Assembly: GCA_025963725.1 (NCBI GenBank)
Contig: JAOQAE010000004.1
Location: 369,616-433,615 of the forward strand
Length of the DNA stretch: 64,000 nt
Reading direction: 5' to 3'
Source: Bacteroidota bacterium
GTDB lineage: Bacteria > Bacteroidota > Bacteroidia > 2-12-FULL-35-15
The position numbers were made by a program, and so were the translations under genes. The notes beneath the pieces are model-generated. The model did no database searches, had not been told where the DNA came from, and saw only the letters and a list, made by a program, of their open reading frames with translations. Positions 1 through 64,000 of the stretch are shown in pieces. Every line of letters starts with the position of its first letter. Position 1 is the stretch's first letter.

Positions 1-1
1 T

Positions 2-670
2 ACAGGCGCAGCGGGAGGAACATTCAGCGGAACAGGTGTAAGCGGAAATGTCTTTGATCCTTCAGGAGTATCGGGAAGCTCGACTATTACTTACACAGTA
101 ACACAAAGCGGCTGCTCTGCCACTTCCACGGAGGTAGTAGCTGTTGATCCGATCACTGCTGCATTCACCGCCACGCCGGTTACAGGAATAGCGCCTGTGA
201 GCGTTACCACGCTCAATGGCAGCACGAATGCTGTTTCTTATGCATGGAATTTTGGCAACGGTGCAACCTCTGCGCTTACTAATCCGTCTACCGTATATAC
301 AGGCATGGGTAATTACACCATCGTTCTTATCGCTACCAATGCCAGCGGCTGTATGGATACGGCAACCCTCGGCATCCACGTGGAGGAGTTCTCTGCATTG
401 GTTGCGCCTAATGTGTTCACACCGAACGGCGACGGCCACAATGATACGTTCCACCCGATCGTTGCAGAAGGCCTGAGCGAGTTCAAGGCAACCGTTTACG
501 ACCGCTGGGGATTGAAAATGCACGAGTGGACAGACGGAACAATGGGCTGGGATGGAAAAGCAAAGAACGGCAAGCCGGCACCTGACGGAACTTATTTCTG
601 GATCATCACCGGAAAAGGAGTGGATGGCAAAACTTACGATTTCACAGGCTTTGTGCAGTTATTTAATTAG
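2..670 (+). CDS. T9SS cargo protein, 3' part only (PKD domain plus CHU_C/type B sorting domain)
   Basis: The reading frame is open from the window edge, so the true start lies upstream. The visible 222 residues hold the end of an Ig-like repeat, a PKD-type domain (AWNFGNG, then NYTIVLIATNASGC) and a C-terminal gliding-motility-associated domain with the signature VFTPNGDGHNDTF, then YDRWG and PDGTYFW. In Bacteroidota this C-terminal domain directs outer-membrane export by the type IX secretion system and surface attachment (type B sorting signal). The same architecture ends the giant protein at 10400-18853. Function beyond a secreted or surface role cannot be read. No terminator is seen before the next gene 37 bases downstream, so the two may be cotranscribed. 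Confidence 0.9.
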   Translation, partial: TGAAGGTFSGTGVSGNVFDPSGVSGSSTITYTVTQSGCSATSTEVVAVDPITAAFTATPVTGIAPVSVTTLNGSTNAVSYAWNFGNGATSALTNPSTVYTGMGNYTIVLIATNASGCMDTATLGIHVEEFSALVAPNVFTPNGDGHNDTFHPIVAEGLSEFKATVYDRWGLKMHEWTDGTMGWDGKAKNGKPAPDGTYFWIITGKGVDGKTYDFTGFVQLFN

Positions 671-707
671 TATTGAAACAAGAATATAAACTCCATAGAA
701 AAAACAA

Positions 708-1112
708 ATGAAAAAACTCTCCTGCACGCTCATGATCGCATTATTGATGGGATTATCGGCAAACACATTCGCACAGAAATCAACAGCTTTTCTGAGCGCT
801 GAAACTTCCAAACAGGTTGTGGATGATAAAACAGTGGTGGTAACCTTTCGCCTCGATAATATTACCGACGATGCAACAAGGCTTAAGTTCGAGAATGCGC
901 TGAAGGGCGGTGAAGGCGTACTGGAAGTGCACAGCACCGCACCGCAGGGAAACATTTCCATTTATACAATTAAAATGGATAAGCAAAGAACTGTTGAGCG
1001 CATGGAAAAGATCCTGCAGCAGGCAGGTATTGAAACGGTGAATGTGGATGGCACAACAATGCCAACGGCTGAGCTTGCAAAATTCAAGCGCGCGCTGAAA
1101 GCTAAAAAATAA
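708..1112 (+). CDS. Small secreted protein with a ferredoxin-like (HMA-like) fold
   Basis: A 134-residue protein starting MKKLSCTLMIALLMG with a clear signal peptide cleaved near ANTFAQ. The mature part reads as beta-alpha-beta-beta-alpha-beta: VVVTFRLDNI, a helix ending FENALKGGEGV, the strand pair VLEVHS and SIYTIKM, the helix MEKILQQAG, then IETVNVDG. This matches the layout of heavy-metal-associated domains, but the CxxC metal motif is missing, so metal binding is unlikely. It lies 37 bases after a T9SS cargo gene and is followed by a strong terminator. The HMA-like fold is my inference from pattern; no specific function is proposed. Confidence 0.7.
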   Translation: MKKLSCTLMIALLMGLSANTFAQKSTAFLSAETSKQVVDDKTVVVTFRLDNITDDATRLKFENALKGGEGVLEVHSTAPQGNISIYTIKMDKQRTVERMEKILQQAGIETVNVDGTTMPTAELAKFKRALKAKK

Positions 1113-1134
1113 AAGAACACTTAAATAGTAAGGG

Positions 1135-1164
1135 ACGCAATACAATTTTGTATTGCGTTTTTTT
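1135..1164 (+). terminator. Rho-independent terminator
   Basis: Perfect inverted repeat ACGCAATACAA (1135-1145) and TTGTATTGCGT (1148-1158) followed by a run of seven T (1158-1164). It ends the upstream transcript and directly abuts the ATG at 1165. Confidence 0.9.
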
Positions 1165-2256
1165 ATGGATACATTTGAACCCATGTCTGTTGAAGAAATA
1201 AAGCAATTATCCTTTGTATTCATTGTAGCGAGAGGCCGCTCGGGCACCACGCTCATGCAGACCATCCTCGATGCCAATGAAGGCGTGATCCTGCCGATAG
1301 AGTCGAGGCTCATTGTTCACCTGAAGCAGAAATATTTCGGTGTTACCAGCTGGACGCCCGCTTTGCTGGATGAATTTATTCTCGACCTTTATAAGGATAA
1401 AAAATTCAGCCGCTACTGGTCGGTCGACCCTCTAAAGCTCCGCAGCAGCATCGATGCATTACCGATTAAAGAGCTTACGTTCCCTGTGCTTTGCAAGCTC
1501 GTTTACATGAGCTATCCATCGCCCTTTCCCAAAGGCCGCATCACTTTGCTGGGCGATAAGAACCCGATCTTTTCCATTTTCATCAGCGAGCTTACCGAAG
1601 TATTCCCCGAAGCGAAATTCATTCACCTTGTGCGCGATTACCGCGATAACATTTCATCCAACAGGAAAGTGTTCAAGCGCCAAAGCATTGCGCAGCTAAC
1701 TCAGGGCTGGAAAGCATATAATATTTTCATTGAGCAGATCAAAAAGCGTGATCCCAAAAGGTTCTATACGCTGAAGTACGAGGACCTGGCTTCCAATCCG
1801 GCTAAGTTCGTTCCCGAGATCTGCGATTTCCTTGGCATTCAATTCAATCCCGCGATGTTTGAATTTCATACCACCATGCAGCAGGTGAAGGAAGAAAAAT
1901 ATGTGGTGGAGATCACTACCGTGCATCCGAATATTATCAAGCCGATCAATACGGAGCAGGTGGATAAGTGGAAGAAGGTGCTTTCGCCTGCCGACATTGA
2001 GCTGGCTGATTTCATTGCCGGCGATTATGCGAAGCAGTACGGCTATATCCGTGAAACGCATACTGCAAAGCTCAGCTACAGGATCAGGTCGGTGCTGGCG
2101 CTTGCGCGTATCCACCTCGATTTTTTTGTGATCCGCAGCTATTATAAAATGCCCTTCTGGATCCGCGATTCGGTAGGAAAATTCAATGCAAAGCTATACG
2201 CGAAGTTTAAGATCTCGAATTACTACAACCACGCCGATTTCCGGTTCAAGGAATGA
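1165..2256 (+). CDS. Sulfotransferase family protein (P-loop)
   Basis: A 363-residue cytosolic protein of the PAPS-dependent sulfotransferase fold. The 5'-phosphosulfate loop is FIVARGRSGTTLMQ at about residues 19-32 and the 3'-phosphate motif is FIHLVRDYRDNISSNRK near residues 152-168, both expected for transfer of sulfate from PAPS to a sugar, lipid or protein. An in-frame TTG at 1153 lies inside the terminator hairpin, so I chose ATG 1165; ATG 1183 is also possible. It overlaps the 3' end of the convergent hydroxylase gene by 34 bases. Its position beside a glycan/acyl cluster suggests, but does not prove, that it decorates the same product. Confidence 0.88.
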   Translation: MDTFEPMSVEEIKQLSFVFIVARGRSGTTLMQTILDANEGVILPIESRLIVHLKQKYFGVTSWTPALLDEFILDLYKDKKFSRYWSVDPLKLRSSIDALPIKELTFPVLCKLVYMSYPSPFPKGRITLLGDKNPIFSIFISELTEVFPEAKFIHLVRDYRDNISSNRKVFKRQSIAQLTQGWKAYNIFIEQIKKRDPKRFYTLKYEDLASNPAKFVPEICDFLGIQFNPAMFEFHTTMQQVKEEKYVVEITTVHPNIIKPINTEQVDKWKKVLSPADIELADFIAGDYAKQYGYIRETHTAKLSYRIRSVLALARIHLDFFVIRSYYKMPFWIRDSVGKFNAKLYAKFKISNYYNHADFRFKE

Positions 2257-2981
2257 AGCCTTACCCATGCGAATAAGGCGCACAGGAATGCCACCGCTTT
2301 TGTGAAGCCGTTCGTTTTGCCTTTGAAGGTCCCGGTTGCCTGCGCAGCCGTAAGCCACATGATATTCCCATGCACCCTTGCGCAGACCCACGTTTTCCGG
2401 TTTGCGAACTGCGGCCTGATCACATCGAGGATCAGCACCACACGCCTCTGATCCGTATGGTTCCATGCCCGGTGATAGTTCGCATCATTGAAGATGAGGA
2501 ACTTCCCATTCTCCCAGCTTTTGTCTTCATAGCCAACCCTGAAGCCGCATTCGGGCAGCTTGCCGCTTACAATTAATCCGAAGTGACAGCGGTAGATCGC
2601 ATCCGTATCCCCGAAATGCCCTTTGATCTCAGCATGCGGCTCCAGCACGCTTACCGAAGCGGATACAATATCGGGAATGCGTTCCAGCAGCATGATCGTT
2701 TCCGGGCAGCGGCTGCAGGCATTCGCATTCATTCGCAATCCCCAGAAATAAAAGCTGAACGCTTTCCATTTTTCGGGAGCGCTCATCATCTCCGTTGCAA
2801 AGTATGGCTTCAGCGCATTTTTTCCGCCGAGGTATGCGGAAATTTCATCCAGGATCACAGGGTGGTGCTGTTCGATCTCCGCGGTCCATGCAAAGGAGGA
2901 TGGCTCGAAGAAAGTTTCCTTTGCATCGATCCTGTCCCTGCTGTGGACGAAAGAATAATATGGCTTCTTATCCTGCTTCAC
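2223..2981 (-). CDS. Aspartyl/asparaginyl beta-hydroxylase (AspH/LpxO-like) family dioxygenase
   Basis: A 252-residue protein with a GTG start inside the end of the GNAT gene (14-base overlap). The C-terminal half carries the AspH-type Fe(II)/2-oxoglutarate core: GHFGDTDAIYRCHFGLIV with His133, then WENGKFLIFNDANYHRAW with His170, and an Arg pair at 180-181 before VVLILDV for 2-oxoglutarate. As in vertebrate AspH, only two His ligands are evident. Family members hydroxylate Asp/Asn side chains or, in LpxO, lipid A acyl chains. Given the acyl-chain genes upstream in the same operon, an acyl hydroxylase role is a reasonable inference. It is the last gene of the minus-strand operon and overlaps the convergent sulfotransferase by 34 bases. 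Confidence 0.85.
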   Translation of the reverse strand: MKQDKKPYYSFVHSRDRIDAKETFFEPSSFAWTAEIEQHHPVILDEISAYLGGKNALKPYFATEMMSAPEKWKAFSFYFWGLRMNANACSRCPETIMLLERIPDIVSASVSVLEPHAEIKGHFGDTDAIYRCHFGLIVSGKLPECGFRVGYEDKSWENGKFLIFNDANYHRAWNHTDQRRVVLILDVIRPQFANRKTWVCARVHGNIMWLTAAQATGTFKGKTNGFTKAVAFLCALFAWVRLHSLNRKSAWL

Positions 2982-3684
2982 CGCTTGTGTTGTTATCAGC
3001 GGGCCGCAGCGGCTGCTGTCCGTCCCTTTTTAAGCAATGGTTGATCTTCGTTTTTAAATATTCCGGCAGCGGCGAATATAGTTTTTTCAGCTCATCTTCC
3101 GAATCGTCCCTGAATTCAAAATCATCGACGCTCAGCAGTGAAGCGTCGCCTGTGCCGGAAGCAATGGCTTTCCGGAGCTTGCCGATGTGTTTGAAATAAT
3201 TCTCTTTGCTCAGCTCGAACCATTCCACTTCATCGGATGGTGGAAAATCGTTCGAAGGAACATATCCCAGCTGCCTGTTATGGCCTATCGCTTTTGGGTT
3301 GGAGCGGAGGATCTTGATGTAATTCTTTTCGAACTCGTTGATGATAAAATTAAAATCGCTCATGATCACCGATGCCAGCGCGGGATGAATGTTGCCCCAG
3401 TAATCTTTGTCCCAGATGAACATCCCGCCTTCGGAAGTGCGCTTCTCATAATTGATGTTCTTCCCGTCGATCATGCCGATCTGCTTATTGTCGGCAGTAA
3501 TGGTGAAAAAATTATTGTAGATGTTGTTCACGCGGTTGAACCATTCTTTCTGCATCTCCGCTGAAATGTTCTCGCGGAACTGCATGCTGGCCCTGATCTC
3601 ATCGGAGTTGCGCTTTTCACGCACCAGTTCGATGTCCTTCTCCTTTAAGCGCGTTAAGGTTATTCCGTATTTGTGGATTCTCAT
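2968..3684 (-). CDS. GNAT-family N-acyltransferase, PseH-like
   Basis: A 238-residue protein. The first roughly 145 residues look like the RimJ/PseH branch of GNAT: TLTRLKEKDIELVREKRNSD, then IRASMQFRENISAE and EWFNRVNNIYNNFFTI, followed by IGMIDGKNINYEKRTSEGG and the acceptor-side ILRSNPKAIGHNRQLGYVP. PseH-type enzymes acylate the amino group of nucleotide-linked aminosugars. The last 85 residues are acidic and polar, look disordered, and are not part of the usual fold. Start is ATG overlapping the glycosyltransferase stop (TAATG). Cotranscribed with the KAS III/ACP genes, so an acyl-ACP donor rather than acetyl-CoA is conceivable (inference). Confidence 0.78.
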   Translation of the reverse strand: MRIHKYGITLTRLKEKDIELVREKRNSDEIRASMQFRENISAEMQKEWFNRVNNIYNNFFTITADNKQIGMIDGKNINYEKRTSEGGMFIWDKDYWGNIHPALASVIMSDFNFIINEFEKNYIKILRSNPKAIGHNRQLGYVPSNDFPPSDEVEWFELSKENYFKHIGKLRKAIASGTGDASLLSVDDFEFRDDSEDELKKLYSPLPEYLKTKINHCLKRDGQQPLRPADNNTSGEAG

Positions 3685-4607
3685 TACAGCTGCGTTTCAA
3701 TGGAGTAGGGTGGGCGCCTGTTCTGCAGCTGGTAAAGCTTGTAGAGGTATTGCCCGATAATGCCAAGGCAGAACAGGATGAGGCTGGTGCTGAACAGCAC
3801 GCTCACAATTAAAGAGGTGTAGCCCAAAGGCACATCATGAAAGATCTTTCTATACACAAAGCGAAGGCCCACGAAAAAGAACATCACCGAAAGGAACAAT
3901 CCGCCGTAGGTAAGGATGCGCAACGGCCCGGCGCTGTAGTTGATCAGGATATCGAAATAGGTCATGATCAGTTTTCGGATCGTATAGCCCGATGCGCCTG
4001 CCTTGCGCGGATGATGCTCCACATCCACAGTCTCGATCTTGCCCGTGTACCATGCGAGCACGGCGTCGATAAATAAAAAGTTATGGCTGTGGTTCTGCAG
4101 CAGCTTGTTGGTGAGTGAAACCTTCACCAGCCTGAACGATGATCCGCTCTTGTTCTTGCTGTTGGTATGGTCGGATGTTTTCCTTACCATAAAGCTTCCC
4201 GCATTGCGTACTGTCGAATGTTTTTTATTCAGCGGAAGCCCGTAAACAATATCGGCTCCCGTTCTTTCGTAAGTGCTGATCAACTTGGGGATCTCTTCCG
4301 GCGGGTGCTGCAGGTCATCGTCCATGGTGATCACCACTTCGCCCTTGCAGAAATTAAATCCGCAGAGGATCGCATTGTGCTGGCCGAAATTTTTTGACAG
4401 CCTGATCGCCGAGATGTTGAAAGCGGAACCGGCCTTGATCTTTTCGATCTCGCTCCAGCTCTCATCCCTGCTGCCGTCATCCACGAGGATCAGCTCGTAC
4501 GATTTGTCTGTTTGCCTCAGCGTGGAATCGATCCTGCTGCACAGCTCATGCAATGTTTCCTTGCTGTTAAAAACCGGTATTACAACAGATACATCCGTTT
4601 TGTTCAT
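3684..4607 (-). CDS. Family 2 glycosyltransferase, DPM1/GtrB-like polyprenyl-phosphate sugar synthase
   Basis: A 307-residue protein with the GT-A Rossmann core: VSVVIPVFNSKETLHEL at the N-terminus, LILVDDGSRDESW, then the metal-binding ITMDDDLQHPPEEIPKL. Two hydrophobic segments near residues 230-255 and 265-295 form the C-terminal membrane hairpin seen in GtrB, ArnC and DPM1-type enzymes that move a sugar from a nucleotide to undecaprenyl or dolichyl phosphate. The product would be a lipid-linked donor for GT-C enzymes acting outside the membrane; a GT-C candidate is encoded at 7821-9785. The gene follows the SDR stop by one base and overlaps the GNAT start, so it is translationally coupled. 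Confidence 0.9.
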   Translation of the reverse strand: MNKTDVSVVIPVFNSKETLHELCSRIDSTLRQTDKSYELILVDDGSRDESWSEIEKIKAGSAFNISAIRLSKNFGQHNAILCGFNFCKGEVVITMDDDLQHPPEEIPKLISTYERTGADIVYGLPLNKKHSTVRNAGSFMVRKTSDHTNSKNKSGSSFRLVKVSLTNKLLQNHSHNFLFIDAVLAWYTGKIETVDVEHHPRKAGASGYTIRKLIMTYFDILINYSAGPLRILTYGGLFLSVMFFFVGLRFVYRKIFHDVPLGYTSLIVSVLFSTSLILFCLGIIGQYLYKLYQLQNRRPPYSIETQL

Positions 4608-4608
4608 T

Positions 4609-5358
4609 TTATAAACCTCCTAATAAAAAGCCCCCGTCGAGGGTGATGGTTGTTCCCGTGATCCACTTTGAAGCGTCGGATAATAAAAAGATGGCGGCAT
4701 TGGCAACATCCTCCGGAGTGCCTGCTCCCAGCGGGTATTTGCTGATGTGCGCATCCATCTGTTCCTTGGTGCCCTGCGCTTCCGCCTTGTCGTACATCGG
4801 TGTTTTTACCATGGCCGGCGCAATGCAGTTGGAGCGGATCTGCAGGTGAAAGAATTCAAGCGCCACCACTTTGCTGAAGGCTTCTATCGCCGCCTTTGAT
4901 CCTGCATACAAGGCTCCTCCGCGGTGCGGGTGCAGGGCGGAGATCGATGAAAGAAAAACCACCGATGCGCCTTTGTTCAGCTTCTTTGCGCGCGTTGCCT
5001 GCGCTGTAAGAACCACCTGCACTTTATAGTTGATGTTAAATACTTCGTCGATCTTTTTATCGGAAAGGAATTTGATGGGATAGGGGCTCACTGTGCCTGC
5101 GCAGTTCACAATGCCATCCAGCAAAGGCAGCGCTGATACAAGGCGCTGCACTTCCTGCTCGTCCAGCAGCTCCGCCTGTATGCTTTTGTTCTCGCCGCTT
5201 TTCAGCATCGATAATGTTTCGTTCAGCCGCTCTTCATTCCTGCCGGTGATCACCACATTTCCGCCCATTTCGCAGATGCTGATCGCCACCTGCCGCCCGA
5301 TGCCGGAGGAGGCGCCGGTGACAAGAAATGTTTTATTGTGGAGGTGAAAAGCTGTCAT
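4609..5358 (-). CDS. SDR-family oxidoreductase, FabG-like
   Basis: A 249-residue short-chain dehydrogenase/reductase. The cofactor motif TGASSGIG lies at residues 14-21, NCAG follows in the next strand region, a Ser precedes YAGSKAA (the YxxxK catalytic pair), and the C-terminus ends ITLDGGFLLGG, typical of FabG-like proteins. I start at ATG 5358, one base after the upstream stop, rather than the TTG at 5370. FabG-like enzymes reduce 3-ketoacyl-ACP with NADPH, which fits its place directly after a KAS III-ACP pair. A sugar or alcohol substrate cannot be excluded. Confidence 0.9.
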   Translation of the reverse strand: MTAFHLHNKTFLVTGASSGIGRQVAISICEMGGNVVITGRNEERLNETLSMLKSGENKSIQAELLDEQEVQRLVSALPLLDGIVNCAGTVSPYPIKFLSDKKIDEVFNINYKVQVVLTAQATRAKKLNKGASVVFLSSISALHPHRGGALYAGSKAAIEAFSKVVALEFFHLQIRSNCIAPAMVKTPMYDKAEAQGTKEQMDAHISKYPLGAGTPEDVANAAIFLLSDASKWITGTTITLDGGFLLGGL

Positions 5359-5359
5359 G

Positions 5360-6412
5360 TTACAATTCAATTAAAGGTAAGCAAACCATATCTTTTACAT
5401 GCAGGCTGGCCGATCCCCAGGATAATCCCACTCCGAATGCCGAAAGAAAAAGCGACGTGCTGTTTAATGTTTTGTCCTGCAGCTGCGTTACAATGGTAAG
5501 CGGAATGGAGGCGGAGCTTGTGTTTCCGAAGGTATCCAGCGAATAAGGGACTTTCTCCGCCGGCAGCTTCAGTTTCTTACGGATGCTCTCATTCATGATC
5601 TTATTCGCCTGGTGAAAAATAAAATAATCGTAGTCTTCCGTAGTAGTGCCTAAGTGCTTCATTAGTGCCTGCGCATTCTGCGGCGCTTCACGCAATGAAA
5701 AGTTAAACACCTCGATGCCGTCGAGAAATAAATTGCGTTTGTTTTTGATGATCCCCGGCTCATGCTCCTTCATCACTTCCGATTCGCTGGTGTACGGGTT
5801 GCGCAGTCCGCCATCGCTGATCATAATAGCCTTGTAACCGGAGCCGTCGCTTTGTAAATTGAAATTTATTTTTTCTGCCGCAGGATCATATTCAAGCAGC
5901 GTTGCAGTTCCCGCATCACCGAAAATAGGATAGGTGCTCTTGTCTTTTTTTGATTGGGAGAAGCTGGAAACATCCCCAGCCAGCAGCAGGCCTTTTTTGA
6001 AATTGCCGCTGCTCATTAAGTTGGTGATCACGGAAAGCCCGTACAGGTAGCCCGAGCAGCCGAGCTGGATATCGAAGGCCATAGCGCTTTTCGGAAGTCC
6101 GAGGCGGTCCTGCAGAATAATGCTGGTGGCAGGTAAAATATAATCGGGTGATTGTGAAACAAAGATGAGCACTTCCACTTCCGCTTTGTCAACTTTAAAA
6201 TGATCGAGCAATTGCCTTGCCGATTCGTAGCACATATCCGAAGTGCACATGCCGTTCTGCACGATCCTCCGGCTTTCTATGCCAGTGGTCTTGATGAGCA
6301 GCTCGCGCTCCTTTTCAGAGATCCAGTCGTAGTCCCTGTTGCTTTCTGTGTGCTGCGGAACGCAGGCAGCCATGCCCCTGATGTTTATGTTGGCGACAGA
6401 AAGGAATGCCAT
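5360..6412 (-). CDS. Beta-ketoacyl-ACP synthase III-like enzyme (first of two)
   Basis: A 350-residue thiolase-fold condensing enzyme. The KAS III catalytic triad is visible as Cys119 in QLGCSGYLYGL, His267 in IFHQANKI and Asn297 in DTFGNTSSASIP. It lies three bases downstream of the acyl carrier protein gene and one base before the SDR, so the three are surely cotranscribed. Housekeeping FabH primes fatty acid synthesis; this copy is embedded in a glycan/acyl cluster and has a paralogue on the other side of the ACP gene, which points to a specialised short acyl chain. Substrate is unknown. Confidence 0.92.
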   Translation of the reverse strand: MAFLSVANINIRGMAACVPQHTESNRDYDWISEKERELLIKTTGIESRRIVQNGMCTSDMCYESARQLLDHFKVDKAEVEVLIFVSQSPDYILPATSIILQDRLGLPKSAMAFDIQLGCSGYLYGLSVITNLMSSGNFKKGLLLAGDVSSFSQSKKDKSTYPIFGDAGTATLLEYDPAAEKINFNLQSDGSGYKAIMISDGGLRNPYTSESEVMKEHEPGIIKNKRNLFLDGIEVFNFSLREAPQNAQALMKHLGTTTEDYDYFIFHQANKIMNESIRKKLKLPAEKVPYSLDTFGNTSSASIPLTIVTQLQDKTLNSTSLFLSAFGVGLSWGSASLHVKDMVCLPLIEL

Positions 6413-6415
6413 AAT

Positions 6416-6646
6416 TTATACCCTGCTTTTTACTACGTTGAAAAGATCGTTCACCGATTTGCATTGCTGCAGGTCGGCTCCGGTAATGGTAACATTGTAT
6501 TCGGTATCGATGAGCGCGATGAGGATCAGCACATGCATCGAGCTCCATTCCTTGAGGGAAGTGAATTCGGTTTCCGGCTTGAGGGAGCCTGGTGTAAGCT
6601 CTTCTATTTCGTTTTCTATCTGGCTGATAAAAGTAGTAATGTCCAT
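6416..6646 (-). CDS. Acyl carrier protein
   Basis: A 76-residue acidic protein of normal ACP length. The phosphopantetheine attachment region is LKEWSSMHVLILIALIDTEY; by alignment to the classical DSL/DSM motif the modified residue is Ser36, with Ser35 replacing the usual Asp. The second half contains ITGADLQQCKSVNDLFNVV, matching the third helix. It sits between two KAS III-like genes, three bases from the downstream one and 57 bases from the upstream one, and is probably a dedicated carrier for the acyl group they build rather than the fatty acid synthase ACP. Confidence 0.9.
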   Translation of the reverse strand: MDITTFISQIENEIEELTPGSLKPETEFTSLKEWSSMHVLILIALIDTEYNVTITGADLQQCKSVNDLFNVVKSRV

Positions 6647-6703
6647 AAGTGTTTTTTGTCTGTAATGTTGAAGCGGAAATCTTCTCTAAAGTACGTAATA
6701 TTT

Positions 6704-7711
6704 TTACAACCTCACAACTGTTCCTGACCATGAGTAACCGATCCCGAAAGAGGCGAGGAGCACAGTGCTTCCTTTTTTTGCTTTTCCCGCCTTTATGGCT
6801 TCATACAGCGCGATCGGAACAGATGCTGAAACGGTATTGCCGATCTCTTCCATGTACATAAAAAATTTATCTTCCCCGATCTTTAATTTCCTTCGCAGTA
6901 CGCTCAGCAAAAAAGTGTTGGCCTGGTGAAAAACAAAAAGGTCGATGTCTTCTTTCTGCAGCCCGTTCTTTGTGAGGATGTCGCTGATCATCGGAGGCAC
7001 CACGCGCATGGCGAATGAGAAGATCTCGAGCGAATTCATTTTCATCTGCCCGTATTTCATTCCGCCAACATCCTTGTTCTTTTCAAACCATTCGGCATCT
7101 GCAGCATTGCGTGTGCCGCTGCGCTCCACCATTAAATTATCTGCGCCGCTGCCGTCGGTGCCGAAGGAGAATTTTCCAACCCCATTGCTGATCTCCTCAT
7201 TGGATGTGATCAGTGTTGCAGCTCCCGCATCGCCGAAGATCATCCGCAATTCAGCATCGGAAGGATGGATCACCGTTGAGGGTATGTCCGAAGTAAGCAG
7301 CAGCACCGAATTTGCCTGCCCGCTTTCGATTAATCCTTTTGCCACGCTAAGCCCGTAGGTAAAACCCGTGCAGCCGAAAGGCACATCTATGGCGCCGCTG
7401 CTGGTAGGCAGCCCTAAGCGGTGCTGCAGGATGCAGGCCGTTGCCGGGCCTTTGTAATCAAGGCCTTCGGTGCAGAAAATTAAAAAATCGATTGTTGAAG
7501 GGTCGATCCCGTGTTCGCTGAACAGCTTCATCCCCGCTTCGTAGCCAAGGTCCGAGCCTACAACGCCATCTTTCGTGATATGCCTTTTGCGGATGCCGGT
7601 GCGTTTGAAAATGTCGTTTTCCGTAAGCGCAGGAAAGATACTGCAGAGCTCACTGTTGGAAAGTGTATGCTCCGGTAAGTAATAGCTGATGGCTTGAATA
7701 TAGGCGCTCAC
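6704..7711 (-). CDS. Beta-ketoacyl-ACP synthase III-like enzyme (second)
   Basis: A 335-residue condensing enzyme with a complete KAS III triad: Cys114 in PFGCTGFTYGL, His262 in VFHQANTF and Asn292 in EIGNTVSASVP. It is clearly diverged from its neighbour at 5360-6412 although the same motifs are present, so this is an old duplication or two separate recruitments rather than a recent copy. It is the first gene of the minus-strand operon that ends at 2223, with a promoter-like -7 box just upstream. Probably builds or transfers an acyl group on the ACP encoded next. Confidence 0.92.
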   Translation of the reverse strand: MSAYIQAISYYLPEHTLSNSELCSIFPALTENDIFKRTGIRKRHITKDGVVGSDLGYEAGMKLFSEHGIDPSTIDFLIFCTEGLDYKGPATACILQHRLGLPTSSGAIDVPFGCTGFTYGLSVAKGLIESGQANSVLLLTSDIPSTVIHPSDAELRMIFGDAGAATLITSNEEISNGVGKFSFGTDGSGADNLMVERSGTRNAADAEWFEKNKDVGGMKYGQMKMNSLEIFSFAMRVVPPMISDILTKNGLQKEDIDLFVFHQANTFLLSVLRRKLKIGEDKFFMYMEEIGNTVSASVPIALYEAIKAGKAKKGSTVLLASFGIGYSWSGTVVRL

Positions 7712-7728
7712 GTAAATTCGGTTTACTG

Positions 7729-7736
7729 CAAATTTA
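7729..7736 (-). promoter_or_regulatory. Promoter -7 box of the KAS III operon
   Basis: On the minus strand this reads TAAATTTG, a full match to the Bacteroidota consensus TAnnTTTG, 17 bases before the ATG at 7711. No clear -33 TTG is seen at the expected distance. It is divergent from the promoter at 7791-7798. Confidence 0.5.
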
Positions 7737-7765
7737 AAAAAATACCCTAATGATTATAATTATAA

Positions 7766-7798
7766 TTGGCCGCCATTGCAAAGTATTTTATAAATTTG
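7766..7798 (+). promoter_or_regulatory. Promoter of the TMTC-like gene
   Basis: TAAATTTG at 7791-7798 matches TAnnTTTG. A TTG at 7766-7768 stands 22 bases upstream, slightly longer than the usual -33 spacing. The start codon is 22 bases downstream. Confidence 0.5.
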
Positions 7799-7820
7799 AC
7801 TGTTTGCATAAAGCTTCAGT

Positions 7821-9785
7821 ATGGCACGTTTCATTTCGCTTCCTCCTTCCATCGATAAAAAAACATTCAAGAATTGCATTTACCTTTTTTGTGTGCTTAC
7901 TTTTCTCATTTATGGCAAAAGCATTGGCAACGGCTATTCGATGGACGATGAATATGTGATCCATAACAATACGCAGGTGCATGGCGGCATTGCCAAAATT
8001 CCCGAGATCTTCCGCAGCACTTATGCCATCGACGAGAAGGCCAGCTTTGAATACCGCCCGCTTGTAAAAGTAACATACGCCATCGAGTACCAGTTCTTCG
8101 GGGAGAGCCCGCACATCAGCCATTTCATCAATCTCCTCATTTATATTCTTTGTTTGATCCTTTTGTTTTATGCGCTGCTCCGCTTGCTGCCGGCATATCA
8201 TTACCTGTTTGCGCTTACGGTTGCGCTGCTCTTCTTAATTCATCCGCTGCATTCCGAAGTGGTGATCAGCCTCAAGAACAGAGACGTAATGATGAGCTTC
8301 ATTGGTTGCATGTGCAGCCTATTGTTTTATTTGCGTTATGTGGAAGGAAAAGGAAATGCTGCTGTGAACCTTGCGCTTGGCTTTTTTCTTCTCCTGCTCG
8401 GCATCATGTCGAAAAAGGACGCGATCACCTTTTTTGCCATTATCCCTTTTTCCATGTGGTTCTTCCGCGATGCCGGCTGGAAAAAGATCGGGCTCATTTT
8501 TCTTACGTATCTTCCCGTGGCCATCATATTCAGGCTGGCGGCAAAGTCGGTGACCAATAGCAATGTACGTACGCTGCTCCTTTGGGAAAACCCGCTGTTC
8601 ATTCATTCCACCCTCACCGAACGCATTCCGCAGGCGTTTTACAGCCTTTATTTTTATCTGAAGATGTTTTTGCTTCCGCATCCGCTCATCTCTTATTACG
8701 GTTACAACCAGGTTCCTATAGTCGGCTGGAGCCATCCCGTTGTTTGGATCATGCTCCTCCTGCTTACCGGGCTGGTGTTTCTTATCATAAAGCTGAGGGC
8801 GGTAAAGGAGCTTTGGTTCTATGGCATAATTTATTTCCTTATCACGATCTCCATGTTCACAAATGTGGTGGTGCCTGTTGTGGGTATTGTGGGTGAGCGC
8901 TTTGCATACATTCCTTCTGTGGGCTTGTGCATTGTTGCAGCATATTTCCTGCTGAACTATTTTAAAGTGCCGCTGCAGAACCTTGCGCTGAAGCTGAAGC
9001 TGGTGAGCAACGGTTATTGGCTGGCCATTGCATTGGCCCTGCTGCTGTACGGAGGTAAATCATTTTCAAGGAATGCCGATTGGAAGGATGCTTATACGCT
9101 TTATCATACCGATGTGGAAACGGCATCCGAGTCGGCGCATACGCATTCGCTCCTTGCTGCAACCGCATTGTCGCGGGTAAAAGCGGAGCCGCGCCTGCCG
9201 AAGGCTGAAAAGAAGCGCCTGGTGCTGGAAGCGGAAGCGCATTACCTCGAATCCATCCGGATCATACCCGATTACACCTCCTCGCACAACAACCTTGGGA
9301 TGTTGTATTATACCTACCTGGCCGACAACGCAAAAGCTACAAGGCACCTGGAAAAGGCCGTGGCGCTGGATTCCAACTATGTGGAAGCTTACTTTAACCT
9401 TGGCAGCTGCTATGCCGCAGCGCAGAAGTATGACCTCGCTGAAAAGTGTTACTTACGCTCCGTGAAGCTCAATCCGAGGTTCACAACGGCATACCAGGCG
9501 CTCAGCAATCTTTACGGAATACAGAAAAAATACGACCAGATCCTGCGCCTGAACCAGGAAGCCATCGATAAGGGAGTGAAATCGGATGTGATGTACGTGA
9601 ACATCGGGAATGTTTACTTTGTAAGCGGCGATACGCTGAAGGCCCTGCCTTATCTCGAAAAGGCGATCGAATTCAATCCCGACAACAGGGGAGTGAACGC
9701 TTTTCTGGCCAACTGGTACCAGGGAAAAGGCGATAAGCAGAGATCCGCTTACTATTACGATCTTATGTCACGCTCCTCGCGCTAA
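7821..9785 (+). CDS. TMTC-like membrane glycosyltransferase (GT-C) with C-terminal TPR repeats
   Basis: A 654-residue protein. Residues 1 to about 440 hold some ten membrane helices; after the first one comes the acidic loop SMDDEYVIHN (Asp42, Asp43, Glu44), expected to bind metal or lipid-phosphate sugar in GT-C enzymes. Further family-like motifs are EYRPLVKVTYAIEY, HPLHSEVVISLKNRD and GERFAYIPSVGL. Residues about 470-654 are tetratricopeptide repeats (SHNNLGMLYYTYL, AYFNLGSCYAAAQKYDLAEK). This layout is that of the animal TMTC O-mannosyltransferases, which use dolichyl-phosphate-mannose to modify cadherin beta-sandwich domains. Substrate and sugar here are inferred only. It diverges from the operon with the lipid-phosphate-sugar synthase and precedes a giant Ser/Thr-rich secreted protein. 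Confidence 0.82.
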   Translation: MARFISLPPSIDKKTFKNCIYLFCVLTFLIYGKSIGNGYSMDDEYVIHNNTQVHGGIAKIPEIFRSTYAIDEKASFEYRPLVKVTYAIEYQFFGESPHISHFINLLIYILCLILLFYALLRLLPAYHYLFALTVALLFLIHPLHSEVVISLKNRDVMMSFIGCMCSLLFYLRYVEGKGNAAVNLALGFFLLLLGIMSKKDAITFFAIIPFSMWFFRDAGWKKIGLIFLTYLPVAIIFRLAAKSVTNSNVRTLLLWENPLFIHSTLTERIPQAFYSLYFYLKMFLLPHPLISYYGYNQVPIVGWSHPVVWIMLLLLTGLVFLIIKLRAVKELWFYGIIYFLITISMFTNVVVPVVGIVGERFAYIPSVGLCIVAAYFLLNYFKVPLQNLALKLKLVSNGYWLAIALALLLYGGKSFSRNADWKDAYTLYHTDVETASESAHTHSLLAATALSRVKAEPRLPKAEKKRLVLEAEAHYLESIRIIPDYTSSHNNLGMLYYTYLADNAKATRHLEKAVALDSNYVEAYFNLGSCYAAAQKYDLAEKCYLRSVKLNPRFTTAYQALSNLYGIQKKYDQILRLNQEAIDKGVKSDVMYVNIGNVYFVSGDTLKALPYLEKAIEFNPDNRGVNAFLANWYQGKGDKQRSAYYYDLMSRSSR

Positions 9786-9824
9786 TATCTGGTTTTTGCA
9801 CTAATTTCAGAGAAAAAGTCCTTC

Positions 9825-9854
9825 ATGCAACCATTCCGAGCCCTTTCGCATCTG
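9825..9854 (+). promoter_or_regulatory. Possible ECF-sigma promoter
   Basis: ATGCAACC (9825-9832) and CATCTG (9849-9854) are separated by 16 bases. An AAC core in the -35 element with 16-17 base spacing is the general pattern of ECF sigma promoters. The exact Bacteroidota consensus is recalled, not checked. It lies upstream of two secreted-protein genes. Confidence 0.35.
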
Positions 9855-9876
9855 TTGGGAACGGATTGCTCCTTTT

Positions 9877-9907
9877 TTTGCATGATGTGTTTTTTTTTAT
9901 ATCTTTA
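9877..9907 (+). promoter_or_regulatory. Candidate housekeeping promoter
   Basis: TTTG at 9877-9880, 19 bases, then TATCTTTA at 9900-9907 (seven of eight to TAnnTTTG). Spacing is ideal; the start codon is 48 bases downstream. Confidence 0.45.
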
Positions 9908-9955
9908 TCGTTGAAATATTCCATTTTATATTTAAAAACGTAAATCTCATCGTAC

Positions 9956-10360
9956 ATGAAACAGGTTTTTACTCTCTCCTTTTTATTACTTGGCCTTAGT
10001 GTATTTTCGCAGCAGAAGAATCCGCCTGCAAAGCAGCCGGCAGCTGCCACTACTGTAACTACGCCGCCGGCCCCGCAGGAAACTCCGGTGAATCCAAGGG
10101 CAACAAGTACTTCGTCCCAAGTAAAAAGCTCAGAGGTAGCACCTTTGCCTTACGATGTGAATGACAAGTACATGGGCCGGAAAAGCGAATTCCTGAACAG
10201 CATGACCGTGTCTGAGCTTCCTGCCGATTTCCCGGCATACGAAAAGCAATGGAACCTGAAGGAGTACAACCAGGTGGTGGAGGCATATTTTGTAAATCAC
10301 CGCGAGCTGCTGAAACCCCGGGTAAAAGAGAAGATCGATCTTGCTCATCCAACCAATTAA
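9956..10360 (+). CDS. Secreted protein of unknown function with Pro/Ala/Thr-rich linker
   Basis: A 134-residue protein. The signal peptide is MKQVFTLSFLLLGLSVFSQ, with likely cleavage after SVFSQ. Residues 20-60 are rich in Pro, Ala and Thr and probably unstructured. The remaining part (YDVNDKYMGRKSEFLNSM, then FPAYEKQWNLKEYNQVVEAYF) is compact, helical and charged. I do not recognise a family. It starts 39 bases before the giant repeat protein and shares its promoter region, so the two may act together, for example as a periplasmic helper of the giant protein (inference). Confidence 0.7.
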   Translation: MKQVFTLSFLLLGLSVFSQQKNPPAKQPAAATTVTTPPAPQETPVNPRATSTSSQVKSSEVAPLPYDVNDKYMGRKSEFLNSMTVSELPADFPAYEKQWNLKEYNQVVEAYFVNHRELLKPRVKEKIDLAHPTN

Positions 10361-10399
10361 TTGCTTTTAAATTTCTCTAAGAACACTAAACCAAGCCAT

Positions 10400-13300
10400 A
10401 TGAAAAGAATCCTATTCTTTTTTGCATTTATTGTATTGTCCTCGGGATCAATATTTGCCCAGGGAAGCAACTGTGCCAGCGCAACTCCATTTTGCGGAAG
10501 CGCAACTTTCGCTAATAACACATCTACCGTTTCACAGGCGGGGCCCAGCTACGGATGTTTGGGTACACAGCCTAATCCGGCCTGGTTCTTCGTAAAAACG
10601 ACAGGTGCGGGGAACATGGTGTATAACATCAGCCAGGTAAATACCGCCGGAACGGGGATCGATGTCGATTTCATTGCCTGGGGGCCTTTTGCCAGTATGG
10701 CCAACGCCTGTAACACCTTAACGGGTTCTTGTACAGGAAATCACGCCTGCTCGGGAAATATTGAAGATTGCGGATACAGTACCGCTGCGGTGGAAACAAT
10801 GACCCTTGTGTCGCCGGGTGCCGGACAATATTACGTGATCCTTATCACCAACTATGCCGATCAGAATGGTACCATCACATTTAACCAGACCAGCGGGCCT
10901 CCGTCCGATTGCTCCATTACCTGTCCGAGCGTAACTTCAGGTAATGGTTACCTGTTAACGAATGGCAGCCCCGTCCCATCGTCAGTCGCCTGTAGTACCG
11001 CCCCTTTTGGGATGATAGCCTCCAATAATACCCCGTTCGGGAATCCCATTACCCCCGGGGTCATGATCTCGTTTACATCAAATACCAATAATACGCTCCA
11101 GATCAACTGGTTTGAAAACTCCAGCTATGTGCTGTGCGCCGGGCCTGTCGCCTCCGGCTGCGGCATCCAGATCCCTACAAGTACAAATGAAGACATCCAG
11201 TTCTCCACGATGTCGCCTTCGGCCACCAACGATATCCAGTTTTGTGAAACGAGTACCGCCGATGGTAACATGCCTTACCAGATCGTCGACGTATCAAGCG
11301 GAACAATTTTAAACTCCGGCACCTGGGTCACCGATGCACTTTGCACCACGGTATCATTCCCTCCGGGAACAATTTCCGGGGTAGCTACATGGAGCATTTC
11401 ACCGGCATGCCCGGGTTGTATGACCACCACCGACTGGGGATATGCCACGTTCAATCCGGGTGTTGCACCTGCAGGAACGTACAATGTCTGCTATTCATTT
11501 GACCCTCCGGGAACTTGTCCTACTTATACTTATTGTCAGAACATCACAGTTACCAATCCGAACAATCCTGCATGGACCACTCCTGCGGCAATGTGTGCGA
11601 ATGCGGCTTCTGTCAATCTGAATACCCTTGTTACAGGTACTGCCGGCGGAACATGGTCGGGAACAGGTGTATCGGGCACAAGCTTCAATCCGGCCGTTTC
11701 AGGTCCGGGAACTTTTTCGGTGACCTATACTGTGGGTTCGGGAAGCTGCTCTGCAACCCAGTCGCATAACATTACCGTAAACCCTGTACCTACGGTTTCC
11801 ATCAGCCCTGCTTCTTCAACCATCTGTGCCGGAGCTTCCGTTACATTAACGGCAACACCCTCTCTCGGCGGAGGTACCTATTCATGGGCACCGGGCGGCG
11901 CAACAACTTCATCTATCACTGTAACGCCGGGATCAACCACTACTTATACAGTTACTTATACATTATCCGGCTGTACCGGAACAGCTACAAGGCTCATCAC
12001 TGTGAATCCAATACCTACGGTGAGTGTAAGCAGCCCGGCGCCTATCTGTGCAGGCGGTTCAGCAACCTTAACTGCCACGCCTTCCATAGGTGGAGGTACT
12101 TATTCCTGGTCGCCTGGAGGAGCTACAACGGCTTCTATCACCGTGTCACCGGCCTCAACTACTACTTATACGGTAACGTATACGCTCTCCGGCTGTACCA
12201 ACACAGGAACGGGAACAGTAACGGTTAACCCGGCTCCAACGGTCAGCATTACACCGGCTTCCGCTACTATTTGTGCCGGACAGTCTGCTACCTTAACGGC
12301 GAATCCTTCCGTGGGAGGTGGTACCTATTCATGGGCTCCGGGTGGCGCTACAACAGCTACCATTACGGTTTCTCCTGCAGGCTCCACAACATATACCGTA
12401 ACCTACTCATTATCGGGCTGCTCCACTACGGCGAACAGGTTGATCACAGTGAACCCGGTACCTACAGTAACGGTAAATAATCCGGCCGCGGTATGTGCGG
12501 GCTCCTCTGCCACGCTTACTGCCACTCCTTCAACAGGCGGCGGTACCTATTCATGGGCGCCCGGCGGAGCAACAACCTCTTCGATCACGGTATCTCCGGC
12601 ATCCACAACTACTTATACTGTGACATACTCGCTCGCGGGTTGCTCGGGAACAGGAACCGGAACGGTTACCATCAACCCTGTGCCTACTGTGAGCATCACA
12701 CCGGCATCTTCAACCATTTGTGCCGGACAGTCTGCTTCACTTACCGCTAACCCTTCATTGGGCGGAGGTACGTATTCATGGGCTCCGGGTGGCGCTACCA
12801 CTTCTACCATCACGGTTTCCCCTGCTTCATCCACAACGTATACGGTAACCTACAGCTTATCCGGCTGTACAACTACCGCAACGCGTTTAATTACAGTGAA
12901 CCCGGTTCCTACGGTTTCCGTGAACACGCCGGCAGCCATTTGCGCGGGTACCTCAACTACGCTTACTGCAACGCCTGCTCCGGGCGGGGGAACTTATTCC
13001 TGGTCTCCGGGTGGTGCCACAACGCAATCAATAACAGTTTCACCGGCTTCTTCAACAACTTACACTGTAACTTATACATTAACGGGTTGTTCCGGAACAG
13101 GAACAAGCACCGTAACGGTAAATCCTCAGCCTACGGTAAGCATAACGCCTGCAACATCCACCATTTGCGTGGGTGCCTCGGCATCGCTTACGGCTAACCC
13201 TTCATTAGGCGGCGGTACTTATTCATGGGCACCGGGCGGAGCTACTACTGCATCGGTAACTGTATCTCCTGCAAGCACTACTACTTATACTGTTACTTAC

Positions 13301-16300
13301 ACGCTGGCCGGCTGTACTGCCACCGGAACACGCGTGGTAACTGTGAACCCTATGGATAATGCTGCTTTCACCTACAGCTCATCCACGTATTGCCAGACAG
13401 GTGCCGATCCTTCGGCAACGATCACCGGCCTTCCGGGAGGTACGTTCAGCTCAAGTCCGGGAGGCCTCGTATTCCTGAGCACTTCCACCGGGCAGATAGA
13501 TGTAAGCGCCAGCGCGCTGAATACCTATACGGTTACTTATACCACTAACGGAACCTGTCCGAACACAAGCTCCGTGAACATTACCATTTCAAGTGCCCCT
13601 GCGGCCACGTTCAGCTATGCCGGCCCTTATTGCCAGTCGGCGGCTAATCCTACACCTACATTCAGCGGTGGCGGCAGCGCGGGTACATTCTCTTCTACAG
13701 GCGGACTTGTATTTGTGAATGTGAACACCGGCCAGATCAACCTTTCTGCAAGTACCCCGGGAACATACACGGTAACAAATACAATTGCTGCCAGCGGCGG
13801 ATGTGCTTCTGCAGTTGCAACCAACACCATCACGATCAATCCTTCACCGGTGATCACTGCAACACCGGCATCACAAACCATCTGCTCCGGATCGGCAACC
13901 TCCATTGCATTGTCGAGCTCGATAGGCGGAACATCTTATTCCTGGACAGTAAGCCAGACCGGTACCAGCGGCGCTTCTGCAGGTTCGGGAAGCAGCATCG
14001 CACAAACGCTTACAGCCACAGGTGCGGTAAACGGAACTGCAACCTATACCGTTACTTCGCTTTCAGGCGGATGTGCCGGAAATACGCTGATCATCACGAT
14101 CACGGTAAAACCAGTGCCTACAGTTACCCCGAGCCCGGTGGCACAAACCATCTGCTCTGGTAATACAACAAGTATCACGCTCACCGGAAGCCTCGCGGGT
14201 ACCACATTCGCATGGGGCGCACCAACACAAACAGCTGCCTCGGGTGGTACTGCGAGTTCAGGTTCCAGCATTGTTCAAACATTGAATGCAACAGGCGCAG
14301 GGGCCGGTACCGTTACATACAACGTGGTTCCTACAGCCAATGGCTGTCCGGGAGCTTCTGTCCCGGTTGTGATCACAGTTAATCCTGCACCGGTTGCAAC
14401 GGCAACACCTGCCGTATCCACGATCTGTTCAGGAGCGCCCACATCCGTAAGCTTAACAAGCACTGTTGGAGGAACTACCTTCAACTGGACTGCCGCTAAC
14501 GGAACAGGTATCTCCGGTGCAGCTTCAGGATCGGGATCCGCCATCAGCCAGGTATTGACCAACTCTTCCGCTGTAGTGGCTGCAGGCACCTATACAGTTA
14601 CACCTTCTGCATCGGGCTGTCCGGGCGGTACAATCACGGTTACCGTGAATGTGAATCCTGTACCTAACGTTACTCCAAGCCCTGCTTCTCAAACCATCTG
14701 CTCAGGTACTGCTACCAGCATTTCCTTATCAGGAACAGTTGCGGGAACAACATTCGCATGGGGCGCACCTACGCAATCAGCCGCTACAGGCGGAGCTGCG
14801 GGTTCCGGAAGCAGCATAACACAAACACTTACAAGTACGGGTGCAGGCGCAGGCACTGTTACCTATAACGTGATCCCTACGGCCAATGGCTGCCCGGGAG
14901 CCGGCGTGCCGGTGGTTATTAACGTGAATCCCGTTCCATTTGTCACTGCAACACCGGCAAGTGCCACTATCTGTTCAGGCGCAAGCACAGCGATCAACCT
15001 GACCAGCTTTACGGCAGGTACAACATTCAGCTGGACCGCATCTAACGGCGCTGGTATTTCAGGCGCTGTGGCAGGCTCAGGTGCCAGCATTATACAATCG
15101 CTCACAAATTCAGGGACTACCACGGGTACGGCAACCTATACAGTGACGCCTTCAGCATCAGGCTGTCCGGGCGCACCCATTACTGTTACCATTACAGTAA
15201 ATCCTGTTCCTAACGTAACGGCTACGCCTTCCGGACAGTCGATCTGCTCGGGAAGCACAACAGGCATCGCGTTAAGCAGCACCGTTGCAGGAACTACGTT
15301 TGCATGGGGCGCACCTGCTCAGACAGGCGCTACAGGCGGAACATCCGGCTCAGGAAGCTCGATCGCGCAGGTATTAACAGCATCAGGCACAACAACAGGA
15401 ACTGTTACCTATAACATTACTCCAACGGCCAACGGCTGCCCGGGAACACCTCTGGCAGTAAGCATCACTGTTGAGCCAAACCCTACGGTGAATGCAACGC
15501 CATCTTCTTCTTCGATCTGCTCAGGAACGGCAACATCCATTGCTCTTTCAAGCAACATCGCGGGAACAGGCTTTACCTGGACGGCAACCGCTTCCGGCGC
15601 AAGCGGAGAATCGGCGGGCTCGGGAAGCTCCATTTCACAGGTGCTTACGGCTACGGGAACATCGGCAGGAACAGTAACTTATAACGTAACAGCTACAACA
15701 CCTGCAGGATGTACCGCTACTATGCCTCCGGTAACAGTAACGGTTAATCCTACGCCGGATGTAAGCGCAACCCCGGTTGGTGCCACCATCTGCTCGGGTG
15801 CTACAACAGGCATCGCATTAACAAGCAGTGTGAGCGGAACAACATTTACATGGACAGCTTCCCAGACCGGCGCTTCCGGTGCAACAGCCGGATCAGGCTC
15901 AAGCATAGCGCAGGTGCTTACGGCAACAGGATCAACTCCGGGCTCGGTAGTGTATACTATCACACCTTCTGCAAGCGGCTGTGCAAGCGGCTCGCCGGTG
16001 TCGGTTACCATTGCGGTTAACCCATTGCCGGTTGTAACTGCAACGCCTTCCTCACAGAATATCTGTGATGCGGCAGCTACAAGCATCAGCTTAACAAGCA
16101 GCCTCGGATCCACTACGTTCAACTGGACAGTGAGCCAGACAAATGTTACAGGCGCTGCTGCAGGAACAGGAACATCCATTTCACAGCTGCTCGATCTTGT
16201 TAGCGCTACAACTGCAGGATCTGCGGTTTATACGATCACGCCCACTGATAACGGATGCGCAGGCAGCCCGGTTACAGTTACCGTGAATGTGAACCCGATC

Positions 16301-18853
16301 GATAACGCAGCATTCACTTATTCGTCCTCTACGTATTGCCAGACAGGCGCTGATCCTTCCGCGAACATCACCGGAACACCGGGAGGCGTGTTCAGCGTGT
16401 CGCCGTCCACAGGACTTGTGATCGATACACTGTCGGGGCTGATCGACCTGAGCGCAAGCGCACTCGGAACGTATAGCATTACATACCAGACAAACGGTGT
16501 TTGTCCAAGCAACAGCATTGTTACAGTTACCATCACAACTGCACCAAGCGCGCTGTTTGGCTATCCGCTCAGCTTCTGTTCTTCCGATCCGAACCCAACA
16601 CCTGTGTTCGGCCCTGGCGCCAGCGCAGGTACATTCTCGGCAAGCGCCGGCGGACTTGTGTTTGCAGATCCTGCAACAGGCGAGATCGACCTTGCGAATT
16701 CAACAGCCGGAACCTATGTGATCACCAATTCAATTGCCGCAGGCGGCGGATGTGCTGCTGCCTCTGCAATGGATACAGTTACCATCAACCAGGCCGCAAC
16801 AGTTACTGCTGGCCTTAATGATACCATCTGCGAGCTCGGAACAATGTTGCTCACAGGAACCATGGGCGGAAGCGCAAGCTCTGTACTGTGGACCACCAAC
16901 GGCTCGGGGAACTTTAGCGATGCAACGCTGTTGAACCCTGTTTATACGCCTTCAGCGGCGGATGTGGCCGCAGGTACAGTTGTATTGACGATCACTACAA
17001 ACGACCCTGCAGGCGGATGTAATGCGGTAACAGACTTTACCCTGTTATCTATCACTCCGCTCGACAGTGCAGCCTTCACTTATTCGGGAAGCACATTTTG
17101 CCAGTCGGGTACCGATCCTGTTCCAGCAATTACAGGTGTTACAGGCGGTGTGTTCAGCGCAAGTCCGGGCGGGATCTCTATCAATACCTCAACCGGTGTG
17201 ATCGACCTGAGCGCAAGTACGCTCGGAACATACACCGTAGTGTACACAACCAACGGGCCTTGCCCAAGCACAGACACAGCAACCGTGACCATTTCAACGG
17301 CTCCTGTTGCCACATTCTCCTTCTCAGGCGCAGCAACGTCATTCTGCCAGTCGGGAAGCAATCCAACGCCTGTATTCGCTTCAGGCGCAAGCGCAGGTAC
17401 ATTCACTGCAAGTCCTTCGGGATTAGTGTTTGTGAGCCCTTCAACAGGACAGGTTGACCTTGCCAACTCAGCGCCGGGTACATACACGATCGTGAATAAC
17501 ATTGTTGCTGCAGGCGGTTGTGCCGCTTCGGTAGATTCATTAACCATCACCATCAATGTTCCTGCAACAGTGAATGCCGGAACAGACACGGCGGTTTGTG
17601 CAGGCGCAACATATACCACCGCAGGAAGCATTGGCGGAAGCGCTAGCAGTGCAACATGGACCTCAAGCGGTTCCGGTGCGTTCGACAACTCGGCGCTCTT
17701 AAACGCAACGTATACGCCTTCTGTGGCAGATACAGCTGCAGGTACTGTTACCCTGTACTTAACAACAGATGATCCTTCAGGAGTTTGTAACGGGGTGCTC
17801 GATAGCATGGTGCTTACCATCACACCGTTGCCGCAAACGCCTTCCGTGACCAATCCTTCGCCATACTGCGCAGGATCGGCGGTTGGCCCGATCACCTTCT
17901 CCGGTGCGGGAGGAAGCGTTAACTGGTATTCCGATGCTGCTTTAACAACGAATATCGGAACAGGAAACCCGTTCACACCAACAGGCATCACAGGTACAAC
18001 AACAATTTATGCAACAGAAACAGTCGGCTCCTGCACAAGCTACTCATCAGCGGTAACCATCACGTTCAACCCGCTGCCGGTGGCCGATTCTACAAATGCA
18101 GTGATCACAGGCGCAACCTGCGGCGATTCCACGGGAGCCATCACAGGCGTAACGATCGTTTCAGGACAAAGCCCTTATACCTACCTGTGGCAGGATGTTT
18201 CCGGCAACAACGTAGGCGATTCACTGAATCTTTCGAATGTTGGCCCGGGTGTTTACACGCTCACCATTACCGATGGAAACGGCTGTGTGGCCATGATCGG
18301 CGGAGGTTCGTCATTTAACGTTACTTCCACAAGCGGTGTAGTTGCATCCTTCACGGCAACGCCATCAACAGGTGAAAAACCGTTGCCTGTAAGCTTTACC
18401 AACACAAGCACCGGCGGTGTAAGCTTCCTGTGGCAGTTCCCTGACGGCAGCGCGGATACAAGCTTTAACTCGAGCTATATCTTCACGCAGCTGGGCAGCA
18501 ACAATGTGTGCCTCATCGCCGATAACGGCGTAGGCTGTATCGATACGGCCTGCACCACCATTGATGTGTTCATTAACTCGGTATTTGTGATCCCTAACGT
18601 GTTTACGCCAAACGGCGATAACGTGAACGACGTATTTACCGTGAAAAATGTAGGCCTTGAAACAATGGATGCGGAGATCTATAACCGCTGGGGACAGAAA
18701 GAATACGAATGGCATACCACCAACGGCGGCTGGGATGGCCGTACGGCTGCAGGAGTGCTGGTTCCCGACGGAACATACTTCTTCATCATCAGCGCAAAAG
18801 GGATCGATGGAGTGGAGTACTTTGAGAAAGGCTCATTCGAGCTGATCAGGTAA
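10400..18853 (+). CDS. Giant T9SS-secreted repeat protein (Ig-like/PKD-like arrays, type B sorting domain)
   Basis: A 2817-residue protein with signal peptide MKRILFFFAFIVLSSGSIFAQ. I use ATG 10400 because the signal peptide begins there. After an N-terminal Cys-rich globular region (to about residue 460) come seven 74-75 residue Ig-like repeats (A), a 165-residue C unit, nine repeats of about 91 residues resembling PKD-like domains (B), then two C-plus-D units of 254-256 residues, a further Ig-like domain, a SprB-like repeat (SPYTYLWQD, GVYTLTITDGNGC), a PKD domain and the CHU_C sorting domain (VFTPNGDNVNDVF, YNRWGQ, PDGTYFF). Each A and B repeat has two Cys, likely a disulfide. The A repeats have no acidic residue and are extremely Ser/Thr-rich. 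Expected role: exported by T9SS as a surface stalk or adhesin; ligand unknown. Confidence 0.93.
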   Translation: MKRILFFFAFIVLSSGSIFAQGSNCASATPFCGSATFANNTSTVSQAGPSYGCLGTQPNPAWFFVKTTGAGNMVYNISQVNTAGTGIDVDFIAWGPFASMANACNTLTGSCTGNHACSGNIEDCGYSTAAVETMTLVSPGAGQYYVILITNYADQNGTITFNQTSGPPSDCSITCPSVTSGNGYLLTNGSPVPSSVACSTAPFGMIASNNTPFGNPITPGVMISFTSNTNNTLQINWFENSSYVLCAGPVASGCGIQIPTSTNEDIQFSTMSPSATNDIQFCETSTADGNMPYQIVDVSSGTILNSGTWVTDALCTTVSFPPGTISGVATWSISPACPGCMTTTDWGYATFNPGVAPAGTYNVCYSFDPPGTCPTYTYCQNITVTNPNNPAWTTPAAMCANAASVNLNTLVTGTAGGTWSGTGVSGTSFNPAVSGPGTFSVTYTVGSGSCSATQSHNITVNPVPTVSISPASSTICAGASVTLTATPSLGGGTYSWAPGGATTSSITVTPGSTTTYTVTYTLSGCTGTATRLITVNPIPTVSVSSPAPICAGGSATLTATPSIGGGTYSWSPGGATTASITVSPASTTTYTVTYTLSGCTNTGTGTVTVNPAPTVSITPASATICAGQSATLTANPSVGGGTYSWAPGGATTATITVSPAGSTTYTVTYSLSGCSTTANRLITVNPVPTVTVNNPAAVCAGSSATLTATPSTGGGTYSWAPGGATTSSITVSPASTTTYTVTYSLAGCSGTGTGTVTINPVPTVSITPASSTICAGQSASLTANPSLGGGTYSWAPGGATTSTITVSPASSTTYTVTYSLSGCTTTATRLITVNPVPTVSVNTPAAICAGTSTTLTATPAPGGGTYSWSPGGATTQSITVSPASSTTYTVTYTLTGCSGTGTSTVTVNPQPTVSITPATSTICVGASASLTANPSLGGGTYSWAPGGATTASVTVSPASTTTYTVTYTLAGCTATGTRVVTVNPMDNAAFTYSSSTYCQTGADPSATITGLPGGTFSSSPGGLVFLSTSTGQIDVSASALNTYTVTYTTNGTCPNTSSVNITISSAPAATFSYAGPYCQSAANPTPTFSGGGSAGTFSSTGGLVFVNVNTGQINLSASTPGTYTVTNTIAASGGCASAVATNTITINPSPVITATPASQTICSGSATSIALSSSIGGTSYSWTVSQTGTSGASAGSGSSIAQTLTATGAVNGTATYTVTSLSGGCAGNTLIITITVKPVPTVTPSPVAQTICSGNTTSITLTGSLAGTTFAWGAPTQTAASGGTASSGSSIVQTLNATGAGAGTVTYNVVPTANGCPGASVPVVITVNPAPVATATPAVSTICSGAPTSVSLTSTVGGTTFNWTAANGTGISGAASGSGSAISQVLTNSSAVVAAGTYTVTPSASGCPGGTITVTVNVNPVPNVTPSPASQTICSGTATSISLSGTVAGTTFAWGAPTQSAATGGAAGSGSSITQTLTSTGAGAGTVTYNVIPTANGCPGAGVPVVINVNPVPFVTATPASATICSGASTAINLTSFTAGTTFSWTASNGAGISGAVAGSGASIIQSLTNSGTTTGTATYTVTPSASGCPGAPITVTITVNPVPNVTATPSGQSICSGSTTGIALSSTVAGTTFAWGAPAQTGATGGTSGSGSSIAQVLTASGTTTGTVTYNITPTANGCPGTPLAVSITVEPNPTVNATPSSSSICSGTATSIALSSNIAGTGFTWTATASGASGESAGSGSSISQVLTATGTSAGTVTYNVTATTPAGCTATMPPVTVTVNPTPDVSATPVGATICSGATTGIALTSSVSGTTFTWTASQTGASGATAGSGSSIAQVLTATGSTPGSVVYTITPSASGCASGSPVSVTIAVNPLPVVTATPSSQNICDAAATSISLTSSLGSTTFNWTVSQTNVTGAAAGTGTSISQLLDLVSATTAGSAVYTITPTDNGCAGSPVTVTVNVNPIDNAAFTYSSSTYCQTGADPSANITGTPGGVFSVSPSTGLVIDTLSGLIDLSASALGTYSITYQTNGVCPSNSIVTVTITTAPSALFGYPLSFCSSDPNPTPVFGPGASAGTFSASAGGLVFADPATGEIDLANSTAGTYVITNSIAAGGGCAAASAMDTVTINQAATVTAGLNDTICELGTMLLTGTMGGSASSVLWTTNGSGNFSDATLLNPVYTPSAADVAAGTVVLTITTNDPAGGCNAVTDFTLLSITPLDSAAFTYSGSTFCQSGTDPVPAITGVTGGVFSASPGGISINTSTGVIDLSASTLGTYTVVYTTNGPCPSTDTATVTISTAPVATFSFSGAATSFCQSGSNPTPVFASGASAGTFTASPSGLVFVSPSTGQVDLANSAPGTYTIVNNIVAAGGCAASVDSLTITINVPATVNAGTDTAVCAGATYTTAGSIGGSASSATWTSSGSGAFDNSALLNATYTPSVADTAAGTVTLYLTTDDPSGVCNGVLDSMVLTITPLPQTPSVTNPSPYCAGSAVGPITFSGAGGSVNWYSDAALTTNIGTGNPFTPTGITGTTTIYATETVGSCTSYSSAVTITFNPLPVADSTNAVITGATCGDSTGAITGVTIVSGQSPYTYLWQDVSGNNVGDSLNLSNVGPGVYTLTITDGNGCVAMIGGGSSFNVTSTSGVVASFTATPSTGEKPLPVSFTNTSTGGVSFLWQFPDGSADTSFNSSYIFTQLGSNNVCLIADNGVGCIDTACTTIDVFINSVFVIPNVFTPNGDNVNDVFTVKNVGLETMDAEIYNRWGQKEYEWHTTNGGWDGRTAAGVLVPDGTYFFIISAKGIDGVEYFEKGSFELIR
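11783..13348 (+). repeat. Seven-copy Ig-like repeat array (A units), two-unit periodicity
   Basis: Units of 75 and 74 codons alternate strictly. Odd units begin PTVSI(S/T)PA..TIC, even units begin PTV(S/T)V..PA.(I/V)CAG. The higher-order period is 149 codons, 447 bp, confirmed by the spacing of the GGTACCTATTCATGGGC-type core near 11873 and 12320. Confidence 0.9.
13349..13843 (+). repeat. Solitary C unit between the A and B arrays
   Basis: A 165-codon unit containing two related halves (NAAFTYSSSTYCQTGADPSA and ATFSYAGPYCQSAANPTP). Related units recur at 16298 and 17060, each followed there by a D unit. Confidence 0.8.
13844..16297 (+). repeat. Nine-copy PKD-like repeat array (B units)
   Basis: 818 codons, nine units of about 91 residues with the frame TICSG..T.I.L.S, GTTF.W, GSG.SI.Q.L and GCPG. 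Units 2, 4 and 6 share FAWGAP while units 3 and 5 share WTA..G.GISGA, giving a second two-unit periodicity of about 546 bp. Confidence 0.88.
16298..17827 (+). repeat. Tandem duplication of a C-plus-D unit
   Basis: 16298-17059 (254 codons) and 17060-17827 (256 codons) share the order: NAAFTYSSSTYCQTGADP-like half, second half ending GTY.I.N.I.A.GGC, then a D domain (TVTAGLNDTICELGTMLL or TVNAGTDTAVCAGATYTT). Confidence 0.85.
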
Positions 18854-18876
18854 CCGGAAATAAATAAAATTCAGGG

Positions 18877-18915
18877 ACCGGGAAGATCTGTAAAATGTTC
18901 TTCCCGGTTTTTTTT
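18877..18915 (+). terminator. Rho-independent terminator of the giant gene
   Basis: ACCGGGAAGA (18877-18886) pairs perfectly with TCTTCCCGGT (18899-18908), followed by eight T. It separates the giant gene from the ribosomal operon. Confidence 0.93.
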
Positions 18916-19042
18916 CTCTTTTTTTTTCGGAATTAATAATTTTTCGTCCCGTCAAAAAGCCCGTTAAATCAGAATTTTGTGCGTTTTCGACGATTTGACG
19001 AATATTTTTTCAGGAAAACAGAACTTTTTTTTGAACGTGCTA

Positions 19043-19071
19043 TTGTTTATAATAAATAATTATTACCTTTG
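19043..19071 (+). promoter_or_regulatory. Promoter of the ribosomal (str-S10-spc-alpha) operon
   Basis: TTG at 19043-19045, an 18-base spacer and TACCTTTG at 19064-19071, a full match to TAnnTTTG. Transcription would start near 19076. The region 18916-19042 is AT-rich and shows nothing else I can name. Confidence 0.75.
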
Positions 19072-19075
19072 CCCT

Positions 19076-19092
19076 CCCCAAAAAAGCGGGGG
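19076..19092 (+). promoter_or_regulatory. Small GC hairpin at the predicted 5' end of the operon mRNA
   Basis: CCCC (19076-19079) can pair with GGGG (within 19088-19092) across AAAAAAGC, followed by TTTATTTTATTTT. It sits at or just after the predicted start of transcription and could cap or attenuate the transcript. Confidence 0.35.
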
Positions 19093-19139
19093 TTTATTTT
19101 ATTTTAAGAAAAAACTGATAAAAATTTAATACCAGAAAA

Positions 19140-19559
19140 ATGCCTACTATCCAGCAATTAGTGCGTAAAGGAAGAACAAAAGCTGCTAACAGAAGTAAAT
19201 CTGCAGCTCTTGAATCAAGCCCTCAGAAACGTGGAGTATGTACCCGTGTTTATACAACCACCCCTAAAAAGCCAAACTCAGCAATGAGAAAGGTTGCCCG
19301 TGTTCGTTTAACGAACAAAAAAGAGGTGAATGCATACATTCCGGGAGAAGGCCACAACCTTCAGGAACACTCGATCGTTCTGATCCGCGGTGGAAGGGTA
19401 AAAGATCTTCCGGGAGTACGTTACCACATTGTGCGTGGTGCATTGGATACATCCGGAGTTGACGGACGTAACCAGAGGCGTTCAAAATACGGAACTAAAA
19501 AACCAAAAGCAGGAGCTAAAGGAGCACCGGCTAAAGGAGCACCGGCTAAAAAGAAATAA
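19140..19559 (+). CDS. rpsL: 30S ribosomal protein S12
   Basis: 139 residues. The decoding-centre loops are intact: [13 protein letters not shown] with Lys43, and [14 protein letters not shown] with Lys88 and Asp89, the residues that are changed in streptomycin-resistant or accuracy mutants of other bacteria, so the wild-type state is predicted. The protein is about 15 residues longer than the E. coli form because of a basic tail [12 protein letters not shown] made by a tandem 15-bp duplication. First gene of the operon, 64 bases after the predicted transcription start. Confidence 0.98.
19521..19550 (+). repeat. Exact 15-bp tandem duplication in the rpsL tail
   Basis: GGAGCACCGGCTAAA occurs twice in a row (19521-19535, 19536-19550), encoding GAPAK twice; a decayed third unit (GGAGCTAAA) precedes it. 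Confidence 0.9.
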
Positions 19560-19628
19560 AGAGAACCGGGTAAGGATTTGAGTAAGGAAACCCCTGAAGC
19601 AACAAATACGAGCCCTAAATAAATAACA

Positions 19629-20096
19629 ATGAGAAAGACCAAAGCAAAAAAGAGAATCCTTTTACCGGATCCAAAATTTAACGATGTGTTAGTTACACGT
19701 TTCGTGAATAACCTGATGTATGATGGCAAAAAAAGCATTTCGTACGATGTGTTTTATGATGCAATCGATATCGTTCAGAAAAGAACGGAAGCTGACGGCC
19801 TGGAGACATGGAAAAAAGCGTTAAGCAATGTAACACCCGCTGTTGAGGTTCGTTCCCGCAGGGTTGGTGGTGCAACTTTCCAGATCCCTTCTGAGATCCG
19901 CCCGGAAAGAAAAGTATCAATGGGTATCAAATGGATGATCCTTTATGCTCGCAAGCGTAACGAAAAATCAATGGCTGCGAAATTAGCAGGGGAGATCGTT
20001 GCTGCTTCAAAAGAAGAAGGCGCTGCTTTCAAAAAGAAAGAAGACGTTCATAAAATGGCAGAAGCGAACAAAGCGTTCTCTCACTTCCGTTTTTAA
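19629..20096 (+). CDS. rpsG: 30S ribosomal protein S7
   Basis: 155 residues, normal length. Begins [20 protein letters not shown] and contains [15 protein letters not shown] and [20 protein letters not shown], the beta-hairpin region that contacts 16S rRNA and the E-site tRNA. It organises the 3' major domain of 16S rRNA. Lies 69 bases after rpsL; its stop codon is the first part of a long hairpin (20095-20130) that may modulate read-through to fusA. Confidence 0.98.
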
Positions 20097-20130
20097 ATAA
20101 TGTTGGCGCTTTAGCGACTTACATTATTTT
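20095..20130 (+). promoter_or_regulatory. Hairpin between rpsG and fusA, possible attenuator
   Basis: AAATAATGT (20095-20103) pairs perfectly with ACATTATTT (20121-20129), with an inner CGC-TTTA-GCG stem, followed by TTTTATCC. The left arm overlaps the rpsG stop codon. A second short stem ATCCC/GGGAT follows at 20131-20150. Confidence 0.5.
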
Positions 20131-20183
20131 ATCCCTGCGTAGGCCGGGATCTTTAAATTAAGAATAAAAGAAAGAAAGATAAA

Positions 20184-22301
20184 ATGTCAGATTTAAAATA
20201 TACAAGGAACATCGGGATCGCTGCCCACATTGATGCTGGTAAAACAACAACAACTGAGCGGATCCTTTATTACACTGGTGTTAATCACAAGATCGGTGAG
20301 GTGCATGATGGAGCTGCTACTATGGACTGGATGGTTCAGGAGCAGGAGCGTGGTATAACAATCACATCAGCAGCAACTACCTGTTTCTGGAATTACCGCG
20401 GTGATAAATACAAAGTAAACATTATCGATACCCCGGGCCACGTGGATTTCACCGTTGAGGTGAACCGTTCATTACGTGTACTCGATGGTCTTGTTTTCCT
20501 GTTCTCTGCAGTTGACGGTGTTGAGCCGCAATCAGAGACCAACTGGAGGCTTGCAAATAACTACAACGTAACCCGTTTGGGATTCGTAAATAAAATGGAC
20601 CGTTCCGGTGCCGACTTTTTAAATGTTGTAAAACAGGTAAAAGAAGTATTGGGAGGTAATCCATTGCCATTGCAGCTGCCTATCGGTGCTGAAGAAACAT
20701 TTATCGGTGTTGTCGACCTGATCAACAACCGCGGTATTGTTTGGAATGAAGAAGACAAGGGAATGACCTTCAAAGAAGTTCCTATCCCGGAAGATATGCA
20801 GGAAGATGTAACTTATTGGAGAGGCCAGCTTCTTGAAGCGATCGCTGAATTCGATGAGTCACTGATGGAGAAATTCTTCGAAGACCCGAACTCGATCACA
20901 GAAAGAGAAGTACTTACCGCTTTGCGCCAGGCTTGCCTCGCAAACAAAGTGGTTCCTATGGTTTGCGGATCATCTTTCAAAAACAAAGGTGTTCAGACCA
21001 TGCTTGACCTTGTTATGGAATTAATGCCTTCTCCTTTGGATAAGGACGTTACCCATGGCATCAACCCTGACACTGATGAGCCTGTTACACGTAAACCGGA
21101 TGTAAAAGAGCCGTTCACAGCCCTTGCATTTAAGATCGCAACCGATCCGTTTGTAGGCCGTTTATGTTTCTTCCGCGCTTATGCAGGCCGTCTGGATGCA
21201 GGTTCTTATGTACTGAACACACGCAGCGGGAACAAAGAGCGTATTTCACGTATCTTCCAGATGCACGCGAACAAGCAGAATGCAATTGAATTCATTGAAG
21301 CAGGAGATATCGGAGCAGCAGTTGGATTTAAGGACATTCGTACAGGAGATACCTTATGTGATGAAAAACACCCGATCGTTCTTGAGGCGATGAACTTCCC
21401 TGAGCCGGTTATCGGTATCGCTATCGAGCCAAAAACACAGGCCGATCTTGATAAATTAGGCGTAGCCCTTAACAAGCTTGCTGAAGAAGATCCTACATTC
21501 CGCGTTAAAACGGATGAGGACAGCGGACAAACGATCGTTAGCGGTATGGGTGAGCTTCACCTTGAGATCATCGTTGACCGTTTGAAGCGCGAGTTCAAAG
21601 TGGAAGTAAACCAGGGAGCTCCCCAGGTATCTTACAAAGAAACGATCAACGGTTCTGTTGAGCACCGTGAAGTATATAAGAAACAGTCCGGTGGACGCGG
21701 TAAATTTGCCGACATTAAATTTGTGGCATCTCCTGTTGACGCTGATTGGGATATTGTTAAGGATGGCGGATTACAGTTCATCAACGAGATCTCCGGTGGT
21801 AACATTCCACGCGAATTCATCCCTGCAGTTGAAAAAGGATTCAAGCAGGCAATGGTAAACGGAGTATTGGCCGGCTACCCGATGGATTCCCTGAAGATCC
21901 GCTTAATTGATGGTTCTTACCACAACGTCGATTCAGATGCACTGTCATTTGAGATCGCAGCACGCACAGCTTTCCGTGAGGCATTGCCAAAATGTAAGCC
22001 TGTATTGTTAGAGCCGATCATGAAAATTGAGGTTCTCACACCGGAGCAGAACATGGGTGATGTTGTAGGGGATTTGAACAAGCGCCGCGGACAGATCGAG
22101 GGAATGGACTCCAAAGGAGTTACCCAGGTGATCAAGGCAAAAGTACCACTGTCGGAAATGTTCGGTTATGTAACACAGTTGCGTACCATCACTTCAGGAC
22201 GTGCTACCAGCACCATGGAATTCGACCACTATGCAGAAACTCCGCGCGCAATCGCAGATGAGGTGATCGCTAAATCAAAAGGTAAAACAGAAAAAGTATA
22301 A
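20184..22301 (+). CDS. fusA: Translation elongation factor G
   Basis: 705 residues, full length. GTPase motifs are all present: [14 protein letters not shown] (14-27), RGITI (56-60), DTPGHVDF (82-89) and [10 protein letters not shown]. Domain IV holds the translocation tip region [16 protein letters not shown], and the C-terminus carries [17 protein letters not shown]. Catalyses GTP-driven translocation on the ribosome. Many Bacteroidota also have a second EF-G used in ribosome recycling; this operon-encoded copy should be the translocase. tuf is not next to it, unlike in E. coli; rpsJ follows after 27 bases. Confidence 0.97.
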
Positions 22302-22328
22302 TCTAACGAACGTTCTTTATATAAAATC

Positions 22329-22637
22329 ATGAGCCAGAAAATCAGAATCAAATTAAAATCTTACGATTTCAACTTAGTTGATAAATCCGCGGAGAAGATT
22401 GTTAAAACGGTAAAAATGACCGGAGCCGTTGTAAGTGGACCAATTCCATTGCCAACACACAAAAAGATCTACACTGTTTTACGTTCACCGCACGTTAACA
22501 AAAAAGCACGTGAGCAGTTTCAGTTATGCTCTTACAAAAGATTGCTTGACATCTACAACTCAACTTCCAAAACAGTTGACGCTTTAATGAAGCTTGAATT
22601 GCCTAGCGGAGTAGAAGTAGAGATCAAAGCATCTTAA
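22329..22637 (+). CDS. rpsJ: 30S ribosomal protein S10
   Basis: 102 residues, normal length, with [20 protein letters not shown] and the loop [22 protein letters not shown], which packs on 16S rRNA in the head. It begins the S10 section, here fused to the str section without a visible promoter (27-base gap after fusA). S10 in other bacteria also joins NusB in antitermination. Confidence 0.98.
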
Positions 22638-22673
22638 TTAACAGAAAAGTAAAAACAAATAAATAAATAAACA

Positions 22674-23297
22674 ATGTCTGGAATAATAGGTAAAAAAATT
22701 GGAATGACCAGTGTTTTCGGTGCCAATGGTAAATATATACCATGCACAGTTATCGAAGCCGGTCCTTGCGTTGTTACGCAAGTAAAAACCTTGGAGAAAG
22801 ACGGGTATGCTTCAGTACAGTTGGCTTTCGGCGAAAAGAAGGAAAAACACACTTCTTCTGCAATGAAAGGCCACTTTGCAAAAGCCGCTACCACTCCTAA
22901 ACGTAAGATTGTCGAGTTTAAGGAATTTACCATGGAAAAAAACCTTGGTGAGACCGTTACAGTTGAATTATTTGCAGAAGGCGATTTCGTTGATGTTGCA
23001 GGTACTTCAAAAGGTAAAGGATGGCAGGGTGTTGTAAAGCGCCATGGCTTCAGCGGGGTTGGACACGCAAATAAATCTCACGGTCAGCATGACAGGGAGA
23101 GGGCACCGGGATCCCTGGGAGCTTCTTCATGGCCATCACGCGTATTCAAAGGAATGAGAATGGGCGGACGTATGGGCGGAGATCGCGTAAAAACACAAAA
23201 CTTAGAGGTAATTAAAGTGATTGCGGAAAAAAATCTTTTGATCATCAAAGGTTCTGTCGCAGGCGCAAAAGGCTCATTCGTTACAATAGAGAAGTAA
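22674..23297 (+). CDS. rplC: 50S ribosomal protein L3
   Basis: 207 residues with [18 protein letters not shown] at the N-terminus and the peptidyl-transferase-reaching loop [20 protein letters not shown] followed by [21 protein letters not shown]3 starts 50S assembly. Follows rpsJ by 36 bases. Confidence 0.98.
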
Positions 23298-23362
23298 TTT
23301 GGTCCGCCTTAAGGCAGATTAATACTTGACTATTCAACAATTTTACAAATCAACAATTCACA

Positions 23363-23992
23363 ATGGAAGTATCAGTAGTAAATATAAGCGGTAAAGCAAC
23401 CTCCAAGAAGGTAAGCTTAAACGATGCGATCTTTGGCATCGAGCCGAATGACCATGCTATTTACCTGGATGTTAAACAACATCTGGCAAATAAGCGCCAG
23501 GGAACTCATAAATCGAAAGAAAGAAATGAAGTTTCCGGATCAACTAAAAAATTAAAGAAGCAAAAAGGAACAGGCGGAGCCCGTGCAGGTAGCATTAAGT
23601 CCGGTACCATCGTAGGTGGTGGACGTATCTTCGGACCACGCCCTAGGGATTACTCCTTTAAGCTGAACAAAAAGCTGAAGCGTCTTGCACGTATGTCGGC
23701 ACTGGCTTACAAAGCAAAAGAAAGCAATCTGACCATCCTGGAAGATTTCAGCTTCGATGCTCCTAAGACAAAAAAATATGCTGATTTGATCAGTAATTTA
23801 AAGCTTTCCGATAAAAAAACACTATTGGTGTTGGGGGAATCAAATAAAAACGTATATTTGTCGTCCCGAAATTTGACCAACACGAAAGTTGTAACTGTTT
23901 CAGATTTAAACACTTACGATATTTTGAATGCTCAAAGCCTATTATTGGTAGAGGGAGCAGTAACAGAAATTGAAAATTTATTAAGTAATTAA
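23363..23992 (+). CDS. rplD: 50S ribosomal protein L4
   Basis: 209 residues. The exit-tunnel loop is recognisable in [19 protein letters not shown], followed by [21 protein letters not shown]4 in E. coli represses its own S10 operon; no equivalent leader is evident here. The 65-base gap after rplC ends in a 21-base stretch almost identical to that preceding rplQ. Confidence 0.97.
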
Positions 23993-23996
23993 TAAG

Positions 23997-24287
23997 ATGA
24001 GCATAATTGTAAAACCGGTTATTACCGAGAAAATGACAGCACAGGGCGAGAAGCACAATCGCTTTGGCTTTGTAGTAGCGAAGACTGCTAACAAAGTACA
24101 GATAAAAGATGCTGTTGAAAAGCTTTACGGTGTAAGCGTAGAATCTGTAAACACTCAGAACTATGTAGGTAAAGTGAAAACCCGTAACACAACCCGCGGG
24201 TTGGCCATCGGGCGAGTAAACAAGCATAAAAAAGCGGTTGTGACCCTGAAAGCAGGCGATACAATTGATTTTTACGCAGGTATCTAA
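23997..24287 (+). CDS. rplW: 50S ribosomal protein L23
   Basis: 96 residues beginning IIVKPVITEKMTAQGEKHNRFGF, the family hallmark, with the tunnel-exit surface that docks SRP and trigger factor. Four bases after the rplD stop. Confidence 0.97.
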   Translation: MSIIVKPVITEKMTAQGEKHNRFGFVVAKTANKVQIKDAVEKLYGVSVESVNTQNYVGKVKTRNTTRGLAIGRVNKHKKAVVTLKAGDTIDFYAGI

Positions 24288-24345
24288 GAGAGAACATATT
24301 TATTAAATATACAGGTTTCCGGCCTGTGATAACAAAAACTGAGAG

Positions 24346-25170
24346 ATGGCTTTAAAAAAATTAAGACCCTTAACACCTGGGCAGCGCTTTAAATTAGTAA
24401 GCGATAACGCTGATATTACACATGATAAACCTGAAAAGAGTTTATTGGTCCCTGTAAAGAAATCAGGTGGACGTGATAATACAGGTAAAATGACCATGCG
24501 CTACATCGGTGGTGGTCACAAGCAACAATACCGCATCATCGATTTCAAACGCGATAAAGCAGGAGTTCCCGCTACTGTTAAAACAATTGAGTACGATCCA
24601 AACCGTACCGCACGTATTGCCCTTGTAGTTTATGCTGATGGAGAAAAACGTTACATCGTTGCTCCAAACGGCTTACAGGTAGGACAAAAGATCGTATCCG
24701 GAAAGGATGCGGCACCTACAGTTGGCAATGCAATGTACCTTTCTGATATTCCATTAGGAACAGTTATCCACAATATTGAATTACGTCCCGGCCAGGGAGC
24801 TATCATGGCTCGCAGCGCAGGCTCATACGCACAATTGAGTGCACGTGACGGAAAATATGCGATCGTTAAAATGCCTTCAGGCGAAACACGCATGATCCTT
24901 GTAACCTGTATGGCTACTATCGGATCAGTTTCCAACGCCGACCACAACCTGGAGATCAGCGGTAAAGCTGGCCGTACAAGATGGCAGGGCCGCAGGCCTA
25001 GAACACGTCCGGTAGCAATGAACCCGGTTGATCACCCTATGGGTGGAGGTGAAGGAAGAGCTTCAGGAGGCCACCCGCGCTCACGCAAAGGATTGCCTTC
25101 AAAAGGATACAAAACACGCTATCCGAAGAAAGCTTCCAACAAATACATCATCGAGAAGAGAAAAAAATAA
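24346..25170 (+). CDS. rplB: 50S ribosomal protein L2
   Basis: 274 residues with [23 protein letters not shown] in the N-terminal OB fold and the near-universal [14 protein letters not shown] with the His involved in subunit association and peptidyl transfer. 58 bases after rplW. Confidence 0.98.
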
Positions 25171-25241
25171 TAATATAAACAGTTTAATGGCTCTTGCAGC
25201 AGCTTAGGTTACGCAGGGTTCACAACTAAAAAACAAACGAA

Positions 25242-25520
25242 ATGTCACGTTCACTAAAAAAAGGTCCTTTTATCGACTGGAAACTGGAGAAAAAATTATT
25301 AGACCTCCAGGCTTCAGGTAAAAAAACAGTTATCAAAACATGGTCACGCAGGTCAATGATCTCCCCGGATTTCGTTGGGTTGACAGTAGCAGTTCACAAC
25401 GGGAATAAATTCATCCCTGTGTATGTTACAGAGAACATGGTAGGGCACAAGTTCGGCGAGTTCGCTCCGACAAGAACTTTCAGAGGCCACGCAGGTAACA
25501 AAGATAAAGGTTCAAAATAA
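25242..25520 (+). CDS. rpsS: 30S ribosomal protein S19
   Basis: 92 residues with [18 protein letters not shown] and [20 protein letters not shown], the universally conserved contact with S13 and the A-site tRNA region of the head. 71 bases after rplB. Confidence 0.98.
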
Positions 25521-25552
25521 TTTAAGTAAAGAGATTATAATATAACGAAAAA

Positions 25553-25960
25553 ATGGGTGTTAGAAAACAAAATACAGCGGACGCACGCAAAGAGGCAAAC
25601 AAAAGCAGATATTTTGCTGTTTTGAAAAATTGCCCGACATCTCCCCGTAAAATGAGATTGTTAGCAGACCTCGTAAGAGGCAAAGATGTATATCTGGCTT
25701 TGAATATTTTAAAATTCAATCCGAAAGAAGCGTCCGGAAGATTAGAGAAATTGCTTACATCGGCAATTGCAAACTACGAAGCTAAAACAGGCGAACGCCC
25801 TGAAGACAGCAACCTGGTTGTAAAAGAAGTGTTTGTTGACAGTGCAATGCAGATGAAGCGCTTAAGAACCGCTCCGCAAGGCCGTGCAAACAGGATCAGA
25901 AAACGTTCCAACCACGTAACAATTGTAGTAGATAAAAAACAAGAACCAAAAACTAAATAA
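25553..25960 (+). CDS. rplV: 50S ribosomal protein L22
   Basis: 135 residues, with NCPTSPRKMRLLADLVRGKDV and the tunnel beta-hairpin region MKRLRTAPQGRANRIRKRSNH, a position where macrolide resistance changes map in other bacteria. N-terminus is about 20 residues longer than in E. coli. Confidence 0.97.
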   Translation: MGVRKQNTADARKEANKSRYFAVLKNCPTSPRKMRLLADLVRGKDVYLALNILKFNPKEASGRLEKLLTSAIANYEAKTGERPEDSNLVVKEVFVDSAMQMKRLRTAPQGRANRIRKRSNHVTIVVDKKQEPKTK

Positions 25961-25971
25961 TAATATTTTAA

Positions 25972-26766
25972 ATGGGACAAAAAGCAAATCCGGTAGGCTT
26001 ACGCTTAGGCATCATTAAAGGATGGGATTCTAACTGGTATGGTGGAAAAAACTTTTCTGACAAATTAGTTGAAGATTTTAAGATCAGAAACTATTTGAAA
26101 GCTCGTTTGGCAAAAGCAAGCATTTCAAAGATCGTCATAGAAAGGACCGTAAAGATCATTACCGTTACTATCAACACATCCCGCCCGGGTATTATTATTG
26201 GTAAAGGTGGACAGGAAGTTGACAAGATCAAGGAAGAGTTAAAGAAAATCACTAAAAAGGACATCCAGATCAATATTTTTGAGATCAAACGTCCGGAGCT
26301 CGATGCACGTTTGGTTGCAGACAGCATCGCACGCCAGATCGAAGGACGTATCTCTTTCAGAAGGGCTGTTAAAATGGCAGTAGCTTCTACAATGAGAATG
26401 GGTGCTGAAGGTATCAAAGTGAAATGTTCTGGCCGTTTGGCAGGAGCAGAGATGGCACGTGTTGAAGGATACAAAGAAGGACGTACTCCATTGCATACAT
26501 TACGCGCGGATATCGATTACGCTCTGGGTGAGGCACATACAACATACGGACGTATCGGTGTAAAAGTGTGGATCTGCAAAGGCGAAGTTTACGGAAAACG
26601 CGATCTTTCCCCGAATATCGGAAACACAGCAGCCGGCTCTAAAGACGGAAAAGGCGGCCCGCAAAAAGGCGGAAACCCGAAATTTGACAACAAACGCGGT
26701 CCGGGAGGCCCCCGCAAAGGTGGAAATGATAACCGCAGCAACGACAGAAGAAGAGATTCTAAGTAA
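25972..26766 (+). CDS. rpsC: 30S ribosomal protein S3
   Basis: 264 residues. The core has [21 protein letters not shown], the KH domain with [15 protein letters not shown], and [17 protein letters not shown]3 helps form the mRNA entry tunnel and helicase site. The last 45 residues form a Gly/Lys/Asn/Arg-rich unstructured tail ([20 protein letters not shown] and on), longer than the E. coli form. Confidence 0.97.
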
Positions 26767-26805
26767 TAAATAAGGAAATATTAAGTTATATAAATAGTAT
26801 ACAAG

Positions 26806-27231
26806 ATGTTACAGCCTAAAAGAACCAAGTTTAGAAAGATGCACAAAATGAAGATGAAAGGCGATGCGAAACGCGGCGACCAATTATCATTCGGTTCATT
26901 CGGACTAAAGGCAACAGAAGGATGCTGGGTTACAGCACGTCAATTAGAAGCAGCAAGGGTTGCGGTTACACGTTTCATGAAGCGTGAAGGTCAGATCTGG
27001 ATCCGTGTGTTCCCTGACAAGCCAATCACCAGCAAACCGGCTGAAGTACGTATGGGTAAAGGTAAAGGTGCTCCTGAATATTGGGTGGCAGTTGTTAAGC
27101 CGGGCCGTATCATGTTCGAAGCTGAAGGCGTTCCGATGGAAGTTGCCAAAGAAGCATTGCGTCTGGCAGCACAAAAATTACCTGTAACGACAAAATTCGT
27201 TGTTAGAAGAGATTATTCAGCGGAAGCATAA
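26806..27231 (+). CDS. rplP: 50S ribosomal protein L16
   Basis: 141 residues beginning [14 protein letters not shown], with [20 protein letters not shown] and the A-site-facing [20 protein letters not shown]. In other bacteria an Arg near position 81 is hydroxylated by a cupin oxygenase; the region [13 protein letters not shown] is conserved here. Confidence 0.98.
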
Positions 27232-27260
27232 TTTTCAACATCAGTCTAAAAGAATATAAA

Positions 27261-27464
27261 ATGAAACAAGCAGATATTAAACAACTCTCTACAAGCGACC
27301 TGATCGAGAGAGTGAAAGAGGAAAAAACGGTGCTGGCTAAATTAAAGCTGAACCATGCAGTATCTCCTATTGAAAGCCCTGCAAAGATCACCGGAAGCAG
27401 AAAAGCAGTAGCAAGATTAAATACAGAACTTCGCAAAAGACAATTAGCGGAAGCAAAAAAATAA
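27261..27464 (+). CDS. rpmC: 50S ribosomal protein L29
   Basis: 67 residues, two-helix protein ending in the family pattern ARLNTELRKRQL. Lies at the tunnel exit beside L23. Confidence 0.96.
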   Translation: MKQADIKQLSTSDLIERVKEEKTVLAKLKLNHAVSPIESPAKITGSRKAVARLNTELRKRQLAEAKK

Positions 27465-27473
27465 TTTCAGAAA

Positions 27474-27731
27474 ATGGAAGACAGAAATTTAAGAAAAGAA
27501 AAAGTTGGCTTGGTAACAAGTAACAAAATGGACAAGTCAATTGTTGTTGCAGTTGAGCGTAAGGTAAAACACCCGAAATACGGGAAGTTCCTTAACAAAA
27601 CTACCAAGTTTATTGCTCATGATGAGGCAAATACCTGCAACATCGGCGATACCGTTAAGATCATGGAAACACGTCCCCTGAGCAAAAACAAATGCTGGAG
27701 ATTGGTTGAAGTGGTTGAAAGGGCCAAGTAA
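27474..27731 (+). CDS. rpsQ: 30S ribosomal protein S17
   Basis: 85 residues, OB fold with [20 protein letters not shown] and [15 protein letters not shown]. Nine bases after rpmC. The following 84-base spacer contains ATCCG and CGGAT arms that could form a loose hairpin. Confidence 0.97.
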
Positions 27732-27815
27732 TTCTTTTTAGAAAGAGTACATCCGCGATTGCGCTGACTAACGATAGTTTATCAATCCGGATCAACATAG
27801 TTAACAAAACAAGAA

Positions 27816-28184
27816 ATGGTACAACAGGAATCAAGATTAATTGTAGCGGATAACAGCGGAGCAAAAGAAGTGCTTGTTATTCGTGTACTTGGCGGGACTA
27901 AAAAAAGATATGCTTCCATCGGCGACAAGGTGGTAGTGACCGTTAAGCATGCATTACCTTCCGGTAATATTAAGAAAGGCGCTGTGTCAAAAGCAGTGGT
28001 GGTAAGAACAAGGAAAGAGGTAAGACGCCAGGATGGTTCTTATATCCGTTTTGATGACAATGCAGTAGTGTTACTGAACGCTTCAGACGAATTAAGAGGA
28101 ACTCGTATTTTCGGACCTGTTGCCCGTGAATTAAGAGATAAACAATTTATGAAAATCGTATCGCTTGCACCGGAAGTGTTGTAA
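27816..28184 (+). CDS. rplN: 50S ribosomal protein L14
   Basis: 122 residues beginning [19 protein letters not shown] with the intersubunit-bridge surface [17 protein letters not shown]. Start of the classical spc section; no separate promoter is obvious. Confidence 0.98.
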
Positions 28185-28204
28185 GTGAAAAACTAAATAA
28201 AGCA

Positions 28205-28528
28205 ATGTCAAAATTAAACATTAAAAAGAACGATACGGTAAAAGTAATTGCCGGAGATTCTAAAGGCCAGGAAGGCAAAGTACTGTCGATCGACAGAACC
28301 AAGGGCCGCGCCTTTGTTGAAGGTGTGAACCTTGTATCAAAGAGCACCAAGCCTGATGCTAAAAATCCTCAGGGTGGGATCGTAAAAAAAGAAGCTTCAA
28401 TCCATATCTCTAACCTGATGCTCATCGAAGCATCTACAGGGAAGCCAACACGTGTTGGAAGGAAACTGGATGAAAAAAGCAAAAACATAGTTCGTTACTC
28501 AAAAAAATCAGGGGAGGTAATTAAATAA
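28205..28528 (+). CDS. rplX: 50S ribosomal protein L24
   Basis: 107 residues with a KOW motif ([20 protein letters not shown]) and [20 protein letters not shown]. An assembly initiator of 50S. Its stop overlaps the rplE start by one base (TAATG). Confidence 0.97.
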
Positions 28529-29097
28529 TGGCTTATTCACCACGCTTAAAAGACAAGTATAAAGCGGATGTAATTCCGGCTTTACAGAAGAAATACGGTT
28601 ACAGCTCTTCAATGGAAGTGCCTAAACTGGAAAAGATCTGTGTGAACCAGGGTATCGGCGACGCAGTATCTGATAAGAAATTAATTGAAGGCGCGATAAA
28701 GGAAATGACCACCATTACCGGTCAGAAAGCCGTATCTACCATCTCTAAAAAGGATATCTCCAACTTCAAGCTCCGTAAAGGGGTTCCGATCGGGGTGAGG
28801 GTAACTTTACGCGGAGATACCATGTACGAGTTTTTAGATCGATTAATTTCCGTAGCTTTGCCCCGCATTCGTGATTTCAGGGGAATCAATGAAAAAGGAT
28901 TTGATGGAAACGGTAACTACACGTTAGGTGTTACCGAGCAGATCATCTTCCCTGAGATCGACATCGATAAAGTAACAAAGATCATGGGTATGGACATTAC
29001 ATTCGTAACATCCGCACCAAGCGATGACCAGGCGTTGGCTTTATTAAGCGAATTCGGATTACCGTTTAAGAATCAGAAAAAAGAAGAAAAAAAATAA
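28528..29097 (+). CDS. rplE: 50S ribosomal protein L5
   Basis: 189 residues with [36 protein letters not shown] and [19 protein letters not shown]. Binds 5S rRNA with L18 and contacts P-site tRNA. Translationally coupled to rplX; a short Lys/Glu-rich tail ends the protein. Confidence 0.98.
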
Positions 29098-29151
29098 TGA
29101 TTTATAAGCCGAATTAAATAGGCGATAAAATCAAATCTTAAAGAAAAAAAG

Positions 29152-29421
29152 ATGGCAAAAGAATCAATGAAAGCAAGAGAGGTTAAACGCAAGAAACTTG
29201 CTGACCTGTACGCTGACAGAAGAAAAGCTTTAAAAGCTGCAGGTGATACTGTAGGTTTGCAAAAACTTCCACGTAACTCATCTCCGACACGTCAACGTAA
29301 CCGTTGTAAATTAACAGGTCGTCCAAGAGGTTATATCCGCCAGTTCGGACTATCCCGTAACACATTCCGCGAGATGGTTTTAGACGGCCTGATCCCGGGA
29401 CTGACCAAATCAAGCTGGTAG
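29152..29421 (+). CDS. rpsN: 30S ribosomal protein S14, zinc-free (C-minus) form
   Basis: 89 residues, the length of the C-minus type. The region that holds CxxC pairs in zinc-binding S14 reads [21 protein letters not shown], with a single Cys, so no zinc site is possible. It belongs to the spc section between rplE and rpsH as usual. Confidence 0.97.
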
Positions 29422-29495
29422 GCACAAACCAGGTTGTTCAATAGAGTATTCATATAATTATCCTGCGTGCGGGATAAAATATAAACCAACATAAA

Positions 29496-29891
29496 ATGAC
29501 AGATACAATATCAGATTATCTCACACGCGTGAGAAATGCTATCGGCGCAAACCACAGAATCGTTGAAATCCCGGCTTCAAACCTGAAGAAAGAGATCACT
29601 AAAATTCTTTTCGAAAAGGGATACATCCTAAGCTACAAATTCGAGAACACCAATACCCAGGGGACTATCAAAATAGCCCTGAAGTATCATCCTGCAACAA
29701 AACAGTCTGCGATCAAGGATCTGCAAAGAGTGAGCTCGCCAGGTTTACGTAAGTATACCGGTGCTGCTAAACTGCCGCGCGTCCTTAACGGACTGGGTAT
29801 TGCCATTCTTTCAACTTCCAAAGGTGTAATGACCGATAAGGAAGCAAGAACGCAAAAAGTAGGTGGAGAAGTATTGTGTTATGTTTATTAA
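29496..29891 (+). CDS. rpsH: 30S ribosomal protein S8
   Basis: 131 residues beginning MTDTISDYLTRVRNAI and ending GVMTDKEARTQKVGGEVLC, with SSPGLRKYTGAAKLPRVLNG in the C-terminal domain. S8 represses the spc operon in E. coli by binding its mRNA; no matching site was identified. The 74-base leader contains a TTATCC/GGGATAA hairpin at about 29459-29478. Confidence 0.98.
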   Translation: MTDTISDYLTRVRNAIGANHRIVEIPASNLKKEITKILFEKGYILSYKFENTNTQGTIKIALKYHPATKQSAIKDLQRVSSPGLRKYTGAAKLPRVLNGLGIAILSTSKGVMTDKEARTQKVGGEVLCYVY

Positions 29892-29896
29892 TCTTT

Positions 29897-29902
29897 AGGA
29901 GG
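29897..29902 (+). promoter_or_regulatory. Perfect Shine-Dalgarno of rplF
   Basis: AGGAGG, eight bases before the ATG at 29911. Nearly all other genes here lack any Shine-Dalgarno sequence, so this one stands out. Confidence 0.85.
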
Positions 29903-29910
29903 AACAGATC

Positions 29911-30465
29911 ATGTCAAGAATAGGTAAATTACCCGTATCACTTCCGAAAGGAGTAGAGGTTAGCGTCTCTGATAAGAACGTTGTAACCGTTAAAGGCCCG
30001 AAAGGCACCTTAACACAAAATGTAGATTCCGCCATCAGCATCGAAAATAAAGACGGCATTATCACATTAACCCGCGCTACAGAGCAAAAACGCCACAAAG
30101 CAATGCACGGCCTATACCGCTCTTTGATTGCAGGTATGGTGAAAGGTGTTAGCGATGGCTATAAAACAGAACAGGAATTAGTAGGTGTGGGTTACCGTGC
30201 CGCTAACAAAGGACAATTGCTGGAATTAACCTTAGGTTACTCCCACAACGTTTCCTTCGATCTTCCTGTAGAGATCAAAGTAACAACAACCGCTGAAAAA
30301 GGACAAAACCCGAAGATCATCATGGAAAGCGCTGACAAGCAGCTCATCGGGATGGTTGCCGCTAAGATCCGCTCATTGCGTAAACCAGAGCCTTACAAAG
30401 GTAAAGGTATCAAGTTTACAGGCGAGATTCTGAGAAGAAAAGCAGGTAAATCAGCAGGTAAATAA
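29911..30465 (+). CDS. rplF: 50S ribosomal protein L6
   Basis: 184 residues, two-domain protein with SRIGKLPVSLPKGVEVSVSD, the VGVGYRAANKGQLLELTLGY repeat and the signature PEPYKGKGIKFTGEILRRK. Located near the sarcin-ricin loop. It is the only ribosomal gene in the window with a perfect AGGAGG ribosome-binding site. Confidence 0.98.
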   Translation: MSRIGKLPVSLPKGVEVSVSDKNVVTVKGPKGTLTQNVDSAISIENKDGIITLTRATEQKRHKAMHGLYRSLIAGMVKGVSDGYKTEQELVGVGYRAANKGQLLELTLGYSHNVSFDLPVEIKVTTTAEKGQNPKIIMESADKQLIGMVAAKIRSLRKPEPYKGKGIKFTGEILRRKAGKSAGK

Positions 30466-30519
30466 TAAATAGGAACATTCACAATGCCGGCCAAACCCGG
30501 CAGCAACAAGGTAAATAAA

Positions 30520-30879
30520 ATGGCAGTAGTAACAAAATCATTCAGAAGGAACAGGATCAAGCAGCGTATCCGCAAAGTAGTTGTAGGAGATGCTCAAAGC
30601 CCACGCCTGTCTGTATTCAGAAGCAACAAAGGAATCTACGTTCAGCTTATCGATGACGCATCAGGCAAAACGCTTGTGGCTGCATCTTCTGCAGACAAAG
30701 GAATTGCTGAATCAAAAGGCAACAAGATCGACCAGGCTAAAGCGGTTGGTAAAGCAATCGCTGAAAAAGCGACAGCAGCAGGGATCAACTCTGTACGTTT
30801 CGACAGGAACGGCTACCTTTACCACGGCAGGATCAAATCGCTTGCTGAAGCAGCACGTGAAGCAGGCCTTAAGTTCTAA
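30520..30879 (+). CDS. rplR: 50S ribosomal protein L18
   Basis: 119 residues from ATG 30520. An upstream in-frame ATG at 30484 would add [12 protein letters not shown], which does not look like the family, so I chose the later start ([19 protein letters not shown]). The body has [20 protein letters not shown] and ends [19 protein letters not shown]. Binds 5S rRNA. Confidence 0.95.
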
Positions 30880-30937
30880 GTAATAATAAATTGAAAATTA
30901 GGATTGAAGATCGGTCCTGAATCTAAAAATAGATAAA

Positions 30938-31456
30938 ATGTCAAACGCAAACATAAAAAGAGTTAAATCAAGCGATATTGAATTAAAAGATAAGCTTGTA
31001 AGCATCCAACGTGTAACCAAAGTTACCAAAGGGGGAAGAAACTTTACCTTTTCAGCTATTGTTGTAGTTGGAAACGAAAAAGGCATCGTTGGTTACGGTT
31101 TAGGTAAAGCAAAAGAGGTTACGGATGCGATCACCAAAGGTATTGATGACGCTAAGAAGAACCTGATCAAAGTAGCGATCGTGAAAGGGACAGTTCCTCA
31201 CGAGCAGCTTGGTAAATTCAGCGGTTCTGTGGTTTTTTTAAAGCCTGCAGCTCATGGTACCGGTGTTATTGCCGGTGGTGCGATGCGTGCTGTTCTTGAG
31301 AGCGTTGGTGTTACAGACGTTTTGGCTAAGTCAAAAGGCTCTTCAAACCCTCACAACGTGGTTAAAGCTACAATGGATGCATTGATGAAAATGCGCGATG
31401 CAGCTACAGTTGCTCAGCAGCGCGGGATCTCAATGGAAAAAGTATTTAACGGATAA
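30938..31456 (+). CDS. rpsE: 30S ribosomal protein S5
   Basis: 172 residues with the dsRBD-like part [20 protein letters not shown] and [13 protein letters not shown], then [20 protein letters not shown]. Needed for accuracy and mRNA unwinding at the entry site. Followed by an 83-base spacer with 8-bp periodic repeats. Confidence 0.98.
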
Positions 31457-31460
31457 TAAT

Positions 31461-31516
31461 AATTTTAGATTTTTGGATTTTTAGATTTTGTGAATTACTT
31501 CTAAAACTCTAAAATT
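31461..31516 (+). repeat. Palindromic, 8-bp periodic spacer element before rpmD
   Basis: GATTTTTG, GATTTTTA, GATTTTGT in tandem (31468-31491). AATTTTAGA at 31461-31469 is the inverted complement of TCTAAAATT at 31508-31516. Similar elements lie at 34387 and 37551. Confidence 0.6.
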
Positions 31517-31539
31517 CAACAAGTCAAAAAATAGAAAAC

Positions 31540-31716
31540 ATGGCAACAATCAAGATCAAACAAATCAAAAGTGGAATCGACCGCCCGGAACGTCAGAAAC
31601 GTACTTTGCGCGCACTGGGTTTCAGAAAAATGAACCAGACCATCGAAAAAGAGGTTACACCTCAGATCCTTGGAATGATCCACAAAGTATCACATTTGGT
31701 GACAGTAATTAAATAG
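31540..31716 (+). CDS. rpmD: 50S ribosomal protein L30
   Basis: 58 residues read directly from the sequence. It begins MATIKIKQIKSGIDRPERQK, continues RTLRALGFRKMNQT and ends MIHKVSHLVTVIK, the standard bacterial L30 of minimal length. It sits between rpsE and rplO as in most bacteria. Confidence 0.97.
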   Translation: MATIKIKQIKSGIDRPERQKRTLRALGFRKMNQTIEKEVTPQILGMIHKVSHLVTVIK

Positions 31717-31743
31717 TTAATAACAAGAAATAATATATAAGTG

Positions 31744-32214
31744 ATGAACTTAAGTAAATTAACTCCCGCAGAAGGTTCGGTAAAAAACGCTAAAAAACGT
31801 TTAGGACGTGGTCAGGGATCAGGTAAAGGCGGAACTTCCACAAAAGGTCACAAAGGTGCTCAGTCACGCTCAGGATACTCTGCAAAAAGAGGATTTGAAG
31901 GTGGCCAGATGCCATTACAGAGACGTGTTCCTAAGTTTGGATTCAAAAATATCAACCGTGTTGAATACCGCGGGATCAATCTGGATGTGATCCAGGGATT
32001 GGTTGACGCTAATAACGTAACTACAGTTGATCTTGAATTTTTGATCTCCAAAGGGCTTGCTCACAAAAATGACAGAGTGAAGATCCTCGGACGCGGAGAA
32101 TTAAAGTCAAAAGTGGCTATTAAGGTCCATGCATTTTCTGCAACGGCAAAATCAGCTATCGAGGCACAAGGCGGAACAGCTGAATCACTGGAGAAAGCTG
32201 TAGAAAAAGCATAA
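31744..32214 (+). CDS. rplO: 50S ribosomal protein L15
   Basis: 156 residues from ATG 31744; a GTG three bases earlier is also in frame. Gly/Lys-rich N-terminal arm (KKRLGRGQGSGKGGTSTKGH) that threads into 23S rRNA, then FEGGQMPLQRRVPKFGFKN. 22 bases before secY. Confidence 0.97.
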   Translation: MNLSKLTPAEGSVKNAKKRLGRGQGSGKGGTSTKGHKGAQSRSGYSAKRGFEGGQMPLQRRVPKFGFKNINRVEYRGINLDVIQGLVDANNVTTVDLEFLISKGLAHKNDRVKILGRGELKSKVAIKVHAFSATAKSAIEAQGGTAESLEKAVEKA

Positions 32215-32236
32215 TATTTACGTGTAAAAACGGTAT

Positions 32237-33580
32237 ATGAAAAATTTTATAAATACATTAAAGAACATCTGGAAGATCGAGGACCTGAGGGTGCGTATCC
32301 TGAATACGCTCGGCTTCATCCTGATCTACCGCTTAGGTTCTTATGTTGTGCTGCCGGGTGTGAACTCAGAGGCGCTGATGGCTGCAAATAATAAGACGGC
32401 AAATGAGGGCATTGTCGGACTGATCAACATATTTGCAGGTGGAGCTTTTTCACGTGCATCTATTTTCGGACTTGGGATCATGCCATACATTTCCGCATCC
32501 ATCGTGGTGCAGCTGTTGGGAATGGCCCTGCCTTACTTCCGCAAAATGCAGATGGAAGGGGAGAGCGGACGCAAGAAGATCAACCAGATCACCCGTTTCT
32601 TAACCGTTATCATTACCGTATTCCAGTGTCCCGGTTACATTGCAACACAAATTACCAATAAGGCCGGTGTAGTTACCGACCCAAGCACATTCTGGTGGAT
32701 CCAGTCGATCCTTATCCTCGTTACTGGAACAATGTTCGTAATGTGGTTAGGAGAGAAGATCACCGACAAAGGTATCGGTAACGGTATCTCCATCATCATC
32801 ATGATCGGTATCATCGCACGTCTGCCATTTGCATTCGTATCGGAGTTCGGTTCACGTGTAAGCGGTGAAGGCGGAGGATTGATCATGCTGCTCATCGAAA
32901 TGGTTCTTTTATTACTGATCGTTGTAGGCTCTATCATGCTGGTGCAGGGAACACGGAAAATTCCGGTTCAGTTTGCCAAGAAGATCGTTGGCAACAAGCA
33001 GTTCGGAGGCGTTCGCCAGTACATTCCTTTAAAAGTGAATGCAGCAGGTGTTATGCCGATCATTTTCGCTCAGGCGATCATGTTCATTCCATTGACACTG
33101 GTTGGGTTCTCCCAGTCGGCTTCCATGCAGAACTTCCTGGCTCCTTTGCAGAACCACTACGGATTTGTATATAACTTTATTTTTGCGCTCCTGATCATCG
33201 TGTTCACGTATTTCTATACTGCGATCACCGTGAATCCTAACCAGATGGCAGAAGATATGAAGCGTAACGGCGGTTTTGTACCGGGTGTTCAGCCTGGAAA
33301 GCAAACAGCAGAGTTCATTGATACTATCATGTCGCGCATTACATTCCCGGGATCTTTATTCCTGGCATTGATCGCGATACTGCCGGCATTCGCAATTAAG
33401 CTCAACATCCAGCAGGAATTCGCCCAGTTCTACGGCGGAACCTCATTGCTGATCCTTGTGGGAGTTGTGCTGGATACATTGCAGCAGATCGAAAGCCACC
33501 TGTTGAACCGTCATTACGATGGATTGATGAAAACAGGCAGGATCAAAGGCCGTACTTCTATGAGTATGACCACAGCATAA
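32237..33580 (+). CDS. secY: Protein translocase subunit SecY
   Basis: 447 residues, ten membrane helices. Begins FINTLKNIWKIEDLRVRILN, with the plug region FAGGAFSRASIFGLGIMPYI and signature SASIVVQLLGMALPYFRKM; the C-terminal cytosolic loops contain GFVPGVQPGKQTAEFID, the SecA- and ribosome-binding region. Forms the Sec channel that feeds the many signal-peptide proteins here. adk, which follows secY in many bacteria, is absent; map follows after 21 bases. Confidence 0.98.
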   Translation: MKNFINTLKNIWKIEDLRVRILNTLGFILIYRLGSYVVLPGVNSEALMAANNKTANEGIVGLINIFAGGAFSRASIFGLGIMPYISASIVVQLLGMALPYFRKMQMEGESGRKKINQITRFLTVIITVFQCPGYIATQITNKAGVVTDPSTFWWIQSILILVTGTMFVMWLGEKITDKGIGNGISIIIMIGIIARLPFAFVSEFGSRVSGEGGGLIMLLIEMVLLLLIVVGSIMLVQGTRKIPVQFAKKIVGNKQFGGVRQYIPLKVNAAGVMPIIFAQAIMFIPLTLVGFSQSASMQNFLAPLQNHYGFVYNFIFALLIIVFTYFYTAITVNPNQMAEDMKRNGGFVPGVQPGKQTAEFIDTIMSRITFPGSLFLALIAILPAFAIKLNIQQEFAQFYGGTSLLILVGVVLDTLQQIESHLLNRHYDGLMKTGRIKGRTSMSMTTA

Positions 33581-33601
33581 TACAAACGGGGAGGCTGAAC
33601 T

Positions 33602-34387
33602 GTGTCGAAAGGATTGTATTATAAAACGAAGGATGAAATTGAATTAATAAGAGAGAGTTCTTTACTTGTTGGAAAAACTTTAGCTGAAGTAGCAAAAGTC
33701 ATTAAACCGGGAGTTACCACCTTATCGCTTGATAAAGTAGCTTACGAGTTTATTAACGATAACAAAGCGGTCCCCGCTTTTTTAAACTACAACGGGTTTC
33801 CGAACTCACTCTGCATTTCAGTTAATGCGCATGTGGTTCACGGGCTTCCCGGGAAATATACGCTGAAAGACGGCGATATTGTTTCTGTGGATTGCGGGGT
33901 TGTGAAAAACGGCTTTTTTGGCGACTCAGCTTATACATTCGCTATCGGCGAGGTGAAACCGGAGGTGCTGAACCTTTTGAAAGTAACAAAGGAAAGCCTT
34001 TACAAAGCGATTGAATTCTGTATGGCTGGAAAGCGTATTGGAGATATCAGTGAAGCAGTTCAGTCGCATGCCGAAAAGAACGGTTATTCCGTGGTGAGAG
34101 AGCTGGTAGGGCATGGGATAGGCAAAAGCCTGCATGAATCGCCGGAAGTGCCGAACTACGGTAAAAAAGGAAACGGATTAGTGCTGCAGGAAGGGTTAGT
34201 GATCGCGATAGAGCCAATGATCAATATGGGCAAAAAGGCGATCATCCAGGAGAACGACGGATGGACAATAAGAACTGCCGATAACCTGCCTTCCGCTCAT
34301 TTTGAGCATACGGTAGCAATCGGAAAGAACAAAGCAGATATATTATCCAGCTTTGAATTTGTAGAAGAAGTATTAAAGAATAAATAA
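33602..34387 (+). CDS. map: Methionine aminopeptidase, type I
   Basis: 261 residues with a GTG start. The five metal ligands of the pita-bread fold are visible: Asp in VSVDCGVV, Asp in GFFGDSAYTF, His in GHGIGKSLHE, Glu in AIEPMI and Glu in ENDGWTIRT-region, with FEHTVAI at the end. Removes the initiator Met from nascent chains. Cotranscribed with secY and infA, as is common. Confidence 0.97.
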   Translation: MSKGLYYKTKDEIELIRESSLLVGKTLAEVAKVIKPGVTTLSLDKVAYEFINDNKAVPAFLNYNGFPNSLCISVNAHVVHGLPGKYTLKDGDIVSVDCGVVKNGFFGDSAYTFAIGEVKPEVLNLLKVTKESLYKAIEFCMAGKRIGDISEAVQSHAEKNGYSVVRELVGHGIGKSLHESPEVPNYGKKGNGLVLQEGLVIAIEPMINMGKKAIIQENDGWTIRTADNLPSAHFEHTVAIGKNKADILSSFEFVEEVLKNK

Positions 34388-34449
34388 ATTTTAGAATTTT
34401 AGAGTTATTGAATTTCAGAATTTATTCTAAATTCAAAAAACAATAACTC
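34387..34449 (+). repeat. Palindromic, 8-bp periodic spacer element before infA
   Basis: AATTTTAG is repeated at 34387-34394 and 34395-34402. GAGTTATTG (34402-34410) is the inverted complement of CAATAACTC (34441-34449), and inside it GAATTTCAGAA (34410-34420) pairs with TTCTAAATTC (34425-34434) around a TTTA loop. Confidence 0.65.
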
Positions 34450-34461
34450 AATAATTAATAT

Positions 34462-34680
34462 ATGGCAAAACAAGCATCAATAGAGCAGGATGGAACCATT
34501 TTAGAAGCATTGTCGAATGCAATGTTTCGTGTTGAGCTTGAGAACGGACACGTGATCACTGCGCATATTTCCGGGAAAATGCGCATGCACTATATAAAGA
34601 TCCTGACCGGCGATAAAGTGAAAGTGGAGATGTCGCCATACGATTTAACAAAAGGAAGAATTTCATACAGGTACAAATAA
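34462..34680 (+). CDS. infA: Translation initiation factor IF-1
   Basis: 72 residues, exactly the usual length. Single OB fold with [39 protein letters not shown] and [15 protein letters not shown]. Binds the 30S A site during initiation. Confidence 0.98.
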
Positions 34681-34689
34681 TAGTGGGGA

Positions 34690-34750
34690 GTTAGGAGTTA
34701 GAAGTTAGGAGAACAGGACGTTCAAAAAACTTGAAACTTGAGACTTGAAG
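34690..34750 (+). repeat. Two sets of 7-bp triplicate repeats before rpmJ
   Basis: GTTAGGA, GTTAGAA, GTTAGGA at 34690-34710, then CTTGAAA, CTTGAGA, CTTGAAG at 34730-34750. Both are three tandem 7-mers with one or two variable bases. Confidence 0.8.
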
Positions 34751-34769
34751 CTGCAAAACTAAACAGACA

Positions 34770-34886
34770 ATGAAAGTTAGAGCATCAGTAAAAAAGAGAA
34801 GTGTTGACTGTAAGATCGTTCGCAGAAACGGGCGTTTATATGTGATCAACAAAAAGAACCCAAAATTCAAACAAAGACAAAAATAA
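34770..34886 (+). CDS. rpmJ: 50S ribosomal protein L36, degenerate zinc site
   Basis: 38 residues read directly: starts [19 protein letters not shown] and ends NPKFKQRQK. Compared with the zinc-binding form (Cys11, Cys14, Cys27, His33), only Cys14 remains; the others are Ser, Asn and Phe, so zinc cannot bind in the normal way. Length and flanks are standard for L36. Confidence 0.96.
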
Positions 34887-34961
34887 TTTTAGGTTTCAGG
34901 ATCCGGGAGGTTTTTTCCAGGTCCGGCAAATCAGGAATTCAACAAATCAAAATTTAAAATA

Positions 34962-35339
34962 ATGGCTAGAATTGCAGGTATTGACTTACCAAACAACAAA
35001 AGAGGCGAAATCGGTTTAACTTACATCTTCGGCATCGGCCGCAGCACTGCCCGTAAGGTATTGACTGAAGCCGGAATTGATATAAACGTGAAAGTTCAGG
35101 ACTGGAACGATGATCAGCTTACAACGATCCGTAACATCCTCAATGATAAATACAAATTGGAAGGTGCATTGCGCTCTGAAGTTCAGCTGCACATCAAGCG
35201 TTTGATGGATATCGGTTCTTACCGTGGAATCCGTCACCGTTTAGGCCTGCCGGTTCGTGGCCAAACCACTAAAAACAATGCACGTACCCGTAAAGGTAAG
35301 CGTAAGACAGTTGCCAACAAGAAAAAGGTAACTAAATAA
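34962..35339 (+). CDS. rpsM: 30S ribosomal protein S13
   Basis: 125 residues beginning [20 protein letters not shown] with [19 protein letters not shown] (helix-turn-helix-like) and the tail [20 protein letters not shown], whose basic end reaches the P-site tRNA. Starts the alpha section. Confidence 0.98.
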
Positions 35340-35357
35340 TAAGTAACAACCGGTTGT

Positions 35358-35376
35358 CTTTCCGGCTTTCGGAAAG
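35358..35376 (+). promoter_or_regulatory. Stable hairpin between rpsM and rpsK
   Basis: CTTTCCG (35358-35364), loop GCTTT, CGGAAAG (35370-35376): a perfect 7-bp stem without a following T run, so not a terminator. Function unknown. Confidence 0.5.
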
Positions 35377-35404
35377 GGAACGATCATTTATATAAAAACC
35401 AAAA

Positions 35405-35815
35405 ATGGCAAAACAAAATCAACAGACCACAGCAACAAAAGCTGCGGCAAAGAAAAGAATTGTTAAGGTAGAGGCAGTGGGCCAGGCTCATATCAACGCT
35501 ACATTTAACAATATCATCATTTCTTTAACAAACAATGCCGGCCAGGTTATCTCCTGGTCAAGTGCAGGTAAAATGGGATTCCGCGGTTCTAAAAAGAACA
35601 CACCTTATGCGGCACAGTTAGCAGCACAGGATTGCGGTAAAGTAGCGCACGATGCAGGCTTGAGAAAAGTGAAAGTATTCGTGAAAGGACCGGGAGCAGG
35701 ACGTGAGTCGGCTATCAGAACCCTTTCAGGTGTAGGAATCGAGATCTCCGAGATCATGGACATCACCCCGATCCCTCACAACGGTTGCCGTCCTCCGAAA
35801 CGCAGAAGAGTTTAA
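35405..35815 (+). CDS. rpsK: 30S ribosomal protein S11
   Basis: 136 residues with [37 protein letters not shown] and the invariant end [17 protein letters not shown]. Platform protein near the mRNA exit. A loose GCCTT/AAGGC hairpin follows at about 35828-35851. Confidence 0.98.
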
Positions 35816-35890
35816 GACCAGTTAAAAGCCTTAAGACCAAGTCGGAAAGGCATCCAAATATAAAAATAGAATATTAAATTATAACATACA

Positions 35891-36496
35891 ATGGCAAGAT
35901 ACATCGGCCCAAAATCAAAAATTGCAAGAAAATTTAAAGAACCAATTTTTGGCCCTGATAAAGTTTTAGAAAAAAAGAATTACCCTCCGGGACAGCACGG
36001 TTTGTCAAAAAAACGTGCTAAGCAATCGGAATATGCTGTACAGTTACAGGAAAAGCAAAAAGCAAAATATACATACGGTATTTTAGAGCGCCAGTTCGCG
36101 AAGATCTACCACATGGCACAGCGTGCTCATGGTGTAACAGGTGAGGTTTTGTTACAATTGATCGAATCCCGCCTCGATAACGTAGTTTACCGTATGGGCA
36201 TCGCTCCTACACGTTCAGGCGCACGCCAGCTTGTAGGCCACCGTCACATCACTGTGAACGGAAGCGTTGTAAACATCGCATCTTACATCCTTAAGCCGGG
36301 TGATGTTGTAGCAGTTCGTGAGCGTTCAAGGTCACTGGAAGTGATCAACACTTCTGTATCAGGCGCTACAAACTCTTTCCCCTGGATCGATTTTGACAAG
36401 TCTGCCATGAGCGGCAAATTCATTAATGTTCCTGAAAGGCTTCAGATCCCTGAGAACATTAAAGAGCAGCTGATTGTCGAGCTTTACTCGAAATAA
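35891..36496 (+). CDS. rpsD: 30S ribosomal protein S4, zinc-free form
   Basis: 201 residues beginning [18 protein letters not shown]; no Cys pairs in the N-terminal domain, so it is the zinc-free type. S4-domain RNA-binding part is [20 protein letters not shown] with [16 protein letters not shown]. 16S assembly initiator and, in E. coli, repressor of the alpha operon. Confidence 0.97.
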
Positions 36497-36552
36497 AATC
36501 AGTAAATTCGCTCGATTATTAAAATTAGTTTTTAACTTAAAACAACTATACA

Positions 36553-37545
36553 ATGGCAATTTTAGCTTTTCAAAAACCTGATAAGGTTATAATGGTGAAT
36601 TCCAGTGAAACTGAAGGACAGTTTGAATTCCGTCCGCTAGAGCCTGGCTATGGTATTACCGTAGGTAATGCTTTGCGCAGGATTTTGTTGTCATCTCTTG
36701 AAGGGCATGCGATTACTACTGTGAAGATCGAAGGCGTTGACCACGAATTTTCAACATTGAAAGGTGTTACAGAAGACGTTACAGAAATTATACTTAACCT
36801 GAAACAGGTTCGTTTCAAAAAACAGATCGATACTACTGACTTTGAAAAAGTGACTGTGAACATTACCGGTAAAACCCAGCTTACTGCAGGCGATATTGGA
36901 AAATTCACTTCAGGCTTCCAGGTGCTGAACTCGGATCTTGTGATCTGCAACATGGAATCCAACGTTAAATTAAAGATCGAGCTTACGATCGATAAAGGAC
37001 GCGGTTATGTTCCTGCAGAGGAAAACAAGCCGGTTAACTCGAGCGCAGGCTTAATTCCGATCGATTCCATCTACACACCGATCAAAAATGTACAATACAG
37101 CATTGAGAACTACCGTGTGGAGCAGAAAACGGATTATGAGAAATTGGTAATGAACATCGTTACTGACGGATCTATTCACCCGAAAGAAGCATTGAAAGAA
37201 GCTGCAAAGATCCTGATCCACCACTTCATGTTATTCTCCGATGAGCGTATCACCCTGGATACTGAAGAAAAAATGGCGACTGAGGAATTTGACGAAACTT
37301 CACTGCACATGCGTCAGCTGTTGAAAACAAAGTTAGTTGACATGGACCTTTCAGTACGCGCTTTAAATTGCTTAAAAGCTGCTGATGTTGAAACACTGGC
37401 TGACCTGGTTTCCTTCGCGAAGCACGACCTGCTGAAATTCCGCAACTTCGGTAAAAAATCACTTACCGAGCTGGAAGACCTTGTTGCAAACAAAGGCCTG
37501 AACTTCGGAATGAACTTAGCAAAATATAAATTAGATAAAGACTAA
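36553..37545 (+). CDS. rpoA: RNA polymerase subunit alpha
   Basis: 330 residues. N-terminal dimerisation domain with [20 protein letters not shown] and [21 protein letters not shown]-terminal domain (from about residue 265) with [20 protein letters not shown] and [16 protein letters not shown], the helix-hairpin-helix that touches UP elements and activators. Usual place between rpsD and rplQ. Confidence 0.98.
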
Positions 37546-37550
37546 ACACA

Positions 37551-37614
37551 ATTTTTGAATTCTGGATTTTTTGAATTGTAGAATTCAAATCAAAAAATCA
37601 CAAATTCTACAAAT
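37551..37614 (+). repeat. Palindromic spacer element before rplQ
   Basis: A roughly 15-16 base unit (ATTTTTGAATTCTGG, then ATTTTTTGAATTGTAG) occurs twice. AATTGTAGAATT (37574-37585) nearly matches the inverted complement of AATTCTACAAAT (37603-37614). An alternative pairing uses GATTTTTTGAATT with the A-rich arm to its right. Confidence 0.55.
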
Positions 37615-37626
37615 CAACAATTAACA

Positions 37627-38127
37627 ATGAGACACGGAGATAAAATAAACAATTTAGGCAGAAAATCAGCACACCGCAAAGCGATGTTGTCAAATATGGC
37701 TTGCTCTTTAATTCTGCACAAAAGGATCAATACCACGCTTGCAAAAGCAAAAGCGTTAAGGACATACGTTGAGCCGCTGATCACAAAATCAAAGGATGAT
37801 TCAACTCATTCAAGGCGTACTGTGTTCGCTTACCTTGGCAACAAGGAAGCTGTAAGCATGCTGTTCAAGGACATCGCTGCAAAAGTGGCTGACCGTCCGG
37901 GTGGATACACAAGGATCCTGAAAACAGGTGCCCGCGCTGGTGATAATGCCGATATGTGTTTTATCGAACTGGTAGACTTTAACGAGAACATGCTGGCTGC
38001 AAAAGCACCTGCAAAAGCAAAAACTTCAAGGCGCGGCGGTAAAAAGAAAGCGACTGAGGCAAACGCGACAGACAAGCCGGAAGACAAAAAAGAGGAATCG
38101 GCAGACGACAACTCAAAAAGTGAATAA
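37627..38127 (+). CDS. rplQ: 50S ribosomal protein L17
   Basis: 166 residues. Core: [38 protein letters not shown] and [20 protein letters not shown]. The last 45 residues are a Lys/Ala then Asp/Glu/Ser-rich low-complexity tail absent from E. coli L17. Last ribosomal gene; a terminator follows. Confidence 0.97.
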
Positions 38128-38153
38128 TTTGTGAAATTAAAATTTTAAATCAT

Positions 38154-38189
38154 AAAAAGGATAAAGTATTTTTGCTTTATCCTTTTTTT
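38154..38189 (+). terminator. Terminator of the ribosomal operon
   Basis: AAAAAGGATAAAG (38154-38166) pairs perfectly with CTTTATCCTTTTT (38175-38187), ending in a T run to 38189. Confidence 0.92.
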
Positions 38190-38259
38190 ATGGCCGGATG
38201 GCTGAAGTACGTTGAATCAATAATAGCTTGCGCCTTTGCGCCTGGCGGTAAGAAAAAAT

Positions 38260-39390
38260 ATGAAATACACAGCAAAAGCCCCCGCGATCTTATTACTGGA
38301 AGATGGAAAAGTGTTTTACGGCAAAGCGGCCGGAGCGATCGGGACCACCGCAGGAGAGATCTGTTTCAACACCGGGATGACCGGCTACCAGGAGATCTTT
38401 ACGGATCCGTCCTATTTCGGGCAGATCGTTGTATGTACCAACGTGCATATCGGGAATTACGGGGTGAATGATGATGAAACAGAGTCGGGCTCCATTCGGA
38501 TCGCCGGGCTCGTATGCAAGCAGTTCAATGAATTTCATTCACGAAAACGCTCAAACGGCTCTTTAAAGGATTATTTCCTGAAAGGCGGCATAGTTGCCAT
38601 CTCCGACGTAGATACGCGCGCTATCGTAAGGTATATCCGCGACAAGGGCGCAATGAACTGCATTATCTCATCCGAGACCCTGGATATTGACGTGCTGAAG
38701 GAAAAGTTGAAAAAAGTGCCTTCCATGGCAGGTTTGGAGCTTTCTTCAAAGGTGAGCACCACTGAGCCTTATTTTGTAGGCGACCCCGAGGCAAAATTCA
38801 GGGTGGCTGTGACCGATTACGGCACCAAGACCAATATATTACGATCCCTCACAGAAAGAGGCTGCTACCTGCAGGTATTTCCCATGAAAGCCACCTTCGC
38901 GGAAATGATGAAATGGAATCCTGACGGTTTCATGATCTCCAACGGCCCCGGCGATCCTTCCGTGATGAAGGACGAAGTGGAGGTTATCAAAAAGATCATA
39001 GATTCCGGCGTTCCCACATTCGGGATCTGCCTTGGGCACCAGCTCATCGCGGAAGCTTCCGGAATCCCCACATTCAAGCTGCATAAAGGGCACAGGGGGA
39101 TCAACCAGCCGGTAAAGAACATGATCACCGGGAAAAGCGAGATCACCTCGCAAAATCACGGGTTCAGCGTGAAGCCGGAAGATGTTTCCAAAGTGAAAAA
39201 CATGGAGATCACACACATGAACCTGAATGATAATACGGTAGAAGGGTTGCGACGCAAGGATAAGCCGGTGTTCTCGGTTCAATATCACCCGGAAGCCTGC
39301 CCGGGGCCGTTTGATGCCCGCTACCTCTTCGATGATTTTATAACAATGGTCTCATCGGTCAAAGAAAATAAAACGGCCGTTCCTGCATAA
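38260..39390 (+). CDS. carA: Carbamoyl-phosphate synthase small subunit
   Basis: 376 residues from ATG 38260; an alternative in-frame start at 38236 adds eight residues with no family match. The class I glutamine amidotransferase triad is Cys257 in FGICLGHQ, His343 and Glu345 in YHPEACPGP. It supplies ammonia from glutamine to the large subunit for pyrimidine and arginine synthesis. carB is not next to it; downstream is a terminator and an unrelated gene. Position right after the ribosomal terminator suggests its own promoter in 38190-38259 or partial read-through. Confidence 0.96.
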   Translation: MKYTAKAPAILLLEDGKVFYGKAAGAIGTTAGEICFNTGMTGYQEIFTDPSYFGQIVVCTNVHIGNYGVNDDETESGSIRIAGLVCKQFNEFHSRKRSNGSLKDYFLKGGIVAISDVDTRAIVRYIRDKGAMNCIISSETLDIDVLKEKLKKVPSMAGLELSSKVSTTEPYFVGDPEAKFRVAVTDYGTKTNILRSLTERGCYLQVFPMKATFAEMMKWNPDGFMISNGPGDPSVMKDEVEVIKKIIDSGVPTFGICLGHQLIAEASGIPTFKLHKGHRGINQPVKNMITGKSEITSQNHGFSVKPEDVSKVKNMEITHMNLNDNTVEGLRRKDKPVFSVQYHPEACPGPFDARYLFDDFITMVSSVKENKTAVPA

Positions 39391-39396
39391 AAAAAG

Positions 39397-39423
39397 ATCC
39401 CGCTCCTGCGGGATTCTTTTTTT
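39397..39423 (+). terminator. Terminator of carA
   Basis: ATCCCGC, TCCT loop, GCGGGAT (39397-39414), then a C and seven T. Confidence 0.88.
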
Positions 39424-39493
39424 GTTGCCTGCCGTGGCGATTGCGGTGCACCGTAGATTTATTTGCTCATTTGCCCGGGGAATACTTTTTTGT

Positions 39494-39498
39494 AGGAG
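39494..39498 (+). promoter_or_regulatory. Shine-Dalgarno-like AGGAG of the DUF72 gene
   Basis: AGGAG six bases before ATG 39505. One of very few purine-rich ribosome-binding sites in the window. Confidence 0.5.
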
Positions 39499-39504
39499 AG
39501 GGGT

Positions 39505-40224
39505 ATGAAAAAAAATCATATCGGCTGCTCCGGATTTGTTTATCCCGGCTGGAAGGGGAAGTTCTATCCCGCTGACCTCGCACGCTCGAAATGGCTGGCG
39601 CACTACAGCTCAAAGTTCAATACGGTAGAGCTCAACGCCAGCTTTTACCGCTTTCCGACGGTTAAAAGCCTGAAAGCCATGTATGCTGCCACTCCTCCGG
39701 ATTTTCGATTTTCCGTAAAGGCTCACAAGATCATCACGCATTCCATGAAAATGAGGAATGCGAAGGAAAAAGTGCAGGAATTCCTGCAGATAGTGGAGGA
39801 AGGACTGCAGGAGAAGCTGGGCTGCATATTGTACCAGCTGCCCCCGGCGCTTAAATACACCGATGAGAATTTAGAGCACCTGCTTGCCTCGGTGCCGCAT
39901 AACCCTTCAACGGTTATCGAATTCAGGAATGCAAGCTGGTGGGACAAAAAAGTGTACGAAGCTCTGGAGAAGCATAACATTGTTTTCTGCAACAATGATT
40001 ACCCGGGAATGCCGGATGTGATCGTGCAAACAAAGGAGCGCTTTTACATGCGCTTTCACGGAAAGCCGGTGCTGTACAAATCGGAATACACGCTGCCGCA
40101 GCTGAAAAAGCTCACAAAGCAGGTTCCGGCAGAATGCAGTGAAAGGTATATTTACTTTAACAACACCTGGTTTTTGGCGGCTGTGGCCAATGCGATGTCG
40201 ATCAGGGAAATGATGGAAAGATAA
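39505..40224 (+). CDS. DUF72 family protein (TIM-barrel-like, unknown function)
   Basis: 239 residues. Family features: IGCSGFVYPGWKGKFYP at the N-terminus, HYSSKFNTVELNASFYRFPT, FRFSVKAHKIITH, LYQLPPALKYT, VIEFRNASWW and YMRFHGK, ending YIYFNNTWFLAAVANA. These are conserved positions of a barrel-like fold whose biochemical role is not established. Standalone gene with a Shine-Dalgarno-like site, convergent with the next gene. Confidence 0.9.
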   Translation: MKKNHIGCSGFVYPGWKGKFYPADLARSKWLAHYSSKFNTVELNASFYRFPTVKSLKAMYAATPPDFRFSVKAHKIITHSMKMRNAKEKVQEFLQIVEEGLQEKLGCILYQLPPALKYTDENLEHLLASVPHNPSTVIEFRNASWWDKKVYEALEKHNIVFCNNDYPGMPDVIVQTKERFYMRFHGKPVLYKSEYTLPQLKKLTKQVPAECSERYIYFNNTWFLAAVANAMSIREMMER

Positions 40225-40274
40225 GAGCGTCCGTAATTATTCAGCTGGAAGAGCAGGGAAAAAATCTATGGCTG

Positions 40275-40775
40275 TTAATTGGTGTACAATCCCCATTCAT
40301 CTTCATAATCATCCTTCCGCATTTTTTTGATCTCCTTTACCCAGGCGTTGAAAAGGCTGCGAAACTGGATCATGTCCTCACGGAGAAGCTGCACGTATTT
40401 TTTATCCACCGAATCAAGCGATTTCAGCCCGGAAGTGGAAGTAAGCAGGAATTCGGCATGGTAGCGGATGATGGATGCATTTTGTAATGAAAGGATGCGG
40501 GACCCCGAGCCCATGGCACCGGCTATTTTAGGCGCCAGCATAAGGGAGGCTTCGGTAAGTGTCATTTCGTACATCTGGCGGTCGTCATCGTCCACAATGC
40601 TCTCATTGAGCGCATTTACGGTTTCCATGATCTCCACGGCCAGCTTGTACAGCGGGTGATTGTGAATGGCTTTGTATTTCTCCTGCCGTTCCCATTCAAA
40701 TTTTTTCATTTCCTCTTCCGACAATTCATCATCACCGGATCCGAAATCATTATCATCATCATCTTCCCAGGCCAT
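40275..40775 (-). CDS. Conserved acidic cytosolic protein, unknown function
   Basis: 166 residues. The N-terminus is strongly acidic (MAWEDDDDNDFGSGDDELSE), and the remainder is helical: NHPLYKLAVEIMETVNALNE, then SLMLAPKIAGAMGSGS and YVQLLREDMIQFRSLFNAWV. No signal peptide or membrane helix. Presumed to be a Bacteroidota-specific family; I do not know a function. A -7 box TACTTTTG lies 26 bases upstream on the minus strand, so it is probably monocistronic. Confidence 0.75.
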   Translation of the reverse strand: MAWEDDDDNDFGSGDDELSEEEMKKFEWERQEKYKAIHNHPLYKLAVEIMETVNALNESIVDDDDRQMYEMTLTEASLMLAPKIAGAMGSGSRILSLQNASIIRYHAEFLLTSTSGLKSLDSVDKKYVQLLREDMIQFRSLFNAWVKEIKKMRKDDYEDEWGLYTN

Positions 40776-40800
40776 TTTAATAATTTATAAGGTCAGACTA

Positions 40801-40808
40801 CAAAAGTA
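40801..40808 (-). promoter_or_regulatory. Promoter -7 box of the acidic protein gene
   Basis: Minus strand TACTTTTG matches TAnnTTTG; the ATG is 25 bases downstream. No clear -33 element. Confidence 0.5.
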
Positions 40809-40899
40809 CAAAATTTGTGCTTCGTATCCGGTGGAAGTTAATTGCCCGTTAGCCAGACGGAATTCCCTGAATTTTTCAAAATTTTGAGAGGATAAATAA

Positions 40900-40907
40900 T
40901 ATCTTTG
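40900..40907 (+). promoter_or_regulatory. Promoter -7 box of tRNA-Arg
   Basis: TATCTTTG matches TAnnTTTG and lies six bases before the mature tRNA 5' end. The nearest TTTG (40883-40886) is too close to be a normal -33 element. Confidence 0.5.
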
Positions 40908-40913
40908 CAGCCT

Positions 40914-40987
40914 GGCCCCGTAGCTCAACTGGATAGAGTGTCGGTTTCCGAAGCCGCAGGTTGGAGGTTCGAACCCTCTCGGGGCCA
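40914..40987 (+). tRNA. tRNA-Arg(CCG)
   Basis: 74 bases fold as a cloverleaf. The acceptor stem is GGCCCCG with CGGGGCC (40980-40986), discriminator A. The D arm is GCTC/GAGT, the anticodon loop TTTCCGA-type with CCG at positions 34-36 and T33 before it, and the T arm has GGTTCGAACC. Position 27-43 is a mismatch in my folding. CCA is not encoded. CCG reads the Arg codon CGG. Confidence 0.9.
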
Positions 40988-41001
40988 CTTCCAAGTCAAT
41001 G

Positions 41002-41030
41002 AAAGGGAGATGTTTTATTCTCCCTTTTCC
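41002..41030 (+). terminator. Terminator-like hairpin after tRNA-Arg
   Basis: AAAGGGAGA (41002-41010), loop TGTTTTAT, TCTCCCTTT (41019-41027), followed by only a short T run. Confidence 0.7.
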
Positions 41031-41122
41031 CTTCTTTGTCCTGCGCTGCTTTTTTTTCTCTCCATGCAATAAAATCAGTACTTTTATGTTTCAAAGGTGC
41101 CCTTAATTTCTAAGATCGTTAT

Positions 41123-43450
41123 ATGACCCGTATTCTTTTACTCTTATCCGCCTTATTTATTTCATTTGCAGGCTTTGGCCAGGATGTGCCCATCGGCGGC
41201 TGGAAAGAGCATTTATCCTACAAAAGCGCATTGTCGGTTGCCGAAGGGAACGGTAAAGTGTACGTTGCCACCACGAGCGGGATCTTCTCCCTCAACAAGA
41301 GCGATAACTCAATGGACCGCTTATCAAAAGTGAATGGCTTGTCCGACATCGAAGCCAACGTCCTGAACTTTAACCAGTACAACAACAAGCTGCTGATCGC
41401 GTATAAAAACTCCAACATCGATATTGTCGCCAACGGTACCATTACCAATATCTCCGATATAAAGCGCAAATCCATCATCGGGAACAAATCCATCAACAAC
41501 ATTTATTTTATCAACCAGTACGCTTATCTTGCCTGTGGCTTCGGCATTGTGGTGATCGATATGGACCGCCTCGAAGTAAAGGATACGTACTACATCGGGC
41601 CCGGCGGAAATGCCATTAACGTTACCGATATTACTTCCGACGGATCGGATTTTTATGTATCCACCGGAAGTGGCGTGTATACTGCTTCCCTTACAAATCC
41701 CAACCTGGCCAATTACACCAGCTGGACCAAAATGCCGATGGCCGGCCTGCCTTTTCCGAACGGACTTTATAATACCATAGCAGAATACAGCGGGAAGGTG
41801 TATACCAATTATTCAAAGTTTATCAGCAGCGGCACCTATGGCCAGGATTCAATTTATGTGTACGATATTGCGGGTAACACATGGTCGCCCGTGAGCCTTC
41901 ATCCCGGCACTTCCGAAACCACGCTGCTGATGAGAAAGAACAACGGGCAGCTGTTGATCGCACAATACGGCGTGGTGCAGACTTTGGCGGGAGCCTATTA
42001 CGCTGGCTACTTTTCTGATTTTGCGCGGCCGCGCTCAGTTGCGCTCGACAACGCAGGAACGGTATGGATCGCTGATGAGAAGTACGGGCTTGTTTCCTGG
42101 AAGGCCGCGTCCGGCTATGAATATTTCTATCCGAACGGGCCGGCAAGCCCGAAAGTGTTCAGCATGGACATCAGCGAAAGCAACCTTTGGGTAGCACCCG
42201 GTGCAAAGCAAACATACTTTGTGGACGGGCTTTACCAGTATTCGGAATCGGAGTGGAAGAACCCGAGAGGTAATTACCCTTCCGCTGCCAATCTCGACAC
42301 TATTTATGACTTTGTGGATGTGCTCGTAGACCCAAATAATTCGAAGCACGCTTATGCTTCTTCCTGGGGAATTGGTGTTGTTGAGTTTTACAACGGTGTG
42401 CCCGTAAAAGTATTCAATGAGGCCAACAGCTCGCTGAGAGGCTTGGGCCTTACTGGTTTCAACCCGATCTGGACCTACGGAATGGCAATGGATGCCAACA
42501 ACAACCTCTGGATAACTAATTCGGGCGTGCTAAATCCTTTGTCGGTGAGAAATTCCAACGGCGTATGGCAATCCATTAATTTTTCAGGGATCCTCGGTAC
42601 CTTCCCTTATCTCGGTAAAATGATCATTGATAAGCACGACCAGAAATGGATCCTTATCACCAATGGCGGAGGGCTGCTTGTGTACAAGGCCGGAACCACC
42701 GCTACTGCCAATTCGGGGAATGCAAGGAGGCTCAGCTCTGCGGCAGGTAACGGCGCATTGCCGAGCCCGGATGTGTGGTCGGTAGCGGAAGATAAGGATG
42801 GCGAGATCTGGATCGGGACCGATAAGGGAATTGCCGTTTTTTATTCCCCGGAGAATATATTCGGCGGCGGGAACTTTGATGCGCAGCAGATCCTTATCGA
42901 ACAGGATGGCCATGTGCAGATCCTGCTTGAAACGGAAACTGTACTCGCGATCGCAGTTGACGATGCCAACCGCAAATGGATCGGAACAGCCAAGTCGGGC
43001 GTATTCCTGATGTCGGCCGACGGCACCCAGCAGATCTCACATTTTACCGAAGACAACAGCCCGCTGTTCAGCAACAATATCAAAAGCATTGTGATCGACC
43101 ACATTACCGGCGAAGTGTATTTCGGTACGGATAAAGGGATCATCTCCTACAGGGGAACAGCCATCGAGGGCAACGAATGCTTCAAGGATGTGTATTCTTT
43201 CCCGAATCCCGTAAAGCCTGACTATACCGGCCCTATCGCGATCAAAGGATTGATGGAGAACACCACGGTGAAGATCACCGACATCAGCGGAAGCCTTGTG
43301 TATGAAACAAAATCAGAAGGCGGACAGGCGATCTGGAACGGCAGGAATTTCAAGGGCGACAGGGTAAGCACCGGCGTTTACATGGTGTTTTGCACCAGCG
43401 AAGACAACTCCTGCCAGAAGATAGCCACCAAGATTCTCTTCATTAATTAA
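41123..43450 (+). CDS. porZ: Type IX secretion system protein PorZ
   Basis: 775 residues, matching the roughly 776 of Porphyromonas PorZ. Signal peptide ending FAGFGQ, then GGWKEHLSYKSALSVAEGNG, KVYVATTSGIFSLN and NGLSDIEANVLNFNQYNNK, the family start. The body is made of beta-propeller blades (WIADEKYGLVSW, IWIGTDKGIAVFY, YFGTDKGIISY). The last 85 residues form a beta-sandwich C-terminal domain (YSFPNPVKPDYTGP, GVYMVFC). PorZ sits on the cell surface in the T9SS attachment complex and delivers anionic LPS for cargo anchoring. This links the system to the T9SS cargo genes in this window. recO follows after 21 bases. Confidence 0.88.
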   Translation: MTRILLLLSALFISFAGFGQDVPIGGWKEHLSYKSALSVAEGNGKVYVATTSGIFSLNKSDNSMDRLSKVNGLSDIEANVLNFNQYNNKLLIAYKNSNIDIVANGTITNISDIKRKSIIGNKSINNIYFINQYAYLACGFGIVVIDMDRLEVKDTYYIGPGGNAINVTDITSDGSDFYVSTGSGVYTASLTNPNLANYTSWTKMPMAGLPFPNGLYNTIAEYSGKVYTNYSKFISSGTYGQDSIYVYDIAGNTWSPVSLHPGTSETTLLMRKNNGQLLIAQYGVVQTLAGAYYAGYFSDFARPRSVALDNAGTVWIADEKYGLVSWKAASGYEYFYPNGPASPKVFSMDISESNLWVAPGAKQTYFVDGLYQYSESEWKNPRGNYPSAANLDTIYDFVDVLVDPNNSKHAYASSWGIGVVEFYNGVPVKVFNEANSSLRGLGLTGFNPIWTYGMAMDANNNLWITNSGVLNPLSVRNSNGVWQSINFSGILGTFPYLGKMIIDKHDQKWILITNGGGLLVYKAGTTATANSGNARRLSSAAGNGALPSPDVWSVAEDKDGEIWIGTDKGIAVFYSPENIFGGGNFDAQQILIEQDGHVQILLETETVLAIAVDDANRKWIGTAKSGVFLMSADGTQQISHFTEDNSPLFSNNIKSIVIDHITGEVYFGTDKGIISYRGTAIEGNECFKDVYSFPNPVKPDYTGPIAIKGLMENTTVKITDISGSLVYETKSEGGQAIWNGRNFKGDRVSTGVYMVFCTSEDNSCQKIATKILFIN

Positions 43451-43471
43451 CGCCCCCGCACAGGTTACAGG

Positions 43472-44200
43472 ATGCTTCAGAAAACAAGCGGCATTGTCCT
43501 GCATACGATCAGCTATTCCGAAACCAGCCTGATCGTTAAGATCTACACGCAGGAGTTTGGCTTTCGTTCGTATATCATCGGCGGTGTAAGAAGTAAAAAG
43601 TCGAAGAACAAGGCGGGGCTTTTTCAGCCCCTTGCGCTGGTGGACATTGTGGTGTCGGGCAGTGAGCGTACCGCGCTTCCGCGGATCTCAGAGATCAGCA
43701 TCCATCAGCCGTACAGCCATCTTCCATTTGAGGTAATCAAGAGCTCGATCGCGATCTTCATCAACGAAATTCTTTTGCATTCCTTCAAAGAGCCGCATCC
43801 CGATGAGGAGCTGTTCCTCTTCATCAAAAATTCCCTGCTCATCCTCGACCTTAATACGGAAAGCTGCTCTAACTTTCACCTTGGCTTTATGGTACAGCTC
43901 AGCCGCTATCTTGGATTTCCGCCACAGGGAGAATATGGCCCGGACACTTCCGTTTTCGACCTTCGTGAAGGCAAATTTGTGAATTACCTGCCGCAGCATC
44001 CCGATTATCTTCAGGCTGCTGCCAGCGCCCTGCTTTCGGGGCTGATAAGCCGCGGCTACTCTGAGCTTGCAGGCCTGCGGATGGGCAAAGCCGAGCGGAA
44101 GCAGCTGCTGAATGCCCTCATTCTGTTCTACCAGCTGCATATACCTTCCTTCGGGCAGGTGAAATCCGCGGCTGTGCTCGAAGAAATTATTGGCGGATAG
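43472..44200 (+). CDS. recO: DNA repair protein RecO
   Basis: 242 residues. N-terminal OB fold with KTSGIVLHTISYSETSLIVK and FGFRSYIIGGVRSKKSKNK, family-typical; then the helical domain with FFINEILL-like IFINEILLHSFKEPHPDEEL and LSRYLGFPPQ. No zinc Cys set is present, as in many RecO. Mediates RecA loading on SSB-coated DNA with RecR. Cotranscribed with porZ. Confidence 0.93.
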   Translation: MLQKTSGIVLHTISYSETSLIVKIYTQEFGFRSYIIGGVRSKKSKNKAGLFQPLALVDIVVSGSERTALPRISEISIHQPYSHLPFEVIKSSIAIFINEILLHSFKEPHPDEELFLFIKNSLLILDLNTESCSNFHLGFMVQLSRYLGFPPQGEYGPDTSVFDLREGKFVNYLPQHPDYLQAAASALLSGLISRGYSELAGLRMGKAERKQLLNALILFYQLHIPSFGQVKSAAVLEEIIGG

Positions 44201-44275
44201 ATTCTCTTTGTTTTATCATAAATTTGTTATAATTTAGTGCAACAGAAATTAGTGTATAACCTTAAAACCATCTAC

Positions 44276-44878
44276 ATGAAAAAACTTTACTCATTAATTA
44301 TTGCTTCAGCCTTTACATTCGCTTCCCTTAATTCAAATGCTGCAACCATCAATGTTGCCGTTGCAAGTAACAGCTTTACGCCTCAAACATTTACAGCAGT
44401 TGTAGGTGATGTAATCGTGTTCACACTTACAGGCGGAACGCATAATGTAACAGGTTCTGCTGCCACTGAGCCTGCAGGAGCGGCTATCATCTCTTCCGGA
44501 ACAATGTCTGCCGGCGGCACAACAACGTATTCCTACACGGTAGCTGTTGCAGGTAGCTATGGCTACCAGTGTACCTTCCACAGCGGTATGGTTGGCGGAT
44601 TCACTGCAAGCGCAACAGGTATTGCTGATCCTACAGTGAACCTGCTTACAAGCGTTTACCCAAGCCCGTTCACAGATAAAGTAACTGTGAAATACAACGG
44701 CATCGAAAGGATCGAGTTCATCAACATCGTTGGCGAGCAGTTGAAATCTATCGAAATCGATACACAGGAAGGTAAGCTTGATGTAGACCTGGAAACACTG
44801 CCTGCAGGAGTTTATTTCTACCGCACGTACAAAGAAGGAGTGATTGTTGAAACACGTAAGATCGTGAAAGCAAAATAA
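44276..44878 (+). CDS. Secreted cupredoxin (plastocyanin-like) with T9SS type A sorting domain
   Basis: 200 residues from ATG 44276, giving signal peptide MKKLYSLIIASAFTFASLNS. A cupredoxin domain spans about residues 24-112 with a full type 1 copper set: His56 in GGTHNVTG, Cys99, His102 and Met105 in YQCTFHSGM. A C-terminal domain (about 120-200) has VYPSPFTDKVTVKY, LPAGVYFYRTY and ends TRKIVKAK, the type A T9SS sorting signal. It should be an extracellular blue-copper electron carrier; the partner is unknown. Its own terminator follows. Confidence 0.9.
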   Translation: MKKLYSLIIASAFTFASLNSNAATINVAVASNSFTPQTFTAVVGDVIVFTLTGGTHNVTGSAATEPAGAAIISSGTMSAGGTTTYSYTVAVAGSYGYQCTFHSGMVGGFTASATGIADPTVNLLTSVYPSPFTDKVTVKYNGIERIEFINIVGEQLKSIEIDTQEGKLDVDLETLPAGVYFYRTYKEGVIVETRKIVKAK

Positions 44879-44897
44879 GCCTTTTTTCAAAAACAGG

Positions 44898-44937
44898 AAC
44901 GCCTCATTACCTTGTGTACTGAGGCGTTTTTATTTTT
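44898..44937 (+). terminator. Rho-independent terminator of the cupredoxin gene
   Basis: AACGCCTCA (44898-44906) pairs with TGAGGCGTT (44920-44928); T-rich tail TTTATTTTT follows. Confidence 0.9.
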
Positions 44938-44982
44938 ATATTTACAGCAGGGACACAAAAACATTCAATATAAATTCTTCTT

Positions 44983-45996
44983 ATGCCTTCTTATAAAACG
45001 CTCCAGCAGCTGGTGGAAATAGATTCTCCGACCGGCTATACCGAAAAGGCCTGCACCTATATTTTTAACCTGCTCAAAAGCTATGGACTGCAACCCGAAT
45101 ACACCAACAAGGGAGCTGTGAAATGCGCGCTCGGAAAAAATCCGACCCTCGCCATCGCAGCGCATGTGGATACGCTCGGCGCTATCGTGTCGGGAGTAAA
45201 GAGCAACGGAACATTAGCATTTTCAAGCCTTGGCGGCCTTCAGCTGGCAAGCGCCGAAGGTGAGTATGTGCGCATCATCACGATGAGCGGAAAAGAATAC
45301 ACCGGTACGCTGCTGCTGAACAACCCTTCCTCGCATGCAAATAACAAGCGGGAGGAAGAAAAGCGGAATTACGATACCATGCACATCCGCCTCGATGAAG
45401 AGGTGTACACTAAAAATGATGTGCTGAAGCTGGGCATCAAAACCGGCGATATCATTTGCTTTGAGCCGCGTTACCGCGAGTATGCCAATGGATTTATCAA
45501 ATCGCGCTTCATGGATAACAAAGCGGGCTGCTATGTATTGTTCGAGATCGCGCGACGATTAAAGGAGAAGAAAAAGGAAGTGCCTGTTGAATTGTTCTTT
45601 TCAAATTACGAAGAAGTAGGACATGGGGGAACGGTGGGCTATGCCGCTTCCATACGGGAATTGCTGGTGATCGACATGGGCGTGCTGGGCGATGCCTGCG
45701 AAGGCGATGAAGTGAGCTGCTCCATTTGCGTGAAGGACTCGTCCGGCCCATACGATTATAATTTCAGGAAAAAGCTGGCGGAGCTTTCCGATAAAAATAA
45801 GATCCCGTACAAGCTTGATGTATATCCGTATTACGGCTCCGACGGATCAGCTGCCTTGCGCGCCGGGAAAGATTTCAGGGTTGGGCTGATCGGGCCGGGA
45901 GTGGCCGCTTCGCATGGTGTGGAGCGCACGCATAAAAAAGGAATAGAGGCTACGATCGACCTGTGCCTCGCATATATCAAACACAGCTTTAAATAA
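44983..45996 (+). CDS. M42 family (glutamyl aminopeptidase-like) metallopeptidase
   Basis: 337 residues. Dinuclear zinc ligands fit the M42 pattern: His61 and Asp63 in AAHVDTLG, Asp178 in FMDNKAG, the Glu210-Glu211 pair in NYEEVGHGG, Asp231 in VIDMG, and His311 in AASHGVERTH. The PDZ-like insert starts near GEYVRIITMSG. Enzymes of this family trim N-terminal residues from peptides in the cytosol; no signal peptide is present. Its stop codon is immediately followed by the TTG start of the next gene. Confidence 0.92.
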   Translation: MPSYKTLQQLVEIDSPTGYTEKACTYIFNLLKSYGLQPEYTNKGAVKCALGKNPTLAIAAHVDTLGAIVSGVKSNGTLAFSSLGGLQLASAEGEYVRIITMSGKEYTGTLLLNNPSSHANNKREEEKRNYDTMHIRLDEEVYTKNDVLKLGIKTGDIICFEPRYREYANGFIKSRFMDNKAGCYVLFEIARRLKEKKKEVPVELFFSNYEEVGHGGTVGYAASIRELLVIDMGVLGDACEGDEVSCSICVKDSSGPYDYNFRKKLAELSDKNKIPYKLDVYPYYGSDGSAALRAGKDFRVGLIGPGVAASHGVERTHKKGIEATIDLCLAYIKHSFK

Positions 45997-47214
45997 TTGA
46001 AAATCGTATTTTTTTTATCAGCTGCATTTTTTTTCCTGCTGCAGGGCAATGTCTCTGCGCAGGCCGGCATGCCTGCGGGAATCCGTGAGCTGCTGCTGAA
46101 AGGACAATACGGTGAGGCGCTGGCAGGCTTCGATGAGTTTATCGCAAAGAACCCGAACGATGCGAAAGCTTATTACAGCAGGGGTTCTATTTATTCGGCA
46201 ACAGGCGAATTTGAAAAAGCGATCGGCGATTATACAAAAGCAATTGCGCTAGATCCTCGTTTTGCCGAGGCATACATCAACCGCGGCTCCGCGCTGAGCG
46301 AGCAAAAGAAATTTGATGCTGCACTGGCCGATTATAACAAGGCCATCGCTTTAGCGCCCGCAATGGCGGAAGCATATAACAACCGGGGCTATTTACTGAG
46401 CATGCGGAATAAGCATGAGGAGGCAATCAAAGATTTTGACAAGGCGATCGGGTTAAATCCGAAATACAGCCGCGCCTATGTGAACAAGGCTTTGTCGCTG
46501 AGCGTGCTGGAGGACAGGAAGGGCGCCATAGCGGTGCTGACGGAATTGATCGCGCAGGTACCCGATGCGTATGAAGGCTACATGAACCGCGCCGTACAGT
46601 ATGTTGCCAGCGGCGATAAAAAGAAAGCCCTGGCTGATTATAACAAAGGCATTGCCCTGAACCCCTCGGATGCCCAAGCGTATTTATCGCGCAGCAAGCT
46701 CAGGGATGAAGCGGGGGACCATGCCGGAGCTGTTGAGGATTGCGATATGGCAGCAGGCCTGGAGCCCGGAAATGCGGAAGTATATTACTTAAGGGCAAGG
46801 GCGGAATACGACCTGCCGGATTATGCTGCGGTGATCGAAGATTGCACACGCGCAATACAGCTGAAGCCCAGCCACAGCGAAGCCTACATACTGAGAGGGA
46901 ATGCGTACGACCTCAGGGGAGATTATATTTCCGCGCTGAAAGATTACGGAAAGGCGATCGAGCTGTATCCGAAAGAAACGGCAGGATATGAGCAAAGGGC
47001 TGTTGCAAAGGCGCGGCAGAAGGATATTGTGGGAGCGCTGTCGGACCTGAGCCGGCTGCTGGAGCTGGACCCTAAAAATGTAAAGGCACTGATGATGCGC
47101 GGCGACCTTTATCTCCATGAGAATAAAAAGGAATTTGCCTGCGAGGATTTTAAGCGTGCCGAGGAACTGGGCAACGGTGCCGCCATCAGCAAGCGATTAT
47201 TTAACTGCAAATGA
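45997..47214 (+). CDS. Exported tetratricopeptide repeat protein
   Basis: 405 residues, TTG start directly abutting the upstream TAA; no nearby ATG preserves the signal peptide, which runs to about VSAQA. The remainder is ten or more TPR units of the AYYSRGSIYSATGEFEKAI and AYINRGSALSEQKKFDAAL type, ending in a capping helix with two Cys. It is expected in the periplasm as a protein-binding scaffold. Translationally coupled to both neighbours (ATGA overlap downstream). Confidence 0.88.
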   Translation: MKIVFFLSAAFFFLLQGNVSAQAGMPAGIRELLLKGQYGEALAGFDEFIAKNPNDAKAYYSRGSIYSATGEFEKAIGDYTKAIALDPRFAEAYINRGSALSEQKKFDAALADYNKAIALAPAMAEAYNNRGYLLSMRNKHEEAIKDFDKAIGLNPKYSRAYVNKALSLSVLEDRKGAIAVLTELIAQVPDAYEGYMNRAVQYVASGDKKKALADYNKGIALNPSDAQAYLSRSKLRDEAGDHAGAVEDCDMAAGLEPGNAEVYYLRARAEYDLPDYAAVIEDCTRAIQLKPSHSEAYILRGNAYDLRGDYISALKDYGKAIELYPKETAGYEQRAVAKARQKDIVGALSDLSRLLELDPKNVKALMMRGDLYLHENKKEFACEDFKRAEELGNGAAISKRLFNCK

Positions 47215-48263
47215 AAATGCGTAAAACAAGCCTCGTGCTTTTTCTTTTGTTCCTTTCCCTTTTTGGGATGGCACAGAAAGGCCGTCACCGGAAGGATTCA
47301 ACCAACATCTACCAAAAGGTGGATACCAATTACATCACCAGCTTCAAAGACCTGCTGAATGTAAAATTGTTTGCCGTGATCCGCAGCAACAAATTTACCC
47401 TTGCCGATCACGATTCTTTATCGAGCATCGAATACACGATCAATACCAAGCTGAACATGGGCATCAGCTTTACGTTCAAAGGCATCGGCTTCGATATTGA
47501 ATACAGTCCGCCCGGCATTAACAATGACGATGCGCGTTACGGGAAGTCGCACCAGTTTGCGGTAGCCACATCCGCGAACGCGAGGCGCTTTATTTATGAT
47601 ATTTATTACAGGGAATACAAGGGTTTCCGGACCTCAGCCATGTATAAGGTTCCCGGTGATACCATTTTCGATTATTCGCGCCGCGGCGATATCCGCAATT
47701 ACAACGCGGGATGCATCCTTACGTACGTATTCAATCACAAGCGCTTTTCGAGCGCAGCGCCGTACAGCCTTTCGCAGAAGCAGCGCAAAAGCGCGGGATC
47801 ATTACTGCTGGGCACTTACGCTTTCCTTTATGGCTTAACTGCCGATTCGATCATTTATCCCGACAGCGTTTATGCGAAGTTCAGAAAAGAGATGCAGTTT
47901 AATGCTGCGGCCTCGTACACATTCGGTATTTCCTGCGGCTATACGTACACGCTGGTGTTTGGAAAAAAGAAGAACTGGTTTGTGAACATTGCCACGCTGC
48001 CCGGAATTTCCTACCAGGAATTTTACAGCGTGAATGCTTTTGATAAGTCTACCTATAATCACAATTCTGTTGCCTTGTCGCTCCAGTCGAGGTTCTCCAT
48101 GGGTTACAACCGCAAAAGCTATTTCATTGGCATTTACTGGATGGGAAATAACTTTGTGCTTGGCGACGATTCACATGCCTCCATCAATTACAAATACGGC
48201 ACGTTCAAATTTTATTACGGCCACAGGTTCGATATAAGGAAGATGCTAAAGAAGAAGCTGTAA
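47211..48263 (+). CDS. DUF4421-like outer-membrane protein
   Basis: 350 residues with signal peptide ending LFGMAQ. KVDTNYITSFKDLLNVKLFA at the mature N-terminus recalls the DUF4421 family. The body alternates amphipathic strands with Tyr/Phe-rich ends (LNMGISFTFKGIGFDIEYSP, TFGISCGYTYTLVFG, KFYYGHRFD), typical of a beta-barrel of the outer membrane. Overlaps the TPR gene by four bases. Function unknown; a periplasmic TPR plus barrel pair may work as a unit (inference). Confidence 0.78.
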   Translation: MKMRKTSLVLFLLFLSLFGMAQKGRHRKDSTNIYQKVDTNYITSFKDLLNVKLFAVIRSNKFTLADHDSLSSIEYTINTKLNMGISFTFKGIGFDIEYSPPGINNDDARYGKSHQFAVATSANARRFIYDIYYREYKGFRTSAMYKVPGDTIFDYSRRGDIRNYNAGCILTYVFNHKRFSSAAPYSLSQKQRKSAGSLLLGTYAFLYGLTADSIIYPDSVYAKFRKEMQFNAAASYTFGISCGYTYTLVFGKKKNWFVNIATLPGISYQEFYSVNAFDKSTYNHNSVALSLQSRFSMGYNRKSYFIGIYWMGNNFVLGDDSHASINYKYGTFKFYYGHRFDIRKMLKKKL

Positions 48264-48290
48264 TTGCGTTCTGTTGCTTTTGCAGTGCTT

Positions 48291-50636
48291 TTATTTCCGC
48301 CTGCTGATGATCTCAAATTCTTCCGCAAGCGATTCGCCGTCTTCATCCACAAGCGTTAAGGTATGCAGGCCTTCATCGGGCGTAAGCCCCATCTGGTGGA
48401 TGCCCTGTGTGCTGCCGAGGTAATTGCCGTCGAGGTGCCAATAGATCACCGCGCTGCTTTTGCGGTGCGCCACTTCAAAGATGGTTTTCCCCATAGTGCC
48501 GTCGATCTCTACAGGAACATAAATTTTGCTGAACTGCTTCGGGTAGATGATCTCCATGGCATTGCTGCCCTGTGTTTCACAATCGCTGCGGTAGGGCGGC
48601 AATGTTTTGTACGATGGGTTCTTCGATTTGTAATACCATTCCATAGCAGGCGGAAGCACAAACCAGCTTTCGTGTTTCATGTTTCCAACATCCTCGCAAT
48701 TGCTGTTTACACGGTACATTCCGCTATGGTCGAGGTGGATCATGTGGTGATAGGGGCAGGGAGCGGAGCGCAATCCGGCTTTCGGAATACGGACAGTATC
48801 CACAGGGCTGCAGATGTCGGAAGCCCTGCAGCCGCTCAGCCGGCAGATCCCCACTTTTTCCATTTCATCAAAAGGCACCTGGAACCATTTGGATGGCTTC
48901 AGCAGGCTAAAAATATCAAAGAGAATGGGTGCCGCGGTCTGGATGCCTGTTAAGCCCGGACGGCCTTCGCCATCGGCATTTCCCACCCATACGCCCACCA
49001 CATATTTCGGCGTAATGCCGATCGCCCAGCCATCACGAAACCCGAAGCTGGTGCCTGTTTTCCATGCCACCTTGTTGGCGGAGGTGTATTGCCGCCAGCC
49101 GGCATCCTCGTCGGGCCGCGCCACTTCAACCATTGCTTCGAAGGTGAGGTAAATGGAAGCGGCATCAAAATAATTTGCAGCGGCAATTTCTTTTTCAGCT
49201 TCCGGCCTTGCTGTATATGTGTTGGGGTGCAGGTCTTTCAGGTTGTACTTTCCGCCTTCGGGAATATAATTGTTCAGCGCCCTTGCCATGCTTGCATACA
49301 TCGCAGTAAGGTCCCAGAGCTTTGCCTCCGAGCCGCCAAGTATGATCGAGAGGCCGTAATGATCGGGCGTGCGGTTCAGCGTGGTCATTCCCAGCTTTTT
49401 CAGGTTGTAGTTGAATTTTTCGATGCCATAATTCTGCAGCATTCTCACGGCAGGCACGTTCAGGCTTCGTGCCAGCGCGCGCCTTGCGGGAACGGCGCCA
49501 TCGAAGGTGGTGTTGTAATTTTGCGGCGCATAGCCGGCGATCTGTGTAGGAATATCGGGGATGAGCGTGCCCGGCAAAAGCTCGCCATCATTGAGCATGC
49601 TGGCATACAGGAACGGCTTTAAAATGCTGCCCGTGCTTCTCGGTGCGGCGATCACGTCCACATCGCTGTTGTATTCCGGCTTTCCGGGGCTGCTTGTATT
49701 TCCCACATACGCCAGCACATTCCCGGTGCTCACTTCGATCACAATGGCGCATGCATTGTGGATCTCATTCCCTTTTAAAACTTTATGATGGTTGGCGATG
49801 ACCTCATTCACGCGCTCCTGCAAATGCCCGTCGATGGTGGAGTTTACGCGCTCGCCGCTATGTCCTTCCTTTGCCGCACGCTGGAGCAGGTGAGGTGCCA
49901 GCTGTGGAATAGGATGCGGCTTCCCGGGCAGAGGCTCCTGCTTGCCGAGCTCACAGGTCTCGGCATCTATGATCCCGGCTTTCAGCAGGCGGTCGAGCAG
50001 GCGGTTGCGCTTGGCTTTGAGTCGCTCCTGGTTCTTCCCGGGATAGATGAGGCTGGGTGCATTGGGCAATACAGCCAGCGTTGCGCTTTCGGCCCAGGAA
50101 AGCTTATCCGCGCCGCGCCCGAAATACCGCCAGGCCGCGGCATCTATGCCCACCACGTTGCTTCCGAAAGGTGCATTGGAGGCATACAATGCAAGGATCT
50201 CATCCTTTGAATACGAGAGCTCCAGCCGCCCGGACAGAATGATCTCCACCAGCTTTTCGAGCATTGTTCTTTTTTTGCCCTTGCGTGAAAGCCTGATCAC
50301 CTGCATGGTAAGCGTACTTCCTCCGCTTACCGTTTTTTTTGCCTGTATGTTTTGAATGACGGCACGGCCGAATGCCAGCGGGTTAAACCCGGGATGATAG
50401 TAAAAGGAGCGGTCCTCGAATTGGACGATGCAGGCTTTGAATTTTTCGGGGATGCTGTCGTTGTAGGGGAAGCGCCATTGCCCGTCCTCCGCGATCTGTG
50501 CGGCCAGCAGGTTTCCTTCGCTGTCTTCCAGGACGGTGCTCGTTTTGTTTTTAAACAGCGGATCGGGAAGGCAGAGCAGGAACCAGGTAAAAAGCAGGAG
50601 CAGGACAGCGATCAGTATGCCTTTCCTGCTTTTCAC
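48291..50636 (-). CDS. pbpC: Penicillin-binding protein 1C
   Basis: 781 residues, one N-terminal membrane helix (about 6-23). Glycosyltransferase domain: catalytic Glu74 in QFEDRSFYYHPG and SGGSTLTMQV (104-113). Transpeptidase domain: Ser337-x-x-Lys340 in STGSILKPF, SLN in ARSLNVPAVRM, KTG in WKTGTSFGFRDGW. The final roughly 90 residues are the PBP1C C-terminal beta-domain (ends TLVDEDGESLAEEFEIISRR). Builds and cross-links peptidoglycan. The alpha-2-macroglobulin gene that often partners pbpC is not in this window. Start overlaps the upstream gene by four bases (ATGA). Confidence 0.95.
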   Translation of the reverse strand: MKSRKGILIAVLLLLFTWFLLCLPDPLFKNKTSTVLEDSEGNLLAAQIAEDGQWRFPYNDSIPEKFKACIVQFEDRSFYYHPGFNPLAFGRAVIQNIQAKKTVSGGSTLTMQVIRLSRKGKKRTMLEKLVEIILSGRLELSYSKDEILALYASNAPFGSNVVGIDAAAWRYFGRGADKLSWAESATLAVLPNAPSLIYPGKNQERLKAKRNRLLDRLLKAGIIDAETCELGKQEPLPGKPHPIPQLAPHLLQRAAKEGHSGERVNSTIDGHLQERVNEVIANHHKVLKGNEIHNACAIVIEVSTGNVLAYVGNTSSPGKPEYNSDVDVIAAPRSTGSILKPFLYASMLNDGELLPGTLIPDIPTQIAGYAPQNYNTTFDGAVPARRALARSLNVPAVRMLQNYGIEKFNYNLKKLGMTTLNRTPDHYGLSIILGGSEAKLWDLTAMYASMARALNNYIPEGGKYNLKDLHPNTYTARPEAEKEIAAANYFDAASIYLTFEAMVEVARPDEDAGWRQYTSANKVAWKTGTSFGFRDGWAIGITPKYVVGVWVGNADGEGRPGLTGIQTAAPILFDIFSLLKPSKWFQVPFDEMEKVGICRLSGCRASDICSPVDTVRIPKAGLRSAPCPYHHMIHLDHSGMYRVNSNCEDVGNMKHESWFVLPPAMEWYYKSKNPSYKTLPPYRSDCETQGSNAMEIIYPKQFSKIYVPVEIDGTMGKTIFEVAHRKSSAVIYWHLDGNYLGSTQGIHQMGLTPDEGLHTLTLVDEDGESLAEEFEIISRRK

Positions 50637-51514
50637 CGCTTCTCCATCTCTTTTCTCAGCTGCCGCGCCGTTTTCTTGCTGCCGTCGTGGCTCCAGCCCG
50701 GAGGGCCGAAAATGTACATCAGCTTGGCTTTTAGCGGTGCAGGCTTACGCAGGTCCTTAAAGATCCCGATCCATTCATGGAACACCATCTGCAGCGGGTT
50801 GTAGGTTTTAATGTTTTCGGTAAGGCCGTAAACCACCGCGTCATTTTCATCTTCCGCCTGGAACGTCCCGAAAAGCCTGTCCCAGATAATAAACACCATT
50901 CCCATGTTCTTGTCGAGGTAGCGTACATTGGAGCCATGGTGCACGCGGTGATGCGAGGGAGTTGACATGACCCATTCAATGAAGCCCAGCTTGCCGACAG
51001 CTTTGGTATGGATGAGGATGCCGTAGATCTGCGTAGCGGCATAAATGAACATGATATCGATGCCTTTAAAGCCCAGCAGCGCCAGCGGGATAAAATAGAT
51101 GAAGCGGTACAGTGGCTGGAACACCGAGGAGCGGAAGCCAACGGTGAGGTTGAACTCTTCTGAGGAATGGTGCGTTACGTGAACAGCCCAGAAGAGCCGG
51201 CAATAGTGGTCTACACGGTGCAGCCAGTAGAACATGAAATCCTGGGCCACCAGCAGGATGCTCCAGTATAAAATTGTGTTATGGACCTCCGCAAATTTGA
51301 ACTGGTAGAAATAGTTCAGCACGAGGAGGCATACGCCGCGCACAAGGATGTCGAGGCTGAAGTTTAATATGGTCAGGTAAATATTGGCAAGCGTTCCTTT
51401 AACGGAATAGTAATTTTTATGGTGCAGGTAGCTGAACAGGATCTCCGCACCGATCACAATGGCGTAAATCGGTGTGGTGGTCTTGATCAGTAAGGCTTCT
51501 CTGAATTCGTTCAT
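50633..51514 (-). CDS. Sterol desaturase/fatty acid hydroxylase family membrane protein
   Basis: 293 residues, four or more membrane helices. The di-iron histidine boxes are complete: HRVDH (99-103), HVTHH (112-116) and HHRVHHG (188-193). The family inserts oxygen or double bonds into lipid substrates such as sterols, alkylglycerols, carotenoids or fatty acids; the substrate here cannot be told. Cotranscribed with pbpC by a four-base overlap. A -7 box TAATTTTG lies 16 bases upstream on the minus strand. Confidence 0.9.
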   Translation of the reverse strand: MNEFREALLIKTTTPIYAIVIGAEILFSYLHHKNYYSVKGTLANIYLTILNFSLDILVRGVCLLVLNYFYQFKFAEVHNTILYWSILLVAQDFMFYWLHRVDHYCRLFWAVHVTHHSSEEFNLTVGFRSSVFQPLYRFIYFIPLALLGFKGIDIMFIYAATQIYGILIHTKAVGKLGFIEWVMSTPSHHRVHHGSNVRYLDKNMGMVFIIWDRLFGTFQAEDENDAVVYGLTENIKTYNPLQMVFHEWIGIFKDLRKPAPLKAKLMYIFGPPGWSHDGSKKTARQLRKEMEKR

Positions 51515-51529
51515 GGTAAATTAGCGCTG

Positions 51530-51537
51530 CAAAATTA
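51530..51537 (-). promoter_or_regulatory. Promoter -7 box of the hydroxylase-pbpC operon
   Basis: Minus strand TAATTTTG matches TAnnTTTG. No good -33 element because the terminator stem of the next gene occupies that position. Confidence 0.45.
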
Positions 51538-51542
51538 CGCAA

Positions 51543-51574
51543 AAAAGCCGCTCTTTGGGTGAAGAGCGGCTTTT
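51543..51574 (-). terminator. Terminator of the T9SS cargo pair (works on both strands)
   Basis: AAAAGCCGCTCTT (51543-51555) and AAGAGCGGCTTTT (51562-51574), perfect 13-bp stem. On the minus strand it ends in six T. Confidence 0.9.
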
Positions 51575-51591
51575 AAAAGTTTCCGAACGTA

Positions 51592-52449
51592 TTATTTAAC
51601 AAATACCCTTTTTGTGTAAGAGCCGTGTGTTTGCTTCACGGTTACCATGTAAATGCCCGGTTTTGCCTGTTCGAACGGGATCACCGTTTCGGTGCTGTTG
51701 ATAGCTGTTTCGGAAACGGCCTGCCCGGAAAGGCTGGTGATCATGATCTTTCCTTCCGCTTCTACCAGCGGGTCGAGCTGCACGGTAATGCTGTTGTTGT
51801 AAGCGAAAATGTTTATTTTGTTCAGCAGTGCTGCTTCGGAAATACCAACCATATCGCCGGTAACGGTGTAATGATCCGGATCGTCGGTGTACGCGTAATC
51901 TTTCACAACAAATGATTTGGCATCCGCGGCAACATCGAGACGAACCCAGCCATAGTACGTGGAGCCCAGATTGCTAAAACGCAAAGGCAGGTATTTATTC
52001 GTGGAATCAATAAAGTTACCGGCAGCAATCCCGAACATCGGGATCACGGCAGCAAGCGCATTTGCAGTTGGGGGAGAGATGGCCGCCATCTCTGTTGAAT
52101 CTACCCAGTGCAGTGTGGCGTCAATGGTTACACCCGCATCCATCGCAGTTGCAGTACCGTTTCCGCCGGAAGTATCCACTGCATTGTTTGCACCAAGTGC
52201 GTAAACGCCGACCACATCGTAGCTGGCAAGTCCGCCGTATGTTCCCGAGTGCTGGATCAGCTGAAAATCAGCCACATCATCATTGTTCAGGTCAAGGTTA
52301 TAAACCCCGCCGTTGTTTACTGTTGAATCTGGCATTACATCGGTGTACACCACCTGTGCGTCTGCCGAGCTTACAGCGGCTACAATTGTTCCCGCCAGCG
52401 CAGAATAGGACTTTAACTTTTTCTGGATGTTTTGTTTGTTTGAGCTCAT
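51592..52449 (-). CDS. T9SS type A cargo protein, paralogue 1 of 3
   Basis: 285 residues. Shares with its two neighbours the N-terminal stretch KLKSYSALAGTIVAA, ending ADAQVVYTDV (signal peptide), an early DLNNDDVADFQL (Asp/Asn-rich, EF-hand or dockerin-like loop), a central YYGWVRLDVAADAKSF followed by VVKDYAY, and a C-terminal T9SS type A domain (KPGIYMVTVKQTHGSYTKRV). A secreted protein of unknown ligand; the Asp/Asn loop suggests calcium. In an operon with paralogue 2, 22 bases downstream of it. Confidence 0.85.
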   Translation of the reverse strand: MSSNKQNIQKKLKSYSALAGTIVAAVSSADAQVVYTDVMPDSTVNNGGVYNLDLNNDDVADFQLIQHSGTYGGLASYDVVGVYALGANNAVDTSGGNGTATAMDAGVTIDATLHWVDSTEMAAISPPTANALAAVIPMFGIAAGNFIDSTNKYLPLRFSNLGSTYYGWVRLDVAADAKSFVVKDYAYTDDPDHYTVTGDMVGISEAALLNKINIFAYNNSITVQLDPLVEAEGKIMITSLSGQAVSETAINSTETVIPFEQAKPGIYMVTVKQTHGSYTKRVFVK

Positions 52450-52471
52450 TTGCGTGTCTCTTTTAAATGAA

Positions 52472-53317
52472 TTAATTGATGATGATCTTTTTGGTGAACT
52501 TAATATTATTTGAACGGATGCTTACGAGATAAACTCCCGGCCTTACATCCGTTAAGCTGATCTCCGATTCAAGCCCTTCTGTTTTTGCAGCGTAAACTTC
52601 CTGCCCCAAAGTATTGTTAATGCTGATGGTTCCGTCAACCGCATTTTTCAAGCGGATAAAAACGCGGCGGTTGTCGTTGTAGATAGTTACCCCGGACAGA
52701 TCATTTTCCGTGATGCCTACGCTCGTGGTTGCGCCTGCCACTATCGGCTGGTTCACCGCATTCATGTATGCGTAATCCTTAATGGTGAAGGCATTGCCTG
52801 TTGCCGTAACATCCAGCCTTGCCCATCCATAATAAATGTTGCCCGAAACATCGAGCTTTAAACCGATGTATTTATTGTTCGCGCCGAGCCAGTTGCCGTA
52901 CGGGGCCGTTCCGCCCCAATAGCTTCCCATCGACTGGCTGGAGCCCATGTTAAAGGTTAGGGACGCCTGCACCGTATCGCCGGCATTCATAGCAAGCGGG
53001 TAAATGTATGCGCCTGTTGCAGAGCCTGCAATGAGGTTGGAATTAAGCGGCGTAACGCCCACCTTGTTAAATGAGGGCAGCGCGGAAGAAGATGTTCCTC
53101 CCGGATACAAGGTAAGGTTGAACCTGAAATCGAATGTGCCGTCGTTGTTCAGGTCGAGGTCGTAATAAGCGCTGTCGGTGGTTACGGTTGAATCGGGGAT
53201 GATGTCCGTGTACACGATCTGTGCATCGGCCGTGTTAGCCGCAGCAATAACGGTACCTGCAACTGCAGAGTACGATTTTAATTTGTCCTGGAAATTCTTA
53301 GCGTATGTTCTTTTCAT
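52472..53317 (-). CDS. T9SS type A cargo protein, paralogue 2 of 3
   Basis: 281 residues with the family start KLKSYSAVAGTVIAAANTAD, then AQIVYTDIIPDS, the loop DLDLNNDGTFDFRF, the core YYGWARLDVTATGNAFTIKD and sorting domain RPGVYLVSIRSNNIKFTKK. The Asp-x-Asn-x-Asp-Gly loop is a good calcium-binding candidate. First gene of the pair with paralogue 1. A dispersed repeat (53344-53372) and the terminator of paralogue 3 lie just upstream. Confidence 0.85.
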   Translation of the reverse strand: MKRTYAKNFQDKLKSYSAVAGTVIAAANTADAQIVYTDIIPDSTVTTDSAYYDLDLNNDGTFDFRFNLTLYPGGTSSSALPSFNKVGVTPLNSNLIAGSATGAYIYPLAMNAGDTVQASLTFNMGSSQSMGSYWGGTAPYGNWLGANNKYIGLKLDVSGNIYYGWARLDVTATGNAFTIKDYAYMNAVNQPIVAGATTSVGITENDLSGVTIYNDNRRVFIRLKNAVDGTISINNTLGQEVYAAKTEGLESEISLTDVRPGVYLVSIRSNNIKFTKKIIIN

Positions 53318-53343
53318 GTGAAAAAATTAATGAACGTTGGCTT

Positions 53344-53372
53344 GTTCTCGACTCCGCTCGAACTGACAACGC
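53344..53372 (-). repeat. Dispersed TTCGAG/TCGAGAAC repeat, short form
   Basis: On the minus strand: GCGTTGTCAGTTCGAG, then CGGAG, then TCGAGAAC. The same ends occur at 63141-63189 in the opposite orientation with a longer middle. The inner TCGA/TCGA parts form a dyad. Confidence 0.75.
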
Positions 53373-53398
53373 TTAATCAAATATATAAAAATTTCCAT

Positions 53399-53434
53399 AA
53401 AAAAAGCCTTTGCTGTTCACAAAGGCTTTTTTTT
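53399..53434 (-). terminator. Terminator of paralogue 3 (both strands)
   Basis: AAAAAGCCTTTG (53401-53412) and CAAAGGCTTTTT (53420-53431), flanked by A and T runs that serve either direction. Confidence 0.9.
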
Positions 53435-53452
53435 ACTTATTAAAAGAGTGGT

Positions 53453-54304
53453 TTATTTAACGATCACTTTTTGTGTGAATGTTGCCGATTCCTGGATCAC
53501 GCTCACAAAGTAGATACCGTTGTTTGCATTATCCATCGGGATCGTCATCTGTGCATCGGTGATGCTCACTTTTGCGATCTCCTGGCCAAGTGTGTTGGTG
53601 ATAACAACCATACCTTCCGCCTTCGCGTTGTTCATGTTCACACGGATAGCTTTGTCGGCTCCGAAAATAGTAACTGCATTGGCAAGCTCTGCAGCATGCT
53701 CATTGATGGCAGTTGGCATTGCACCGGCAAGGATAGAAGTTCCCGGTGTTGCATCATAAGCATAATCCTTCATTGTTAAAAGGGTTGCAGTGGAGTTGAA
53801 GTCGAAACGAGCCCATCCGTAGTGGTCAACGCCTGCAATTTTAAAGCGGAAACCCATGTATTTATCGGTAGCTCCGAGGAAGTTTCCTGTCTGGTATCCT
53901 AACACCGGGAAGTTTGCGCCAAGCAGCTGGTAAGAAGCGCCTGCGTCGTCAACCCATAAAAGGCTTCCGTTGATAGCGTCGCCTGTGTTGTGAACGGTAG
54001 GGCCGCCTGTAAGCGTATCGATAGCATTGCCGGATCCTCCTGCAGGGGCAACGATCCCGATATCATACTGGATCGGGAAGGTTCCGTACATGTAAGTTCC
54101 GTGGGATATTGCGAACTGGTAATCAACAGTACCGTCGTTGTTTAAATCAAGGTCATAAGTGCTGCCGGTAGGGACCAATGCATCAGGGCTTACATCGGTG
54201 TAAACAACCTGCGCGCCTGCTGTATTCGCAGCTGCTACAATTGTTCCTGCAATTGCAGAATAAGATTTTAATCTTGTGCTAAGAGTAGATTTTTTATTTT
54301 CCAT
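53453..54304 (-). CDS. T9SS type A cargo protein, paralogue 3 of 3
   Basis: 283 residues: TRLKSYSAIAGTIVAAANTA then GAQVVYTDV, DLDLNNDGTVDYQFAI, HYGWARFDFNSTATLLTMKD and NNGIYFVSVIQESATFTQKV. It has its own promoter and terminator and is therefore separate from paralogues 1 and 2. The three share a first 30 residues that are more alike than their middle parts. Function unknown; extracellular and probably calcium-binding (inference). Confidence 0.85.
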   Translation of the reverse strand: MENKKSTLSTRLKSYSAIAGTIVAAANTAGAQVVYTDVSPDALVPTGSTYDLDLNNDGTVDYQFAISHGTYMYGTFPIQYDIGIVAPAGGSGNAIDTLTGGPTVHNTGDAINGSLLWVDDAGASYQLLGANFPVLGYQTGNFLGATDKYMGFRFKIAGVDHYGWARFDFNSTATLLTMKDYAYDATPGTSILAGAMPTAINEHAAELANAVTIFGADKAIRVNMNNAKAEGMVVITNTLGQEIAKVSITDAQMTIPMDNANNGIYFVSVIQESATFTQKVIVK

Positions 54305-54329
54305 AGGATCTGTGGTTTTTTTTGTGGTT

Positions 54330-54357
54330 CAAATATAATTATTTTTTTAACAGGCAA
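54330..54357 (-). promoter_or_regulatory. Promoter of cargo paralogue 3
   Basis: Minus strand: TTG (54357-54355), 17 bases, TATATTTG (54337-54330), a full TAnnTTTG match. The ATG is 25 bases downstream. Confidence 0.55.
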
Positions 54358-56895
54358 TTAACTTTTATTTCGGTAAAGCTTGCGGTCAATAGCCCGGGCC
54401 ATGGCAGCAGGATCGAGCTCGGCTCCGAGGAAAGAGCTGATGTTTTCCGACTGCTCCTCCGGCTGCTCCACAATATCCTTATAATTAACGTATAGCACTT
54501 CCATATTCGGCTGTCCGTTGAGCCAGCTTTCCGTTTTTGCCAGCTGCTTTTTAAAGGTTTCAGCAAGTCCCATCGGGAAAACGGTCGCATCTTTTTTGAG
54601 CATTTTTTGCTGCGATTGCAGGATCTCCACAAGCTCGCGCTGCATGAAAATGATCTTGTAGGTAAACGTATCCGGCAAGTACTGCAAGAGGTGAGAAATG
54701 ATCTTTACCACCTTGCCCTCCGCATTGATCATCCAGGAATTATCCTTCGAAATGCCTTTCACCGCTTCGTATTCGAGATAGCCTTTCGGGTTGTTATCAT
54801 CGTCCTCGCGGATGTTATCTGTGAGGATCTCCATGCCGCCGGCTTTCAGCATCTGCATCATCATCGACGTTCCCGAGCGCGGCAAGCCCGAAACGATTGT
54901 AACGGTGCCTTTGATCTTATCGCGGATAAACTCCTTCGAATGGTTTGCTTTTTCAGGCTGGCCGAGATGCTCTTCATAGATCTTTATCAGCCATTGATGC
55001 GCTTTTTTATAGCCGGGCATCATCGATACCGACACTTCAAATGCCTGTGCAGCGCGCTCAAAATCCTTCATGTGATAGAGGATCTCACCTAAGTGATAAT
55101 GCGCTTCGGGGAAGTGATAGGAAAGGCTGATCGCATTCAGCGCAGCATCGGCAGCCAGCTCGTATTCATATTGGCGAAGGTAGCTCACCGCCAGTCCGTG
55201 ATAGGCATGCGCATTATTGATATCGATGGAAACAGCTGTTTTAAAAGCCCTTTCGGCATCGGGCCATCTTTTGATGCGGTTGTAAACATTTCCCAGCTGA
55301 ATGTGTAAATGGGGCATGTGGGAGATGCTTTTTTCCGCCTGCTGGAAAAATTCAAGCGCCCGCCTTGGCTTGTTCTCAAAGAGAAGCAGGGTGCCTTCCA
55401 AAAAGTCGAGATGCGGAAGCTCCTTCAGGTTCTTCGCCCTCAGCTCATCGATCACCTGCCTTAATCCTTTGATGTTCCTGGTGATCTGGTAGCAATGCGC
55501 GAGCTTTAATCCATAGCGCGCCGCATCGGGGTTTTCGCGGTACAGCTTCTCCAGCAGCGCGATCGCCTGCGGATATTTTCTTGATCCTGCATATACTTTT
55601 GCAAGGATAAAATCGGTTTCGTTCTTTGTTTTCAGAAGGCGGTCCTGCTTGTCTTCACCGGGCGCATCCACGTATCCAAGCTCTATCAGCTGGTTCATGG
55701 CTTCCTGTGCGGCCCAAGGATCTTCCTGCACATCGGCGGGGTGCATGCCGCATTCGCCCGGCACCAGCTCCCAGCTCTCAATGTAATCGGGCGTAACAGG
55801 CTCTTTGAATGCCTGCAGCAATGGCTTTCCGTCCATGTCTTTCCCGATCGGCAATCCGAAAAGCGTAAGAATGGTGGGCGTAATATCAAGTAAAGTAGCG
55901 CCGAAAATACGCTCGTCCTCCTGGATGTTCGGGCCCGCGAGGCAAATGATCCCGTACGGACTGTGCTCAAGTGCGGGCGCGATCGGCTCCAGCGGCAGCT
56001 TTTTCGGGCGGAGGTGGTCGGAGTGGAAGCCGTGATCGGATAAGATGATCACGGTGGCATCGTCGCCTGCAAGCTTCAGCGTGCGCTCCAGCATCATGTC
56101 CTGGAAGCGGTAAGCGCTGTTGATCACATCCTTGTACAAGTTGTAATATTCTTCAGGGATCCCCTCCATGCGCGGCGGATGATATTTCATGAAGCCGTGA
56201 CAGAAGTGGTCGATCGTATCGAAATAAACACCGAGGAAATCCCAGTCCTGGTTCTCGAGGATCCAGGTGGAAGCAGCATGAATGCTGGCAGCTTCGGCAA
56301 TATGCGCTGCAATGCTGTGCAGCGATTTATCTTTTTCCTGGTCAACCTTTGCGGCATCCGGAACAAATGGAAGCAGCATGGCGCTGCTGATCTCGCCCAG
56401 CTCCACGCGGAACTCATTCAATGTATCGGCAAGCGATTCGGGATGCACGGAGCCTTTCGGAAGCGTCCATGGATCATCTTTCTTTTTGGGCTGCTTCTGA
56501 AAAAAGTTGGAAACGCAAACGCCGTTGATCGGCTCTGCGGGATGGCTTGGCCACCAGCCTACGAGATGCGTTTTAAATCCTTCCTGCGTAAGGATGTTCC
56601 AGATCGCCTTCACCTTGCGGGAAGTAACGGATACAGGCCTCAGGTCGGATGTGTTGGGGTCGGGCTCTATAAAATTAAGGATCCCGTGCTTGTCGGCAGT
56701 TTTGCCGGTTGCGATAGAGGTCCATAAGATGGGCGAGAGCGGGGGATCGAGCGTGGCGATGTTTCCCATGGCGCCGCGGTTGATCAGGCCTTCGAGCGTA
56801 GGCATCAATCCTGCATCCAGCAATGGATTGATGATCTTCCAGTCGGCTGCATCCCAGCCGATCACCAGTACTTTTTTTGCAAGTCTCTTACTCAT
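54358..56895 (-). CDS. Phosphodiesterase-TPR-sulfotransferase fusion protein
   Basis: 845 residues from ATG 56895; the longer ORF adds 13 residues that overlap the upstream gene more. Residues 8-385 are an alkaline phosphatase superfamily (type I phosphodiesterase) domain: metal ligand Asp15 in VIGWDAADW, nucleophile Thr59 in PILWTSIATG, Asp227 and His230 in FDTIDHFCHG, Asp287-His288 in LSDHGFHSDH. Residues 425-650 are TPR repeats. Residues 665-845 are a sulfotransferase-like P-loop domain (VTIVSGLPRSGTSMMMQM). No signal peptide, so cytosolic. It may cleave a phosphodiester and sulfate a related substrate. Coupled to a 62-residue upstream gene by an 8-base overlap. A promoter for paralogue 3 overlaps its last codons. 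Confidence 0.88.
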   Translation of the reverse strand: MSKRLAKKVLVIGWDAADWKIINPLLDAGLMPTLEGLINRGAMGNIATLDPPLSPILWTSIATGKTADKHGILNFIEPDPNTSDLRPVSVTSRKVKAIWNILTQEGFKTHLVGWWPSHPAEPINGVCVSNFFQKQPKKKDDPWTLPKGSVHPESLADTLNEFRVELGEISSAMLLPFVPDAAKVDQEKDKSLHSIAAHIAEAASIHAASTWILENQDWDFLGVYFDTIDHFCHGFMKYHPPRMEGIPEEYYNLYKDVINSAYRFQDMMLERTLKLAGDDATVIILSDHGFHSDHLRPKKLPLEPIAPALEHSPYGIICLAGPNIQEDERIFGATLLDITPTILTLFGLPIGKDMDGKPLLQAFKEPVTPDYIESWELVPGECGMHPADVQEDPWAAQEAMNQLIELGYVDAPGEDKQDRLLKTKNETDFILAKVYAGSRKYPQAIALLEKLYRENPDAARYGLKLAHCYQITRNIKGLRQVIDELRAKNLKELPHLDFLEGTLLLFENKPRRALEFFQQAEKSISHMPHLHIQLGNVYNRIKRWPDAERAFKTAVSIDINNAHAYHGLAVSYLRQYEYELAADAALNAISLSYHFPEAHYHLGEILYHMKDFERAAQAFEVSVSMMPGYKKAHQWLIKIYEEHLGQPEKANHSKEFIRDKIKGTVTIVSGLPRSGTSMMMQMLKAGGMEILTDNIREDDDNNPKGYLEYEAVKGISKDNSWMINAEGKVVKIISHLLQYLPDTFTYKIIFMQRELVEILQSQQKMLKKDATVFPMGLAETFKKQLAKTESWLNGQPNMEVLYVNYKDIVEQPEEQSENISSFLGAELDPAAMARAIDRKLYRNKS

Positions 56896-57076
56896 TTCCT
56901 GTTCCTGTTTTATGATCCTGTTTCGCTTCCGCACGTTTCTTTCTCCAGGCCCTGATGCCTGCAGCGCCTAATGCCAGCAGGCCAAGCGAGCCTTCTGCCG
57001 TAATTTCATAGCTCTTCGGAACAGAGGATGTTTTCTGTCCGTTCGCCGGATTTTCTTTATCTGAGCCCATATCCAT
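56888..57076 (-). CDS. Small protein with PEP-CTERM-like hydrophobic/basic tail
   Basis: 62 residues. The first 30 are polar (MDMGSDKENPANGQKTSSVP); the rest reads ITAEGSLGLLALGAAGIRAW and then basic RKKRAEAK. The hydrophobic stretch plus Arg/Lys cluster resembles the C-terminal sorting signals of PEP-CTERM type (SLGLLALG, then AG, then basic), but the PEP triplet is absent and there is no N-terminal signal peptide. It may simply be a single-pass membrane protein. Its stop overlaps the phosphodiesterase start (ATGAGTAA), which supports a real, coupled gene. Confidence 0.6.
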   Translation of the reverse strand: MDMGSDKENPANGQKTSSVPKSYEITAEGSLGLLALGAAGIRAWRKKRAEAKQDHKTGTGNE

Positions 57077-57221
57077 AGTTTTTTGTAAAAATATGTTTTT
57101 TTAAAAGACGCCCGCTTTCCCTGGCCGTAATTCTGAAAGTATTGTGGGCATGGCGATTCAGAGGCCTTTATTAACAAAAACCGGATTTATCAACATTTTT
57201 TAAAATTTTATGTCCTAAAAC

Positions 57222-57253
57222 TTGCTTCATATAAGGTTTCTGTTATACTTTAG
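57222..57253 (+). promoter_or_regulatory. Promoter of the HU gene
   Basis: TTG (57222-57224), 21 bases, TACTTTAG (57246-57253), seven of eight to TAnnTTTG. The ATG is 42 bases further on. The 219-base divergent region shows nothing else clear. Confidence 0.5.
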
Positions 57254-57295
57254 TTAAATATAAATCAATGTTTAACCCCTAAAACTAAAACCAAA

Positions 57296-57571
57296 ATGAA
57301 CAAAGCAGAATTAATCGACGCAATCGCAGCAGAGTCAAAACTGACTAAAGCTGATTCACAAAGAGCATTAGATGCATTTGTTACTGCAACTTCAAAAGCG
57401 CTTAAAAAAGGCGACAGAGTTGCTTTAGTAGGTTTCGGATCTTTCTCAGTTTCTAAAAGAGCTGCACGCAATGGCCGTAACCCACAGACTGGTAAATCAA
57501 TTAAAATTGCTGCTAAGAAAGTTGCTAAGTTTAAAGCTGGCGCTGAATTAGCAAAAACAGTTAACAAATAG
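57296..57571 (+). CDS. hup: DNA-binding protein HU
   Basis: 91 residues, standard size. MNKAELIDAIAAESKLTKAD, then VALVGFGSFSVSKRAARNGR and the arm NPQTGKSIKIAAKKVAKFKA. Forms dimers that bend and compact DNA. Monocistronic between a promoter and a strong terminator, in AT-rich, Lys-codon-biased style of a highly expressed gene. Confidence 0.97.
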   Translation: MNKAELIDAIAAESKLTKADSQRALDAFVTATSKALKKGDRVALVGFGSFSVSKRAARNGRNPQTGKSIKIAAKKVAKFKAGAELAKTVNK

Positions 57572-57591
57572 TATTTGTCAACAAAATAAAA

Positions 57592-57624
57592 AACGCCCTC
57601 TGCAATTGCGGAGGGCGTTTTTTA
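57592..57624 (+). terminator. Bidirectional terminator between HU and the Cys-motif gene
   Basis: AACGCCCTC (57592-57600) pairs with GAGGGCGTT (57611-57619) with A run before and T run after; serves both convergent genes. Confidence 0.92.
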
Positions 57625-57636
57625 TTTAAGAGTATT

Positions 57637-58272
57637 TCATCTGTCGGAAATTTTCAGCTTTCCTATTTTCTGAAGGTTCTTCGTTGTATCTTTTTTGATC
57701 GTTGCTGTATCAATTACAGGAGCTGCCACTTCACCAAGCATTGGCCGTACGTCCACATCGCCTTTTAAAGGTGCGCATTCAGGTTTCGGATTTTTTCTCT
57801 TCACTGGCAACATTCCAGGAGCTGCAGCCACATTGTAAACCGTATCACCGGTAAGCTGCATCACCTCACCTTTTTTTACGGGAACGATGGTGTCGTTCAC
57901 CGCCGCAATTTTCCCAACCACTTCTCCCTGCTGCGTGCTGCAGCTGAACAGCGTAGTGCCGAATGCAATGAACAATGCAAATGCAAAAGCTTTGCTGAAT
58001 GATAATTTTTTCGGAAGCAAGCTCAGCGGAATAAAAATGTCGACAGGCTTCAGCGGCTCATCCAGCTGGTCGCTCATAAAGCGCCCGCAGATCTTTTTGC
58101 CGCTTTGCGCGATGAGAAAGCTGCTGATCTCATCTGCAGTTTTCTTTGTAAAGTCGACAACTGTTTTTGCGCATTTGCCGCAAAAAGCGCCTTTTTCATT
58201 CGGGGCCATTTTGTTCCAGTCCTCGTGGCAGGGCTTTGGAATACTGATGCTGATGCTTTTCTGATCTTCCAT
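57637..58272 (-). CDS. Cys-motif single-pass membrane protein, unknown function
   Basis: 211 residues. The first 70 residues hold a four-Cys cluster: Cys15 in IPKPCHEDWNKM, Cys31 and Cys34 in FCGKCAKTVVDFT, Cys62 in KKICGRF, which could bind zinc or an iron-sulfur cluster. A membrane helix spans about 92-112, with a Cys111 at its end. The last 100 residues are Pro/Lys-rich, polar and periplasmic or disordered. I believe similar Cys heads occur in other Bacteroidota proteins fused to carboxypeptidase-regulatory or TonB-like parts. Role unknown. Confidence 0.75.
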   Translation of the reverse strand: MEDQKSISISIPKPCHEDWNKMAPNEKGAFCGKCAKTVVDFTKKTADEISSFLIAQSGKKICGRFMSDQLDEPLKPVDIFIPLSLLPKKLSFSKAFAFALFIAFGTTLFSCSTQQGEVVGKIAAVNDTIVPVKKGEVMQLTGDTVYNVAAAPGMLPVKRKNPKPECAPLKGDVDVRPMLGEVAAPVIDTATIKKDTTKNLQKIGKLKISDR

Positions 58273-58358
58273 CTTGTTTGAGTTTTAATGGAGATGCAGC
58301 CTTTTTAAAATTCCATAAGATGCCCGGGTAATTAAAAGATGCAGGCGGGGAGTGGTGC

Positions 58359-60278
58359 TTATTTAACCGGCGAATGCTGCAGGAACGCTTTCAGAACAAC
58401 ATCGGTATCGTATAATATGGGCAGGTGGATCAATTCAAACCGTTCATTGGCGCCGATCGAATCTCCTTTTGCATACAGCTGCAGCGTGGTTGTGTCGAGG
58501 CTCAGGTATTTGCTATTCGCGGCTTTAAAGGCGTAAGATCCTCCGCCTAAATCAATATACCGGAACAGCTCCCATTCGTTCGGTTGCGTTCTGTTGCCCG
58601 TAAGCTCGGCCCGGGAGCCAAGATCGGCGCTGACATAAAGCCCTTCATCGGTTTTCAATGCGCATACATTGCCGGGATATGCGATAAAGGAAAATGTTTC
58701 CCATGAAGTTGCGCGCTTCTTATTGGAAATGATCCGCTGGTCCCATTCACGGCAAACATACATCCGGTTCGATGCCTTGAGGTTAATATCCCCGCGGCAG
58801 AGCTCTTCCCTGTTGTTCGCCTGCTCTTTTTTTACATAAAGAAAACAATCAAAGTTTGGAATAGGATACTGTTTCAGGAGGGTATATCCGTCCAGGCATT
58901 TTGCCTGCTCTTTTTCATTCTTCAGCAGGAGCAGTATATCCTCATCGGCCATTGGTTTATAGTCTCCGGCAAGCACGAGGTTGTTTATGGAATAGCGATG
59001 CTTGTAATAATTAACACCGGAGCCCATGTACCCGCTGTACATAATGGTGACCCTTGGCCTGCCTTTACAAAGCTCATTGATCGTGCCCATGGCCTCTTTT
59101 GAATACATATTGAAATTCGCATCATAGCAATAGGACACGTTTGCGTTCAGCACAAAATTAAAGGTGCCGGGGATGAATAAGAAGAGGAATGAGAATGAGC
59201 CAACGGTATAACCGATTATTTTTTTGCGGTTTTTTTCCAGCAGCTCCTGCATGAAAAAGCAAAGACAGAGCCCCATTAAAGGAATATATGCCAGCGATGT
59301 TCTTCCGAAAGGCAGCTTTGTGGCCAGCAGCATGAACTGTACAACAGGCGCCGCGATCATGAGGCTCAGAAGGATGGTAAGCACAGCCAGATTGTTGTAA
59401 CGCCTGCAGAACAGCACGTACGCAATTATAACCAGGAACAGTGCAATAAAAGCCTGGCTTGCGATCTGCAGCACTGCGCCATCGTAATTGTGGAGCCAGA
59501 AATACATAGAAGAACCAACAAGCTCATGAAGGGTGTCGTGTATAAATCCTGTTGTTCCCCCGAAATAAAGCTCATTTGCAGCGCGGAGCCTGAACAGCTC
59601 TTTTATAAGAATGCCAAGGCAGCCAAAGTTTATGATCACTGCGCTTACAAAGAGAATGATCTTTTTCCGGTTTCCGGCAGGCTCTTTCTTTAGCCTCAGG
59701 TAAGAGATGAAAAGGATCAGCAGGAGAATAAGATTGGCATTCACATACGTAAGATTGGCCAGGCAGGCGCCGGTTGAAAACAGCAGTGTAAAAGCAGCAT
59801 GCTTAAAAAAAACGGTGGTTGTTGAAGCATCGGCTGCCTTCAGAAGCTGAACAAGCGAGAGCATAAAAAATCCGATCCCAAGGGCATAGCCCCTTGCAAG
59901 GCTGAAATAATCAAGCAGGTAAGGGTTCAGCAGGAGCAGCGCGATCCCCGAAAGGAGAATGAGCAGATGCTTATTCCTCAGCAGCATGTAGCAGGCATAA
60001 GCGTACATTAAAAATCCGCAGATGCTGGGCAGGCGTAAAGAAAGCTCGCTGTCGCCGAACAGGGTGGAACAAACGGCCATTAGAAATGTATTCAGGTAGT
60101 GATTGTTGGCTGTGGCCGCGGTTATTTTGTTCCCGTGAATGATCCCGTAGCTGTAACCTTCGTCAAGCGTAATGGCCATGTGATATGCCCTGTAAACAAC
60201 ATACACAAAAAGCAGCGACAGGACCGAAAGTAACAGTATGCTGTTGATCCTTGCATTCTTATTTTTTGCCTCTTCCAT
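58359..60278 (-). CDS. GT39-like membrane glycosyltransferase fused to a fascin-like beta-trefoil
   Basis: 639 residues. Residues 12-450 contain about ten membrane helices; the loop after the first has TLDEGYSYGIIHGNKI (acidic pair Asp39, Glu40) and ANNHYLNTF, a GT39/ArnT-type lipid-phosphate-sugar transferase arrangement. From about 494 to 620 is a beta-trefoil: ALKTDEGLYVSADL, FRYIDLGGGSYAFKAANSKY and FELIHL, repeats of the fascin/actin-crosslinking kind that in bacteria usually bind carbohydrate. So an acceptor-binding module may be attached to a GT-C enzyme. Downstream of pepT by 10 bases, likely cotranscribed. Confidence 0.8.
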   Translation of the reverse strand: MEEAKNKNARINSILLLSVLSLLFVYVVYRAYHMAITLDEGYSYGIIHGNKITAATANNHYLNTFLMAVCSTLFGDSELSLRLPSICGFLMYAYACYMLLRNKHLLILLSGIALLLLNPYLLDYFSLARGYALGIGFFMLSLVQLLKAADASTTTVFFKHAAFTLLFSTGACLANLTYVNANLILLLILFISYLRLKKEPAGNRKKIILFVSAVIINFGCLGILIKELFRLRAANELYFGGTTGFIHDTLHELVGSSMYFWLHNYDGAVLQIASQAFIALFLVIIAYVLFCRRYNNLAVLTILLSLMIAAPVVQFMLLATKLPFGRTSLAYIPLMGLCLCFFMQELLEKNRKKIIGYTVGSFSFLFLFIPGTFNFVLNANVSYCYDANFNMYSKEAMGTINELCKGRPRVTIMYSGYMGSGVNYYKHRYSINNLVLAGDYKPMADEDILLLLKNEKEQAKCLDGYTLLKQYPIPNFDCFLYVKKEQANNREELCRGDINLKASNRMYVCREWDQRIISNKKRATSWETFSFIAYPGNVCALKTDEGLYVSADLGSRAELTGNRTQPNEWELFRYIDLGGGSYAFKAANSKYLSLDTTTLQLYAKGDSIGANERFELIHLPILYDTDVVLKAFLQHSPVK

Positions 60279-60288
60279 TTAATAGCGC

Positions 60289-61533
60289 TTATTTCGAGTT
60301 CTCTTCCCAGATCATGGCCAGGTTAACAATTGTTTCAACGGCCTTTTCCATGTCCTGTACAGAAACCCATTCAAGCTTCGAGTGGAATGCATGTTCACCT
60401 GCAAAAATGTTAGGGCAGGGAAGCCCCATGTAAGAAAAGCGGGAGCCATCGGTTCCGCCGCGGATGCTCGACAGCACCGGCTCAACACCGGCACGCTTAA
60501 TTGCTTCCAGCGCGTAGCTCACGATCTCCGGGTTTTTATCAAGCACCTTCCGCATGTTGCGGTATTGCTCCTTTACTTCGAAGCCGAATGTTGATTTCGG
60601 ATAGCCGGCGATCACTTTTGTAACCAGGGCCTTTAAAAAGTCTTCCTGTGTTTTTAAGCTTTCATCATCAAATGCACGGATGATAAATTGCAATACCGTT
60701 TTTTCGATCCCGCCGGAAATGCTTACGGGGTGAACGAAGGGCTCTTTCTTCTCAGTGCTTTCCGGGCTCATCGTATCTTTCGGCAAGGCCGCAACGATCT
60801 CCGACGCGATCTTAATTGCGCTTTCCATTTTATTCTTTGCAAACCCCGGATGTGTGCTTACGCCGTGAATGGTGATCGTTACGCCATCGGCAGAGAATGT
60901 TTCATTTTCAATATGGCCGAGCTCTTCACCATCGATGGTATAACCGAAATCGGCGCCCAGCTTTTTGAGGTCGGCTTTATCGGCGCCGCGGCCGATCTCT
61001 TCATCGGGAGTGAATAAAATTTTAATGGTGCCGTGCTTGATCTGCGGGTTGGCCATTAAATGATTCGCCGCATCCATGATCTCCGCCACGCCGGCTTTGT
61101 TATCAGCTCCCAGCAGGGTGGTGCCATCGGTGGTGATAATGTCGTTGCCGATCTGCTTCAGCAGCGAAGGGTGCTCGCTCACGCGGATCACCTGCGTTTT
61201 ATCATTTTTCAATTGAATATCGCGGCCATCGTATTTTGTGTGCAGCTGCGGGTTTACATTGGTTCCCGATGAGTCGGGTGAAGTATCCATGTGCGAGCAG
61301 AAGCAGATCACAGGCACCTTCTTGGTTGTGTTGCTTTCGATAGTGGCATACACATAACCGTTCTCGTCCATGTGCGCATCCTTAATGCCCATTTCCTGCA
61401 GCTCCTTCACCAGCAGGCGCCCGAGGTCTTTCTGTTTTTCAGTGGAAGGGCAGGTCGGCGAGTTCGGATCGCTCTGCGTATCGATCTTTACATAGTTAAG
61501 AAAGCGTTCGGTTACAGTATGTTTGATGGCCAT
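60289..61533 (-). CDS. pepT: Peptidase T (tripeptide aminopeptidase)
   Basis: 414 residues. M20 metal ligands: His81 and Asp83 in FCSHMDTSPD, Asp144 in GADNKAG, Glu178/Glu179 in PDEEIGRG, Asp201 in TIDGEELG, His384 in GEHAFHSKLE. The dimerisation insert follows VTITIHGVSTHPG. Cuts N-terminal residues from tripeptides in the cytosol. The paralogue-like downstream membrane enzyme begins 10 bases after its stop. Confidence 0.96.
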   Translation of the reverse strand: MAIKHTVTERFLNYVKIDTQSDPNSPTCPSTEKQKDLGRLLVKELQEMGIKDAHMDENGYVYATIESNTTKKVPVICFCSHMDTSPDSSGTNVNPQLHTKYDGRDIQLKNDKTQVIRVSEHPSLLKQIGNDIITTDGTTLLGADNKAGVAEIMDAANHLMANPQIKHGTIKILFTPDEEIGRGADKADLKKLGADFGYTIDGEELGHIENETFSADGVTITIHGVSTHPGFAKNKMESAIKIASEIVAALPKDTMSPESTEKKEPFVHPVSISGGIEKTVLQFIIRAFDDESLKTQEDFLKALVTKVIAGYPKSTFGFEVKEQYRNMRKVLDKNPEIVSYALEAIKRAGVEPVLSSIRGGTDGSRFSYMGLPCPNIFAGEHAFHSKLEWVSVQDMEKAVETIVNLAMIWEENSK

Positions 61534-61666
61534 GATGGATTAGTTAAATGGTTAATTAAGTTAAACGGTAAAAGGCTGTGATATTAAGGAACAGATGGCC
61601 CAGGCCTGCTTGCGTTTGCCTGAATTCCTGATTCACAAATTCCTGATAACTGAACACGAATTACCG

Positions 61667-61674
61667 TATTTTTG
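61667..61674 (+). promoter_or_regulatory. Promoter -7 box of the DUF6495-like gene
   Basis: TATTTTTG, a full TAnnTTTG match, 27 bases before the ATG at 61702. Confidence 0.55.
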
Positions 61675-61701
61675 CGCAATATTCAAAATTAACAGGCTCA
61701 G

Positions 61702-62169
61702 ATGAAATATAAAAGGCTTAACAAAGAGGAGCTGGAGGCATTGCAGCAGGACTTTGTGAATTTTCTTGCAGCGGCGCAGATAACAGGCCCCGACTGGGAA
61801 AAGATGAAGAAAGAGGAGAATCACAAGGCGAATGAGCTGATCGATGTGTTCAGCGACATGGTGTATGAAAAAGTATTGGGCAAGATCAGCTACCTTGAAT
61901 ACCGCGATGCAAAAACGCTGAACATTTTTTATTTCGGCGAGGAGATGGTGCAGCTTACTGGTTTAAGGGTAAAGGAAACGAGTTCGCTCGACCTTACTTC
62001 TCCCGACGTGATCAGCCAGTGGAGCAGCGCCAATAATGCATCGGTGAACATTGTACGCTCCGAAAAAAGATATGAAAAGGAAAGGCAGCTGGAGATCTTT
62101 GAATTGTTGCAGACCGGCTGCATGATCACCGATGATAAGCTGTTCAGGCTGCTGAACTCGATGGCTTAG
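61702..62169 (+). CDS. Conserved cytosolic protein, DUF6495-like
   Basis: 155 residues. Begins MKYKRLNKEELEALQQDFVN, followed by FLAAAQITGPDWEKMK and FSDMVYEKVLGKISYLEYRD; no signal peptide or membrane helix. I associate this start with the DUF6495 family of Bacteroidota, which has no known role. The last four bases overlap the convergent gene end. Confidence 0.75.
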   Translation: MKYKRLNKEELEALQQDFVNFLAAAQITGPDWEKMKKEENHKANELIDVFSDMVYEKVLGKISYLEYRDAKTLNIFYFGEEMVQLTGLRVKETSSLDLTSPDVISQWSSANNASVNIVRSEKRYEKERQLEIFELLQTGCMITDDKLFRLLNSMA

Positions 62170-62732
62170 TTCTCCTCGATGATGTCGAGGATCTTCTCCA
62201 TTTTTTTATCATCGTATTTTCCGGAAGTGGTGTATTTAACTTTCCCGGTTTTATCAAGCACGAAGAAATAAGGAACATCGCGTTTCTGGAAATCGAGTTC
62301 TTCCTTATAGGTTTTTCCCCCGTCATAAAAAAGCAGGTAAGGATACAGTTCTTTATCGGTCTTCGCTTTTATTTTTTCTTTCGATTGTTTTGCCGCCATC
62401 TGGTTGGCGCCGGTGAACATCGGGATGAAATACAGGTTTATATCGTAGTCGTAGCTTACATCGAACACATCGGCCTTGGAAGCATCCACCTGCCCGATGA
62501 ATTTATTGTAAACGGGATTGATCCAGGTCCTGAGGTCGTCTTCGGCCGCAGAGCTGAATGCCATGCAGATGAGCGTATACTTTCCTTTGGTATCAGCCGG
62601 GATGTTCACGGCTTTTCCGTCATACGCCTCACAGCTGATATCGGGGAACATGTTGCCGACAACGCCGGCAGGCTTAAAAGCAATGAGTGCTGCAGAGGCA
62701 AGAACGGCGAAGGAAAGAAAGATGGTTTTCAT
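62166..62732 (-). CDS. Secreted thioredoxin-fold protein without CxxC
   Basis: 188 residues with signal peptide to about AALIAFKPAG. NMFPDISCEAYDGKAVNIP, then KGKYTLICMAFSSAAEDDLRTW and DVPYFFVLDKTGKVKYTTSG follow the order of a TlpA/AhpC-like fold, but the CxxC site is replaced by MAFSSAAED, so no redox activity is expected. Function unknown; probably periplasmic. Confidence 0.75.
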   Translation of the reverse strand: MKTIFLSFAVLASAALIAFKPAGVVGNMFPDISCEAYDGKAVNIPADTKGKYTLICMAFSSAAEDDLRTWINPVYNKFIGQVDASKADVFDVSYDYDINLYFIPMFTGANQMAAKQSKEKIKAKTDKELYPYLLFYDGGKTYKEELDFQKRDVPYFFVLDKTGKVKYTTSGKYDDKKMEKILDIIEEN

Positions 62733-62781
62733 GTTTTGAATGGTTTAAGGAACTGAGGATATACCATAAAGAATCGTGCCG

Positions 62782-63051
62782 TTATTTCAGGACGGGAGGC
62801 AACTTTTCCCTGGTGAGCTCCAGTCCTGCGAGCTTCAGGACGAAAACCGCTTTTCCATTTTCAAAAACAGTTTTCATCTCATCGCGGAGCAGGTTCATCA
62901 ATTCGTCGTACTCTCCGAACAGCTGTGTGCTCAGTCCGTTCACTTCAACGCGGATGCCCTTGTTTTGTTTTATGCGCTGGATAAAATCGATCACTTTTTG
63001 TTCGTAGGCATCTTCGAGTGCGTACATGCTTATTTCAACGGTTGCGGTCAT
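62782..63051 (-). CDS. YkoF/MTH1187-like thiamine-binding-domain protein
   Basis: 89 residues, ferredoxin-like single domain. TATVEISMYALEDAYEQKVI, then VEVNGLSTQLFGEYDELMNL and GKAVFVLKLAGLEL match the pattern of the thiamine/hydroxymethylpyrimidine-binding family (STQ-x-GEYD motif). Ligand unproven. Gap of 49 bases to the thioredoxin-fold gene downstream. Confidence 0.7.
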   Translation of the reverse strand: MTATVEISMYALEDAYEQKVIDFIQRIKQNKGIRVEVNGLSTQLFGEYDELMNLLRDEMKTVFENGKAVFVLKLAGLELTREKLPPVLK

Positions 63052-63140
63052 ATTTGCGGATAGCGAATTTGTACGAATATTACGAATCTGTGTTTATGAA
63101 AGAAATGTTTATTGTGATCGGAGCCTATGGAAAATTTTGT

Positions 63141-63189
63141 GCGTTGTCAGTTCGAGTTGAGCGCTTTTCGCGCGAAGTATCGAGAACGT
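63141..63189 (+). repeat. Dispersed TTCGAG/TCGAGAAC repeat, long form
   Basis: GCGTTGTCAGTTCGAG (63141-63156), then a middle with a CTTTTCGCGCGAAG hairpin, then TATCGAGAAC. Same ends as 53344-53372, opposite orientation. The 174-base gap between the genes holds this and no clear gene. Confidence 0.75.
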
Positions 63190-63225
63190 GCGACGGCTTT
63201 GCAGGTACTACCTTCCGGTCTTCTG

Positions 63226-63828
<603 letters not shown>

Positions 63829-63853
63829 AAAGTGTTATGGTTATAATAAAGAT

Positions 63854-64000
63854 TTATTTTTCTGCTTCTATGATCTTAGCCGATTTTAACATCCGGCCAA
63901 TGCGGATCAGCTTCATCAGCATTTCAAAACGTTCGGTATAAGTGCGGTTAAGGATGATCTGCTCCCTTTCCTGCTCGTTTATAATAACTTTTTTTCCTGG
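63854..64000 (-). CDS. 3' end of a conserved hypothetical gene (truncated by the window)
   Basis: 48 residues are visible and the frame is open at the window edge. Reads EQEREQIILNRTYTERFEML, then MKLIRIGRMLKSAKIIEAEK, a charged helical segment. No family is recognised. Lies 25 bases upstream of the cyclophilin gene on the same strand, so probably the same transcript. Confidence 0.65.
   Translation of the reverse strand, partial: PGKKVIINEQEREQIILNRTYTERFEMLMKLIRIGRMLKSAKIIEAEK

Follow-up and report, generated by a model that had tools for sequence, protein, structure and literature searches.

The gene cluster and its surroundings

The window, that is, the whole stretch of 64,000 nt that was analyzed, carries seven genes on the minus strand at 2223-7711 together with a convergent sulfotransferase gene and a divergent gene for a membrane glycosyltransferase (Table 1). 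All the open reading frames of the seven-gene operon were found where the preliminary description had placed them. In the order of transcription, from KAS IIIa to the AspH-type hydroxylase, the junctions are +57, +3, -11, +1, -1, and -14 bases. The KAS IIIb/SDR junction becomes +1 instead of -11 if the SDR begins at an internal ATG at 5358, which may be its true start. The sulfotransferase gene overlaps the end of the hydroxylase gene by 34 bases at its 3' end. The two divergent transcription units are separated by 109 bases, the probable site of both promoters, and promoter-like matches there were no commoner than in shuffled sequence. Pfam supports the family of every operon gene except GNAT and the catalytic residues are intact in all seven. 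The preliminary description had ended at 7711 and thereby left out the divergent TMTC-like gene, which is part of the conserved neighborhood.

Table 1. Features of the probable acyl-sugar gene cluster and its flanks (positions of features are those of the window)
Feature	Position	Strand	Evidence or source
Whole window, 64,000 nt	369,616-433,615	forward	Bacteroidota bacterium (2-12-FULL-35-15), GCA_025963725.1, JAOQAE010000004.1
Convergent sulfotransferase	1153..2256	+	Pfam PF13469/PF00685
Fe(II)/2-oxoglutarate hydroxylase, AspH/OlsC type	2223..2981	-	Pfam PF05118; H133, H170, R180
GNAT, likely sugar N-acyltransferase	2968..3684	-	predicted fold; Pfam just below cut-offs
GT2 polyprenyl-phosphate-sugar synthase, ArnC-like	3684..4607	-	NCBIfam, PDB relatives, DDD motif
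SDR, likely 3-oxoacyl-ACP reductase	4609..5370	-	Pfam PF13561; S141/Y155/K159
KAS IIIb	5360..6412	-	Pfam, NCBIfam; C119/H267/N297
Dedicated acyl carrier protein (ACP)	6416..6646	-	Pfam PF00550 above cut-off; phosphopantetheine Ser36
KAS IIIa, FabH-type ketoacyl synthase	6704..7711	-	Pfam PF08541/PF08545; C114/H262/N292
Intergenic region between two divergent transcription units, 109 bases	7712..7820		sequence
Divergent TMTC-like GT-C membrane glycosyltransferase, C-terminal TPRs	7821..9785	+	motifs, fold match

Recurrence of the cluster in other genomes

The seven-gene cluster is not due to chance because six of its genes, the core KAS IIIa-ACP-KAS IIIb-SDR-ArnC-like GT2-GNAT, occur with unchanged order and orientation in some 20 other loci that belong to many genera. 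KAS IIIb and ACP are present in every related locus while KAS IIIa is optional. The hydroxylase and the sulfotransferase are variable members: there are zero to three copies of the AspH-type gene per locus, and the convergent sulfotransferase, which recurs at the same end, is like the divergent TMTC-like GT-C a frequent addition to the core. The related loci fall into two classes, one with GNAT and GT2, which co-occur, and the other with PglD/NeuD-type acyltransferases. TMTC is missing near 8 of the 26 GT2+GNAT loci, and none of the 19 PglD-type loci has either GT2 or TMTC. No PglD homologue lies within 5.5 kb of the operon in the window, where the acyltransferase is GNAT. The preliminary description had named the absence of the GNAT and AspH genes from all homologous clusters as one outcome that would speak against its idea. 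Every locus with an intact core has retained GNAT, and therefore this objection falls.

The probable acyl chain module

The Cys-His-Asn triad is intact in both ketoacyl synthases and is conserved in 24/24 homologues of KAS IIIa and in 34/34 of KAS IIIb. KAS IIIa scores above the cut-off of NCBIfam NF006829 and forms a separate clade (tree support 0.993). When the genome itself was searched with KAS IIIb, only three KAS III were found, namely, KAS IIIb, KAS IIIa, and the housekeeping FabH, and a search with the ACP gave no match at E ≤ 0.001 other than the ACP gene described here. The phosphopantetheine serine of this ACP is residue 36, as had been claimed, and all 33 homologues have it. The SDR is below the cut-offs of the 3-oxoacyl-ACP reductase NCBIfam models. 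Both KAS III lack a tryptophan that is present in the FabH of the same genome and is equivalent to Trp32 of E. coli FabH, a CoA-binding residue. Because this residue is lost in both, they may use primers other than acetyl-CoA, which speaks against the pathway proposed below. Flexirubin or dialkylresorcinol synthesis was considered and rejected, the DarB and StlD models scoring far below cut-off. The operon has a pair of KAS genes next to a single ACP gene and a single SDR gene, which is the composition of the acyl module of Flavobacterium psychrophilum. Two KAS III around one ACP had been called unusual, and this is not supported since wfpC-G of F. psychrophilum has two KAS and an ACP (PMC6519341).

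The acyltransferase, the glycosyltransferases, and the hydroxylase

The predicted model of GNAT (pLDDT 93) is extended at the C terminus by ~60 helical residues, and its best PDB fold match is PseH, an acetyltransferase for a 4-amino-4,6-dideoxy sugar. The score against the PseH equivalog TIGR03585, 35.7 bits, does not reach the cut-off of 93.1. The GNAT profile matches the chains of PseH and of FdhC (5kta), an enzyme that uses a 3-hydroxybutanoyl donor. The best NCBIfam match of GT2 is ArnC (NF007986), and at 170 bits against a cut-off of 529 the protein is ArnC-like only. Its closest solved structure is also ArnC (E 5.5e-42), with a match that spans the length of GT2, and the DDD motif is conserved. 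The hydroxylase scores 135.9 bits against PF05118 (gathering score 22.6), and it was aligned with human AspH. The metal-binding His pair and the 2-oxoglutarate Arg, H133, H170, and R180, are conserved in 19/19 sequences, with position 135 never acidic. Its best curated model is OlsC. Assignment to OlsC itself (NF052565, 112 bits against a cut-off of 450) or to LpxO (NF033391, 66 bits against 500) was rejected, so that the earlier label of LpxO-like was a loose one.

The motifs of TMTC proteins have been defined as DD, YRP, and an Arg before TM10 (PMC7801869). By alignment, the divergent protein has DD at 42-43 in the first loop, YRP at 78-80, R360, and C-terminal TPRs. Residues ~10-434 of its predicted model have the GT-C fold, with Z scores of 18.8 for STT3, 18.1 for Pmt4 (rmsd 4.4 over 350), and 17.2 for ArnT (rmsd 4.7 over 335). 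This GT-C match came through VIA-align, and the 50 matches listed by Foldseek were TPR or other helical-repeat proteins. A sequence profile of the N-terminal half found nothing among PDB sequences. The protein in the window does not match Pfam TMTC_DUF1736/PMT_2 whereas its homologues in two related loci, L025 and L102, match over cut-off. Since GT2 is closest to ArnC, and the divergent gene codes for a protein with TMTC motifs and the GT-C fold common to ArnT and Pmt4, we regard the two as an ArnC/ArnT-like pair of donor-maker and transferase.

The sugar

The genome codes for WecE (NF008687, 506 bits against a cut-off of 375) at a site not adjacent to the operon. WecE over the curated cut-off is also found in L103 and L028, and in L025 for one of two models; in L103 and L190 it lies inside the gene set. 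It is present in 23/24 operon-bearing genomes and in 15/35 genomes without the operon (Fisher p 2e-5), and within the same genus in 17/17 and 10/19, respectively (p 0.001), shared ancestry being handled in this test by the genus split alone. On sequence grounds the sugar is likely to be dTDP-Fuc4N. Another amino sugar is possible because the genome also codes for PseC- and LegC-type aminotransferases. Both the WecE link pointing to Fuc4N and the TMTC-like partner had been missed in the preliminary description.

Proposed pathway and alternatives

We propose that the product of the operon is probably a 4-amino-4,6-dideoxy sugar, N-acylated and linked to undecaprenyl phosphate, which the GT-C enzyme would transfer to an acceptor in the envelope. 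KAS IIIb would start the chain on the dedicated ACP by joining acetyl and malonyl units to acetoacetyl-ACP, and the SDR would reduce this to 3-hydroxybutyryl-ACP. KAS IIIa would then lengthen the chain by two more carbons, and another reduction by the SDR would give the C6 product, 3,5-dihydroxyhexanoyl-ACP. GNAT would use this product to acylate dTDP-Fuc4N at the 4-amino position, the ArnC-like GT2 would load the acyl-sugar on undecaprenyl phosphate, and, after flipping, the TMTC-like GT-C would pass it to a protein or glycan. Hydroxylation of the acyl chain, or of the acceptor, by the AspH-type enzyme and sulfation of a hydroxyl would be optional. The order of the steps, the chain length, the identity of the sugar, and the acceptor are, like each reaction, predicted. 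A short 3-keto or 3-hydroxy acyl chain on a private ACP, its transfer by GNAT to an amino sugar, and a lipid-phosphate-sugar synthase had already been suggested, and the co-occurrence of GNAT and GT2 supports this.

A variant of the same pathway, not exclusive of it, is that the chain stays at C4, the two KAS III having different primers or being partly redundant, and that the product is a 3-hydroxybutyryl or branched acyl group as in viosamine and anthrose. Pseudomonas syringae makes a C4 group with one KAS (PMC3927599), and the GNAT loci L049 and L105-L107 have KAS IIIb alone and no SDR; however, full-core loci retain two KAS, each with an intact triad, and the described precedent with two KAS yields C6 (PMC6519341). 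We hold the C4 variant to be possible but less likely than not.

Alternatively, the acyl-sugar could be a common building block of an O-antigen or capsule, and the operon could have been split off from an O-polysaccharide locus, with GT2 and TMTC decorating that polysaccharide as Gtr systems do; we consider this doubtful. Pairs of a lipid-phosphate-sugar and a GT-C enzyme also modify O-antigens, the GNAT-type modules L103 and L190 adjoin nucleotide-sugar and ABC-transporter-like genes, and related KAS-ACP-SDR-PglD modules sit in O-polysaccharide-type loci (see also PMC6519341). However, in the lineage of the window the operon is not in a polysaccharide locus but beside the ribosomal str gene cluster and genes for giant T9SS surface proteins, and no PglD-type locus has GT2 or TMTC.

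That the product is a lipid or a free secondary metabolite, such as a sulfated N-acyl amino-lipid whose hydroxyl group comes from an OlsC-like enzyme, is quite improbable, because the sulfotransferase close by, the FAAL-like, acyl-CoA dehydrogenase, and halogenase-like genes beside some loci, and the best curated model of the hydroxylase, that of the ornithine-lipid acyl hydroxylase, have to be set against a core with a full-length ArnC match and a PseH-like GNAT, WecE inside or beside several loci, and the fact that the hydroxylase, the strongest link to lipids, is a variable gene.

The literature search found no report on the substrates of bacterial TMTC-like enzymes. It is conceivable, though we think it unlikely, that the TMTC-type GT-C attaches an N-(dihydroxyacyl)-Fuc4N, with additional hydroxylation and sulfation, to Ser/Thr of the neighboring Ig-like/PKD repeat surface adhesins. 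If true, this would parallel in bacteria the TMTC-dependent O-mannosylation of cadherin domains, except that an acyl-sugar built with an ACP would replace mannose. The neighboring giant T9SS proteins were not confirmed as TMTC targets, there being 54 matches to domains of such proteins in the genome, and their nearness to the operon may be plain synteny because str ribosomal genes adjoin TMTC in L037 and L047. A paper on O-glycosylation in Bacteroidota makes no mention of Fuc4N, sulfation, or hydroxybutyryl (PMC12871550).

Taken as proposed, one acyl-building module, ACP and KAS IIIb with optional KAS IIIa and SDR, feeds two unlike outlets. One is the PglD-type acyltransferase of loci of the O-polysaccharide type; the other is GNAT with the ArnC-like GT2, in most loci together with the TMTC-like GT-C. 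We offer as rules that one KAS predicts a C4 acyl group and two KAS a C6 group, and that GNAT with WecE predicts Fuc4N and PglD with PglE predicts Qui2NAc4N. The operon also offers a concrete candidate donor for bacterial TMTC-like enzymes.

Comparison with known systems

In the enterobacterial common antigen pathway WecE also makes dTDP-Fuc4N, which is N-acylated by the GNAT WecD, but the donor is acetyl-CoA and the product is polymeric. In the ArnC/ArnT system, too, a GT2 attaches a 4-N-acylated amino sugar to undecaprenyl phosphate and a GT-C enzyme then transfers it, but the acyl group is formyl and not a multi-carbon chain, the sugar is a pentose, and the acceptor is lipid A; here, GT2 is under the ArnC cut-off and its partner is TMTC-like with TPRs. 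The animal O-mannosyltransferases TMTC1-4 share the GT-C membrane domain, DD, YRP, the conserved Arg, and the C-terminal TPRs (PMC7801869), whereas the protein here is bacterial and its donor is probably an Und-P-acyl-aminosugar.

The viosamine island of P. syringae, vioA/vioB/vioS/vioR/acp, combines KAS III, ACP, reductase, and acyltransferase to make a dTDP-linked N-(3-hydroxybutyryl) 4-amino-4,6-dideoxy sugar, and deletion of vioR abolishes modified viosamine (PMC3927599). It differs in having one KAS, a C4 product, transfer to the flagellin glycan by VioT, and no lipid-phosphate-sugar synthase in the island. The O-polysaccharide genes wfpC-G of F. psychrophilum, in the order KAS-ACP-KAS-reductase-acyltransferase, are assigned to a 3,5-dihydroxyhexanoyl group whose structure was determined by NMR and whose pathway was predicted from the genes (PMC6519341). 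What the two systems share is a pair of KAS with a single ACP, a 3-ketoacyl-ACP reductase, and an N-acyltransferase, here a predicted one, for a 4-amino sugar. There, however, the acyltransferase is PglD-like, the sugar is UDP-Qui2NAc4N (PglE/PglF), and the genes lie in a Wzx/Wzy O-antigen locus, whereas here we find GNAT, probably dTDP-Fuc4N (WecE), the ArnC-like GT2, the TMTC-like GT-C, the AspH-type hydroxylase, and the sulfotransferase. A literature search on ACP, KAS III, GNAT, and O-antigen together found nothing related. The earlier statement that no known pathway has this gene set thus stands in part: the genes for making the chain have precedents in other bacteria (PMC6519341, and with mutant data for the version with one KAS, PMC3927599), but their coupling through GNAT to ArnC-like and TMTC-like transfer machinery is a new arrangement.

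Conservation of the operon

The seven minus-strand open reading frames seen at 2223-7711 in the preliminary description are indeed present, with junctions of +57, +3, -11 (or +1), +1, -1 and -14 bases, and the convergent sulfotransferase gene shares 34 bases with the last of them. Pfam confirmed both KAS III proteins, the PP-binding domain, the SDR, the GT2, the AspH domain and the sulfotransferase, and the GNAT scored slightly under the cut-offs. The 4.8 Mb genome carries one copy of the operon and is of the Bacteroidota type, with T9SS type B proteins and Bacteroidetes MAGs as named relatives.

Features of the window around the operon
Feature	Position	Strand
Giant Ig-like/PKD-repeat protein, T9SS type B sorting domain, on one side of the operon (gene starts before the window)	1-670	+
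Giant Ig-like/PKD-repeat protein, T9SS type B sorting domain, on the other side of the operon	10361-18853	+
Ribosomal str/S10/spc/alpha cluster (rpsL, rpsG, fusA and others), further along the window	19140-38127	
Three tandem paralogous secreted proteins, 281-285 residues, common N-terminal motif LKSYSA.AGT..AA...A.AQ.VYTD	51592-54304	-

The locus was found with the ACP in 26 of 59 genomes of relatives, and the GNAT likewise in 26 of 59, largely the same ones. In about 20 fetched loci the order is KAS IIIa-ACP-KAS IIIb-SDR-GT2-GNAT, followed in about half by the AspH-type gene, in up to three copies and sometimes on the opposite strand; the sulfotransferase gene is often convergent and the TMTC-like gene usually divergent from KAS IIIa. 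Since the TMTC-like gene directly adjoins the ribosomal str/S10/spc/alpha cluster in two related loci (L037 and L047), the position of the operon is conserved. The GNAT is rare beyond this lineage: a search of 395 genomes spanning the phylum found it in 10, and among the others only two had E < 1e-10. Four loci (L049, L105, L106 and L107) are minimal: they lack KAS IIIa and SDR and have only ACP, KAS IIIb, GT2 and GNAT. The acyl group made there may remain unreduced, or FabG may serve for its reduction. Beside some operons (L043, 15770-18352; L048; L028, 794-2839) there are FAD halogenase-like, acyl-CoA dehydrogenase and AMP-ligase/ACP (FAAL-like) genes.

Catalytic residues are kept in KAS IIIa (C114/H262/N292, 24/24 homologues), KAS IIIb (C119/H267/N297, 34/34), the ACP (S36, 33/33), the SDR (Tyr and Lys, each 30/31) and the AspH-type protein (H133/H170/R180, 19/19). 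The families, their conservation and the fold described below are results of this analysis; the reactions of the proposed pathway and its acyl length of C6 are putative. With this query the only KAS III proteins found in the genome were KAS IIIa, KAS IIIb and one housekeeping FabH, whose Trp corresponding to E. coli Trp32 is missing in both operon proteins, so their primers may differ from acetyl-CoA.

Sugar, transferases and acceptor

Five clear DegT-family aminotransferases are encoded in the genome, among them a WecE over the curated cut-off (506 bits) and others of PseC and LegC type. In related loci WecE lies inside L103 and L190 and within or beside L025 and L028, with weaker forms at L102 and L106. 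WecE above the cut-off occurs in 23/24 genomes with the operon versus 15/35 others (Fisher p 2e-5) and, within the genus, in 17/17 with it versus 10/19 without it (p 0.001). Location and co-occurrence together point to dTDP-Fuc4N as the GNAT acceptor, as an indication and not as proof.

PseH was the best match of the predicted GNAT model (mean pLDDT 93), and a profile search of the PDB found PseH and FdhC chains. The nearest relative of the GT2, in curated models and solved structures alike, is ArnC, with a score under the ArnC cut-off. The protein of the divergent gene at 7821-9785, modelled together with its homologues and compared over its first 434 residues, has a GT-C fold: Z was 18.8 against STT3 of yeast OST (324 residues), 18.1 against Pmt4 (350 residues) and 17.2 against ArnT (335 residues). 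It keeps the DD motif, the YRP motif and the conserved arginine reported for TMTCs (PMC7801869), has TPRs at the C-terminus, and its homologues match Pfam TMTC_DUF1736 and PMT_2. ArnT is named as the solved structure most closely related to the membrane domains of TMTCs (PMC7801869), so an ArnC-like donor synthase and a TMTC-like transferase as its neighbour make a coherent pair. The TMTC type is not unique to the operon, since the genome has three further TMTC-like proteins, 29-33% identical (G000:C3:583865, C4:742449 and C4:740544), two of them in tandem.

The Fuc4N and the order of hydroxylation and sulfation are likewise putative, and the final acceptor is the least certain point of the model. 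Giant T9SS proteins adjoin the operon, and a large Ig-like protein lies beside it in L102, but such surface proteins are numerous (54 type B sorting-domain matches in the genome) and synteny could explain their position.

Comparison with known systems

We set 26 GT2+GNAT loci against 19 that have KAS IIIb and ACP plus a PglD/NeuD-type protein, a non-random sample picked by similarity to the window's proteins. Every locus of both classes has KAS IIIb and ACP, and either class can lack KAS IIIa. None of the 19 PglD-type loci has the ArnC-like GT2, the GNAT or TMTC, whereas 18 of the 26 GT2+GNAT loci carry TMTC no more than 5.5 kb from KAS IIIb; L103 and L190, with GNAT and WecE and without GT2, are intermediates. 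The KAS IIIa clade (support 0.993) takes in KAS IIIa of Flavobacterium-type loci. Such loci carry an oxygenase of Rieske type, different from the AspH type of the operon. At L184 a GbcA-like gene, under the cut-off, is inserted in the KAS-ACP-SDR module (8299-9381, minus strand); the scan covered L184 only, and genes of similar size are in the modules of L185, L191, L186 and L193.

We found no description of the operon's KAS-ACP-SDR module combined with a GNAT, ArnC-like GT2, TMTC-like GT-C, AspH-type hydroxylase and sulfotransferase. In P. syringae, deletion of the reductase gene vioR led to loss of the modified viosamine, and the same island holds vioS (KAS III), acp and vioB (PMC3927599). 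In F. psychrophilum, whose O-polysaccharide structure has been determined, wfpC and wfpE (KAS), wfpD (ACP), wfpF (reductase) and wfpG (PglD-like) have been assigned to its 3,5-dihydroxyhexanoyl group (PMC6519341). Two KAS proteins around one ACP, the main surprise of the preliminary description, are therefore an arrangement already described.

Follow-up and report, generated by a model that had tools for sequence, protein, structure and literature searches.

A TMTC-like GT-C enzyme, an acyl-sugar operon and a giant T9SS repeat protein in one Bacteroidota locus: a candidate envelope glycosylation module

What would a relative of the animal TMTC glycosyltransferases do in an uncultured member of the Bacteroidota, and does it act on the giant secreted repeat protein encoded beside it? 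We addressed this question for a locus within a window of 64,000 nucleotides, by which we mean the whole stretch of DNA that was analysed (Table 1). The original prediction held that the enzyme, on the model of TMTC O-mannosylation, modifies the Ser/Thr-rich, Ig-like repeats of its giant neighbour before export by the T9SS.

Table 1. Features of the locus, with positions in the window.
Feature	Position	Strand	Remarks
C-terminal end of upstream T9SS type-B Ig-repeat protein	1..670	+	about 1318 aa; PF13585 match
Sulfotransferase (Sulfotransfer_3/1), possible modifier	1153..2256	+	Pfam 2.4e-25
Asp/Asn beta-hydroxylase-family protein (OlsC/LpxO-like), possible acyl hydroxylase	2223..2981	-	PF05118 1.4e-39
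GNAT N-acyltransferase, PseH-like	2968..3684	-	PseH TIGR03585 8.4e-9, under cut-off
Polyprenyl-phosphate sugar synthase, GT2, ArnC/PgfS/GtrB-like	3684..4607	-	profile matches, TM prediction
SDR, 3-ketoacyl reductase-like	4609..5370	-	adh_short_C2 4.1e-46
FabH2, KAS III-like	5360..6412	-	Cys119, FHQAN/GNTS catalytic motifs intact
Acyl carrier protein (ACP)	6416..6646	-	76 aa; EWSSM phosphopantetheine site; PP-binding PF00550
FabH1, KAS III-like	6704..7711	-	Cys114, FHQAN/GNTV intact
TMTC-like GT-C glycosyltransferase	7821..9785	+	11 TM helices (predicted) and C-terminal TPRs
Small secreted protein	9956..10360	+	134 aa; no Pfam match
Giant Ig/PKD-like repeat protein, T9SS-secreted, candidate acceptor	10400..18853	+	2817 aa
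Seven tandem A repeats, zero Asp/Glu	11771..13336	+	residues 471-992 of ORF
T9SS type-B sorting domain (CHU_C/TIGR04131)	18590..18853	+	profile matches above cut-offs
rpsL (S12), first gene of str operon	19140..19559	+	PF00164

Kinship, fold and motifs of the enzyme

The enzyme gene encodes a protein of 654 aa which bears, as had been said of it, the motifs SMDDEY, HPLHSEVV and GERFAYIPSVGL together with C-terminal TPRs. Pfam searches with the window enzyme detected the TPRs alone and not TMTC_DUF1736 (PF08409), its TM domain by itself gave zero GT-C family matches in Pfam even at E 10, and neither sequence nor profile searches of the PDB matched a GT-C protein, so that its kinship rests on its paralogues and on its fold. 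Two homologues exceed the TMTC_DUF1736 cut-off of 27 bits, namely L059, a full-length protein with 29% identity to the window enzyme (E=3e-77; 39.9 bits), and the paralogue L058 (43.1 bits), and in orthologues the homologous loop gives sub-threshold matches (G010, 23.5 bits, E=1.7e-4; G007, 3.8e-4). These homologues decide the question of kinship with TMTC; the window enzyme itself stays under the DUF1736 cut-off. Among 14 control genomes, Bacteroides ihuae included, DUF1736 was matched in none.

In an AlphaFold model built from 21 homologues (pLDDT 86.6, pTM 0.83), a TPR superhelix comes after 11 predicted TM helices, and the published TMTC topology is likewise 11 TM helices plus TPRs (PMC7801869). 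Because Foldseek searches with the full-length model were swamped by TPR proteins, the TM domain was modelled on its own (pTM 0.90). The best match of this model was Pmt4 (E 1.8e-4, prob 1.00), followed by PglB, OST and Pmt1-Pmt2, and nearly all of the top 22 matches were GT-C proteins (Pmt4, PglB, OST, AftD, ALG3), nearly all with a prob of 0.9-1.0. The window enzyme is thus predicted to have the fold of the GT-C superfamily, with modelled best matches that are mostly protein glycosyltransferases, and its TPR domain would lie on the exoplasmic/periplasmic side, judging by the DD loop. We also looked for another GT-C family without likeness to TMTC and found none; fold, topology, motifs and the DUF1736 matches of the full-length homologues agree in relating the enzyme to TMTC.

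Within the 21 homologues D42, D43, Y78-R79-P80 and R360 are invariant and E359 is nearly so, and the alignment shows KxRD and Lys198 to be invariant or nearly so, like DD, YRP and the Arg of ERxxY. The TMTC motifs M1 (DD), M2 (its YRP part) and M7 (ERxxY) are therefore present, and like animal TMTC1-4 (CAZy GT105) the enzyme combines a predicted GT-C fold of 11 TM helices with C-terminal TPRs on the lumenal or periplasmic side; its acceptors, too, would probably be beta-sandwich proteins. Unlike the animal enzymes, it lies under the DUF1736 cut-off and has lost both predicted TMTC metal ligands, the Glu of KE(T/Q)xxT (M4) being Lys (SKKDAIT) and the Asp of DW (M5) being replaced by YYGY, which in this or a similar form is found in almost the whole subfamily. 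For this reason we call the enzyme TMTC-like, and not TMTC.

The giant neighbour and its repeats

The reading frame of the giant (10361-18853) is 2830 aa long when read from a TTG, or 2817 aa if the ATG at 10400 is taken as the start. Its N-terminus carries the signal peptide MKRILFFFAFIVLSSGSIFAQ, and its domains comprise nine PKD_5 stretches, Ig_7 and CHU_C (62.5 bits, cut-off 27), with a TIGR04131 type-B sorting domain at 44.2 bits (cut-off 35). Each of the seven A repeats (74-75 aa) contains 27-31 Ser/Thr residues, about 40%, and zero Asp/Glu; D[S/T] motifs are absent from them, all 14 lying beyond residue 2021 of the ORF. The description of a 2817-residue secreted protein whose A repeats are acid-free, Ser/Thr-rich and devoid of the Asp-Ser/Thr motif thus agrees with our counts and with the signal peptide.

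The giant has the highest Ser/Thr fraction (0.319) in a set of 43 T9SS-B proteins from this genome, each about 600 aa or longer, and the runners-up (0.31, 0.31, 0.30, 0.30 and onwards) place it at the end of a continuum. Its rank follows a trend among the giants of this genome and is unremarkable by itself; we dropped the idea that a high Ser/Thr content identifies the substrate, contrary to the original prediction, since many giants of the genome are equally rich without an adjoining TMTC-like gene. The N-terminus of the giant was dropped as a mark of orthology, its sole strong match being in G009: G010 and G015 have a giant in the same position, yet with an N-terminus that is not comparable. 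The small gene between enzyme and giant was dropped as a conserved subunit, for its sequences diverge among loci (13-83% identity in the alignment).

At the far end of the locus, the upstream T9SS protein (PF13585 at G000:C4:370019-370276, the gene running to about 370285 on G000:C4) has A-type repeats that are 51-64% identical to those of the giant, an arrangement shared by L068 and L070, and this protein is a candidate second acceptor. Farther along the window, 41123-43450 (+) encodes a PorZ-like T9SS component, consistent with a working T9SS, and 54358-56934 (-) encodes a single protein in which a type I phosphodiesterase domain, TPRs and a sulfotransferase domain are fused.

An acyl-sugar operon and its recurrence with TMTC-like genes

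The operon divergent from the enzyme gene has the order FabH1, ACP, FabH2, SDR, GtrB/ArnC-like synthase, GNAT and hydroxylase. The original prediction undersold this neighbourhood; the gene of the ACP, which sits between the two FabH genes (21.3 bits, cut-off 20.8), was absent from its listing. Both KAS enzymes retain the catalytic Cys, His and Asn. The synthase, correctly foreseen as DPM1/GtrB-like, has a GT2 domain with DDGS and DDD motifs and two C-terminal TM helices; its best named models are ArnC (PRK10714, 5e-50) and PgfS (1.5e-41), both under the equivalog cut-offs, and with 142.7 bits against a cut-off of 500 it is not a PgfS equivalog. The nearest named model of the GNAT is a 4-amino-sugar N-acetyltransferase (PseH), and the hydroxylase matches the OlsC model at 2.9e-32, under the cut-off. 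The operon holds no amino-sugar synthesis genes; elsewhere in the genome there are five strong DegT-type aminotransferase matches.

The closest precedent is the O-antigen R-group pathway of Flavobacterium psychrophilum. From its genes wfpC/D/E/F/G, a pair of KAS enzymes together with an ACP, a reductase and an acyltransferase are predicted to place 3,5-dihydroxyhexanoyl on a 4-amino sugar, Qui2NAc4N, the sugar structure itself having been determined (PMC6519341). The window operon shares the two KAS, the dedicated ACP, the ketoacyl reductase and an N-acyltransferase with wfpC-wfpG; it differs in that the acyltransferase is GNAT/PseH-like and not a PglD homologue and in that there is no Wzx/Wzy locus, and it has the ArnC/GtrB-like synthase and the TMTC-like enzyme in addition. 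On gene content and this precedent, it is well supported that the operon represents an N-acyl-sugar pathway plus a polyprenyl-phosphate-sugar synthase, and such an extra synthase is what feeding a periplasmic-side GT-C enzyme needs.

These results bear on the sugar. TMTC-type O-mannosylation, in which the enzyme would mannosylate the Ig-like repeats with Und-P-mannose from the synthase, would suit the kinship of the enzyme, the linked DPM1-like synthase and the Ig-like beta-sandwich cadherin domains that animal TMTCs modify (PMC11292533). However, the linked pathway is one of ACP, KAS III, reductase and GNAT for acyl-sugar synthesis, the best-scoring named models of the synthase are ArnC and PgfS, and both metal-ligand motifs of TMTC (motif table in PMC7801869) are changed. 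We consider mannose an improbable donor sugar and abandon this part of the original prediction; the donor pathway here would supply an acyl-amino-sugar where the animal enzymes use mannose, and the acceptors would leave by the T9SS.

The genes recur together in relatives. When 80 TMTC-like loci were picked by enzyme similarity alone, their seven most frequent neighbour families were FabH (32), GtrB (23), SDR (21), GNAT (19), sulfotransferase (18), ACP (17) and hydroxylase (13), counts in which, as in the co-occurrence and T9SS counts below, species are not independent and near-identical loci (e.g. L091/L093) were tallied separately. Co-directional runs of TMTC-FabH1-ACP-FabH2-SDR-GtrB-GNAT are found in L091, L093 and L109, with partial runs in L098 and L107. 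Cassette-type FabH2 is present in 30/149 genomes of the class, 29 of which have a TMTC-like gene, compared with 59/119 genomes without FabH2 (p=3.7e-7). The cassette adjoins a TMTC-like gene in 5/20 further sampled loci and often stands apart, which implies that it also serves at a distance or serves other enzymes.

One could also suppose that the FabH-ACP-FabH-SDR-GNAT-hydroxylase set makes an acylated lipid, similar to ornithine lipids, and that its linkage to TMTC-like genes is indirect; OlsC/LpxO-like hydroxylases act on acyl chains in known lipids, and genomes of family f37 have the cassette directly beside rpsL without a TMTC-like gene or a giant. We regard this as very improbable, given that the ArnC/GtrB-like synthase is retained inside the cassette at almost all loci, that just one of the genomes with cassette-type FabH2 lacks a TMTC-like gene, and that the pair of KAS III and their dedicated ACP have counterparts among the dihydroxyhexanoyl-sugar genes (PMC6519341).

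Linkage to T9SS proteins was assessed on the next same-strand gene with a product of at least 200 aa, with other genes from the same loci as controls. This gene encodes a T9SS or large Ser-Thr-rich protein for 7/8 orthologous TMTC-like genes, and for 13/70 non-orthologous ones compared with 4/492 other genes (p=1e-9). On the enzyme tree the cassette linkage needs 13 changes and the T9SS linkage 11, and both occur in well-separated clades. The genomic association of TMTC-like genes with the cassette and with T9SS proteins is well supported, as anticipated for the latter in the original prediction; a lack of any such association was looked for and did not occur.

The whole arrangement is repeated in relatives with TMTC-like enzymes of 51-87% identity, the rpsL flank marking the place of the TMTC-small-giant genes, and a GT2 synthase, a GT-C enzyme and a surface-protein gene share one locus in this genome plus at least seven related genomes. 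The giant is not an obligate partner, however: at two orthologous loci, G007 and G038, FabH1 and rpsL flank the enzyme gene, and both the small gene and the giant are missing. In each of two families the acyl-sugar cassette is next to the str operon (rpsL side of the window at 19140; L250/L254). This adjacency suggests old vertical inheritance, with the TMTC-small-giant genes inserted or lost between FabH1 and rpsL.

TMTC-like genes also recur in another neighbourhood (L096, L110, L113-L116, L118, L122, L137 and L146). It features an AMP-binding (FAAL-like) ligase family, present in 12/80 loci, and several of the loci just named have a single FabH1-type gene of more distant kinship; this neighbourhood may represent a different acyl donor route. 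Tandem arrays of TMTC-like paralogues occur in single genomes (G006:C1:111113-127259, with about nine; G004:C78; G013:C359).

A candidate envelope glycosylation module

With about even confidence, we take the locus for an envelope glycosylation module which transfers an Und-P-linked N-acylated amino sugar to secreted proteins, the giant included, before their export. In the cytoplasm, FabH1, ACP, FabH2 and the SDR would assemble a short (di)hydroxyacyl group, which the GNAT would put on an amino sugar supplied by genes in other parts of the genome; loading the acylated sugar onto undecaprenyl phosphate would fall to the ArnC/GtrB-like enzyme, and flipping would presumably follow. In the periplasm, the TMTC-like enzyme would transfer the sugar to Ser/Thr of secreted proteins gripped by its TPR domain. 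The neighbouring giant is the most likely acceptor, probably not the only one, and would be exported afterwards. Counted against this mechanism are the absence of the giant at G007 and G038, the frequent separation of the cassette from the TMTC-like gene, the giants of equal Ser/Thr content elsewhere in the genome without a TMTC neighbour, and the absence of amino-sugar genes from the operon.

The main rival to a protein acceptor is that the TMTC-like enzyme decorates LPS or capsular polysaccharide, in the manner of GtrC, with the Und-P-acyl-amino-sugar of the cassette, the T9SS protein being a mere neighbour. GtrB and a GT-C enzyme form the classical O-antigen-modifying pair in other bacteria, the best named model of the synthase is ArnC, and the giant is missing from two orthologous loci. 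In addition, O-polysaccharide is known to carry acylated amino sugars (PMC6519341). Nevertheless, among the recurrent neighbours, in clusters that are partly annotated and were read by eye, no O-antigen assembly genes were recognised, and the significant adjacency to T9SS proteins, the C-terminal TPRs and the protein glycosyltransferases among the best fold matches make polysaccharide decoration, in our view, an unlikely role.

We infer a protein acceptor from the T9SS linkage, the TPR domain, which in TMTCs is thought to recruit acceptors (PMC11292533), the likeness in fold to protein glycosyltransferases and the analogy to the pgf operon of Streptococcus mutans, whose membrane GT and PMT-type protein modify the adhesin encoded by a neighbouring gene (PMC5856776). 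Like Pgf (PgfS-PgfM1-PgfE-PgfM2 / Cnm, WapA), the window locus has a GT2 synthase and a GT-C enzyme beside a surface-protein gene; Pgf differs in being Gram-positive, in its GT-C enzymes, which are of the PMT_2 family with no TPR reported, and in its sugar, which comes from an epimerase where the window locus has an acyl pathway. The conserved clustering with acyl-sugar genes and giant repeat proteins suggests that the TMTC-like enzyme probably glycosylates surface proteins.

The proposed activity resembles the general O-glycosylation of Bacteroidota in that Ser/Thr of exported proteins would be glycosylated in the periplasm. Unlike the D-S/T sites of that system, the A repeats lack D[S/T], and TMTC-like genes are patchy (88/149 genomes) and multi-copy, not universal. 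A 2025 review describes the OTase and ligase of Bacteroidota O-glycosylation as undiscovered and suggests homologues of eukaryotic O-mannosylation enzymes as leads (PMC12871550). Given its patchy spread and the lack of a DUF1736 match in B. ihuae, we dropped the TMTC-like enzyme as a candidate for this general OTase. TMEM260-like proteins (PF11028) are relatives of GT117, the other animal enzyme that O-mannosylates Ig-like domains. They occur in 144/149 genomes of the class, mostly in one or two copies (e.g. G000:C6:658390-658926), and of the 14 control genomes B. ihuae alone has one. For general Bacteroidota O-glycosylation, in which mannose is the first sugar of the glycan, these proteins are strong candidates for the core transferase.

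In the literature searched, which left most subscription journals outside, we found no studies of bacterial TMTC-like proteins. The enzyme family varies a known type, and its pairing with an acyl-sugar cassette appears undescribed. A broader reading, which we offer tentatively and think somewhat doubtful, is that many paralogous TMTC-type enzymes form a novel class that glycosylates T9SS Ig-like repeats with Und-P-linked (dihydroxy)acyl-amino sugars, the periplasmic TPRs choosing the acceptor; this would be a bacterial counterpart of animal cadherin O-mannosylation, and perhaps a relative of its source.

Finally, the locus places a relative of eukaryotic O-mannosylation enzymes in a compact, recurrent cassette, alongside genes for its probable donor pathway and for a probable acceptor. 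If our reading is correct, giant surface stalks would carry a fatty-acyl-bearing sugar, which would be a new type of protein modification, and the locus would bear on the origin of the TMTC enzymes.
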